38,631 bases of DNA from Gammaproteobacteria bacterium (GTDB lineage: Bacteria; Pseudomonadota; Gammaproteobacteria; Pseudomonadales; Azotimanducaceae). The position numbers were made by a program, and so were the translations under genes. Location of the stretch: contig JAPOOX010000183.1 of NCBI GenBank assembly GCA_026713185.1, positions 1 through 38,631 on the forward strand. The letters are read 5' to 3'. The notes under the pieces are model-generated. The model saw only the letters and a list, made by a program, of their open reading frames with translations, was not told where the DNA came from and did no database searches. Shown here one piece after another: positions 1 to 38,631 of this stretch (position 1 is its first letter; every line of letters begins with the position of its first letter).

Positions 1-1863
1 GCCGGATGCGCCAAAAGGCGGAATAAACGCCTTGAATGCCGCATCCAGATCATCCGGCATCGTCATCAATGACAACCCGTTATCGATACAGGCATCCGAT
101 AGCAATACGCCAGATCCTCCGGCGCCCGTCAGTATGAGGATATTTTCACCCAGCGGAGTCGGCAGCACCGACAATCCACGGGCAAATTCCAGCATGTCGT
201 TCAGGCTGCCGGCACGGATGACGCCACACTGATTCAATATGGCATCGTAGACCCGGTCGTTTCCGGCCAGCGCCCCGGTATGTGAATTCGCCGCCCGAGC
301 GCCGACACTGGTGCGTCCGGCTTTCAGTACCACCACGGGCTTGGTTTTTGACACTCTTGTGGCAACTTCTGCAAATGCCCGTCCGTCCTTCAGATCCTCC
401 ACGTGCATGGCGATAACCTGGGTATTTGGATCCTGCTCGAAGAAGGTCAGGAGATCGTCTTCGTCAATATCAGACTTGTTTCCAAGACCTACGATTGCGG
501 AAACGCCCATTCCGGTTGAACGGGAAAACCCTACGATCGCCATTCCCACACCACCACTCTGTGATGACAGTGCCACGGGACCTTTCTCGTCATAAGGCGT
601 GCAGAATGTCGCGCACAGGTTGTGGTGCGTATAATAAAAACCGTAGATATTCGGACCCATCAAACGAACGTTGTTATCGCGAGCAGCCTGTACTACTTCC
701 GCCTGTAGTTCATGTTCGCCAATTTCCGCGAAACCCGAGGGGATCAGGATGGCGCCAGCAATGCCTTTTTTGCCGACCTCTGCCAGCACACCCGCCACGA
801 ACCGGGCCGGGATACAGAAAATCGCAATATCGATGTTGCCTGGAACGTCGACAACACTGGCGTGACATTTACGTCCCAGTATTTCTTCCGCCTTAGGATG
901 TATTGGATAGATCTCGCCTGAGTAACCACCATCAATCAGGTTTTTCATGACCGAATTTCCGATCTTGCCCTCTTCTGCAGACGCGCCGATCACCGCCACA
1001 CCGTCCGGTTGCATGATGTGTTGCATGGCACTCAGGATATCTTCATGGGAAGGAGGACTTCGCACCGGGCCAGGTTCGAAGTCAGTCAGAATACGTACAT
1101 CGACAGCCGTCGCGCCGTTCGCTGACGCTAAAACGGGATTCAGGTCCATCTCGTCGATCTCCGGGAAATCGGCAATCAGTGCACCTGCTTTCACGATAAT
1201 GGAAGTTAACGCTGAACGATCCACGGGCGCTGCGCCGCGCACGCCGTTAAGGATTTCTGCACCGGCGATGTCATCGAGCATGGAAGCTACTTCGTCAGCA
1301 GAGGTTGGCGCCAGGCGGAAAGTCATGTCACCGAGTACTTCCACCAACGTGCCACCCAGACCGAAGGCTGTCAACTTGCCAAAAGTCGGGTCGGTGACCG
1401 CACCGACAATTACCTCCGTGGCACCGGACTGCATTTTTTGCACCTGTACGCCGGATATGGTGGCGTCCGGATTGAACGCTTTCGCACCAGCCACAATGCG
1501 AGAATACGCATTGCGTACATCATCCTGGCTCGTCAGGTTTGTCGCAACACCGCCCGCGTCTGTTTTATGCAGTATTTCAGGAGAATCGATCTTGAGAACA
1601 ACGGGAAAACCCATGTCTTCCGCCAGCGCTACCGCCTGGTCGGCAGAAGTCGCCCATCCCTGCTCAGGAGTCGGTATGCTGTAGGCATTGCATACCATCG
1701 ATGTCTCGCTTGCAGACAGCACTGTCCGGCCCTCGGACGCGACGTGATCCAGTATCTTGCGGACACTCTTCTTATCTGGACTCAATAGCTTTCCCAAGAC
1801 TTGCGGACTCTCTTCTGATCTGGACTCAATAGCTTTCCCAAGAATAACGACGTATGTCATCAT
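1..1863 (-). CDS. ADP/NDP-forming acyl-CoA (acetyl-CoA) synthetase, beta-alpha order, 3' end outside window
   Basis: Partial: 621 codons are visible and the reading frame is still open at base 1. The order of domains is ATP-grasp first (roughly residues 45-260, with GFPVVLKIDSPEILHKTDAGG and a later EMDLNPV motif) and then a Rossmann CoA-binding domain (from about residue 280, VAVIGASAEEGKIGN) and a succinyl-CoA-ligase-like part containing SHTGALAG; the likely phosphorylated histidine is H528. Members of this superfamily interconvert acyl-CoA, ADP and Pi with free acid, CoA and ATP. The acid used here cannot be told. The start is uncertain: the first ATG pair (1863/1860) has no clear ribosome site, and codons 6-36 cross a 44-bp tandem duplication that changes frame between copies. 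The gene stands alone, divergent from the dehydrogenase at 2002. Confidence 0.85.
   Translation of the reverse strand, partial: MMTYVVILGKAIESRSEESPQVLGKLLSPDKKSVRKILDHVASEGRTVLSASETSMVCNAYSIPTPEQGWATSADQAVALAEDMGFPVVLKIDSPEILHKTDAGGVATNLTSQDDVRNAYSRIVAGAKAFNPDATISGVQVQKMQSGATEVIVGAVTDPTFGKLTAFGLGGTLVEVLGDMTFRLAPTSADEVASMLDDIAGAEILNGVRGAAPVDRSALTSIIVKAGALIADFPEIDEMDLNPVLASANGATAVDVRILTDFEPGPVRSPPSHEDILSAMQHIMQPDGVAVIGASAEEGKIGNSVMKNLIDGGYSGEIYPIHPKAEEILGRKCHASVVDVPGNIDIAIFCIPARFVAGVLAEVGKKGIAGAILIPSGFAEIGEHELQAEVVQAARDNNVRLMGPNIYGFYYTHHNLCATFCTPYDEKGPVALSSQSGGVGMAIVGFSRSTGMGVSAIVGLGNKSDIDEDDLLTFFEQDPNTQVIAMHVEDLKDGRAFAEVATRVSKTKPVVVLKAGRTSVGARAANSHTGALAGNDRVYDAILNQCGVIRAGSLNDMLEFARGLSVLPTPLGENILILTGAGGSGVLLSDACIDNGLSLMTMPDDLDAAFKAFIPPFGASG
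1757..1844. repeat. 44-bp tandem duplication at the 5' end of the synthetase gene
   Basis: Bases 1757-1800 and 1801-1844 are two adjacent copies with four mismatches at most (for example cacttcttat versus tctcttctgat in the same place). The unit is not a multiple of three, so the two copies are read in different frames in the minus-strand gene: the copy next to the start gives GKAIESRSEES and the second gives GKLLSPDKKSVRK, which looks like the normal N-terminus. Confidence 0.9.
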
Positions 1864-2001
1864 AGCCAAGAGACGCTTGTATAAGCAACGTCAGATAAGT
1901 GTGTATAGTCGGGCATGACAGCGGTGAAGTATCGAACTGCGGGTGCTTTGTTTCTGTTAGTATTCGATCCTGCATAATTAATTTATAAAGGATTTAATAC
2001 A

Positions 2002-3090
2002 ATGACAATTATCTCTCCTGCTGATGGTCCCGTTGCCGTAACCGGCGCCTCCGGTTTCGTCGGCTCACACCTGGTCAGGAATCTCGTCGAACACGGCTAC
2101 ACCGTACACGCCTGCCTGCGTGATACCAGGCGCGCGGACAAAACGGCCTACCTTATTGATATCGACAATACAGGTCCGGGTAGCGTCAAGCTCTTCTCCT
2201 GCGACCTGTATAAAGCCGCGGATGGCGAATACGACGAAGCGTTTGCCGGTTGTTCTGCAGTATTTCATGTTGCTGCGGATATCGGTTCTGACGCGGCCAC
2301 CTACGGTCGCCTCTCTCCTCTGAAACAGTACGAGGGGTTAGTCGATATGACTGTAGCTATCCTTGCATCCTGCAAGAAAGCCGGCACGGTGAGGCAGGTT
2401 ATTTACACGTCCTCCGTGGCCGCCGTGTTGGGACCGGGTGCACCCGACCGGCCTTCCGATTATATGTTTACAGAAGATGACTGGGCAGGCGGCAGCTACG
2501 AAACCCTTGAAGAACGTCATATGGGCGAAGATGGTAAAACGCTCTGGACAGCCGAGGCGCGCGCATATTCCAAGGGCAAGGTGGATGCCGAGAAAGCCGG
2601 TTTCGCCTTCGGTATCGAGACCGGCATCGATGTCATTTCCATCTGCCCCTTCCACGTCCTCGGACCGCTACTCGGCGTTCCGCATGATGCAGTATGGCAG
2701 CACCGCCTTGGTCTTGCGCTCAAGGGCGAAAGTAAAATGGAAGAGCGTGGCAACATGGCGTGGAACATCATCGATGTGCGTGACATTGCACAAGCCCAGC
2801 GTTTGGCTGCGGAAAGCGACGTGGCTACCAATGGCTCGCGATATTGTCTGGTGGCCCATGACGAATCCGGCGAACCGACAGGCGATGAGTTTCTCGACCT
2901 GGTGCAAGAACTGTTTCCCAACCACAACGTCTGCGGCGGCTTTAGACCGGAGCCGACCGATCGCCGCGCCAGATGCCGCTGTACCAAGGCAATTAATGAG
3001 CTCGGACTGAAGCCCCGCAGCGCGCGGGAAACATTGCGCGATACGGGTAATTCGCTGATCGAACTGGGTATCGTGCCCGAGTCTTCATAG
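2002..3090 (+). CDS. NAD(P)-dependent epimerase/dehydratase, dihydroflavonol-4-reductase-like
   Basis: A 362-residue extended short-chain dehydrogenase/reductase. The N-terminal Rossmann motif is VTGASGFVGSHL (residues 13-24), followed by the DFR/cinnamoyl-CoA-reductase-like pattern in which an Arg after the second strand (CLRDTRR) suggests NADP(H). The catalytic Ser lies in YTSSVAAV and the YxxxK pair in AYSKGK. It should reduce a carbonyl or oxidise a hydroxyl group of a small molecule; bacterial members of this group have varied and mostly unknown substrates. The ATG is preceded by AAGGA at a suitable distance. It appears monocistronic: the upstream gene is divergent and a repeat element begins about 20 bp after the stop. 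Confidence 0.85.
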   Translation: MTIISPADGPVAVTGASGFVGSHLVRNLVEHGYTVHACLRDTRRADKTAYLIDIDNTGPGSVKLFSCDLYKAADGEYDEAFAGCSAVFHVAADIGSDAATYGRLSPLKQYEGLVDMTVAILASCKKAGTVRQVIYTSSVAAVLGPGAPDRPSDYMFTEDDWAGGSYETLEERHMGEDGKTLWTAEARAYSKGKVDAEKAGFAFGIETGIDVISICPFHVLGPLLGVPHDAVWQHRLGLALKGESKMEERGNMAWNIIDVRDIAQAQRLAAESDVATNGSRYCLVAHDESGEPTGDEFLDLVQELFPNHNVCGGFRPEPTDRRARCRCTKAINELGLKPRSARETLRDTGNSLIELGIVPESS

Positions 3091-3107
3091 ACTGCCTGGA
3101 CCGGATG

Positions 3108-3368
3108 GTGCTCTCATCAAACAAATAGTCTCTAAACCCGGGTTTCGGGGCAGCCACCCCGTACGATGCTATCAAACAGACACTATTCCCAACATACAGC
3201 AGGTGGCTTTGGGGCGTTCATTTGCGTAAGCATAATGTCGGAGCGCCGAGTTGGAGGAGCATGACTACAGGCATGCGGGGGAAGCGAATGACGAACAAAA
3301 TCCAGGTAAGTCGGCCTGTTTGCTGCGCGACAGCGGCAGGGCGAGTTTTTGACCCGCTGAAGGCTCTG
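3108..3368 (+). repeat. Composite dispersed repeat, copy A (three modules)
   Basis: This gene-free stretch between the dehydrogenase and the tRNA is made of three modules found elsewhere in the window. Module 1 (3108-3165) matches the reverse complement of 27727-27784. Module 2 (about 3196-3285, with ctttggggcgttcatttgc and the string gagcatgactacaggcatgc) matches the reverse complement of about 27865-27956. Module 3 (3293-3368, core aatccaggtaagtcggcctg) matches 4056-4131, the reverse complement of 27985-28036, and 36166-36212. The word atcaaaca occurs at the start of several modules. No protein can be supported here. Confidence 0.85.
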
Positions 3369-3406
3369 AACTGAGTCGATCGTGGAAAAAGGTAACTATA
3401 TCAATT

Positions 3407-3496
3407 TGGTAGAGAGGCAGGGATTCGAACCCTGGGACGGGTCACCCCGTCAAATGATTTCGAATCATTCCCGTTCAACCACTCCGGCACCTCTCC
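3407..3496 (-). tRNA. tRNA-Ser (anticodon CGA)
   Basis: Reading the minus strand gives a 90-base class II tRNA: acceptor GGAGAGG / CCTCTCT, D arm GCCGGAGTGGTTGAACGG, anticodon stem AATGA/TCATT around loop TTCGAAA (anticodon CGA, decoding UCG), a long variable arm GACGGGGTGACCCGTC, T arm CAGGGTTCGAATCCCTG, and an encoded CCA. The last acceptor pair is G1-U72 and the discriminator reads A rather than the G usual for bacterial tRNA-Ser. Confidence 0.93.
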
Positions 3497-3604
3497 CTTG
3501 AGAATCAGTTTAACCGACTATTCCGGTGACAGACACCCCGGGAAAATAATTACAGTAGTTGTCTTGCCAGCCGCAGGTACTGCTACAATTTAACCTGGGA
3601 ATAA

Positions 3605-3934
3605 ATGTTGGAGGTACCCATCAATAATTCAGCCCATTTTTTTATCGGCCAGCAGGTCACCCACAGACTATTCAATTACCGGGGTCTTGTTGTTGACGTG
3701 GACCCGGAATTTTCCGGTACCGAGGAGTGGTACCGGAATATGGCGCGCAGCAAACCGCCGAAAGATGCACCCTGGTATCACCTGCTGGTGCATGGCGCTG
3801 ATCACACAACTTACGTCGCGGAGCGGAACCTGGATGAATATGAAGGTACCGATTTCATTGATCATCCAATGTTGCCGGTTTTTTTTGATGGTTTTAAGGA
3901 TGGCGTTTACCAGCCGAAGCGAAATCTGAACTGA
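3605..3934 (+). CDS. hspQ: Heat shock protein HspQ / hemimethylated-DNA-binding YccV family
   Basis: A 109-residue protein with the whole YccV-like fold: FFIGQQVTHRLFNYRGLVVDVDP at residues 12-34, then APWYHLLV and TTYVAERNL, the diagnostic strands of the family. In Escherichia coli HspQ acts in the cytoplasm as a specificity-enhancing factor for Lon and was first seen binding hemimethylated oriC DNA. The loop between the first two strands is short, as in many non-enteric homologues. The ATG at 3605 is the only start upstream of the conserved core; a GGAGG lies just inside the gene, at 3610, and cannot serve this start. Transcribed alone; a hairpin follows the stop. Confidence 0.93.
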   Translation: MLEVPINNSAHFFIGQQVTHRLFNYRGLVVDVDPEFSGTEEWYRNMARSKPPKDAPWYHLLVHGADHTTYVAERNLDEYEGTDFIDHPMLPVFFDGFKDGVYQPKRNLN

Positions 3935-3956
3935 TCAGTATGAACAACTGGATCAA

Positions 3957-3985
3957 GGGGAGACCAGTGGATGCCACTTCTCCCC
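3957..3985 (+). terminator. Hairpin after hspQ, possible terminator without a T-run
   Basis: ggggaga at 3957 pairs with tctcccc ending at 3985, and inside it agtgg pairs with ccact around a 3-base loop, with a 2-base bulge. It begins 22 bp after the hspQ stop. No run of T follows, so intrinsic termination is uncertain; it could be a 3'-end stabilising hairpin. Confidence 0.45.
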
Positions 3986-4029
3986 GGACAGAATGGAAAC
4001 AGCCAAAGGCGCCAACACCAAAAAAGAGC

Positions 4030-4131
4030 CTTGTTAAACCCTCATCAAACACAACAAAGAAAATCCAGGTAAGCCGGACTGTTTGCTCCGCGACAGCGGC
4101 AGGGAGAGTTATTGGCCGCTGAAGGCTCTCA
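4030..4131 (+). repeat. Dispersed repeat, copy B
   Basis: Shares the module 3 sequence with copy A almost base for base: catcaaacacaacaaagaaa, then aatccaggtaagccgg, ctgtttgctccgcgacagcgg, and the tail gccgctgaaggctct, which is also at 3354-3367. Its orientation is the same as copy A. A short open frame runs through it, but because the same bases recur in intergenic places I do not read it as a gene. Confidence 0.8.
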
Positions 4132-4320
4132 GGTACCTGACCCGCGCTTATTCTGACCAAGGGCTATGTTCCTGGTTCCTTTGGTCATGTCCATGCCACT
4201 GACCCCATTAGGTATCTGCTGTATCTTTTTCCCGGATTTAAGGAAAGCACGTATGTCTGCCTGCAAATTTTCTCGAAGTTGAACAGTGGTAGGACCGTTT
4301 CGGCTGGTCTTTGTGGCCAT
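4129..4320 (-). CDS. Small basic protein of unknown function
   Basis: A 63-residue open frame starting with ATG at 4320, with AGGA seven bases upstream. The sequence is hydrophilic and basic. Residues 14-38 (VQLRENLQADIRAFLKSGKKIQQIP) look like an amphipathic helix followed by an IxxIP turn, a pattern seen in several short proteobacterial proteins; I cannot name a family. The C-terminus abuts repeat copy B. It could be a real small gene or chance; the good ribosome site and the protein-like composition favour a gene. Confidence 0.5.
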   Translation of the reverse strand: MATKTSRNGPTTVQLRENLQADIRAFLKSGKKIQQIPNGVSGMDMTKGTRNIALGQNKRGSGT

Positions 4321-4491
4321 TACTATTTCCTGAAGTTTTGAATAAATCAGTTCAGAGCATACTGTATCCGTTATTCAAAAGCTATCCGTACCCCGGGAAA
4401 CTCATTCAGGTGAGTAAAATTGTCTACCATTATTTGCATGCTGTCCCGGCCATACCTATCATTCCAGAGAACATCACAAGAACAACCCGAA

Positions 4492-4956
4492 ATGGATAAC
4501 ATCATCGGCAGTGACAATCCTTTTACCGACGACGAACGCAACTTGCTTCGACAGGTCGCCGGTCTGATTATTCCGGCAAGCAATCAGTACAACGTTCCCG
4601 GCGCCGACGATGAAACAATCTTCGGCAGAATTCTGGTACTGGCTGCCGGTGCGGCAGAAACCTTGAAGTTTCAGCTTGAAGCATTTGAAAATCTTGCCGC
4701 AAAAAGACACAAAGAATGTTTTTCCAATCTCGACAAGGCAGATAAAATCACGTTACTTAAGGACACCACCAATTCAAATTTCCTGAACAGGATGATCATG
4801 TATACCGCCGAATGCTACTATGCAGATGGTCGTGTTCTGGAATCCATTAATCTGAAATCAACTCCCCCATTTCCTGGCGGTTATGAATTGGAACAGGGAG
4901 ACTGGTCCTTACTGGATCCGGTCAGAAAACGTAAACCATTTTATAAAAAGGTCTGA
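4492..4956 (+). CDS. Gluconate 2-dehydrogenase subunit 3-like protein
   Basis: A 154-residue protein from ATG 4492. The opening NPFTDDERNLLRQVAGLIIPA is the typical helix of the gluconate 2-dehydrogenase subunit 3 family, the small partner of periplasmic GMC-type oxidoreductases. No large GMC subunit or cytochrome is in the window, and no Tat or Sec signal is seen. The start is open: the frame extends to a TTG at 4420 with a strong AGGTGAG upstream, which would add 24 residues. The stop at 4954-4956 directly abuts the end of the convergent DoxX gene. Confidence 0.65.
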   Translation: MDNIIGSDNPFTDDERNLLRQVAGLIIPASNQYNVPGADDETIFGRILVLAAGAAETLKFQLEAFENLAAKRHKECFSNLDKADKITLLKDTTNSNFLNRMIMYTAECYYADGRVLESINLKSTPPFPGGYELEQGDWSLLDPVRKRKPFYKKV

Positions 4957-5547
4957 TCAACGACGGAATTTCCTTGCAATCCAGTAATCCACACTGACAT
5001 AACGCCCGCCGCCGAGGTACAGAAGCGCAAGCAACATGATGAAATAGGTTGCGGCAAATTCAATGCCATTGTTCAGCACAACAAATGAACCATTTTCCGT
5101 TAGCCAACTATAATTCCCATGTTCCCGCAGTATCGATCTGGCCTGGCTCAGGCGTCTGATTGCACCCTCGGTTCGTTCCGTGGCAAAGATGCCACTGCCC
5201 GTCGCGATAGTCAGCCAGCCATTTGCCCAATGTACCGTAACGGCTGCTATGACCATGGTGAACATCAACGGGATGGTGATCCAGCGTGTGGCAATACCGA
5301 ATACCAGCAGAATGGATCCACCAAGTTCCACCGCTGTTACCAGAAAAGCCATTAGCCAGGGTAAGGGAAGGTTCAAGCCGTCTGCTCTGCCAAACCAGTC
5401 AACCGTGCTTTGAAAAGAATTGAACTTACTGATACCGGCCAGATAGAACACCGGCGCCAGGTATGCCCTAAGGAGTAATGGTGCAATGAAATCCACATGA
5501 CGGGTTGTCTCCAGCAGGTCCTGAAGTTTATTGATCTGAGTAATCAT
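4957..5547 (-). CDS. DoxX family membrane protein, last gene of the copper-RiPP operon
   Basis: A 196-residue integral membrane protein with the DoxX pattern of four hydrophobic segments (about residues 22-42, 62-85, 88-108 and 160-180 by eye), including LLLRAYLAPVFYLAGISKF near the N-terminus and an acidic residue in VELGGSILLVFGIATRW. DoxX proteins accompany MNIO/HvfC gene pairs in copper- and gold-induced operons (the fourth gene, called gigD or hvfD in some work); the exact role is not settled. The frame stays open far upstream, but the ATG at 5547 has AGAGGT seven bases before it and starts 4 bases after the hvfC stop, so the longer version is rejected. Confidence 0.85.
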   Translation of the reverse strand: MITQINKLQDLLETTRHVDFIAPLLLRAYLAPVFYLAGISKFNSFQSTVDWFGRADGLNLPLPWLMAFLVTAVELGGSILLVFGIATRWITIPLMFTMVIAAVTVHWANGWLTIATGSGIFATERTEGAIRRLSQARSILREHGNYSWLTENGSFVVLNNGIEFAATYFIMLLALLYLGGGRYVSVDYWIARKFRR

Positions 5548-5551
5548 GATG

Positions 5552-6346
5552 TTACCTCTTGTCACTTGTATCTCTTGTCTCTTCGCTGTTGAAATTGTCC
5601 AGAACTGATTGTCTGGATGTTTCAAAGACACACTGTTTATTGAACCGTTGCAACATGGCCACACCACTTTCGATAAAGGCTTCTGTATTCCGGGGAGCCA
5701 TTTGATCCGCCATGTCAGCAAGCCAGTGACCTGCCACCAAACCGGGATTGTCATGCAATGTATCCATGAACTGAAAGGTAAAAGGCTGGAGTTCAAAGAA
5801 ACGCACGGACTCATCGGGGTCCCGGAAAACCAGCAGTAACGTTGGCTGTTCACCGGGTTGAGAATCCGGCTGAATATGGTGGACCGGATATGTATAAGCC
5901 AGCGGTTCGGCAACCGCGGACAGTTGTATCGGGACGGTGCAAAGATCCTCTTCCGGGACCGGTTTATCAGGCACCTCTGACTGGTGCGTAAAAAGATGCA
6001 CATTTATCCATTCATAGTGCGCCAGTTCAAGCAGAAAGCCAGGATCATCACCAATATTCTGTCTACCCGATAAATAATGCACAAACTCTTCAGACAGTTT
6101 TGGGAAGTATGGCGTTTCCGCCTGATGCGATATGAGGAAGTCGCGCACCAGTTGTCGCCAGCGTTCTATTGGCAGAATACCTTTGAGCGTGGGAAAAAAA
6201 TCACTGAGCAGGGACTGGAGATTATTGAACACAAGTTCGGTATATATACCTACCCGCCGGGGGTCCAGACCAGCCGGGACGGGTACTGCATCAGGATTCC
6301 TGAGATGTTCCGTAAACGCCTTCTGCAGTTGAAAGAGTTCAGACAT
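5552..6346 (-). CDS. hvfC: HvfC/BufC family RiPP maturation partner (DUF2063)
   Basis: A 264-residue protein. The N-terminal region (residues 1-90: LFQLQKAFTEHLRN, then YTELVFNNLQSLLSDFFPTL) is the DUF2063 DNA-binding-like helical domain, and the C-terminal half is a mixed domain with ELQPFTFQFMD. In characterised systems this partner binds the precursor leader and hands the peptide to the MNIO enzyme. Its ATG overlaps the end of the upstream MNIO gene by 8 bp, indicating translational coupling and a shared complex. The symbol follows the hvf naming; buf and gig names are used for the same kind of gene. Confidence 0.88.
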   Translation of the reverse strand: MSELFQLQKAFTEHLRNPDAVPVPAGLDPRRVGIYTELVFNNLQSLLSDFFPTLKGILPIERWRQLVRDFLISHQAETPYFPKLSEEFVHYLSGRQNIGDDPGFLLELAHYEWINVHLFTHQSEVPDKPVPEEDLCTVPIQLSAVAEPLAYTYPVHHIQPDSQPGEQPTLLLVFRDPDESVRFFELQPFTFQFMDTLHDNPGLVAGHWLADMADQMAPRNTEAFIESGVAMLQRFNKQCVFETSRQSVLDNFNSEETRDTSDKR

Positions 6347-7175
6347 TCTCCAGCTCTACTGCATGCTGACGAATGTGGATTGCCTCAATTTCCTCAAGCA
6401 GTCGTGGCATAGGCGGAAAGTTGAAATCACGTTCCAGTAAAGTCGGCTTCGGGCCTGTCAATTCATAAGTGTCTTCAAGCAGTTTCCAGACAGGATGAAT
6501 GACGTCAGCACCATGGGTATCGATAATCAGACCATCCGGTTCAACGTAGTGTCCTGCAATGTGAAGATAACTAACCCGGTCAAGTGGCATGCGCCTGATG
6601 AAATCCATGGGTTCGTACCCATGATTGACACTATTGACGTACACATTGTTGACATCCAGCAACATGTCACAATCAGCTTCCTCGATCACGGCACAAACAA
6701 AAGCCGCCTCATCAAGGTCACGTCTGGGAGTGGTGTAATAGGACACGTTCTCCAGTGCAATACGCTGCTCCAGAATATCCTGTGCCTGTCTGACCCGATT
6801 GGCCGTGTAGGTGACAGCCTCATCAGTAAATGGCATTGGCAGAAGATCATACAACTGCCCACCATCGTTGGTATAGCTTAAATGTTCGCTGTAGATACGA
6901 ACCTGATGATCAGCAATAAACTGCTTGATATCCGTGAGCAACACCTCGTCAAGAGGAGCCGGGCCACCAATGGACAATGACAACCCATGACACACAACGG
7001 GTGTCTTTTCGCTTATACAGCGTAATTGACGACCAAACCTGCCGCCCAGTCCAACCCAGTTCTCGGGTGCAAGCTCAAAGAAATCAATAGTCTCTGGAAC
7101 TTCCCCGGACATCTCTTTAGTCATGGAACGGCGCAGACCGAGACCTGCGCCCTCTATGACTTGAGTGTCATCCAT
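6339..7175 (-). CDS. hvfB: Multinuclear non-haem iron oxidative enzyme (MNIO, DUF692), HvfB/BufB-like
   Basis: A 278-residue TIM-barrel enzyme from ATG 7175 (MDDTQVIEGAGLGLRR). The metal-site motifs of DUF692 are present: HGLSLSIGG, SEHLSY, ALENVSYY, DVNNVYVN, HIAGHY and ERDFNFP, supplying His, Glu, Asn and Asp ligands. MNIO enzymes use two or three irons and oxygen to rewrite cysteine residues of a precursor peptide into oxazolone/thioamide or thiooxazole groups that bind copper. The frame extends upstream to a TTG at 7211, but that codon lies inside a perfect hairpin, so ATG 7175 is chosen. It lies between the precursor gene and hvfC. Confidence 0.9.
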   Translation of the reverse strand: MDDTQVIEGAGLGLRRSMTKEMSGEVPETIDFFELAPENWVGLGGRFGRQLRCISEKTPVVCHGLSLSIGGPAPLDEVLLTDIKQFIADHQVRIYSEHLSYTNDGGQLYDLLPMPFTDEAVTYTANRVRQAQDILEQRIALENVSYYTTPRRDLDEAAFVCAVIEEADCDMLLDVNNVYVNSVNHGYEPMDFIRRMPLDRVSYLHIAGHYVEPDGLIIDTHGADVIHPVWKLLEDTYELTGPKPTLLERDFNFPPMPRLLEEIEAIHIRQHAVELENV

Positions 7176-7184
7176 AATAGCGAG

Positions 7185-7212
7185 ATTGTGGAACACCAGG
7201 GTGTTCCACAAT
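7185..7212 (-). promoter_or_regulatory. Perfect 13-bp hairpin between hvfA and hvfB
   Basis: attgtggaacacc at 7185-7197 and ggtgttccacaat at 7200-7212 are exact inverted repeats with a 2-base spacer. It sits 9 bases upstream of the chosen hvfB ATG and about 40 bases after the hvfA stop. No T-run follows on the transcribed strand. A processing, stability or attenuation element that makes precursor mRNA more abundant than enzyme mRNA would fit, and it could also mask the hvfB start. Confidence 0.7.
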
Positions 7213-7252
7213 AATGCAGATGGTGTTTAGGCATCACCTGCGATTGAAGAAT

Positions 7253-7543
7253 CTACTCTTCTTCTGCAGCTTCATCTTCTGCAGCGTCATCTTCTCCAGC
7301 GTCATCTTCTGCAGCATCATCTGCTCCTTCTTCCGTTTTCTCACCGCACTTGCCTTCGCCACAGGAGCCTTCGGCTTCTGCACCTTCTTCACCGGCATCC
7401 GCAAGCAGTAAATAACCACTATCGATTTCAGTTGATCCAAAGGGGTTTTCATCGGCCAATGCCAGTGGAGACAATGCCAAACCAGCACTCAGTACCGTGG
7501 CAACTGCGATTGGAAGAGTTTTTCTTGAAGTTTTCAGTTTCAT
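7253..7543 (-). CDS. hvfA: HvfA-like copper-RiPP precursor peptide
   Basis: A 96-residue precursor. A Sec signal peptide (residues 1-30, KTSRKTLPIAVATVLSAG... ending ALALA-like) precedes DENPF..TEIDSGYLLLAD, the leader pattern of HvfA-type low-complexity proteins. The core has two cysteines in the repeated motif EG(S/K)CG(E): C61 and C66. The remaining 28 residues are an acidic tail built of DDAAE/DDAGE units. Family knowledge predicts oxidation of the cysteines by the MNIO enzyme and export to the periplasm as a copper-binding peptide. The ATG has GAGGA eight bases upstream. The single motif pair is few for this family, where several are common. Confidence 0.87.
   Translation of the reverse strand: MKLKTSRKTLPIAVATVLSAGLALSPLALADENPFGSTEIDSGYLLLADAGEEGAEAEGSCGEGKCGEKTEEGADDAAEDDAGEDDAAEDEAAEEE
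7256..7325. repeat. Degenerate 15-bp repeat coding the acidic tail of the precursor
   Basis: On the plus strand tcatcttctgcagcg-like units recur in tandem about four to five times. Because 15 is a multiple of three, copy changes would add or remove five acidic residues without shifting frame. Confidence 0.75.
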
Positions 7544-7761
7544 TTAAGTGTTCCTCAAAATACAGAATAACAATTAAGCGGGGCTGCCTGAACAACTCTG
7601 CTCTTCATACATGTCAACACGCTAATCTGCATGCTTTCACGTTACACGATTGGAAACAACTATCAGCCACAAACACACTGCCCGATATTCCGAGACCGAC
7701 AATGTTACACCTTCTACTACATTGAAAGTCAACATAATTGACATCAACTACGGTAAAAAGT
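7544..7761 (-). promoter_or_regulatory. Upstream region of the hvf operon
   Basis: No gene seen. Read toward hvfA, it has two copies of GTGTAAC (minus strand, 7704-7710 and 7641-7647, 63 bp apart), which resemble -35 elements of ECF sigma factors, and a dyad GTCAA-n5-TTGAC at 7728-7742. Gold/copper-induced operons of this kind are often under ECF control, but I cannot find a convincing matching -10, so the promoter is only a candidate. Confidence 0.3.
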
Positions 7762-8115
7762 TTACACACCATCCTGGTCAGTTTCTACAATATGTACTAT
7801 AACGCCGGCATTGGCAATGATAATTGCATCATTTTCTTCTCCTGTCGGGATCTCCAGGCCGCCTTTTTCCACCGTCACTGAGACGGAACCATAAGGTAAA
7901 ACCTCTGCCACACGATCCCTGTCAACTGCTTCCGGGTCAGGCACACCAATAATTAAATCAATTTGCATGTCATGTGCCGTCTTGCCCAGATGCTTGAAGA
8001 AGTGCAGGCTGGAATGGTGAATGGCGTCAAACACGGCACGCTCCGCAGCCCGGGTATGATTCATACCATGAACATCGGTTCCCATTCCCATTTCAGTAAT
8101 GTATCGATTTCTCAT
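7762..8115 (-). CDS. Lin0512 family conserved hypothetical protein
   Basis: A 117-residue protein with the Lin0512 signature: RYITEMGMGTDVHGMNHTRAAERAVFDAI at the N-terminus, and later IGVPDPEAVDRDRVAEVLPYG. The function of this family is not known to me; the small size and conserved Gly/His/Asp residues suggest a ligand- or metal-binding subunit. ATG 8115 is chosen over one five codons upstream, because the intervening GAGGAGCT is a strong ribosome site for 8115. It is on the same strand as the hvf operon, 218 bp ahead of it, and divergent from the ABC-RND operon. Confidence 0.8.
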   Translation of the reverse strand: MRNRYITEMGMGTDVHGMNHTRAAERAVFDAIHHSSLHFFKHLGKTAHDMQIDLIIGVPDPEAVDRDRVAEVLPYGSVSVTVEKGGLEIPTGEENDAIIIANAGVIVHIVETDQDGV

Positions 8116-8279
8116 GAGCTCCTCTTCCACCTTTCTGTTTCATTCATACTAAGCCGTAGATGTTTCCTGTACCATTGACCCGGCATCATCCAGCGGATGT
8201 TACAGCATCAGGGGTGATATCGTGTACCTGGTCAATCGTCAGGAACGTTGTTGCCAGTATATGTCGTTAATGATCTGTT

Positions 8280-8322
8280 GACATAATATGTCCTACTCTG
8301 CAAGAATCTGACATATTATGTC
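8280..8322 (+). promoter_or_regulatory. Two palindromic operator-like sites upstream of the ABC-RND operon
   Basis: GACATAATATGTC at 8280-8292 and GACATATTATGTC at 8310-8322 are each perfect 6+6 dyads around one central base, and their starts are exactly 30 bp apart (about three helical turns). The first overlaps a consensus -35 hexamer TTGACA at 8278-8283, so a bound repressor would block a promoter there. No -10 of good quality is visible at the expected place. ATG of the first transporter gene follows about 60 bp after the second site. No regulator gene is adjacent. Confidence 0.7.
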
Positions 8323-8383
8323 GAATTAGCCTGGATAAAACAGCAACTGCCCACTTATCCTGACGGGCAACAGGAGAGATATC

Positions 8384-9457
8384 ATGTCAGACAACCATGT
8401 GTCAGACAGCCATGAGCGAGACAGCCATGAGCGAGACAGCCATGAGCGAGACAGCCATGAGCGAGACAGCCATGAGCGAGACAGCCATGAGCTAGATAGA
8501 AGTCCTGAATTACCTTTCAGCTCTGAAGCCGTTATTGAAGTCAGAAATCTGAATCATACCTACAAAGGCGGTTATAAAGCTTTGGAGGATGTCAATCTCA
8601 TCTGTGGAGTCGGGGTCTTTGGATTGCTGGGTCCCAATGGCGCCGGAAAAAGCACGCTGATGCGTATTCTATGTACGCTGTTAAAACCGGAGGAGGGTCT
8701 GGTCAGGGTCTGCGGTCATGACGTCAACCGTGAACAGATGGCTATCCGCGCACAACTGGGCTATCTACCCCAGGATTTTGGCGCCTGGCGCTTACATCGT
8801 GTGGGGGAAGTTCTGGATACACTGGCCCGGTTATCCGGTATGCGGAATAAAGCAAATCGTCGCGCAAGAGTGACTGAAGTACTGCATGATGTCGGACTTG
8901 ACGAAGTCACCGACAGAAAGATAAAGAAACTGTCGGGAGGCATGTTACGCCGCCTGGGTGTCGCCCAGGCACTGATTCACGAACCCCGGGTGATCATAGT
9001 GGACGAACCGACAGTGGGACTTGACCCTGAGGAACGAATTCGATTTCGCAATGTAATGACGGACCTTGGTCGTGACCGGACAATTCTGCTGTCTACCCAT
9101 ATCGTGGCTGACCTCGGTGGCGCCTGTAAGGATATCGCCCTTCTCGATAACGGGCATATCATCTTTCAGGGGCCACCGTCGGAACTCGTTGCAAGGGCTG
9201 TCGGTCATGTTTTTGATGTTTCCGTCGGCGAAACCGAACTTGAGGGCATCGAGAGCAACTACGACATCATTTCCTCCAGCGTCGCAGGCGGCAGTATCAG
9301 AATGCGCGGCGTTGCCGGTGACAGACAACTGCCATTAAACGCCACAGTTATTCAGGAACCCAGCCTGGAGGAGAGCTACATGGCTTTTATGGCTGCCAGG
9401 GGCCGATCATCCGCAGCACGGCAGGATGAAGAACACACTGTTGAGGATTCTGCATGA
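8384..9457 (+). CDS. ABC transporter ATP-binding protein with N-terminal SHERD repeats
   Basis: A 357-residue ATPase of the NatA/CcmA type. Walker A GPNGAGKS spans residues 83-90, signature LSGGM 183-187, Walker B VIIVDE 203-208 and the switch His 239. Residues 9-38 are five SHERD units and one SHELD, absent from ordinary ABC ATPases. About 110 residues follow the cassette, ending in a conserved EESYMAFM element. It should power the permease encoded next, with which it overlaps by ATGA at 9454-9457. AGGAGA precedes the ATG. It closely resembles the ATPase domain fused to the RND pump at 17079: both share DEPTVGLDPxERIRFR. Confidence 0.93.
   Translation: MSDNHVSDSHERDSHERDSHERDSHERDSHERDSHELDRSPELPFSSEAVIEVRNLNHTYKGGYKALEDVNLICGVGVFGLLGPNGAGKSTLMRILCTLLKPEEGLVRVCGHDVNREQMAIRAQLGYLPQDFGAWRLHRVGEVLDTLARLSGMRNKANRRARVTEVLHDVGLDEVTDRKIKKLSGGMLRRLGVAQALIHEPRVIIVDEPTVGLDPEERIRFRNVMTDLGRDRTILLSTHIVADLGGACKDIALLDNGHIIFQGPPSELVARAVGHVFDVSVGETELEGIESNYDIISSSVAGGSIRMRGVAGDRQLPLNATVIQEPSLEESYMAFMAARGRSSAARQDEEHTVEDSA
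8408..8497 (+). repeat. 15-bp tandem repeat inside the ABC ATPase gene
   Basis: Five identical copies of agccatgagcgagac and a sixth changed one (giving SHELD). The unit keeps frame. Identity between copies shows recent expansion; number of copies may differ between strains. Confidence 0.93.
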
Positions 9458-12400
9458 TGCGATTACCCATGATACTTGTGGTCGCAAGTGCAGAAATGCG
9501 ATCAACCCGTCGCCTGTTCCGCTACTGGTTATTTGTTGTACTCTCCACGCTGACCGGTCTCTTCATGTTCCTGCAATTGACTATTGTACATGGCCTGTAC
9601 TCCAGTCTGTCTGCGACAGTTGGCGCCATTGGACCCCGTTACCTGATATCAGGCATCGGTACTCCCCTGCTGACAGTATTCCTGGCGGGTCTGATTTTTC
9701 TTGCCTTTGATGTTCGAGCCCGGGACGAGCGAGACCGCATGATCCAGGTTTTGGATGCAAGACCATTGTCCAATGCCGAATTCCTGCTTGGCAGGGTTTG
9801 CGGCCTCGTCTTCCTGACCTGGTTGCCGGTGCTGATAATATTGCTGTTGTTCTCAGGCTTTGGCTTTATCGCCATGGGACTTGACCTACCGATAGGTGAC
9901 CCGATTGAGCCCCTTTCACTCATCGGTTTCCTCCTCGGTTCTTTACTTTCAATACTGTTGTGGTGTTCCATCATTGTCCTGATGGCCATTTTCGTCCGAT
10001 ATCGTCTTCTTGTGGTCATACTGGCGATGGCGTTACTCGGCTTCCAATACTGGGGCACCTTCAATCTTCCCCTTTATCTGCAGCCGGTTTTTTCCGTACT
10101 CCCGTCGTCTGATATGGCCTCGGATATCCTTCCCCGGTTTTTTGCACAAGGAGAAACATCAAGACTACTGGCCCACGGTTTGATGGTGGTTGGGATTCTT
10201 GCGATCAGTATTGCCCTTTATCCACGCAATGACGGACATAACGTATTCCGGACGCTTGGAATCGGCGCCGGATTTCTGGTTCTGTCCGGGCTGGGTCTGG
10301 GTTTTTATGTCAACGGACAGGGTGCAAACATCCTGCAACAGAATGCCTTACGTGCAGTTCACGAATCGAAACAAACGCTGCCGCGTCCCGACATGCAATC
10401 TGTGACCGGTACTCTTGATATCCAGCCCGGTGATAACATTACCATGACACTGGATATCAAAGTTCAGGCGCCGCGGGAACAGAGCTTGTCTACTCTGCTG
10501 TTCACGCTCAATCCAGGATTGACGGTACATAGTGTGACTGTCGCCGGAGAGGATGCAGAGTGGCAGCATGCACAGGGGATGCTTGCAATTACACCGCCAT
10601 ACACCCTGGGTTCGGGGTCATATACCACTATTACTCTGCATGCCTCCGGTGTGCCGGATGAATTTTTCGGCTATCTGGACACCCATGTCAATGTATATGA
10701 AAACGATTCCGACACGGCTCAGTTGGGTTTGCTGGGTTATAAAACCAGCATCTTTGAGTCCGGATACATCGCCATGATGCCGGGTGGACACTGGCTGCCA
10801 TCCCCGGGCACAGATGTCCCGCAGAGTGACCCGCGAACTCATCCATACGATTACTACCTGCTGGACCTTGAGGTAGAAATCCCTGCCGACTGGCAGATTG
10901 CCGGGCCCGGCCGTAGTGAAGCGCTTGATGTTGCAGGTGACACCCGTCGTTTCCGCTTCAATCCTTCGGTTCCATTGCCTCAGGTCGGTCTGATTGCATC
11001 CCGATTCGAGCGCCGGGCAATGACGGCAGACGGCATTGAATTTGAGTTGCTGCTGCATCCGAAGCATGCCCGCAATCTGCAATTTTTTGCTGAAACGGAG
11101 AACGTGCTCAGAGAACGTATCACGGCACTGTTTTCATCAGCAGAAAATATGGACCTGCCCTATCCCTATGACGGGCTTAGCCTGGTTGAGATTCCCAATG
11201 CCCTGCGCGGCTATGGCGGGGGTTGGCGCATGGACACAGTTCAAGCCATGCCAGGTCTTCTGGCCTTGCGGGAATCCGGTTTTCCAACCTCTCGATTTGA
11301 ATTTGCATTTCGAAAACCAGGAGATTTTGAAGATAAGGAAGGCGGCATTGGTCAGGCCAAACTGGATGCTGTTGAAAAATTCTTCGAAAATGATTTCAGC
11401 GGCGGTAATCTGTTTACCGGCGGGTCTCGCAATTTCCTGCTGTTTCAAACCAGTGCCAGGGGTGAAGGAGCAATCGCGCTGAACTTCCTGCTGGAAGAAT
11501 TAACCTCGCAATTGATCACTGACAGGCGCGGCTATTTTTCAGCACATGAATTTGATGGGTCAGTCAATCTGCTGGTGGGACGGACAATAACCGATATGGC
11601 GACCGGGAGGAGCGATTCGATTGCGGACTCGGTACATAATTCATCGTCAAACCGGCCTTCGGTATGGGACCGGGCTCTGGGTGCTTCTTTGGCGGAACTG
11701 GACCCGGGCAATGATCCAGGGCAATCGCTCAATGTCCTCTCATTGAAATGTCGTGCCATTGCAAATGCCATTCTGGACGGATTGGGTAGAGAGAAAACCG
11801 CGGAACTTCTGAGCGAACTGGTCCGGCAATTCCGCGGTCGACACTTCAATGCCTCAGATTTTTATCGAATCGCGGCTGAACTTGATACTCCACTGGAACC
11901 GTTACTGGGTGACTGGCTGCAAGATGCTGCACTTCCCGGTTTTCTCGTATCCAGCGTTGAATCAGTGAGATTAACGGACGGTAAGCGGGGGAATCCCCGT
12001 TACCAGACCCGGGTGCATGTGCGCAACGACGAACCGGTCCCCGGCCTGATGCAATTGAAGTATACATGGAGCAAAGGAAAGAAGTTTTCGGTTAACGATG
12101 CAACGGACCCCGTTCTTGTCCCGGCAAAAAGCTCTGTGGAAGTCGGTGTACTCACGATCACACCGTTAGACAAACTCTGGCTGGCGCCTTATCTTTCCCT
12201 GAACCGCCAGGACGTATTGTTAAAGCTTCCACAGATGGACCTGGAACAGAGAATAGATGCAGAACCACTGACGGGAGCACGGGAAAGCCACTGGCAACCA
12301 CCACAAACAAATGACATTGTGGTGGATGATCTGGACCCAGGGTTCAGTTTGCACAGTGACAATCCAACAACTGAGACCAGGGCATTTGTTGTCGACTCCA

Positions 12401-12909
12401 ATTTCGGGGGCGGTACCGTCAGTTTTGATATGGATCAGGGACTGCCCGAGCATGTTGCCATGTATGGTTATCCCGAACGATGGAGCCGGTCTGTCAATGC
12501 CGACAGCTGGGGTAAATATCGACATACCCACGCCGTGATAAAACGTGGCAACGGTGACCGGCATGTTGTATTTACAACGGAATTACCTGATTCCGGACTT
12601 TGGAGGCTGTCTTATCATCTGCCGTTGAGCAAGACGGACAATCAAAAAGGGAAACAGAAACAGCAGCAGAACAACCAGTTATGGCAATTGACGAACAGAT
12701 TGCTGGGTGAATACCGTATGGAACTGGTATCTGACGGCAACAGCCGTTTTGTAGAATTTGACGGTAACGCAGCGTCTCCCGGCTGGAACGATCTGGGAGA
12801 ATTCCAGCTTCCGGCCGGTAAAACCGATATCATGATATCCGATGACACTACGGGTTCTATCGTGATTGCGGACGCCATCAGTTGGCGTCGGGTTTCGGGG
12901 GATGATTAG
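9454..12909 (+). CDS. ABC-2 type permease fused to a degenerate M1-peptidase-like domain and golvesin-like C-terminus
   Basis: A 1151-residue protein. Residues 1-290 contain seven predicted membrane segments of an ABC-2 permease (starting near RYWLFVVLSTLTGLFMF). Residues about 305-870 form a large extracytoplasmic part with M1-aminopeptidase-like order: beta-rich start, PYPYDGLSLVEIPNALRGYGG, then LLEELTSQL where the zinc motif should be, then the helical ending SDFYRIAAELDTPLEPLLGDWLQDAALPGF. In place of HEXXH there is EELTS (681-685), so no zinc peptidase activity is expected. The last ~170 residues end with GSIVIADAISWRR, resembling golvesin-type beta domains. ABC permease/M1 fusions are known in bacteria, usually with the zinc site. 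Overlaps the ATPase gene by 4 bp. Confidence 0.82.
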   Translation: MMRLPMILVVASAEMRSTRRLFRYWLFVVLSTLTGLFMFLQLTIVHGLYSSLSATVGAIGPRYLISGIGTPLLTVFLAGLIFLAFDVRARDERDRMIQVLDARPLSNAEFLLGRVCGLVFLTWLPVLIILLLFSGFGFIAMGLDLPIGDPIEPLSLIGFLLGSLLSILLWCSIIVLMAIFVRYRLLVVILAMALLGFQYWGTFNLPLYLQPVFSVLPSSDMASDILPRFFAQGETSRLLAHGLMVVGILAISIALYPRNDGHNVFRTLGIGAGFLVLSGLGLGFYVNGQGANILQQNALRAVHESKQTLPRPDMQSVTGTLDIQPGDNITMTLDIKVQAPREQSLSTLLFTLNPGLTVHSVTVAGEDAEWQHAQGMLAITPPYTLGSGSYTTITLHASGVPDEFFGYLDTHVNVYENDSDTAQLGLLGYKTSIFESGYIAMMPGGHWLPSPGTDVPQSDPRTHPYDYYLLDLEVEIPADWQIAGPGRSEALDVAGDTRRFRFNPSVPLPQVGLIASRFERRAMTADGIEFELLLHPKHARNLQFFAETENVLRERITALFSSAENMDLPYPYDGLSLVEIPNALRGYGGGWRMDTVQAMPGLLALRESGFPTSRFEFAFRKPGDFEDKEGGIGQAKLDAVEKFFENDFSGGNLFTGGSRNFLLFQTSARGEGAIALNFLLEELTSQLITDRRGYFSAHEFDGSVNLLVGRTITDMATGRSDSIADSVHNSSSNRPSVWDRALGASLAELDPGNDPGQSLNVLSLKCRAIANAILDGLGREKTAELLSELVRQFRGRHFNASDFYRIAAELDTPLEPLLGDWLQDAALPGFLVSSVESVRLTDGKRGNPRYQTRVHVRNDEPVPGLMQLKYTWSKGKKFSVNDATDPVLVPAKSSVEVGVLTITPLDKLWLAPYLSLNRQDVLLKLPQMDLEQRIDAEPLTGARESHWQPPQTNDIVVDDLDPGFSLHSDNPTTETRAFVVDSNFGGGTVSFDMDQGLPEHVAMYGYPERWSRSVNADSWGKYRHTHAVIKRGNGDRHVVFTTELPDSGLWRLSYHLPLSKTDNQKGKQKQQQNNQLWQLTNRLLGEYRMELVSDGNSRFVEFDGNAASPGWNDLGEFQLPAGKTDIMISDDTTGSIVIADAISWRRVSGDD

Positions 12910-12910
12910 G

Positions 12911-13996
12911 ATGGTAAAGATGATATCAGCAGGACAAACCACAGTGATTGCCAGCCTGCTGTTGCTACTGGCAGCTTGCGGAGAGTCAGGCAAAACGCCG
13001 CCGGTGGAATTCCGAATCCCCATCGAAGTCATCGAAGTCTCTACTGATGACATGGAAGACCTGATCGTGACTACCGGCGCGCTCAGGACAAGAGAAAGCG
13101 TCAATCTGGATGTGGAAACACCCGGCTTTCTCAAGCTTGCCAGGGATGAATCCGGCAACCCACTGGTAGAGGGGTCCGCCGTAAAGGCAGGTCAACTCAT
13201 CGCCGAAATTACCGGAGAAGATGCGCGCCTCGCCGCAGGACTGGAAGCCACCCGTCGACATCTGGAATCAGCAGAGAAGGAACTGAATCGACGTCAACAG
13301 TTGTTTGACCGGAAACTGATTGCCGAAGAAGATGTCTGGCAGGCAAGAACCCGTTACGAAGACGCATTGCACAATTTCGATACCAGCCAGCGTACTCTGG
13401 AAAAATCCCGTATTACGACACCCATTGACGGCGTCATACTGGAACTGGTCAGAGATGCCGGTGGTCAGACGATAGCCGATGGTCAGAAAGTTGTGCTGGG
13501 GCTCCGCATTGCCCGGGTAGCTCCCCTGGACAGACTCATTGCAGATATTGATCTGGTTGGACCGGACCTGTCTCGGGTAGCGCCGGGGCAATCAGTTCGT
13601 ATCAATCACTACGCCTTCGAAGATATTTCCATGGCTGGCACAGTCCTTCGTCTTGCGCCCACGCTGGACCCACAATCACGGACTTTTCGGGTCGAAGTAG
13701 AAGTTGATAATCAGGAAGGACTGCTGCGTCCCGGTATGTTTATCCAGGCATCGATCATTGCTGAACGCAGGGAAGACGTTATTGTAGTTCCAAGAGATGC
13801 CATCACTTTGCGCGCGGGTCGCAATGTGGTGTTTGTTGTCGATGGCCAGCGTGTGGTAGTGCGTCGGGTCGTCCTGGGGCTTGCTGATGACACCCGGCTT
13901 GAAGTTACCGAGGGTTTGAATGCCGGGGAGCGCGTTGCGGTTCGCGGGCTGGAAACATTGACTGACGGTACTCAGGTGAGAGTCGTTACCCCTTGA
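12911..13996 (+). CDS. RND efflux periplasmic adaptor lipoprotein (membrane fusion protein)
   Basis: A 361-residue adaptor. The signal sequence ends in a lipobox LAAC, giving a lipid-anchored Cys23. A lipoyl-like half motif is followed by a short coiled-coil hairpin (roughly residues 105-165, LEATRRHLESAEKELNRRQQL), then the second lipoyl half (SRITTPIDGVILELV), a beta-barrel domain (RTFRVEVEVDNQEGLLRPGMF) and a membrane-proximal domain. Such adaptors link an inner-membrane RND pump to an outer-membrane channel. ATG 12911 follows the permease stop by one base; ATG 12920, with AGGA eight bases upstream, is an equally good start. The next gene overlaps its stop. Confidence 0.92.
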   Translation: MVKMISAGQTTVIASLLLLLAACGESGKTPPVEFRIPIEVIEVSTDDMEDLIVTTGALRTRESVNLDVETPGFLKLARDESGNPLVEGSAVKAGQLIAEITGEDARLAAGLEATRRHLESAEKELNRRQQLFDRKLIAEEDVWQARTRYEDALHNFDTSQRTLEKSRITTPIDGVILELVRDAGGQTIADGQKVVLGLRIARVAPLDRLIADIDLVGPDLSRVAPGQSVRINHYAFEDISMAGTVLRLAPTLDPQSRTFRVEVEVDNQEGLLRPGMFIQASIIAERREDVIVVPRDAITLRAGRNVVFVVDGQRVVVRRVVLGLADDTRLEVTEGLNAGERVAVRGLETLTDGTQVRVVTP

Positions 13997-16900
13997 ACTT
14001 CGCTCAATCCATAGCGGCCCTGGCGGCGCAACGTCCGGTCGCCATCAGTGTGCTGGCGGTGGCTGTTGCAATGGTTGGCTGGCTGTCCTGGCAGCAATTA
14101 CCCGTTGACCTTCTGCCTGACCTGAAAAGTCCGACGATTGCCGTTTCAATCCGGGCGGGTGACCGTCCGCCGACAGAAATGGAGCGTTTATACGGTGAAC
14201 AGCTTGAACAACGTCTGTTTACCGTTCAGGGCATACGCGAGATATCCCAGGTGGCACGGTCCGGCAAGCTGATCGCTACCGTTGTATTCGACTGGGATGC
14301 CGATCTGGAGATTGCCCTGGTGGAAGTTCAGAAAGCCGTTGGCCCCATCGGTGCAGACCCGGCTGTTGATGAAATACTGGTACGTCGTTTCGACCCCCGG
14401 CAGGCGCCGGTTCTGACTTTTGGTCTCATCGCACCGGACGGCAGACCTGATCTGTCTGAACTGCGTCAACTCGCCCGACGACAGGTAGCACCCAATCTGG
14501 AACAACTTGATGGTGTGGCGGAAGTCCGGGTTACGGGTGGCCGTGAAAAGGAAGTCCGGGTTGCGCTGGACCGGTACAGGATGGAAGCCTTCAAAGTCAC
14601 ACTGACTCAGGTGGAGCAGCGCCTGAATGAAGAAAATGTCGATATTACAGCAGGCACGCTGGAGCAGGATGAAGAAGTCTATCTGGTTCGCGGCATGGCC
14701 CGTTTCCGAAGTCCGGAAGATGTCGCCAACGTTGTCGTCCGCTACGTTATGGCTGATGACGGCAGTCGTCAGGCTATCCGGGTGTCTGACGTTGGCAATG
14801 TATCCATGGTGGACCGGGAGATAGACCATCTGGTCAGGGTTAACGGCGCCGAGGGTGTTGGTCTTGCCATCTACAAGGAAGCCGCCGCCAATACCGTTGC
14901 AGTGTCCGGCATTGTCCAAACAGCTTTAGTCTCTCTGGCGGAAGATCTGCCCAATGTGGAACTGGTGGAAGTCAACGATGGGGCGGCACTGGTGGTCGAT
15001 GCACTGGCGGATCTGCAATTGGCCGCCGGGGTCGGCATATTGCTTGCCGTTGTAGTCCTTGCTCTGTTCCTCCGTTCCGTCGGCGCAACACTGGTTGTTT
15101 CTGCAGCAATCCCGGTCTCGCTTCTTGCCGCACTGTTTCTCATGGGTCTTGGCTCCCAGGGTCTGAATATCGTCACCCTGGCGGGCCTGGCGCTTGGCGC
15201 CGGGATGCTGGTGGACAACGCCATTGTTGTTGTAGAGAGCATCTACCGGAGACTGGCCGAAGGTGAAGCGCCGGAAACTGCCGCCGCCAGTGGCGCCGGA
15301 CAGGTCGCCGGCGCCATCACTGCCGCTACCCTGACCACATGTGTGGTCTTCCTGCCGGTGTTGTTCGTGGAAGGGATGGCGGCACGCCTGATCGAAGGCA
15401 TTGCTTTTACCGTTGTTGCTTCCCTGCTCGCTTCATTGACGGTAGCCATGTTACTCATCCCTGCACTGGCACGCTGGTTTATGCCTTCCACCCGGCAGAC
15501 TCTTAGCGCTGCAACGATACCGGCATACCGCCGACGGGTGGAATCGATAACACGCAGATTACTGTCCAGACCCGGTACAACCGTACTCATTGCCGTTCTG
15601 CTTGCCGGTATGAGTATTTCGGTGCTGGTTCGCCTGGGCACTGAACTGCTGCCATCGGCAGACCCGCGTCAATTTTCTTTACGGGTGGTAGGTCCGGCTG
15701 GACAACGGGTGGAATCAACCGCAAGGGTTGTGGAGAGTATCGAATCCCTTCTGGTACAGGCGAGCGACGATAATCTGGAAGCCGTGTTATCCGAAATTGG
15801 CAGATTGCCGGAAGACAGCCGCCTGATTCGCACAGAACTCACGGAAGAAAATACTGCAAGGCTGACTGTCAGGGTAGGTGACAACGGTCCGACCGGCAGA
15901 CAGATTGCCGCCCACCTGACCTCGCCCCTTGCTGTCCTGGAATCGACGGAATTCAACTGGGAAGTGGGCTCCAGTGCATTGTCCAGTGCGCTTGGCGCCA
16001 GCGGGCCCCCGGTAGTCGTTGAAATATCGGGACAGGCGCTACCGGATATTCAAAGAGGTACCGGGATAGTCAGGGACCGGCTGGCGGCACTGCCTGAACT
16101 GTGGAATGTACGTTCTTCCTTTGAAGGAGGACCTCCGGAACTCCGAATCGTCCTGAACCGGGTCATGGCGGATGGTCTGGGAATTGACCTGGGTACTTTG
16201 TCGAGAGTACTGGAAACCAACCTGGATGGACGGGATGTCACTCAACTGTCCATGGGCGATGAAGATCGACCCATCAGCCTTCGTATTCCCAAACCATCCC
16301 GGGAAGATCTGCAAAACATTGTATTTCACTCTGGCCAGGGGCAGAAAGTGACAGTGGGAGAGATTGCCGAATTTCAAGAGGCTGAAGGGGCCCGGGAAAT
16401 TTTCCGTCGGGATCAGAGGCGCACTGCACTGGTGACCGCAGAGATTTCCGAAGCCACCGATTATCCAGAAGCCATCGCTGCCGTCATGGAAGTATTAAAC
16501 TCGGAACCTCTGGTGCCGGGCCTGTATGCACAACTACGCGGGGAAGAAGCCGAACGTATCAAAACCTTTGATGAGTTGAAACTGGCTGGAATTCTGGCAC
16601 TGATACTGGTCCTGATGGTTCTGGCAGGATCATTTGAGTCATTTATTCACCCTGTCACAGTTCTGTCGGCCATACCAATGGCAATGATCGGCGTCGCTCT
16701 TGCGCTTGGACCCATTGGAGAACCTGTCGGTGTCATGGCGATGATGGGTCTGATCGTACTGGCCGGTATCGCCGTCAATGATGCCGTACTGCTGTTGACG
16801 ACAGCGCGGCAATTGATGGCACAAGGCGAGAAACAGGTTGACGCACTGGTCACTGCTGCCGGAATCCGCTTGCGGCCTGTACTCATGACAACCATCACCA

Positions 16901-17073
16901 CTGTTCTGGTACTGGCGCCCCTGCTCTTCGGCACTGGAGAAGGCGCCGCATTGAGGACGCCTATGGCAATCACCATTATCAGCGGTATCATTGCCTCCAC
17001 CATCGGCTCGCTGCTGGTGCTACCCTGCCTGTACCACTTGCTTGACCGGCTTCGGCCACACAGTCGGAGGTAG
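13993..17073 (+). CDS. RND family efflux permease
   Basis: A 1026-residue RND pump of the AcrB/HAE-like group with twelve predicted membrane segments and two large periplasmic loops. The fourth membrane helix carries VDN (V407-D408-N409), equivalent to the AcrB D407/D408 pair with the second Asp replaced by Asn, as in many non-AcrB RND pumps. The tenth has VND (928-930) where AcrB has Lys940. It should use the proton gradient to move a substrate with the adaptor encoded upstream. The start is TTG at 13993, overlapping the adaptor stop (TTGA), with GGTGAGAG about ten bases upstream. No ATG near it would keep the first membrane helix intact. Confidence 0.92.
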   Translation: MNFAQSIAALAAQRPVAISVLAVAVAMVGWLSWQQLPVDLLPDLKSPTIAVSIRAGDRPPTEMERLYGEQLEQRLFTVQGIREISQVARSGKLIATVVFDWDADLEIALVEVQKAVGPIGADPAVDEILVRRFDPRQAPVLTFGLIAPDGRPDLSELRQLARRQVAPNLEQLDGVAEVRVTGGREKEVRVALDRYRMEAFKVTLTQVEQRLNEENVDITAGTLEQDEEVYLVRGMARFRSPEDVANVVVRYVMADDGSRQAIRVSDVGNVSMVDREIDHLVRVNGAEGVGLAIYKEAAANTVAVSGIVQTALVSLAEDLPNVELVEVNDGAALVVDALADLQLAAGVGILLAVVVLALFLRSVGATLVVSAAIPVSLLAALFLMGLGSQGLNIVTLAGLALGAGMLVDNAIVVVESIYRRLAEGEAPETAAASGAGQVAGAITAATLTTCVVFLPVLFVEGMAARLIEGIAFTVVASLLASLTVAMLLIPALARWFMPSTRQTLSAATIPAYRRRVESITRRLLSRPGTTVLIAVLLAGMSISVLVRLGTELLPSADPRQFSLRVVGPAGQRVESTARVVESIESLLVQASDDNLEAVLSEIGRLPEDSRLIRTELTEENTARLTVRVGDNGPTGRQIAAHLTSPLAVLESTEFNWEVGSSALSSALGASGPPVVVEISGQALPDIQRGTGIVRDRLAALPELWNVRSSFEGGPPELRIVLNRVMADGLGIDLGTLSRVLETNLDGRDVTQLSMGDEDRPISLRIPKPSREDLQNIVFHSGQGQKVTVGEIAEFQEAEGAREIFRRDQRRTALVTAEISEATDYPEAIAAVMEVLNSEPLVPGLYAQLRGEEAERIKTFDELKLAGILALILVLMVLAGSFESFIHPVTVLSAIPMAMIGVALALGPIGEPVGVMAMMGLIVLAGIAVNDAVLLLTTARQLMAQGEKQVDALVTAAGIRLRPVLMTTITTVLVLAPLLFGTGEGAALRTPMAITIISGIIASTIGSLLVLPCLYHLLDRLRPHSRR

Positions 17074-17078
17074 TAGTC

Positions 17079-20000
17079 ATGGATTTATTTCTGCTGCCTG
17101 TACGCCGCCCGGTAGCCATAATGATGTTGTTCAGCGGCATCATGCTGCTGGGTGTGGTGGCCTGGCAGAAAATGCCTGTCGAACTGTTCCCGGAACTGGT
17201 GGGAAACCAGGTATCGATTCAGTTCTATCGACCAGGCAGCGAACCGGAAGTCCTGGAGCGGGAGATTCTGCTACCGCTTCAGGCCCAGGTATCCACCATA
17301 TCCGGTGTGTCGGAAACCTGGGGAGAGATAATCGGGACCAGCGGCCGGTTTGATGTGCAATTTGAATCAGGTGTCAACATCAAGGTCCGGGAGTTTGAGT
17401 TACAACGCATCATCACTGAAATACAGCGTAATCAACCACGTGGCGCCTGGCTGAATCTCAGGACATCCGGTACCGGGTCTTTCTCCGACCTTGCCATGAC
17501 ATTAAACGTTCTCGGCAGCAGCAACTACGACAAGGATGCACTGTACGATCTGGTAGATCAGATTGTTGCCCCGCGATTCGCTTCCATATCCGGCGTGAGT
17601 CAGGCTCAGGCTACCGGTGGCGCTCGCCGACAGGTAACGGTAACCGTTGATCCGGATCGCACGGCAGCACTCGGATTCACCACCGAGGACGTGACCAATA
17701 TGGTGCGGCGTACGGTTGGCCGCATGAAGTTTGTGGGTGGACTTGAGGATGAGACCGGGCGTACGGCAGTGATACTCGACGGCCGTCCCGTGAGTATCCA
17801 TGCCCTGGCCAATTCCCGCATTGCCAGAGACAAACCGGCATTGCTTGGACACGTCAGTGACGTTGCAATCGGTACGGGCCGGGAAGAAAGTCTGTTCCGT
17901 GTGAACGGACAGCCGGCTGTCGGCATGGTGATCTATAAAGAACAGGGAACCAACCTGATTCGACTCGGACGCACACTGCGAGACCGGGTTGATGAAGTCA
18001 GAGAGGAATTAAAACCCCAGGGAATGGACCTTGTGATTGGTTTTGATGCGGCTGAGGCCGTGGATGATCAAATCAGACATCTGTCAAAACTCGGAATTTC
18101 TGGTTTTGCCATCGCCCTGATCGTTCTTTATTTCTTTCTGAGACAATGGCGGGCCGTCGCCGTCGTCGGGATTGCGGTGCCAGTCAGTCTCTGTGCTGCA
18201 CTGTCTATGCTGTTTGCAGCCGGACAGACACTTAACCTGGTATCGCTGTTTGGTTTGATGCTGGTTATTGGTCTCGTGGTTGATAACAGCGTTGTGGTAT
18301 TCGAGGCCATCAAAAGACGGCTTGAACTTGGTCTGACAATTGAAAACGCCGTGTACAGAGGATTACGGCGTACGGTAAGGGCGATCCTTGCCACCAGCGC
18401 GACCACCGCGGTGGTATTTCTTCCGCTGGCAGTTGTTGATCTGGATGATGAATCGACCCGGCAATTAGCCCAGGTTGTCAGTATTTCCATTTTGCTGCCA
18501 CTCGTGGCTTCGCTGCTGGTCGCCATTGGCCTGGTACCATTGCTGGCGCATCGCCTTGCCGCACCCGCTGCGAAACAAAGACTGGCAGAAGCCAGAAGAC
18601 GCCGTTCGGAGCGAGGTAACAGCCAGCCACCGGACCAGGCTAAAATGATATTGAGCGGGACTGTTGCAAGTGCCTTGCGACATCCTCCCCCGCTGATCGC
18701 CGGAACCCTGGCGGCAATTCTGATCACAGTGGTCATTGCCCTGCCCTGGGTCATGGCCAACAACCAGTCTCAGGACGCAGCAGAACCTGATCGAATACAG
18801 TTGTCAGCACGCTTCCCCAGTGACCGGTCAATCAGAATTGCCAGTGACGCGGTTGCCAGGCTGGAAAATACTGTTCTGAAGATTCCGGAAGTCGAATCCA
18901 TAGAAGCGTTAATCGAACCCGATGGAGGTTCTCTTACCATCAACTTCATTGACCGCCAACTTCGTCCCGAGACTTTCAAGGTGCAGAGTGTCCGCGACAG
19001 CCTGCGCAAGGAAGCAGGCAGAATCAAAGGACTGGAAATCCTGCGTCCCGGTGAAGGACGCGATGCAAGAGGCAAGAACAGCGCAGTTGACATTCAGGGT
19101 GTCTTTGGAGGCGCCCCTGCTGAAATCGTTTTATCCGGTCCTGACAGTCGGGTACTGCTTGACCTTGCCGACAACATAGAAGCCCAACTGGGTTCCATGC
19201 CACAGATAGTGGCGGCCTGGACTACCACGCAGTCGGGGTTAAGTGAATACTGGGTGGAACCCGATCAAGTGACTTTTGAATCACTGGGCTTGAATTTTAA
19301 CCAGGTATTGCCGGCACTAAGGCTTGCGGGTCAGGAAGGTGAGCGGTTGCCCGTTGGATTTGTACTGCAAAGCGGTCGCGAATTGCCCCTGGTAGTCGAG
19401 CGCAAAGGCGCCCGGGAAGAAAATGTGGGGATGAGCGAACTGACTCGATTACGCATTCAGACCCCGGCAGGTGTATTGCCGGTGACATCTTTGGCAACCA
19501 TGCGCCAGATGCCGCCGCCAGCAGTGATCTCACACCACAACGGAAGGCGTGAAATGAGCGTGATGTACAGTCTGCGTGAAGATATACCGGAAACAGGTCC
19601 CACCCGCATCCTCATGGAAGATCAGATTGCTGAATCGATAAGAAGCATTCCAAGACCCCAGGGAACCACCATAAGTACTGATGAAACCGATGATACGACA
19701 ACCTGGCTGCGCAAGGTGGGGGTACCCGCCGCGGGATTACTGTTTCTGGTCCTCGCGATGACTTTTGAATCTCTCACCCTGCCTATTCTGGTGTTGATCG
19801 CCGTGCCGCTTACTCTCCTGGGTGCAGTTTGGGCTCTCGCTTTTGCCGGCATATCATTCAGCATCATGGCAGCACTGGGCGCGGTGGTCCTGACTGGTCT
19901 CAGTGTTAATCCCGCCATCCTGCTGGTTGACCGGATGCAGCAACTCATCCGGCAGGGCTGGAGTCTCGGCGCCGCCGCCTTCGCTGCCGTGCGTGAACGA

Positions 20001-21857
20001 ACAAGACCCATATTGATGACTTCCGCAACGACTATCGCCGGACTTTGGCCTCTCGCCATTACCACTGGCCGGGAAAACGAAATATGGCCGCCATTTGCCA
20101 CCATCGTTATCGGTGGTCTCATTACCTCCAGCCTGCTGACACTGTTGATGATACCGGTAGGATTTATCCTTCTCAAAAAAGTCGATCAGATTTTCAACCG
20201 GGTTGGTCCCTGGCTGGTTCTCGCCTGGATGGGCGGTACGGGTGCTGTCATGGCCTCCCTGATTCTTACGGATATCGTCAACACCCTGCTCTGGCAGTCG
20301 GTATCGACCCTGCTGACGGCATCCGGCCTGCTGGCCATGGTAGTACTCGTATTCAGACCCCGCGAAATTCCGGAACCGGACTGCACTGACGGTCCGCCCA
20401 GACTGGAAGTCAGGTTTCTGCATAAGACCTACGGTTTACCCGGCACATTGAAAACCGCACTGATGGCCCCCTCTGCCTATACCAGGAAAGTACTGGAAAG
20501 CGGCGGGAATGCATTTTTGACAGCGGATTCAAAAGACCGGCTCATACCTCTTGCCCTGGGTATCGCGGGCATTTGTACCATCGCGTATCTGGTACAGACC
20601 TCATTCTGGCAGTTGTTCTTCTGGCTTCTCGCAGGACTGTTACTATCGAAGTTTATTCTGAATGCTGGACGAGTGCTGGGACATGCCAGCAATACCACTG
20701 GAGCGATCGAATCCGGGAGGCTCGAAAACAAGCTCATTGCAGTGATTCCATGGCTTGTAATTGCCGTATTTTCCTGGTTTTCCGCCATCAAACCTCATCT
20801 GGATGGATCTGCCCTGCCCGGCATGTATGTTTTGTGCATCCTGACCGCGCTGTTCCTGGCTATCTTGCAAGGTATGCGCCGCAGTGCGCGATTACAGGCA
20901 AATGGCGAACTCGGCAACCGTGTCAGCAGTGAAGGTTTGGGATCTCTGGTTAACCTGTGGCGCAGTTGGTCCGCACAATTCGCCGGCATGGATCTGCCGA
21001 TCAATCCGGTGCATGCACTTGCCGGCGTTAATTTCAGTGTCGAGCGGGGCATGATTGGCATACTTGGCCCCAACGGCGCCGGTAAAACAACCCTGCTCCG
21101 GCAGCTTGCCGGGGTTCTGGACCCGACTCGCGGAACCATAATTTATGGCGGCGTTCATCTGCATAAGATCCAGCGGCACCTCGCCCGCTGGGTGGGTTAT
21201 CTCCCTCAGGATGCCGGTTTACCGGAAGGCATGTCCCCCAGGGAATATCTGACATGGTATGCGGCACTCTATGACATCCCTACAAATATCCGTACTCAAC
21301 GTGTCAATGAACTGCTGCAGGAAACAGGCCTCTCGGATAAAACTGACGACAAAATAAAGTCCCTGTCCGGTGGTATGCGACAGCGAGTGGCCGTTGCTCG
21401 TACCTTGTTGCGACTGCCGCCTGTCATCATCGTTGATGAACCCACTGTAGGGCTGGACCCCAGAGAAAGGATCCGCTTCCGGACCCTGCTGAGCAGACTG
21501 GCACGGGACCGGATCGTCCTGATCTCAACCCATGTTGTTGAGGATGTCGCCATCGCCTGCGATCGGGTTCTGGTCATATCGGAGGGTCATCTCGTCTTTG
21601 ATGGCGGCACCGACGCTCTTGCTGATTCGGCAACCGGACGTGTGTGGGAAATGAGGACCAAAGCAGACGAGAAGATTGCTCTGCCCGAGGGATCAATCCG
21701 TACCCACGAAACACCCGCGGCTGACGGTTCGATTGTCCACCGGATCATTGCAACTGGTAAACCCGGCGATGCCGCGAAACTGCTGCAGTCAACGCTTGAA
21801 GATGGCTATATGTGGCTGATATCCGGTAACACCGGAGCCCGGAGAATTACCACATGA
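17079..21857 (+). CDS. RND efflux permease fused to a six-helix membrane linker and an ABC ATPase
   Basis: A 1592-residue fusion in one unbroken frame. Residues 1-1025 are a complete RND pump: twelve membrane segments, D402-N403 in the fourth, VNP at 943-945 in the tenth. Residues about 1030-1290 add six hydrophobic segments in three pairs separated by polar stretches. Residues about 1305-1592 are a full ABC ATPase: Walker A GPNGAGKT 1330-1337, signature LSGGM 1429-1433, Walker B VIIVDE 1449-1454, switch His1485. With 12 + 6 helices the ATPase stays in the cytoplasm. RND pumps are normally proton driven and ABC ATPases separate, so this joins two energy sources in a chain. Starts 5 bp after the previous RND gene; overlaps the next by ATGA. 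Confidence 0.93.
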   Translation: MDLFLLPVRRPVAIMMLFSGIMLLGVVAWQKMPVELFPELVGNQVSIQFYRPGSEPEVLEREILLPLQAQVSTISGVSETWGEIIGTSGRFDVQFESGVNIKVREFELQRIITEIQRNQPRGAWLNLRTSGTGSFSDLAMTLNVLGSSNYDKDALYDLVDQIVAPRFASISGVSQAQATGGARRQVTVTVDPDRTAALGFTTEDVTNMVRRTVGRMKFVGGLEDETGRTAVILDGRPVSIHALANSRIARDKPALLGHVSDVAIGTGREESLFRVNGQPAVGMVIYKEQGTNLIRLGRTLRDRVDEVREELKPQGMDLVIGFDAAEAVDDQIRHLSKLGISGFAIALIVLYFFLRQWRAVAVVGIAVPVSLCAALSMLFAAGQTLNLVSLFGLMLVIGLVVDNSVVVFEAIKRRLELGLTIENAVYRGLRRTVRAILATSATTAVVFLPLAVVDLDDESTRQLAQVVSISILLPLVASLLVAIGLVPLLAHRLAAPAAKQRLAEARRRRSERGNSQPPDQAKMILSGTVASALRHPPPLIAGTLAAILITVVIALPWVMANNQSQDAAEPDRIQLSARFPSDRSIRIASDAVARLENTVLKIPEVESIEALIEPDGGSLTINFIDRQLRPETFKVQSVRDSLRKEAGRIKGLEILRPGEGRDARGKNSAVDIQGVFGGAPAEIVLSGPDSRVLLDLADNIEAQLGSMPQIVAAWTTTQSGLSEYWVEPDQVTFESLGLNFNQVLPALRLAGQEGERLPVGFVLQSGRELPLVVERKGAREENVGMSELTRLRIQTPAGVLPVTSLATMRQMPPPAVISHHNGRREMSVMYSLREDIPETGPTRILMEDQIAESIRSIPRPQGTTISTDETDDTTTWLRKVGVPAAGLLFLVLAMTFESLTLPILVLIAVPLTLLGAVWALAFAGISFSIMAALGAVVLTGLSVNPAILLVDRMQQLIRQGWSLGAAAFAAVRERTRPILMTSATTIAGLWPLAITTGRENEIWPPFATIVIGGLITSSLLTLLMIPVGFILLKKVDQIFNRVGPWLVLAWMGGTGAVMASLILTDIVNTLLWQSVSTLLTASGLLAMVVLVFRPREIPEPDCTDGPPRLEVRFLHKTYGLPGTLKTALMAPSAYTRKVLESGGNAFLTADSKDRLIPLALGIAGICTIAYLVQTSFWQLFFWLLAGLLLSKFILNAGRVLGHASNTTGAIESGRLENKLIAVIPWLVIAVFSWFSAIKPHLDGSALPGMYVLCILTALFLAILQGMRRSARLQANGELGNRVSSEGLGSLVNLWRSWSAQFAGMDLPINPVHALAGVNFSVERGMIGILGPNGAGKTTLLRQLAGVLDPTRGTIIYGGVHLHKIQRHLARWVGYLPQDAGLPEGMSPREYLTWYAALYDIPTNIRTQRVNELLQETGLSDKTDDKIKSLSGGMRQRVAVARTLLRLPPVIIVDEPTVGLDPRERIRFRTLLSRLARDRIVLISTHVVEDVAIACDRVLVISEGHLVFDGGTDALADSATGRVWEMRTKADEKIALPEGSIRTHETPAADGSIVHRIIATGKPGDAAKLLQSTLEDGYMWLISGNTGARRITT

Positions 21858-22597
21858 CCTGGCGGGCTGACCCGGGTTTCCTGCGCCATGCTCTGATCGT
21901 AGTGGCTGGCCATTACTACTGGTTGTTGCCGCTGGCGCCGCTCCTGTGGCTGATTTTTCATGGGATACGCATATATGTCGACCCGGCGAACGCCATTGCC
22001 GCCAGCAGTGTCCAGGGACAATTGATCGGTGTGCCCCTGACCGCCCTGGCCGTGTTCCTGGGTATCCGCATTATTGCCGGAGAAATCGAAGACCGAAGCC
22101 TGGAGATTGCCTATACGGTACCGGGTGGCTGTGAACGATTATGGTTTGCCAAACTCACTGCCGCCTTCCTTTTACTGTTGGTCAGTGAAGCGCTGCTTGC
22201 GCTTATGGTCATGTTTTTCTTTACCCCGTTCCCACCGGGCACACTTTACGGGGCAATGCAGGCAGCCTGTTTTTACATGATTCTTGCGATGGCTCTGGGT
22301 GCTCTGTTCCGCGGCGAAGCCAGTGGCGCCATCGCCACTGTGGTGGTCCTGGCCTTGAACGGTTTTATCACGGATTTCGGAAATAACCAGTTACGTTTCA
22401 CGCCTTTTTTTAATCCCTGGTTACTGGCAGATGCCAGTAACTTCGGCAACACAAGACAGGGGGGGTTTACCAGCCCCGCTGAACTTCTCGCATGGACCAT
22501 CCAGAACCGCATAGGCATGCTGTTGCTGATGGCGGCCATGCTTGCCCTGGCATTCCTTCGTTCCAACCGGCGAGAGCGGATGCTGGACGGGCTTTAA
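21854..22597 (+). CDS. ABC-2 type transporter permease
   Basis: A 247-residue membrane protein with six predicted segments: WLLPLAPLLWLIFHGI, LIGVPLTALAVFLGIRIIAGE, LTAAFLLLLVSEALLALMVM, AMQAACFYMILAMALGALF, GAIATVVVLALNGFI and MLLLMAAMLALAFLRS. The IIAGEIEDRSLEIAYTVPG stretch after the second helix is the typical ABC-2 coupling loop. The start overlaps the stop of the RND-ABC fusion, so it is probably the membrane partner of the fused ATPase. Its stop overlaps tail to tail with the carboxylase gene on the other strand, leaving no room for a terminator. Confidence 0.87.
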   Translation: MTWRADPGFLRHALIVVAGHYYWLLPLAPLLWLIFHGIRIYVDPANAIAASSVQGQLIGVPLTALAVFLGIRIIAGEIEDRSLEIAYTVPGGCERLWFAKLTAAFLLLLVSEALLALMVMFFFTPFPPGTLYGAMQAACFYMILAMALGALFRGEASGAIATVVVLALNGFITDFGNNQLRFTPFFNPWLLADASNFGNTRQGGFTSPAELLAWTIQNRIGMLLLMAAMLALAFLRSNRRERMLDGL

Positions 22598-25500
22598 GGT
22601 CTGAACTGTAAAGGTCTTGGCGCCAGTTGTGCCGGTTGCGAAATCACCCTGTATGCTGTTTCCACCCATTCACAGATGTAACGCCGCGTATCCCGTGGAT
22701 CAATCATCTCTTCCATCTGGAATTTATTCAGCGGCCCAACCGGACCCCGGACACTTTCAATTCGCGCATTGAGTTCAGCCCGTAGCGCCACCGGGTCCCG
22801 GGCCTCGGCCAATTGCCGTCTGTACGCCGCTTCTATCCCTCCTTCCGGTGGAATACCACCAACATCTGCTGCCGGCCATGCAACACGCATGGAAGGCCTT
22901 GAACGCGGTGTGGCATAGTTGTTACCCGCAACGCCAAAACTGCGGCGCATGACCACACTGAAGATTGGTATGTTGACCTGCGCAAACGCCACCATCCACT
23001 CACCTCCTTTCCGAATGGTCCCCGCAATTTCATGTTCCAGGCCAACAGCAAACCCCGGATTATCGATCAGATTGAGGACCGGTATATGGAACAGATCACA
23101 CAGGTCCAGATGTCTTTTCAGCTTGTTGCAACCGTCCGCAGTCAACGCCCCTCCATTGACGTGACGGCTGTCCGAGGCAATAACACCCACAGGATGACCG
23201 TTGAACCTGACAAAACCGGTTACCTGATCTGTTCCCCATAGTGGACCTGTCTCAAAAAAAGAATCTCTGTCCGCCATCAGGTTAATGGCTCTTCGGATAT
23301 CAAAGGTCGTTGTCCGCTTTCTGGGAATAAGTGACAACAGTTCTTCTTCCCTTCTGTCGATCGGATCTTGCCGGTCCGGTTCTGAAACCGGCGGTGCTTC
23401 ATAGACACTGGGCGGGAGATAGGACAGAAATCGACGGGTCATTGCAGCCGCTTCCTGTTCCGATTCCGCAAGGTTATCCACAGAGCCATTGGTGCAATGG
23501 ATATGCCAGTCACCCAGAGCTTCCTTGGTGATGTCGTAGCCCATGGCGTGTGCCACCACCGGCGGTCCGGCGACAAACAACTGGGCAATGTCGCGCACCA
23601 TCACGGAGAAATGCCCCAGTACCGCTTTTGCTGCGCCAATCCCCACGACACTGCCGAGGAGCATATTGACAACGGGTACCGTGGATAACTGCTCCGCATA
23701 CATGCTGCTGCCCAGGTGTCCTGGTAGATATGATCCGCCGCCGCCGGCAACCCGGGGTCTTCCGGCTTTGATGGCGCCACTGCTTTCCCTGGCTTTACTC
23801 TCGCCTTCTTCCTTCTGCGCAGGAACCATGGCGGCGACACTGCCGCCACCGGAGGAACCATCCAGCAACCGAACAGATGGAGATCGTAATTCCATGGATA
23901 ATCTGTCCAGGTAGTTACTCTTGGCGCCGATTGCACCATCTGCATGGCCACCCCTGGAGGTAAAGTCATCGGCACAGACAATCACTGTACGTCCTTCGAT
24001 TCTTCCCCATCCACCAACGCTGTTGGCCGGGGTAAATGCGTCAATGGCGCCAAATTCGTCATAGGAGGCAAATCCAGCGACACTGCCAACTTCACGGAAA
24101 CTGCCATCATCCAGCAGCAGCATAATACGTTCACGACAAGTCAATTTGCCACGGCTGCGCTGGCGTACCACTCCGGGGTCTTCCGATCCCGGGGCAAGTC
24201 TGGCTTCTGCCAGATCGCGGAGTGTATCCACCTCTTCCAGTAACGATGCCCAGGGTTTATCTTTTGAGGATTCCTGCGCACTGACTTCGGCGCTTTCCGC
24301 CAGAGTCAATACCATTACAATCTGCCCTGCAGCAAGGTTGTCCCCAACTGTTAATTTCTGAATAGTGGACACCACACCCGAACAGGGCGCCGTGACTACG
24401 GATTCCATCTTCATTGCCGTCACCACCATTACGGTATCACCAGCGGACACCACATCACCCTCGGTTACATCCAACTCCAGTAACTCACCGGTGACAGGAC
24501 AGGCGATACCCTGCTGACCATCTTCCACCGGCAGAGATGGGGCAATTGTTTTATTCAATGCATCGTCTACTGATTTGTCTGGCGCCTTCCCCTGCAGCAT
24601 CGAAACCGGACTGCCATCCGCCTCGGCAGAATGACTTTGCATTAATTCCGGTACTTCTGTCAGTAATGTAGTACGGGCATCCCCCTCGCCAACAGAGGGA
24701 TGAGAGAGAATTGAACGTAATTGTGGCAGATTGGTCGCTATGCCGGCGATATGAAATTCTTCCAGCGCGCGTTGTGTCCGTTGCACGGCGGAAGCGAGTG
24801 TTGCCGTGGAATTGGAACCACAGACCACCTTGGCCAGCAATGGATCAAACTGCACCGGGGGCGTATAACCCGCATAGCCCGATGCGTCTACACGCACGCC
24901 GGGACCGGAGGGTTCCTTATAGGCATGGATGGTTCCCTGCCCCCGTACGACTACCCTCGCCTGAACTGCGTAACCCCGCGGTGCACCCACTGCCTTCTGG
25001 TCCGCCAGACCCAGTGAGGATAAGGTTGCGCCGGACGCAATGTGGAATTGTGTTTCCACCAGGTCTATGCCCGTCACCTGTTCGGTAACGGTGTGTTCCA
25101 CCTGAATCCGTGGATTGCACTCGATAAAGTAATACTCGCCTGTCTCCGGAGAAATCAGAAACTCCACCGTACCGGCATTGACATATTCAACCGCCCGGGT
25201 CAGCTTGATGGCATCTGCCGCCAGGCGGTCCCGCAGGATGTCTGACAATCCTGGCGCCGGGGCAATCTCAATAACCTTCTGATGGTTGAATTGTACTGAA
25301 CAATCACGTTCATGAAGATGAATGATGTTGCCTTCGACATCACCAAGAACCTGCACTTCCACATGTCTTGGCCGGACAATGCATTTCTCCATGAAGACTG
25401 CGCCATCACCAAACGCCGACGCCGCTTCGCTCTGGCAACGGACAAATGCCTCTCTGATGGCGGCTTCATTCTCTACCCTGCGCATGCCGCGGCCACCACC

Positions 25501-25989
25501 ACCCGCTGCCGCCTTGAGCATAACCGGATATCCCAGTTCTGCCGCCAGTTGCACCGCTTTATCCGCAGAGGATAATGGTTCAGAACTTCCGGGTACCACC
25601 GGAATACCCAGTGACTGCGCCAGTTCTCTTGCCTTCACTTTGTTTCCGAACAACGACAGGGATGCTGGTGATGGACCTATGAATGTGACGCCATCATCAG
25701 CACACTGCCTGGCGAATTGCGCTTTTTCCGAGAGAAAACCGTAACCGGGGTGAATGCAGTCACAATCGTTCTGTCTGGCCAATGACACCAGTGCAGCGCT
25801 ATCCAGATAGGCGCCTACCGGGTCATCTCCCTTCAACTCACAGATTCTGGTGGTATACCGGGTATGCAATCCAAGCTTGTCAACCGGGGCATACACCCCC
25901 ACGGACTCCATACCCAGAGCCGACGCAGCCCTGGCAATGCGAATCGCGATCTCCCCGCGATTGCTGATCAACACTCTGTTCAAGGGCAT
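22594..25989 (-). CDS. Single-chain biotin-dependent acyl-CoA carboxylase (BC-BCCP-CT)
   Basis: A 1131-residue enzyme with three parts in one chain. Biotin carboxylase (1-450) starts VLISNRGEIAIRIARAA, has ATP-grasp loop GGGGRGM and catalytic ECNPRIQVEHTVTE. A biotinyl domain (about 490-565) has AMKM with biotin Lys527. Carboxyltransferase (about 590-1131) has GGRG/GGSV type motifs, for example DGSSGGGSVAAMVP and NLIDNPGFAVG. It should carboxylate an acyl-CoA (acetyl, propionyl or longer); bacterial long-chain acyl-CoA carboxylases have this single-chain form, and the substrate cannot be told. AGGAGG lies six bases before the ATG. Apparently monocistronic. Confidence 0.9.
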   Translation of the reverse strand: MPLNRVLISNRGEIAIRIARAASALGMESVGVYAPVDKLGLHTRYTTRICELKGDDPVGAYLDSAALVSLARQNDCDCIHPGYGFLSEKAQFARQCADDGVTFIGPSPASLSLFGNKVKARELAQSLGIPVVPGSSEPLSSADKAVQLAAELGYPVMLKAAAGGGGRGMRRVENEAAIREAFVRCQSEAASAFGDGAVFMEKCIVRPRHVEVQVLGDVEGNIIHLHERDCSVQFNHQKVIEIAPAPGLSDILRDRLAADAIKLTRAVEYVNAGTVEFLISPETGEYYFIECNPRIQVEHTVTEQVTGIDLVETQFHIASGATLSSLGLADQKAVGAPRGYAVQARVVVRGQGTIHAYKEPSGPGVRVDASGYAGYTPPVQFDPLLAKVVCGSNSTATLASAVQRTQRALEEFHIAGIATNLPQLRSILSHPSVGEGDARTTLLTEVPELMQSHSAEADGSPVSMLQGKAPDKSVDDALNKTIAPSLPVEDGQQGIACPVTGELLELDVTEGDVVSAGDTVMVVTAMKMESVVTAPCSGVVSTIQKLTVGDNLAAGQIVMVLTLAESAEVSAQESSKDKPWASLLEEVDTLRDLAEARLAPGSEDPGVVRQRSRGKLTCRERIMLLLDDGSFREVGSVAGFASYDEFGAIDAFTPANSVGGWGRIEGRTVIVCADDFTSRGGHADGAIGAKSNYLDRLSMELRSPSVRLLDGSSGGGSVAAMVPAQKEEGESKARESSGAIKAGRPRVAGGGGSYLPGHLGSSMYAEQLSTVPVVNMLLGSVVGIGAAKAVLGHFSVMVRDIAQLFVAGPPVVAHAMGYDITKEALGDWHIHCTNGSVDNLAESEQEAAAMTRRFLSYLPPSVYEAPPVSEPDRQDPIDRREEELLSLIPRKRTTTFDIRRAINLMADRDSFFETGPLWGTDQVTGFVRFNGHPVGVIASDSRHVNGGALTADGCNKLKRHLDLCDLFHIPVLNLIDNPGFAVGLEHEIAGTIRKGGEWMVAFAQVNIPIFSVVMRRSFGVAGNNYATPRSRPSMRVAWPAADVGGIPPEGGIEAAYRRQLAEARDPVALRAELNARIESVRGPVGPLNKFQMEEMIDPRDTRRYICEWVETAYRVISQPAQLAPRPLQFRP

Positions 25990-26305
25990 GAATACCTCCT
26001 GTCTGATTCATCAAATTCATGAAAACCGTTACACTACGTCAGGTGATGGAGTTTTCACAACAATTTCCTGTAGCTATGGGTTCCTGTAGCAATGGATTCC
26101 TGTAACAATGGATTCCTGTAGCAATGGGTATTTCAGATGGTGCGCGGAAGTTATTGAGCGTATGACATGACCTGTTTCAGAAAAAATGCCGTCAATGCTT
26201 ATGTAGATATCGAGTAACTGACGGCACTTGGATTATACTGATAGTGGATTTGACGAAATTGACTGTTTCAAGCCAGTCACAGGAATAACAACATGTGGAG
26301 CTTCG
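25990..26305. other. Intergenic region between carboxylase and dcd
   Basis: A 316-bp divergent gap. It holds the 16-bp tandem repeat at 26065-26128 and presumably both promoters. A longer frame (26228) upstream of dcd is rejected because it lacks family similarity. No other gene seen. Confidence 0.6.
26065..26128. repeat. Four tandem copies of a 16-bp unit
   Basis: ttcctgtagctatggg, ttcctgtagcaatgga, ttcctgtaacaatgga and ttcctgtagcaatggg follow each other without spacers between the divergent carboxylase and dcd genes. Copies differ at one to three positions. It could be a clustered binding site or a simple minisatellite. Confidence 0.9.
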
Positions 26306-26872
26306 ATGACGATTAAATCAGACCGGTGGATTCGCCGCATGGCCGAAGAACACGGCATGATAGAACCATTTGAACCCCGATCGATCAGAGAAAACGATGG
26401 TAACCGGGTAATATCATACGGTACATCAAGCTACGGGTACGATGTCCGATGTTCTGATAACTTCAAGGTGTTCACCAATATCCATTCAGCTACCGTTGAT
26501 CCCAAATATTTTGATGAACAGAGCTTTGTGGATCTGAAGGATGACGTATGCGTCATTCCACCAAACTCTTTTGCTCTCGCCGCCACTGTAGAATATTTCC
26601 GGATTCCCAGGAGTGTGCTCACCTTGTGTGTCGGCAAGTCCACCTATGCCCGTTGTGGCATTATTGTCAACGTTACCCCTCTGGAACCGGAATGGGAGGG
26701 GCATGTCACACTCGAGTTTTCCAATACTACCACCCTGCCGGCAAAAATCTATGCCAATGAAGGTGTAGCACAGATGCTGTTTTTTGAATCTGATGAAGAA
26801 TGTGAAACTTCCTATGCAGACCGGGGCGGCAAGTATCAGGGACAAACCGGTGTTACTTTGCCGAAGATCTGA
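26306..26872 (+). CDS. dcd: dCTP deaminase
   Basis: A 188-residue enzyme that deaminates dCTP to dUTP, feeding dTMP synthesis. Family motifs: SSYGYDVR (residues about 38-45), [13 protein letters not shown] with the nucleotide-binding Ser/Arg, and [14 protein letters not shown] with the catalytic Glu, followed by the substrate-closing tail [13 protein letters not shown]. Length and sequence match the common proteobacterial form (slightly shorter than the E. coli enzyme). ATG 26306 has GGAG six bases upstream; the frame extends to 26228, but those 26 residues are not part of the family. Confidence 0.96.
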
Positions 26873-26884
26873 CTGTTTCCTGCA

Positions 26885-27604
26885 TTACAGACCGTGCAAT
26901 GGTTCACCATTGAATACTCCCTCCTGCAGCAGGAGTTCAAATCCATCATCGCCATCTTCAATCTGCTGCAGTCGCACGAGAAGAAAGTCGTATCGCGGGA
27001 CCAGCCACAGCGTGGTTTTGCGATTCTGGTTCTCACGGATACGAATAACCCTGACAGTATTAAAATCTCCGACAGGTGTTGAGATGACGTCCTCGCCATC
27101 TACCGTGAAATTGTAATTTCGGACACTCTCTCTATCAGCAACGGCATAATGCATGGTCGGCCATGACGCATCTCTTGAATGCGCCTGTTTAAGATCTGCC
27201 CGCATCTGGAACTGATACAGTAGTTTGTCCAGGGTGCCGGTTTCGATATTGTAGGCACTGTTGTTGTAGCTGACGGTGTCACTCTGCCAGTCAAAGACAA
27301 GTTTATCGTCCCGGTTTTTGCCTATACCGCTACGGATGTACTGGTATTCAAGCGGGATTGCCTGGTCCTCCCAGTTGAATGTGGTCTGTTCGGTAACCGA
27401 GGCAAAGACTGACTTTGCCGATGAGGTAAAGAGGTACCTGTTGTCTGCAAGCAGTCTGAGTTCCCGAATACCGGTAGCACCGACGGGCAGTCCCTTGAAA
27501 TCAGCGCTGTATACCGCACGAAACGGAACAGGGTCGGCAGCAACATGGTTGACTGTAAGGATGATGCATACCATGGCTAGCGTGGAGATTTTTACTCTGT
27601 TCAT
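26885..27604 (-). CDS. DUF3108 family periplasmic protein
   Basis: A 239-residue protein from ATG 27604 with a Sec signal (RVKISTLAMVCIILTVNHVAA) and the DUF3108 pattern: FRAVYSADFKGLPVGATGIREL, then GKNRDDKLVFDW, TPVGDFNTVRVIRIREN and TTLWLVPRYDFLLVRLQQIEDG. Such proteins are beta-rich and probably periplasmic; no activity is firmly known. Starts further upstream (27628) add a stretch that spoils the signal. In Pseudomonas a DUF3108 gene is next to purN-purM-DUF2066-hda; here purN and purM are absent from the gap. Confidence 0.82.
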   Translation of the reverse strand: MNRVKISTLAMVCIILTVNHVAADPVPFRAVYSADFKGLPVGATGIRELRLLADNRYLFTSSAKSVFASVTEQTTFNWEDQAIPLEYQYIRSGIGKNRDDKLVFDWQSDTVSYNNSAYNIETGTLDKLLYQFQMRADLKQAHSRDASWPTMHYAVADRESVRNYNFTVDGEDVISTPVGDFNTVRVIRIRENQNRKTTLWLVPRYDFLLVRLQQIEDGDDGFELLLQEGVFNGEPLHGL

Positions 27605-27662
27605 GATGATTAGGTGACAATTGACCATATAAAAAAATTTACCAATTTCTTGAAAACGCTCC

Positions 27663-27712
27663 TATTTGACATCAATTTCCTGTATTTGTTGTTATTGGAC
27701 ATCAATTTCCCG
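27663..27712. repeat. Direct repeat, two copies 30 bp apart
   Basis: tttgacatcaatttcctg and attggacatcaatttcccg share gacatcaatttcc at exactly 30-bp distance, in the gap upstream of the DUF3108 gene. Confidence 0.65.
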
Positions 27713-27726
27713 AACTCATTGTCGGC

Positions 27727-27807
27727 ACTGTACGGGGAGGGCCACCCCGAAACCTGGATTAAGAAACAATTTGTTTGATGAGGCTTGTTTCATTAACGAG
27801 TGTGTTC
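27727..27807 (-). repeat. Dispersed repeat module 1
   Basis: Reverse complement matches 3108-3165 (catcaaacaaat, ggtttcgggg, ccaccccgta). Bases 27773-27807 (tttgatgaggcttgtttcat, then taacgagtgtgttcgc) also match the reverse complement of 36124-36162, at the end of yciO. Confidence 0.78.
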
Positions 27808-27954
27808 GCAGATGGCTTTGGGGCATTCATTTGCTCCAGCGTCTGCGCGTCCTTCCGGGATTCCCGAGCTTCCCCCGCATGCCTGTAGTCATGCTCCTCC
27901 AGCTCGGCGCTCCGACATTATGCTGGTGCAAATGAACACCCCAAAGCCATCTGC
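27808..27954. repeat. 147-bp inverted-repeat (MITE-like) element
   Basis: The 33-bp ends 27808-27840 and 27922-27954 are inverted copies of one another with 30 of 33 positions identical (gcagatggctttggggca versus its complement). The right part, read on the minus strand, matches copy A module 2 at about 3196-3285. No protein is encoded. The element resembles a small non-autonomous mobile element, but no target-site duplication is evident. Confidence 0.75.
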
Positions 27955-27984
27955 TGTGGGTCGGATGTTGTACTAATTTTTTGT

Positions 27985-28036
27985 ATTGTACAGGCTGGCT
28001 TACCTGGAATTTCTTTGTTGTGTTTGATAGCTCTGC
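27985..28036 (-). repeat. Dispersed repeat, copy C (module 3)
   Basis: On the minus strand it reads ctatcaaacacaacaaagaa then attccaggtaagccagcctg, matching copies A, B and D. It ends about 50 bp before the DUF2066 start. Confidence 0.8.
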
Positions 28037-28087
28037 AAAGATACTCATTCCCGAACACACTGATATCCGATACTATTCGGGCACGAC

Positions 28088-29179
28088 ATGATTTGTGTCA
28101 TCTACAGAAGGATACGAACCATCAAAAAAAGTTCCCTGACATTGGCAATGCTCTGTCTGCTGTGCATCACGCGCATCTGTTATGCGTTGCCGGTAGAGGA
28201 TCTCTATGTCGCCGAAGTGCTGGTCACGGATAGAAGCCAAAGCTGGTTGAACCGGGGCGCCCGATCGGGATTACAGCAGGTTCTGTTAAGGGTATCTGGA
28301 ACACCTGGAGTGATATCTGACAATCTGGTTGCGGATGCGTTGAAGGATCCATCGTCATATTATAATCAATACGGCTATGAGACCACGGACAGGACATTGC
28401 TGATTGATGGAGAACCCATTAACACCCTGATACTCAAAGTCCATTTTGACCCCAGTGCGGTGGCAAGGTTGCTGCGTAGTGCCGGATTCCCGGTTTGGGG
28501 AAGCAATCGCCCGGGTGTTTTGTTATGGATCGCTGTCAGCGATGATCAGGGCCGACGCATTCTGGGAGAATCTGATGAAGGCGAATTCGTGCAGCAACTC
28601 AAAAATCAGGCGAAACTTCGCGGTTTGCCACTCCTGTTCCCATTGCTGGACCTGGAGGATACTGCAATAATTTCCACTGCCGAGATCTGGGGAACCTTCC
28701 ATGACCGTGTTGACGATGCATCGGTGCGATACAATCCGGATTGTATCATCATGGGACGGATTCAGGTGGATGATCTGGATCGCTGGAGTGCTTACTGGTC
28801 GTACCGCATTGATACGACTTGGCTGATGGCTGAAAATGTTTCTTCCAGCAGCGAGGAAATCACCAGGATCATGGTGGACCGCCTGGCAGATGCACTGGCC
28901 AGGCGATATGCTCTGGACTCTTCCAGAGATGTCGTCACCATGCGCGTCGAGGCCATTGACGATCTGGAAGACTATGCCGGATTGAGCGAATACCTGGAAT
29001 CCCTGACGCCGGTGCTGGATACAGTGGTAATGGAAACCAGAGGAAACGAAGTAGAATTCCGGCTCAGCATTGAAGGCCAGCGCCGGCAACTGGTGGAAAC
29101 GATTGAACTTGACAAAAAGCTGTCGTTGATTAGAACCGGTGATAGCGACAGCATGCTGTATTATCGTTGGTTGCCCTGA
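28088..29179 (+). CDS. DUF2066 family secreted protein
   Basis: A 363-residue protein with an N-terminal basic stretch and hydrophobic signal (SSLTLAMLCLLCITRICYA) followed by LPVEDLYVAEVLVTDRS, the standard start of DUF2066 proteins. LQQVLLRVSGTP and YNPDCIIMGRI are other family segments. Probably periplasmic; no biochemical role is established. It is next to hda in many gammaproteobacteria, as here. Start ATG 28088 is not well marked by a ribosome site; a second ATG at 28148 would lose the basic part of the signal. Confidence 0.85.
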   Translation: MICVIYRRIRTIKKSSLTLAMLCLLCITRICYALPVEDLYVAEVLVTDRSQSWLNRGARSGLQQVLLRVSGTPGVISDNLVADALKDPSSYYNQYGYETTDRTLLIDGEPINTLILKVHFDPSAVARLLRSAGFPVWGSNRPGVLLWIAVSDDQGRRILGESDEGEFVQQLKNQAKLRGLPLLFPLLDLEDTAIISTAEIWGTFHDRVDDASVRYNPDCIIMGRIQVDDLDRWSAYWSYRIDTTWLMAENVSSSSEEITRIMVDRLADALARRYALDSSRDVVTMRVEAIDDLEDYAGLSEYLESLTPVLDTVVMETRGNEVEFRLSIEGQRRQLVETIELDKKLSLIRTGDSDSMLYYRWLP

Positions 29180-29210
29180 GGTTTTCAGAGATGGAAGTGT
29201 GAGATTCTCC

Positions 29211-29768
29211 ATGCAATGGCGCCATATACCCAATATCTTCTCCGTCACCAGAGTACTGATGGTACTGCCTGTCGCATTCAGCATAGTACAGGATGCTTTT
29301 GGTCTTGCCCTGATACTCTTTATAGCAGCCGGGCTGTCCGACGGACTGGATGGATATCTGGCGCGTAAATATGACTGGGAAAGTGCCTTTGGCAAGATGT
29401 TTGATCCCGTGGCGGATAAACTTCTGGTTCTGGGAGTTGCCGTGTCTCTGGTTTACACAGGACACCTGCCGATGCTGTTGATGTGCCTGATGCTGGTCAA
29501 GGATTTTGTCGTGATCTTTGGTGCGTTCATTTATACCCTGCTGGCGGGTTTCCCGGAAGTAAAACCGCTGATGATCGGGAAGGTAACCACCGCAATGCAG
29601 ATAATCCTCATCACCTGTCTCCTGATCACTGCCGCTTTGCAACCGGTAATAGCGCCATGGGTGATGCCGGCGCTGTTCTGGATGGTCGCGTTGACCACTT
29701 TCATAGATGGGATTATCTACCTGTGGGTGTGGACTGACAAACTGAGATTCGACGAGCGATATTATTAA
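29211..29768 (+). CDS. CDP-alcohol phosphatidyltransferase (PgsA-like)
   Basis: A 185-residue membrane enzyme. The CDP-alcohol motif D-x2-DG-x2-AR-x8-G-x3-D-x3-D is complete (SDGLDGYLARKYDWESAFG then KMFDPVAD, residues about 42-71). It transfers a phosphatidyl group from CDP-diacylglycerol to an alcohol; phosphatidylglycerophosphate or cardiolipin synthesis is most likely. Four to five hydrophobic segments follow. ATG 29211 is chosen because HIPNIFSVTRV, the usual opening, begins right after it; an in-frame ATG at 29139 lies inside the previous gene. Position between DUF2066 and hda is conserved in related bacteria. Confidence 0.88.
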   Translation: MQWRHIPNIFSVTRVLMVLPVAFSIVQDAFGLALILFIAAGLSDGLDGYLARKYDWESAFGKMFDPVADKLLVLGVAVSLVYTGHLPMLLMCLMLVKDFVVIFGAFIYTLLAGFPEVKPLMIGKVTTAMQIILITCLLITAALQPVIAPWVMPALFWMVALTTFIDGIIYLWVWTDKLRFDERYY

Positions 29769-29887
29769 TTTCCTGGACGATAAATGACTGACATACACAA
29801 GCTTTTGTCTATTATCTACGCCAGGGATTACCTGATGGTTCACTGTCTGCGCACACGGACAGCACAATATGATCCGGCACTCTCATC

Positions 29888-30547
29888 ATGATCCGGCAGA
29901 TGTTGCTTGGCATCCGTCTCCGCGACGACGCAACTTTTGACAGTTACCTGGGAGAGGCAGGAGAACGGCTCTCTGTTTCTTCAGGTCTGGTTTACCTCTG
30001 GGGTCATCCCGGCAGTGGTCGCAGTCACCTGTTGCAGGCTTGTTGTCACCAGGCCCGTAAAGCAGGTCACTCAGCGATTTTTCTGGACAGTCTGGAAGAA
30101 TACGATTCTGGTGTATTGAAAGGGCTGGAATCAGTCCAGGTCGTTTGTCTTGATGATATGGATACAGTGACCGGCGATGATCAATGGCAACTGGACCTGT
30201 TTCACCTGATCAACGCGGTCAGGGATGCCGGCGGAAATCTGATAATCAGTGCCGCCATGCCGGTACAGGCGTTACCCATCCGCCTGCAGGATCTGCATTC
30301 CCGTTTGTTGGCGGCGATGTCCATTCAGACAGACCGGTTGAGCGATGAGCAAAAACTTCATGTATTGCAGCAAAGAGCCGTAGTCCGGGGATTCAGGCTC
30401 AGTGAAGAGGTTGGCAAGTTCATCATGGGTCGCACTCCGCGGAGTTTAAGTAGTCTGATAGATTTACTGGAACGTCTTGATGAGGAAACCCTGGTACAAC
30501 AGAGAAAAGTGACTATCCCCCTGGTTAAAGAAATGCTGGGCATCTGA
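29888..30547 (+). CDS. hda: DnaA regulatory inactivator Hda
   Basis: A 219-residue AAA+ protein of the DnaA type. It has a Walker-A-like GHPGSGRS (Arg in place of Lys, as in E. coli Hda), the sensor region CLDDMDTVTGDDQWQLDLFHLIN with Walker B, and a C-terminal RTPRSLSSLIDLLERLD box VII/sensor II. The N-terminal QMLLGIRL is the expected beta-clamp-binding site. Hda with the loaded clamp stimulates hydrolysis of ATP on DnaA to prevent re-initiation of replication. Starts after a 119-bp gap; murG-like follows 12 bp after the stop. Confidence 0.94.
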   Translation: MIRQMLLGIRLRDDATFDSYLGEAGERLSVSSGLVYLWGHPGSGRSHLLQACCHQARKAGHSAIFLDSLEEYDSGVLKGLESVQVVCLDDMDTVTGDDQWQLDLFHLINAVRDAGGNLIISAAMPVQALPIRLQDLHSRLLAAMSIQTDRLSDEQKLHVLQQRAVVRGFRLSEEVGKFIMGRTPRSLSSLIDLLERLDEETLVQQRKVTIPLVKEMLGI

Positions 30548-30559
30548 GCCGGTGGTGGT

Positions 30560-31627
30560 ATGAAAATTCTATTCACAGGCGGCGGCACCGCCGGTCACGT
30601 TACTCCGAATATCGCATTGATTGAGAATCTCAGGGCTGCGGGATGGGACATTGTCTATGTGGGTTCTGCGGACGGTATCGAACGGCAGATAATGGACAGA
30701 ATCAATGTCAGGTATCATGCCATAGCCACCGGGAAACTACGGCGATATTTCGATTGGCGAAACTTCGTCGATCCATTGCGGATTGTCATTGGATTTCTGC
30801 AGAGTCTCGTTATCTGTGTCAGGGAACGTCCGGATGTGGTTTTCTCCAAGGGGGGATTTGTCGCTGTACCCGTGATTTTTGCCGCCTGGGTGGCCAGAAT
30901 TCCGGCAATAGGACACGAGTCGGATGTAACCCCGGGTCTGGCGAACAAACTCTGTTTCCCATTACTGAAAAAAATATGCGTCAACTTTGCAGTGACCAGG
31001 CGTTATCTGCCAGAAGGCAAGGTTGTAGTCACCGGTACCCCGGTCAGGGAAAATCTACTCGGTGGCAGGTCCGATGAGGGCAGGAGAGCACTGGGTCTTG
31101 ACGACGGAAAACCGGTACTGCTGGTGTTCGGTGGCAGTCTGGGGGCGGTCAGTATCAATCGTCAGATCAGGGATGTACTGGATCAACTGATTGCAAAATT
31201 CCAGGTAGTACACGTGGTTGGCGAGGGCAATCTCGATAGTTCACTGGAAAAGATCGGGGGATATCGTCAGCAGGAGTTCCTTTTTGAAGAATTTGGTGAT
31301 GTACTCGCGGCAGCAGATGTTATAATTGCCCGCGCCGGCGCAAATTCTCTCTACGAACTGCTGGTAACGCGAAAACCACATATTCTGATTCCACTGTCAT
31401 CTTCGGTCAGCCGGGGTGACCAGTTAGACAATGCCCGTACATTTACCGGGCAGGGATTCAGCAGGATGCTTGAAGAATCAGAATTGGATAATGAAAAATT
31501 CCTGAATCTGGTCGATTCCGTCTATGACGAACGCGCAGCAATCACAAGAAAGCTGGCGGAATTTGAGGTTATCGACAGCGTTGCCGTCATCACGGATTTG
31601 ATTAAAGCCGTAAGCAAAGGGACGTGA
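30560..31627 (+). CDS. murG: MurG-type N-acetylglucosaminyltransferase (Firmicutes-like form)
   Basis: A 355-residue GT28 enzyme with GGGTAGHVTPN (7-17), HESDVTPGLANK and FGGSLGAVSINRQI, and C-terminal RAGANSLYELL. MurG adds GlcNAc to lipid I to form lipid II on the inner face of the cytoplasmic membrane. The text KLRRYFDWRNFVDP and FSKGGFVAVPV is like that of Bacillus-type MurG rather than the gammaproteobacterial form. It is not in a division cell-wall cluster but between hda and serA, so it may be a second, acquired copy; whether another murG exists cannot be seen here. Spaced 12 bp from hda. Confidence 0.85.
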   Translation: MKILFTGGGTAGHVTPNIALIENLRAAGWDIVYVGSADGIERQIMDRINVRYHAIATGKLRRYFDWRNFVDPLRIVIGFLQSLVICVRERPDVVFSKGGFVAVPVIFAAWVARIPAIGHESDVTPGLANKLCFPLLKKICVNFAVTRRYLPEGKVVVTGTPVRENLLGGRSDEGRRALGLDDGKPVLLVFGGSLGAVSINRQIRDVLDQLIAKFQVVHVVGEGNLDSSLEKIGGYRQQEFLFEEFGDVLAAADVIIARAGANSLYELLVTRKPHILIPLSSSVSRGDQLDNARTFTGQGFSRMLEESELDNEKFLNLVDSVYDERAAITRKLAEFEVIDSVAVITDLIKAVSKGT

Positions 31628-31652
31628 AGTCATTAACAGGAACACCAGATCT

Positions 31653-32831
31653 ATGTACAAGATACGGACAATCAACAACCTTTCAGAAAAGGGACTGGCC
31701 ATATTCCCAGGCAGGGATTACGAACTGGGGTCTGAAATAGCTGACCCGGACGCTATTCTGGTCCGCAGTCATCAACTGACGATTAAAGATGCAACAGCTT
31801 CTCTGCGAGCGGTGGGCAGAGCAGGAGCGGGCGTCAATAATATTCCTGTATCCGAATACACTGGACTGGGCATTGTCGTGTTCAATACGCCGGGTGCTAA
31901 TGCCAATGCGGTCAAGGAACTGGTCATGGCCGGTTTGCTGTTGTCCTGCAGGGGAATTATTCCCGGCATTGAATTTGTATCCACACTGGATGACAACACA
32001 GACAAAACCGACGTCAACAGACTGGTGGAAACCAATAAAAAGCGCTACAAGGGTCGGGAATTGAAAGGCAGAACCCTCGGAGTTCTGGGTCTCGGCGCCA
32101 TCGGTTCCATGGTGGCGGAAATGGCGCTGAATATGGATATGGAAGTACTCGGCTATGATCCGGCTATTTCCGTGGAAGCCGCCTGGCGGTTATCCCGGCG
32201 GGTACAGAAGATGGACGTTATGCAACAATTGTTTGCACAATCGGACATCGTGTCCCTGCACGTTCCCATTCTTGAGAGCACTCGCGGCATGATTAACCAG
32301 GAGACGCTTGGCAGCTTCAGGGAAGGTGCTGTCCTGCTGAACTTTTCACGAGAGGAAATCGTGGATAATGACGCGATATCAGAGGCTCTTGATAGCGGCA
32401 GGATATCGCAATACATTTCTGATTTCCCTACGCCGGAATTGATGGGCAAGCCTGGTGTGGTGGCGATGCCACATCTCGGTGCGAGTACTGATGAGGCTGA
32501 GGAGAACTGTGCCGTGATGGTCGCTGAGCAAGTACTCGATTTCCTTGAGAATGGCAATATCAGAAATTCCGTCAATTTCCCGGATCTGTCTCTGGAACGA
32601 AGTGATTCAGGGTATCGACTTGCACTGGCCAATAGAAATGTACCCCGGATACTCGGTAGTGTCCTGTCGATACTCGCCGACCGCAATATCAATGTGATCG
32701 ATATGCTGAACAAGAGCCGGGATGATGTGGCCTACAATCTGATTGATATCGAATCAAAGCCGACGGACGAGCTGGTCCGGAGCATTCTGGCCATAGAGGG
32801 TGTGATCAATGTCCGCGTATTCAGTGAATAG
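31653..32831 (+). CDS. serA: D-3-phosphoglycerate dehydrogenase
   Basis: A 392-residue NAD-dependent dehydrogenase that makes 3-phosphohydroxypyruvate, the first step of serine synthesis. Substrate domain VGRAGAGVNNIPV; nucleotide-binding GVLGLGAIGSMVAEMAL (residues about 142-158); catalytic Arg in LNFSREEIVDN and His in PHLGAST; ACT-type end PRILGSVLSILADRNINVIDMLN. Length is near the short-type SerA. The Glu-containing region is changed: SDFPTPE stands in place of LDVF(E)xEP. Follows murG by 25 bp, likely the same transcript. Confidence 0.9.
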   Translation: MYKIRTINNLSEKGLAIFPGRDYELGSEIADPDAILVRSHQLTIKDATASLRAVGRAGAGVNNIPVSEYTGLGIVVFNTPGANANAVKELVMAGLLLSCRGIIPGIEFVSTLDDNTDKTDVNRLVETNKKRYKGRELKGRTLGVLGLGAIGSMVAEMALNMDMEVLGYDPAISVEAAWRLSRRVQKMDVMQQLFAQSDIVSLHVPILESTRGMINQETLGSFREGAVLLNFSREEIVDNDAISEALDSGRISQYISDFPTPELMGKPGVVAMPHLGASTDEAEENCAVMVAEQVLDFLENGNIRNSVNFPDLSLERSDSGYRLALANRNVPRILGSVLSILADRNINVIDMLNKSRDDVAYNLIDIESKPTDELVRSILAIEGVINVRVFSE

Positions 32832-32852
32832 CATTCAGGGCATGGGAAGACT

Positions 32853-33104
32853 TCAGCCGCCACTCAGTTTTACGGTGTAGCCGAGTTTTTCCAGTTCTTT
32901 CCTGAGAATATCCCGCTTGTCTCCCTGTATCAGGATGTTGGATCCTTCAACTGTCCCACCGGCGCCGCATTTTGATTTCAGGGATTTGGCCAGTTTCGCC
33001 AGAGGTTCCCGGGCAAGTGAAAGCCCGCTGATGATGACAACGGATTTTCCGTTGCGACCCTTGGTCTGTCGTTGCAGGTAGACAATGCCATCAATATGAC
33101 TCAA
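32853..33104 (-). CDS. yciH: SUI1/YciH family translation-initiation-like protein
   Basis: An 83-residue SUI1-fold protein: VYLQRQTKGRNGKSVVIISGL, then LAKSLKSKCGAGGTVEGSNI and IQGDKRDILRKELEKLGYTVKLSGG. It matches the C-terminal four fifths of E. coli YciH; the ~25-residue N-terminal extension is missing. The start appears to be TTG (33104), immediately preceded by an in-frame TGA, so no longer version exists here. These proteins discriminate against wrong initiation in vitro; the cell role is unclear. Confidence 0.88.
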   Translation of the reverse strand: MSHIDGIVYLQRQTKGRNGKSVVIISGLSLAREPLAKLAKSLKSKCGAGGTVEGSNILIQGDKRDILRKELEKLGYTVKLSGG

Positions 33105-33119
33105 TCAGTCTCGCCCTTG

Positions 33120-33536
33120 CTACTGTCGCGGTTCACGGGCAGCCTCAGGGGTAACTTCGTCCGCCTGTAATCCCTTTTCACCGGATATCACGATAAAACT
33201 GACCCGCTGGCCGTCGAAGATGGCATGCCTGCTGCCTTCGATATTATGGTGGTGGACGAAAACATCATCGCCCTGGTCCCGGGTGATGAATCCATATCCC
33301 TTTTTGACATTGTACCACTTGACAGTACCGGTCTCCCGAGCGTCCATAGTCTCTTCGCTATCACCGCGGGAAGCGATGAGACAACCTGCGAAAACGGCAG
33401 CAATGATGATGAACAGTTCCAGGAATCCGGCGCTGTCGCCGGGGATAACCAGAGACTCGGTGCGAATGTAGCCGGCCAGCAAAAAGGCGACTATGCCAAC
33501 CAGAATGGAAATAATGAAGTTTATTGATGATCTCAT
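33120..33536 (-). CDS. Membrane-anchored cold-shock-domain protein
   Basis: A 138-residue protein: two membrane helices (residues about 5-24 and 36-57) followed by a short linker and a cold-shock domain (GTVKWYNVKKGYGFI, DDVFVHHHNI, residues about 68-130) with RNP-1 and RNP-2 motifs. Cold-shock domains bind single-stranded RNA or DNA; here the topology would place it in the cytoplasm, tethered to the membrane. The first helix opens straight after MRSSINFI, so ATG 33536 is supported. It is 15 bp upstream of the SUI1 gene, so the two may be cotranscribed. Confidence 0.85.
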   Translation of the reverse strand: MRSSINFIISILVGIVAFLLAGYIRTESLVIPGDSAGFLELFIIIAAVFAGCLIASRGDSEETMDARETGTVKWYNVKKGYGFITRDQGDDVFVHHHNIEGSRHAIFDGQRVSFIVISGEKGLQADEVTPEAAREPRQ

Positions 33537-33607
33537 AACACTTGACGACTGATTATTATTAAATGGAATTCCCGGACATCATACCGATTTGCCCAACAGT
33601 CGCCAAA

Positions 33608-34375
33608 TTATGTTTCCTGCAGAATCCTGGCATAACGGCAGACGATTTCCTCCAACCCGAACCAGATAGCGTCGCTGATAATGGCATGACCGATGGACAC
33701 CTCGGCAACCGGGGATACTGCCTGACAGAATGTGGCGAGATTTTCGAGATTCAGGTCGTGTCCGGCATTGATACCAAGCCCCAGACGGTTCGCTAGGTCT
33801 GCGGCCGCGGCAAATTCGCCCAGTATTGACTGCTGCGCTGATGTCCCGAAATGTTCTGCATAGGGTCCGGTATAGAACTCTATTCGATCAGCACCCAGGC
33901 GGGCAGCGAGCTCAAGTTGCTCAGCAGACGGATCCATGAACAGGCTCACGCGGATTTTGAGTGCCTGCAGATCCTTAAGAAGCAGCTTCAGACGACCGGA
34001 TTCACGGGTGAGGTCCCAGCCATGATCAGAAGTAAGCTGGTTTGGATCGTCCGGCACCAGCGTGGCCTGGTGTGGCTTGACACTCCTGACCAGTTCCATG
34101 AATCCGGGATAACCGTTGTCCTGGGGACCGGCATAGGGGTTGCCTTCTATATTGAATTCTATGTGGCGATAATCATCCCGGGACAGGAGTTCTGCCAGAT
34201 CATGAACATCGGACGGTCTGATGTGCCGCATATCCGGTCTGGGATGTACTGTGATGCCATCCGCACCGGCCTTGATGGCGGTCATCGCGGCATCGACAAC
34301 ACTCGGAATTGCAGTCTCCCGTGAATTGCGAATCAGGGCGACTTTATTGAGATTGACACTGAGTCTGGTTTTCAT
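33608..34375 (-). CDS. pdxJ: Pyridoxine 5'-phosphate synthase
   Basis: A 255-residue TIM-barrel enzyme that joins 1-deoxy-D-xylulose 5-phosphate and 3-amino-2-oxopropyl phosphate in vitamin B6 synthesis. Motifs: SVNLNKVALIRNSR (N-terminal phosphate and substrate loop), DGITVHPRPDMRHI, EFNIEGNP, LVPDD, RIEFYTGPYAE, GINAGHDLN and the final VSIGHAIISDAI. Length somewhat above E. coli PdxJ. 29% of the surroundings in many genomes place it with recO/acpS; that context is not seen here. Confidence 0.95.
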   Translation of the reverse strand: MKTRLSVNLNKVALIRNSRETAIPSVVDAAMTAIKAGADGITVHPRPDMRHIRPSDVHDLAELLSRDDYRHIEFNIEGNPYAGPQDNGYPGFMELVRSVKPHQATLVPDDPNQLTSDHGWDLTRESGRLKLLLKDLQALKIRVSLFMDPSAEQLELAARLGADRIEFYTGPYAEHFGTSAQQSILGEFAAAADLANRLGLGINAGHDLNLENLATFCQAVSPVAEVSIGHAIISDAIWFGLEEIVCRYARILQET

Positions 34376-34437
34376 CCCTGGATACCCCGTTTCAGGAAAG
34401 CCATCGTGCCAGGAGAAACCCGAAAATCAGACATGTT

Positions 34438-34737
34438 TCAGGGTAAGACCTTTTTAAAGGGTTTGACGATTACGCTGTCGAAAACGCCTGCGGTCTGATA
34501 GGGATCTTTGCCAGCCCAGGATTCGGCAGCTGCAAGGTTATCAAATTCGGCTACCACCAGACTCCCTGTAAACCCGGCATCTCCCGGGTCGTCATTATCG
34601 ATGGCTGGAAGAGGGCCTGCCAGAACCAGCCGACCCGCCTGATTGAGCGCTTCAAGTCTTTTCAGATGATCGGGACGACTCAGCTTTCGGCGTTCCAGGG
34701 AATTCTCGACATCCTGGCCGATAATCGCATACAACAT
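34438..34737 (-). CDS. yciI: YciI family protein
   Basis: A 99-residue dimeric alpha-beta protein: MLYAIIGQDVENSLERRKLSRPDHLKRL, GRLVLAGPLPA with family His/Asp pair residues and AGKDPYQTAGVFDSV. YciI-like proteins resemble small enzymes or binding proteins; function unassigned. ATG 34737 follows GGAG by nine bases; a start at 34791 would add an unrelated stretch. Gene is downstream of yciB on the same strand, as in enteric bacteria. Confidence 0.9.
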   Translation of the reverse strand: MLYAIIGQDVENSLERRKLSRPDHLKRLEALNQAGRLVLAGPLPAIDNDDPGDAGFTGSLVVAEFDNLAAAESWAGKDPYQTAGVFDSVIVKPFKKVLP

Positions 34738-34827
34738 AAATTTGCTCCAATTAATGTCTGAACAGCCTGTCGAGGTAGCCGGAATCCACATCCAGCCACT
34801 TGCGGATGACTGCCGGGAAAATATAAC

Positions 34828-35418
34828 TCAATCAAGCTCGCTCTTGCTACGTTCGCTGTTCCCGGGCAGCATCCCAGGGTTTTCTTCCTGGAGGTATCCG
34901 CCCTTAATCAGGTAAATCATGGTGAGAATAATATAGATCAGAGTAATGGCAAATCCACCAATCAGTTTATAACTTACCCAGAAGTCCAGACTGAAGCCAT
35001 AGGCGATTACCAGATTCAACAAGCCTGCCAGGAAGAATCCTGCGGCCCATCCAAGGGTAAGATTCCGCCAGACGTGGCCGGGAAGCTGAATTTTATCTCC
35101 CAGCAATTTCTGTAGAAAATTTTGCCTGCCAAAAAACTGGCTGGCCAGCAGGCCAAGGCAGAACAACCAGTTTACTACGGTTGGTTTCCATTGAATAAAC
35201 GCCTGATTTCGGAACAACAGTGTGGCGCCACCAAATATTATTGCGACCCAGAAGATTATTTTAGTCTGCTTTCCGACCTCCCGAAAGCGTGCATATTCGT
35301 AGCCTACCTGTACACAGATACCCGCCATCAGTACTGCGGTACTGAGGTATATGTCTTTCGTATAGAAGTAGACTGCGACAAACAGTGCAATTGGCAGAAA
35401 TTCGACGAATTGTTTCAT
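34828..35418 (-). CDS. yciB: Inner membrane septation protein A (YciB/IspZ)
   Basis: A 196-residue membrane protein with five predicted segments: QFVEFLPIALFVAVYFY, LSTAVLMAGICVQ, IIFWVAIIFGGATLLF, LFCLGLLASQFFG and LIGGFAITLIYIILTMIYL. The start KQFVEFLPI and FIQWKPTVVNWLF are hallmark IspZ segments. It interacts with the elongation and division machinery in E. coli; exact activity unknown. The C-terminal extension is hydrophilic (SERSKSELD). Divergent from yciO. Confidence 0.93.
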   Translation of the reverse strand: MKQFVEFLPIALFVAVYFYTKDIYLSTAVLMAGICVQVGYEYARFREVGKQTKIIFWVAIIFGGATLLFRNQAFIQWKPTVVNWLFCLGLLASQFFGRQNFLQKLLGDKIQLPGHVWRNLTLGWAAGFFLAGLLNLVIAYGFSLDFWVSYKLIGGFAITLIYIILTMIYLIKGGYLQEENPGMLPGNSERSKSELD

Positions 35419-35514
35419 ACTGCGTGACCAGAAATGTTACAGTCCACTAATAATAATTCATTTCAGACTTTATTATTAGATGAACCTTTAAACAGATCTG
35501 GTTGGCGAGATGAC

Positions 35515-36144
35515 ATGAGTCAGTTTTTTAGAATCCATCCTGAGAACCCGCAACCGCGTTTAATACACCAGGCAGCGTTAATTGTGCGCAACGGCGGTGT
35601 CATTGCCTACCCGACAGATTCAGCCTATGCACTGGGATGCCACATCGGGGACAAGAAGGCACTGGATAGAGTTCGCCAGATTCGACGTCTGGATGACAAG
35701 CACAACCTTACCCTGGTGTGCCGGGACCTTTCCGATCTGGGAGTTTATGCGCGCGTCGACAATAGTTCCTATCGATTGCTGAAGTCATCAACCCCGGGTC
35801 CCTTCACCTTCATTTTTCCCGCCAGCCGGGAAGTGCCGAGGCGACTGATTAATCCAAAGCGGAAAACCATTGGGCTGCGCGTACCCGAGAATGAGATCTG
35901 TCAGGCTTTACTGCGGGAACTGGGTGAGCCGCTGATGAGTACCACACTGATTCTGCAGGGAGATGAGTACCCACTGACGGATCCATTGGAGATCCGTGAC
36001 CTGCTAGAGCACCAGCTGGATCTCGTCATTGACGGTGGTTTCTGTGGGCTCGAACCCACCACGGTGGTGAATTTCGAAACGGGTGTCCCGAAAATTACAA
36101 GACAGGGACGAGGTGTTTTCGAGACCGCGGAATACACTCGTTAA
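35515..36144 (+). CDS. yciO: YciO (Sua5/YrdC/YciO family protein)
   Basis: A 209-residue paralogue of the threonylcarbamoyl-AMP synthase TsaC/YrdC. It begins like E. coli YciO (SQFFRIHPENPQPRL) and has GGVIAYPTDSAYALGC, HNLTLVCRDLSDL, TPGPFTFIF, PRRLINPKRKTIGLR and STTLI. YciO lacks proven TC-AMP activity in E. coli but shares the fold. ATG 35515 is the YciO-like start; an upstream ATG at 35434 adds 27 residues. The end ETAEYTR and its TAA overlap a dispersed repeat (copy D), so the C-terminus may have been reshaped by insertion. Confidence 0.92.
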   Translation: MSQFFRIHPENPQPRLIHQAALIVRNGGVIAYPTDSAYALGCHIGDKKALDRVRQIRRLDDKHNLTLVCRDLSDLGVYARVDNSSYRLLKSSTPGPFTFIFPASREVPRRLINPKRKTIGLRVPENEICQALLRELGEPLMSTTLILQGDEYPLTDPLEIRDLLEHQLDLVIDGGFCGLEPTTVVNFETGVPKITRQGRGVFETAEYTR

Positions 36145-36212
36145 TAAAACAAGCACTTATCAAACATGACGAAGATAATCCAGATAAGCCGGTCTGTTTG
36201 CTCCGCGACAAA
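36124..36212 (+). repeat. Dispersed repeat, copy D, overlapping the end of yciO
   Basis: Bases 36124-36165 (actcgttaataaaacaagca then cttatcaaacatgacg) match the reverse complement of 27773-27807, and 36166-36212 (aagataatccagataagccg then gtctgtttgctccgcgaca) match copies A-C. The first about twenty bases code the last residues and stop of yciO. Confidence 0.78.
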
Positions 36213-36302
36213 ATTTTTAACATTCGGTAAATCTGTAATCTGCTGCTGGAATCTGTAAAATATGTTGATTCAAATTCCACATTCTGTGGAGCAGGTCCAG
36301 AA

Positions 36303-37520
36303 TTGAGTCTGATAGAAGCACAAAATCGTGTCCTCTCCGGTATGCGTCCCACCGGTCGTTTACATCTTGGCCATTATCATGGCGTCCTTAAAAACTGGGT
36401 GAAGTTGCAGCATGAATATGACTGCATGTTCTTCGTCGCTGATTGGCACGCCCTGACCACTCACTACGAAGAAACCGGAATCATTCAGGAAAATGTGTGG
36501 GAGATGCTGATTGACTGGCTGGCATCAGGTGTGAATCCAGGGTCCGCCACACTGTTTATACAATCCAGAGTGCCTGAACATGCGGAACTGCATCTACTGC
36601 TCTCCATGATCACACCACTGGGCTGGGTGGAACGGGTGCCAAGCTTCAAGGACTTGACATCCAGGAGCCACAATGAACGGGATTTGTCCACCTATGGATT
36701 CCTGGGGTATCCCGTGCTGCAGAGTGCGGATATTCTGATGTATAAGGCAGGTAACGTGCCCGTGGGTGCAGACCAGGTGCCGCATGTTGAAATGACACGG
36801 GACCTGGTACGCCGGTTCAATCACATCTATGGACGAGACCCGGGATTTGAGGAACTTGCGGAAGGCGCGATTAAGAAACTGGGCAGAAAGAACGCCAGGT
36901 TATACCGGGAGTTACGTCGCGACTACATGGAAAGGGGTCAGCAGGAATCACTGAAGACGGCGCAGGCGCTGGTGTCTGATCAGCAGAATCTGTCGCATGG
37001 TGACCGGGACCGGTTGATTGGTTATCTGGAGGGGGGTGGTAAGGTAATTCTGCCGGAACCGGATGTGTTACTGACAGAAACGCCGTTGGTAACCGGTCTT
37101 GATGGGCAGAAGATGTCCAAGTCCTACGGCAATACCATCAGGCTGCGCGAGGAACCTGAGTCCATCGAAAAGAAACTCAGGACCATGATGACAGACCCGG
37201 CTCGAGTTCGCAGAAAAGATCCCGGAGACCCGGACAAGTGCCCCGTGTTCGATATGCACCGGATTTATTCTGACGAGGACACCCGAAAGTGGGTGACAGA
37301 TGGCTGCACCAGAGCATCCATAGGCTGTATGGATTGTAAGAAGCCATTGATTGATTCAGTGCTGAAAGAACAGCAACCCATCATGGAACGGGCTCGTCAG
37401 TATGAAGACAATCCAAATCTGGTAAAGAGTATTGTCGCGGAAGGTTGTGAAAAGGCGCGCATCATCGCAAGATCAACTCTTGAGGAAGTGCGCACTGCCA
37501 TGGGACTTGACTACAGGTAG
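36303..37520 (+). CDS. trpS: Tryptophanyl-tRNA synthetase with four-cysteine motif
   Basis: A 405-residue class I synthetase charging tRNA-Trp. HLGH (residues 21-24) is the HIGH motif and KMSKS is at 270-274. It is longer than the usual ~335 residues, with a long insertion ahead of KMSKS. Cysteines C313, C335, C342 and C345 form C-x21-C-x6-C-x2-C, nearly the pattern reported to hold a 4Fe-4S cluster in Thermotoga maritima TrpRS. The start is TTG at 36303 with AGG about eight bases upstream; the next ATG (36342) would lose the conserved RVLSGMRPTG opening. Repeat copy D lies just upstream; scpA follows 6 bp after the stop. Confidence 0.93.
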   Translation: MSLIEAQNRVLSGMRPTGRLHLGHYHGVLKNWVKLQHEYDCMFFVADWHALTTHYEETGIIQENVWEMLIDWLASGVNPGSATLFIQSRVPEHAELHLLLSMITPLGWVERVPSFKDLTSRSHNERDLSTYGFLGYPVLQSADILMYKAGNVPVGADQVPHVEMTRDLVRRFNHIYGRDPGFEELAEGAIKKLGRKNARLYRELRRDYMERGQQESLKTAQALVSDQQNLSHGDRDRLIGYLEGGGKVILPEPDVLLTETPLVTGLDGQKMSKSYGNTIRLREEPESIEKKLRTMMTDPARVRRKDPGDPDKCPVFDMHRIYSDEDTRKWVTDGCTRASIGCMDCKKPLIDSVLKEQQPIMERARQYEDNPNLVKSIVAEGCEKARIIARSTLEEVRTAMGLDYR

Positions 37521-37526
37521 ACGATT

Positions 37527-38381
37527 ATGGCGCAAAAATACGAGACGAAACCAGCGCATGCAAAGGGTCAACGCAAGGTTCAACAGGAACTGCCTTTTGC
37601 AGTGGTTGATGGGAAACCACTGATTGATATACCTCAGAATCTCTATATCCCCCCGAACGCACTGGAAATCATACTCGATGCATTCGAAGGTCCGCTGGAC
37701 CTGCTGATTTACCTCATCCGCCGACAGAATCTGGATATTCTGGACATCCAGGTTGCCGAGATTACCCGACAATACATGGAATACATCGAATTGATGGAAG
37801 ACCTTCAGTTTGAGCTGAGCGCGGAATATCTGGTGATGGCAGCGATGCTGGCCGAGATCAAATCCAGAATGTTATTACCGCGTCAGGACGACATCGAGGA
37901 AGAGGAAGACCCGCGTGCGGAACTCATCCGACGTCTTCAGGAGTATGAACGCTTCAAAAACGCCGCCCTGGACCTGGATGAACAACCACGAATGAATCGG
38001 GATTTCTGGATCGCCTCGGCTGATGCATCGGTCCCGTATAAACCTAAACCAGTGCCGACAATTCAACTCCGGGAGATGCTGGTTGAGTTGGCGCGGGTAC
38101 TCAATCGAGCCAGCAATTCAACCACCCACCAGATCTCTTTTGAACCGTTATCGACCCGGGAACGCATGTCACAAATCCTGGAACTGACCAGCCGTGCAGA
38201 TGATCAGTTTGTACCATTCAGTTCTCTGTTTGACTTACAGGAAGGACGTGCCGGTGTTGTGGTTACTTTTATCGCAGTAATGGAATTGATGCGGGCATCA
38301 CTGCTGGACATTGTACAAACCGAATTATTTTCTCCCATACACGTCAAGTCGCACGAGGCGCCATCCATAGAGGCAAGATGA
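37527..38381 (+). CDS. scpA: Segregation and condensation protein A
   Basis: A 284-residue kleisin that bridges SMC (or MksB-like) ATPases with ScpB. LDAFEGPLDLLIYLIRRQNLDI is the family N-terminal hallmark; EYLVMAAMLAEIKSRMLLP follows, and the C-terminal winged helix has VVVTFIAVMELMR. The N-terminal 45 residues form a polar extension with KKVQQELPFAVVDGKPL-like text seen in proteobacterial homologues. Six bases after trpS; overlaps scpB by ATGA. Confidence 0.94.
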   Translation: MAQKYETKPAHAKGQRKVQQELPFAVVDGKPLIDIPQNLYIPPNALEIILDAFEGPLDLLIYLIRRQNLDILDIQVAEITRQYMEYIELMEDLQFELSAEYLVMAAMLAEIKSRMLLPRQDDIEEEEDPRAELIRRLQEYERFKNAALDLDEQPRMNRDFWIASADASVPYKPKPVPTIQLREMLVELARVLNRASNSTTHQISFEPLSTRERMSQILELTSRADDQFVPFSSLFDLQEGRAGVVVTFIAVMELMRASLLDIVQTELFSPIHVKSHEAPSIEAR

Positions 38382-38631
38382 GTACACTTCCTTTACAACA
38401 AATCATCGAGGGCGCGATTCTCGCTGCTGACGGTCCGCTCAGCATTGATCACATGATTGGGCTGTTTGTAGAGGAGCAACCAACACGCGCTGAACTACAA
38501 CAGGTCCTGGATGACATCAGTGACAGTTGCATCGACCGGGGCTTTGAATTGAAGAAAGTTGCCGGTGGCTACCGATTTCAGATTCGTCTGGAATACGGAG
38601 AATGGATCAGTCGACTGTGGGATGAAAAGCC
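38378..38631 (+). CDS. scpB: Segregation and condensation protein B, 5' part only
   Basis: Partial: the first 84 codons are in the window and the frame is open at the edge. The opening MSTLPLQQIIEGAILAADGP and the later winged-helix text GGYRFQI are ScpB hallmarks. It starts with ATG inside the scpA stop (ATGA), so the two are translationally coupled, fitting the ScpA-ScpB complex. Confidence 0.93.
   Translation, partial: MSTLPLQQIIEGAILAADGPLSIDHMIGLFVEEQPTRAELQQVLDDISDSCIDRGFELKKVAGGYRFQIRLEYGEWISRLWDEK

Follow-up and report, generated by a model that had tools for sequence, protein, structure and literature searches.

An RND-ABC fusion protein conserved with multiplied permease/pseudo-peptidase genes suggests a hybrid export machine in one family of Pseudomonadales

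Results and Discussion

A six-gene operon with ABC and RND components

In the window, the 38,631-nucleotide stretch of DNA analysed here, six plus-strand open reading frames, P1 to P6, adjoin or overlap one another at 8384-22597 (Table 1). Overlaps of 4 bp join P1 to P2 at 9454, P3 to P4 at 13993 and P5 to P6 at 21854, P2 slightly overlaps P3, and a gap of 5 bp lies between P4 and P5; the P3 frame opens with a TTG at 12866, and its likely start is the ATG at 12902. The flanks of the operon carry ordinary housekeeping genes. A first-pass annotation had described overlapping or near-contiguous genes on one strand, and all of the frames were found where it placed them. Its assignment of an ABC ATPase, an RND adaptor, an RND pump, an RND-ABC fusion and an ABC permease agrees with the Pfam and NCBIfam matches, that of P6 being weak.

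Table 1. Features of the operon and of the region upstream of it
Feature	Position	Strand	Description
Promoter candidate, sigma-70-like	8278..8307	+	TTGACA-18-AAGAAT; pattern only, 10/12 consensus positions
Operator-like palindrome GACATAATATGTC	8280..8292	.	overlaps promoter candidate
Second operator-like palindrome GACATATTATGTC	8310..8322	.	
P1	8384..9457	+	stand-alone ABC ATPase (NBD)
P2	9454..12909	+	ABC-2 permease half, M1 N-terminal-like and Golvesin_C-like domains
P3	12902..13996	+	RND periplasmic adaptor
P4	13993..17073	+	RND (HAE-1-like) permease
P5, RND half	17079..20183	+	residues 1-1035
P5, two extra TM helices	20214..20354	+	residues 1046-1092; from hydropathy and conservation
P5, detached first strand/A-loop of NBD, PPRLEVRFLHKTYG region	20391..20432	+	residues 1105-1118
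P5, membrane insert inside NBD	20433..21008	+	about 190 residues, four TM helices
P5, rest of NBD	21009..21854	+	Walker A through H-loop
P6	21854..22597	+	small ABC-2 permease half, 6 TM

P1 matches ABC_tran and is conserved from about 8519 onward, and its N-terminal SHERD repeats lack conservation. P3 matches RND_mfp at 190 bits (cut-off 94.9) and has a lipoprotein-type signal (LLAAC); TolC-type genes are present in the same genome, away from the operon.

P5 joins an RND pump to a split NBD

P5 is a fusion of 1592 residues in one open frame, with ACR_tran at residues 8-1032 and ABC_tran at 1315-1456. Some 50 independent genomes keep this frame open, so the fusion is more than a product of chance or an assembly error, the latter of which we reject, and the earlier claim of a direct RND-ABC fusion in a tight operon is upheld. 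The NBD within it is divided: about 190 residues separate the first beta-strand from the downstream remainder, and between the two stands a four-helix membrane insert, which in the window copy belongs to no Pfam or NCBIfam family. Walker A, Q-loop, signature, Walker B and H-loop are intact, and with the A-loop the C-terminus has the elements of a complete NBD fold; 225 of 230 LptB residues aligned at 1.6 Å, with strand 1 drawn from beyond the membrane insert. The splice test of the NBD used an HMM built from 61 NBDs. The split topology is unusual among ABC ATPases. The first-pass annotation had overlooked the insert, as well as two features of P2 described below, its lost M1 zinc site and its multiplication.

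Both the C-terminal domain of P5 (P5c) and P1 score best against the models of GldA and DrrA, the ATPases of GldA(FG)- and DrrAB-type ABC-2 exporters, but below the family cut-offs (402.6 and 312.45 bits, respectively), with 174.3 and 171.4 bits for P5c and 185.3 and 184.3 bits for P1; those systems, moreover, are without RND. In a tree, P1, P5c and the ATPases of 12-TM permease/M1 proteins form one clade (support 99/96).

P2 is a permease half with a pseudo-M1 part

The ABC-2 permease/M1 aminopeptidase proteins constitute TC 3.A.1.145, for example Q1D520 of Myxococcus (PMC3924187). In P2, residues 1-290 form an ABC-2 permease half and residues 291-560 an M1 N-terminal-like domain, followed by a region without HEXXH and a Golvesin_C-like domain at about 1015-1143; the periplasmic part, pseudo-M1 and Golvesin_C-like, amounts to 860 residues. 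Pfam and NCBIfam gave a weak ABC2_membrane_3 match plus Golvesin_C, and the Pfam M1 models gave none. By hydropathy P2 has 6-7 hydrophobic segments, not the two TMDs (12-13 TM) of TC 3.A.1.145. Profile-profile comparison matched it to the 12-TM proteins at 98.6% (E 5e-16): the P2 TMD aligned with both of their TMDs (probability 95.6-95.7), the stretch preceding their M1 domain aligned with residues 291-560 of P2 (94.8), and their M1 catalytic region had no significant match to P2. Within the 12-TM ABC-permease/M1 proteins it is the second half to which P2 is related, and the missing TMD half is likely P6. P6 itself has six TM helices, a weak match to ABC2_membrane_2 and a weak likeness to the P2 TMD (31.7%, E 5e-4); in the profile-profile comparison it showed hardly any likeness to TMD1 of the 12-TM proteins.

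HEXXH was absent at the expected position in 20 P2 orthologues, and 56 P2 paralogues lacked HExxHQW; five 12-TM relatives carry a HELAHQWW-type motif. Because this zinc site is gone, we reject an active M1 peptidase for P2. The first-pass description of P2 as M1-like is partly right, given its homology to the transmembrane half and M1 N-terminal region of the 12-TM proteins and its lack of the zinc site. A PDB profile search with P2 found nothing significant, with a weak match to the C-terminus of xanthan lyase. A single-sequence fold of the periplasmic part (pLDDT 33.6) was left out of the evidence.

The fusion is accompanied by one to many copies of P2

The hosts of the fusion are a single family of mostly uncultured Pseudomonadales bacteria, in which it is present in 54/207 genomes and 8/37 genera; three of these fusion genomes consist of a single contig. 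No fusion was found in the other families sampled, an absence that refers to about 370 genomes of the order and about 400 of the phylum. In the literature searched, we found no description of an RND-ABC fusion. We reject a mobile or viral origin: viral contigs had no relative, and among the plasmid records listed, up to 5000, none covered 80% of P5 in one place and the matches were generic RND or ABC proteins only. Among the matches listed from a contig scan with generic ATPase motifs, only one (L048) was a true relative.

P2 was found in all 54 genomes with the fusion and in only two others (Fisher p 6e-48, ignoring kinship). The first-pass annotation had named homologues that never occur together elsewhere as grounds for abandoning its proposal; P5 and P2 occur together in 54/54, even where the operon is split, so this check favours the proposal. 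In one genus (g8), P1-P4 and P5-P6 lie at separate loci and both units are kept. P1 and P6 are present in 11/11 fusion genomes tested, in one copy each, with one additional, more distant P1 match in G022, and both are missing from the two genomes that have P2 but no fusion. Neither of these two, G936 with roughly twelve P2 genes and G008 with a single one, has P1, P5 or P6, so P2 may function independently of the core, or there may be gaps in the draft genomes.

These data bear on whether the operon merely houses two or three separate transporters that share a substrate class, in which case the fusion would be a mere convenience, helping stoichiometry or targeting to the membrane without coupling the parts mechanically. 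Unfused ABC and RND neighbours do exist elsewhere, for example an Azospirillum RND permease beside HlyD and RbbA, and the gene order departs from the six-gene order in g8 and in a further genus, g37. However, the fusion, with the insert inside its NBD, is kept across 8 genera, and P1, P5, P6 and P2 stay together in genomes with a broken operon; we regard separate transporters as quite unlikely.

P1, P5 and P6 are single in the genomes tested while P2 has multiplied, its copies ranging from 1 to at least 24 per genome against one P5. Among the 23 P2 paralogues of one genome (G783), conservation peaks in two cytosolic stretches, residues 8-26 (0.38) and 85-113 (0.42), against 0.17-0.34 elsewhere; it is at these stretches that ABC-2 permeases contact their NBDs. 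Many P2 copies alongside single motor parts suggest a hybrid exporter in which parts can be exchanged. The 860 periplasmic residues of P2, of which a genome may have as many as 24 variants, would also suit an envelope-assembly machine rather than a small-molecule pump. Such a machine would export or fold proteins, lipoproteins or polymers, each P2 being the dedicated periplasmic docking protein for one client. No client gene recurs beside P2 copies, however, and orphan P2 genes had no recurring neighbour hinting at a substrate or client; this reading seems to us very unlikely.

The RND parts depart from the AcrB proton relay

P4 and P5 both have the full-length ACR_tran domain with 12 TM helices of HAE-1 RND pumps, at 651 bits for P4 (12 hydropathy peaks) and 514 bits for P5 (10 strong peaks in its RND half), each over about 1020 positions, and both match MdtB among solved structures. 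They do not have the full AcrB proton relay (D407, D408, K940, R971 and T978). In 21 P4 and 30 P5 sequences, the equivalents of D407 and R971 are kept in 51/51 and that of T978 in 21/21 P4 and 26/30 P5, but every one of the 51 has Asn in place of D408 and K940; in P5 a Pro lies beside the D408-equivalent position (VNP). As both RND halves are without the D408 and K940 equivalents, their proton coupling is unsure, and the role of proton flow and the energy coupling are matters that we infer.

The substitutions and the conserved linker of six membrane helices that ties the NBD covalently to an RND subunit would both fit an ATP-gated RND pump, in which the ABC part moves no substrate itself. ATP binding and hydrolysis at P5c and P1 would instead mechanically drive or regulate the RND trimer, much as MacB- and FtsEX-type ATPases drive periplasmic movements, and would take the place of the proton cycle or add to it. 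Yet the same D408N/K940N pattern is shared by other RND proteins of this genome, L005 and L008, that lack any ABC part. Furthermore, the ABC-2 TMDs of P2 and P6 are retained, and P2 has multiplied with its NBD-facing loops conserved, which points to work done by the ABC part itself. We consider an ATP-gated pump unlikely.

A proposed exporter and its relation to known systems

It is somewhat probable, in our view, that the six genes specify a single exporter spanning the envelope, an ABC transporter linked covalently to an RND pump, in which P2 can be exchanged. The products of P1 to P6 would form one physical complex. P1 would pair with P5c as the two ATP-binding domains, and P2 with P6 to give the membrane part of one ABC-2-type exporter related to the permease/M1 proteins. 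The RND (hetero)trimer would be made up of P4 and the N-terminal part of P5, and P3 would join it to a TolC-type outer-membrane channel encoded elsewhere. Transport would be outward: the ABC part, using ATP, would move or extract substrate at the inner membrane, and the large pseudo-peptidase part of P2 would offer it to the RND porter, from which it would be expelled. P2 subunits would be exchanged on one core, probably specifying the substrate, with many P2 genes sharing a single P1/P5/P6 set. The first-pass annotation had counted two ABC and two RND systems. Both transporter types are indeed present, but they are better read as one heteromeric ABC exporter and one RND heterotrimer because the nearest simple relatives combine two TMDs and the M1 domain in a single protein, which is accompanied by one ATPase.

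Those relatives, TC 3.A.1.145, have ATPases that group with P1, and TMDs and a pre-M1 region homologous to P2. In them a single protein unites 12-13 TM with an intact HEXXH, whereas the operon divides the TMDs between P2 and P6, has lost HEXXH and has in addition a second NBD and a fused RND pump. MdtBC (HAE-1, with two different RND subunits) similarly places an adaptor before two different RND permeases, but here one RND subunit is extended by six further TM helices and an ABC NBD. MacAB-TolC is likewise an ATP-driven exporter with a periplasmic adaptor and an outer-membrane channel, but MacB is one NBD-permease protein without an RND part. Group II ECF transporters share one ATPase module among many S-components (PMC7755397). 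The logic of a single-copy motor with a multi-copy membrane partner is also found here, although ECF transporters are importers with unrelated membrane proteins and no RND; comparable motor sharing among P2 copies would be read from copy number only, with the conserved NBD-facing loops as an indirect hint that the copies may compete for one motor. If true, many P2 around one core would be the export counterpart of this shared-motor logic, and the shared core would explain dozens of large permeases with few dedicated ATPases in small genomes.

Primary (ATP-driven) and secondary (ion-driven) transport are regarded as two distinct ways of energising a transporter. A fusion conserved in nature offers a direct way to ask whether ATP hydrolysis can drive an RND pump or pass substrate to it. 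We suggest only tentatively, and with more doubt than conviction, that this is a new transporter class, one machine with covalently coupled ABC (ATP) and RND (proton) motors, an NBD whose A-loop strand and Walker A are parted by a membrane domain, and as many as two dozen pseudo-peptidase permeases that can replace one another in one small genome.

Candidate regulatory sequences

By pattern, the promoter candidate in Table 1 is the sole good one on the plus strand 5' of the operon; a TG precedes its second hexamer. Exact GACATnnnATGTC occurs twice in the window, against 0.08 expected. It also lies close to the P1 start in six other genomes, either upstream of P1 or, at one locus (L166), within the first codons of the open frame.

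A conserved operon around an RND-ABC fusion

The six plus-strand ORFs of the operon lie where the first-pass annotation had placed them, with junctions that overlap or leave a 5 bp gap. Pfam and NCBIfam identify P1 as an ABC ATPase, P3 as an RND adaptor and P4 as an RND permease, find RND and ABC ATPase regions within the single 1592-aa frame of P5, and return weak ABC-2 permease matches for both P2 and P6. The upstream sites are given in the table; exact GACATnnnATGTC occurs twice in the window against 0.08 expected, and the motif also lies near the P1 start in six further genomes. Since alignments to P1 homologues begin only downstream of its SHERD repeats, P1 may in truth begin beyond them, or its N-terminus may be variable.

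Features in and around the operon
Feature	Position	Strand
tRNA-Ser (CGA)	3407-3496	minus
Cluster of MbnB/TglH/ChrH-type RiPP enzyme, DUF2063 protein, DoxX protein and small secreted precursor	4957-7546	minus
RiPP precursor gene, acidic-tail region: another tandem repeat with a 15-bp unit	7260-7322	
Promoter-like site (good), overlapped by perfect palindrome GACATAATATGTC	8278-8307	
Second palindrome	8310	
P1-P6 operon	8384-22597	plus
15-bp tandem repeat, 7.2 copies, at the P1 start; encodes SHERD repeats	8389-8496	
Single chain of 1131 aa with biotin carboxylase, biotin carrier and carboxyl transferase domains	22594-25989	minus

Searching with the C-terminal part of P5, we found full-length fusions in 7/7 genomes of the genus and in three others of the family. 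A profile specific to the fusion linker (A2) matched 54 of 207 family genomes, spread over 8 of 37 genera and including the MAG "Pseudomonadales bacterium, ALOHA" (L048), and every positive frame on a sufficiently long contig was about 1600 aa; in even samples of 391 genomes (order) and 398 (phylum), no genome outside the family matched. The six-gene order, which the annotation had proposed to seek elsewhere, is complete in G001, G002, G003, G022, G800, G832, G884, G922, G924, G926 and G939, and is present but broken by contig ends in G004, G005, G006 and G012. In genus g8, P5-P6 stand alone at 9/9 P5 loci read and P1-P4 occupy a separate place (read in G013, G281 and G783), while some g37 genomes show a detached P1-P2 pair or an inverted P2. 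P2 is present in 56/207 family genomes, among them all 54 with the fusion (Fisher p 6e-48, kinship ignored). Among 13 genomes tested, P1 and P6 are single in the 11 that carry the fusion, with a second P1 match (39% identical) in G022, and both are absent from the two fusion-less genomes. The RND-ABC fusion is thus a conserved, lineage-specific member of a co-inherited gene set; within the limits of our literature search, we found no description of a fusion of this kind.

A nucleotide-binding domain interrupted by a membrane domain

The RND half of P5 is normal, its best solved relatives being AdeB and MdtB. It is followed by two TM helices, the conserved motif GPP.LEV..L.K.YG, a stretch of about 190 residues containing four TM helices, and the remainder of a nucleotide-binding domain (NBD) in which every catalytic motif is intact. 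In sequence, the motif resembles the strand and A-loop with which an NBD begins, and two tests agree on this. Firstly, each 24-residue linker segment was joined to the NBD and the chimaeras were scored with an HMM built from 61 other NBDs: the motif was the best segment in 9/9 homologues (gain 4.5-11.7 bits), the next linker segment gained at most 3.5 bits, and in no homologue did a random control segment reach the motif (the largest control gain was 6.0, where the motif gained 8.1). Secondly, an AlphaFold2 model of residues 1034-1592 gave a pLDDT that exceeds 90 across the NBD and is about 91 in the detached strand; model residues 72-75 align to the first residues of solved NBDs, the match picks up again past the insert, and 225/230 residues of LptB, for example, superpose at 1.6 A, although the alignment behind the model contained NBDs, which may have guided strand 1. 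As HMM and model agree, P5 carries a split NBD with a nested membrane domain, whose helix fold is of low confidence (pLDDT 50-70) and whose copy in the window matches nothing in Pfam or NCBIfam.

In the proton relay, equivalents of D407 and R971 are kept in 21/21 P4 and 30/30 P5 proteins, and those of D408 and K940 are Asn in all of them. Some other RND proteins of the host genome share this, so the pattern is no proof of lost proton coupling.

Probably one ABC exporter rather than two

Within the family, the nearest simple relatives of P1 adjoin proteins of 12-13 TM that combine a pair of ABC-2 TMDs with a Peptidase_M1 domain bearing an intact HELAHQWW or HEMAHQWW, a kind filed under TC 3.A.1.145 (PMC3924187). 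P2 aligns to the second half of these proteins (98.6%, E 5e-16): its TMD, aligned as a separate piece, matches both of theirs, and residues 291-560 match the stretch preceding the M1 domain. The P2 catalytic region has no significant match to them and, in contrast to theirs, lacks HEXXH; P2 is an M1-type permease without the zinc site. P6 is a further ABC-2 half, weakly linked to the P2 TMD. P1, the P5 NBD and the simple systems' ATPases fall in one clade (99/96), each forming its own group. The operon had been read as holding two ABC systems; these relationships instead argue for a single exporter in which P1, P2, the P5 NBD and P6 would form one complex. The whole machine probably works in export, presumably with hand-over of substrate between its parts.

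Multiplication of P2

Genomes of the window's genus have a single P2, but G783, a genome of 2.6 Mb, has it at 24 places, G281 at 14 and several others at 3-5; in G403, G936 and G940 some places are fragments of one gene. Copies are mostly solitary, with no recurring neighbours; some form arrays adjoining P1-P4, as at G783:C27:165000-204999 (L204, L205), where a run of P2 genes immediately precedes P1-P2-P3-P4 and shows a tandem expansion beside the core. P2 has multiplied against a single-copy core (P1, P5 and P6). HExxHQW was found in none of the copies examined. Conservation among the G783 copies is highest where P2 should face the NBDs, as if every copy had to dock to the same ATPases, and we infer that P2 is an exchangeable subunit. 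Two draft genomes in which P1, P5 and P6 are absent still hold P2, with about a dozen genes in G936 (L195) and one in G008 (L194).

Flanking genes

The minus-strand RiPP cluster, whose precursor combines the motif EGSCGEGKCGE with a tail of acidic residues, resembles a bufferin-type (metal-binding RiPP) operon. A gene for an MbnB/TglH/ChrH-type enzyme also adjoins the P1-P6 operon in G002, G003 and G005.
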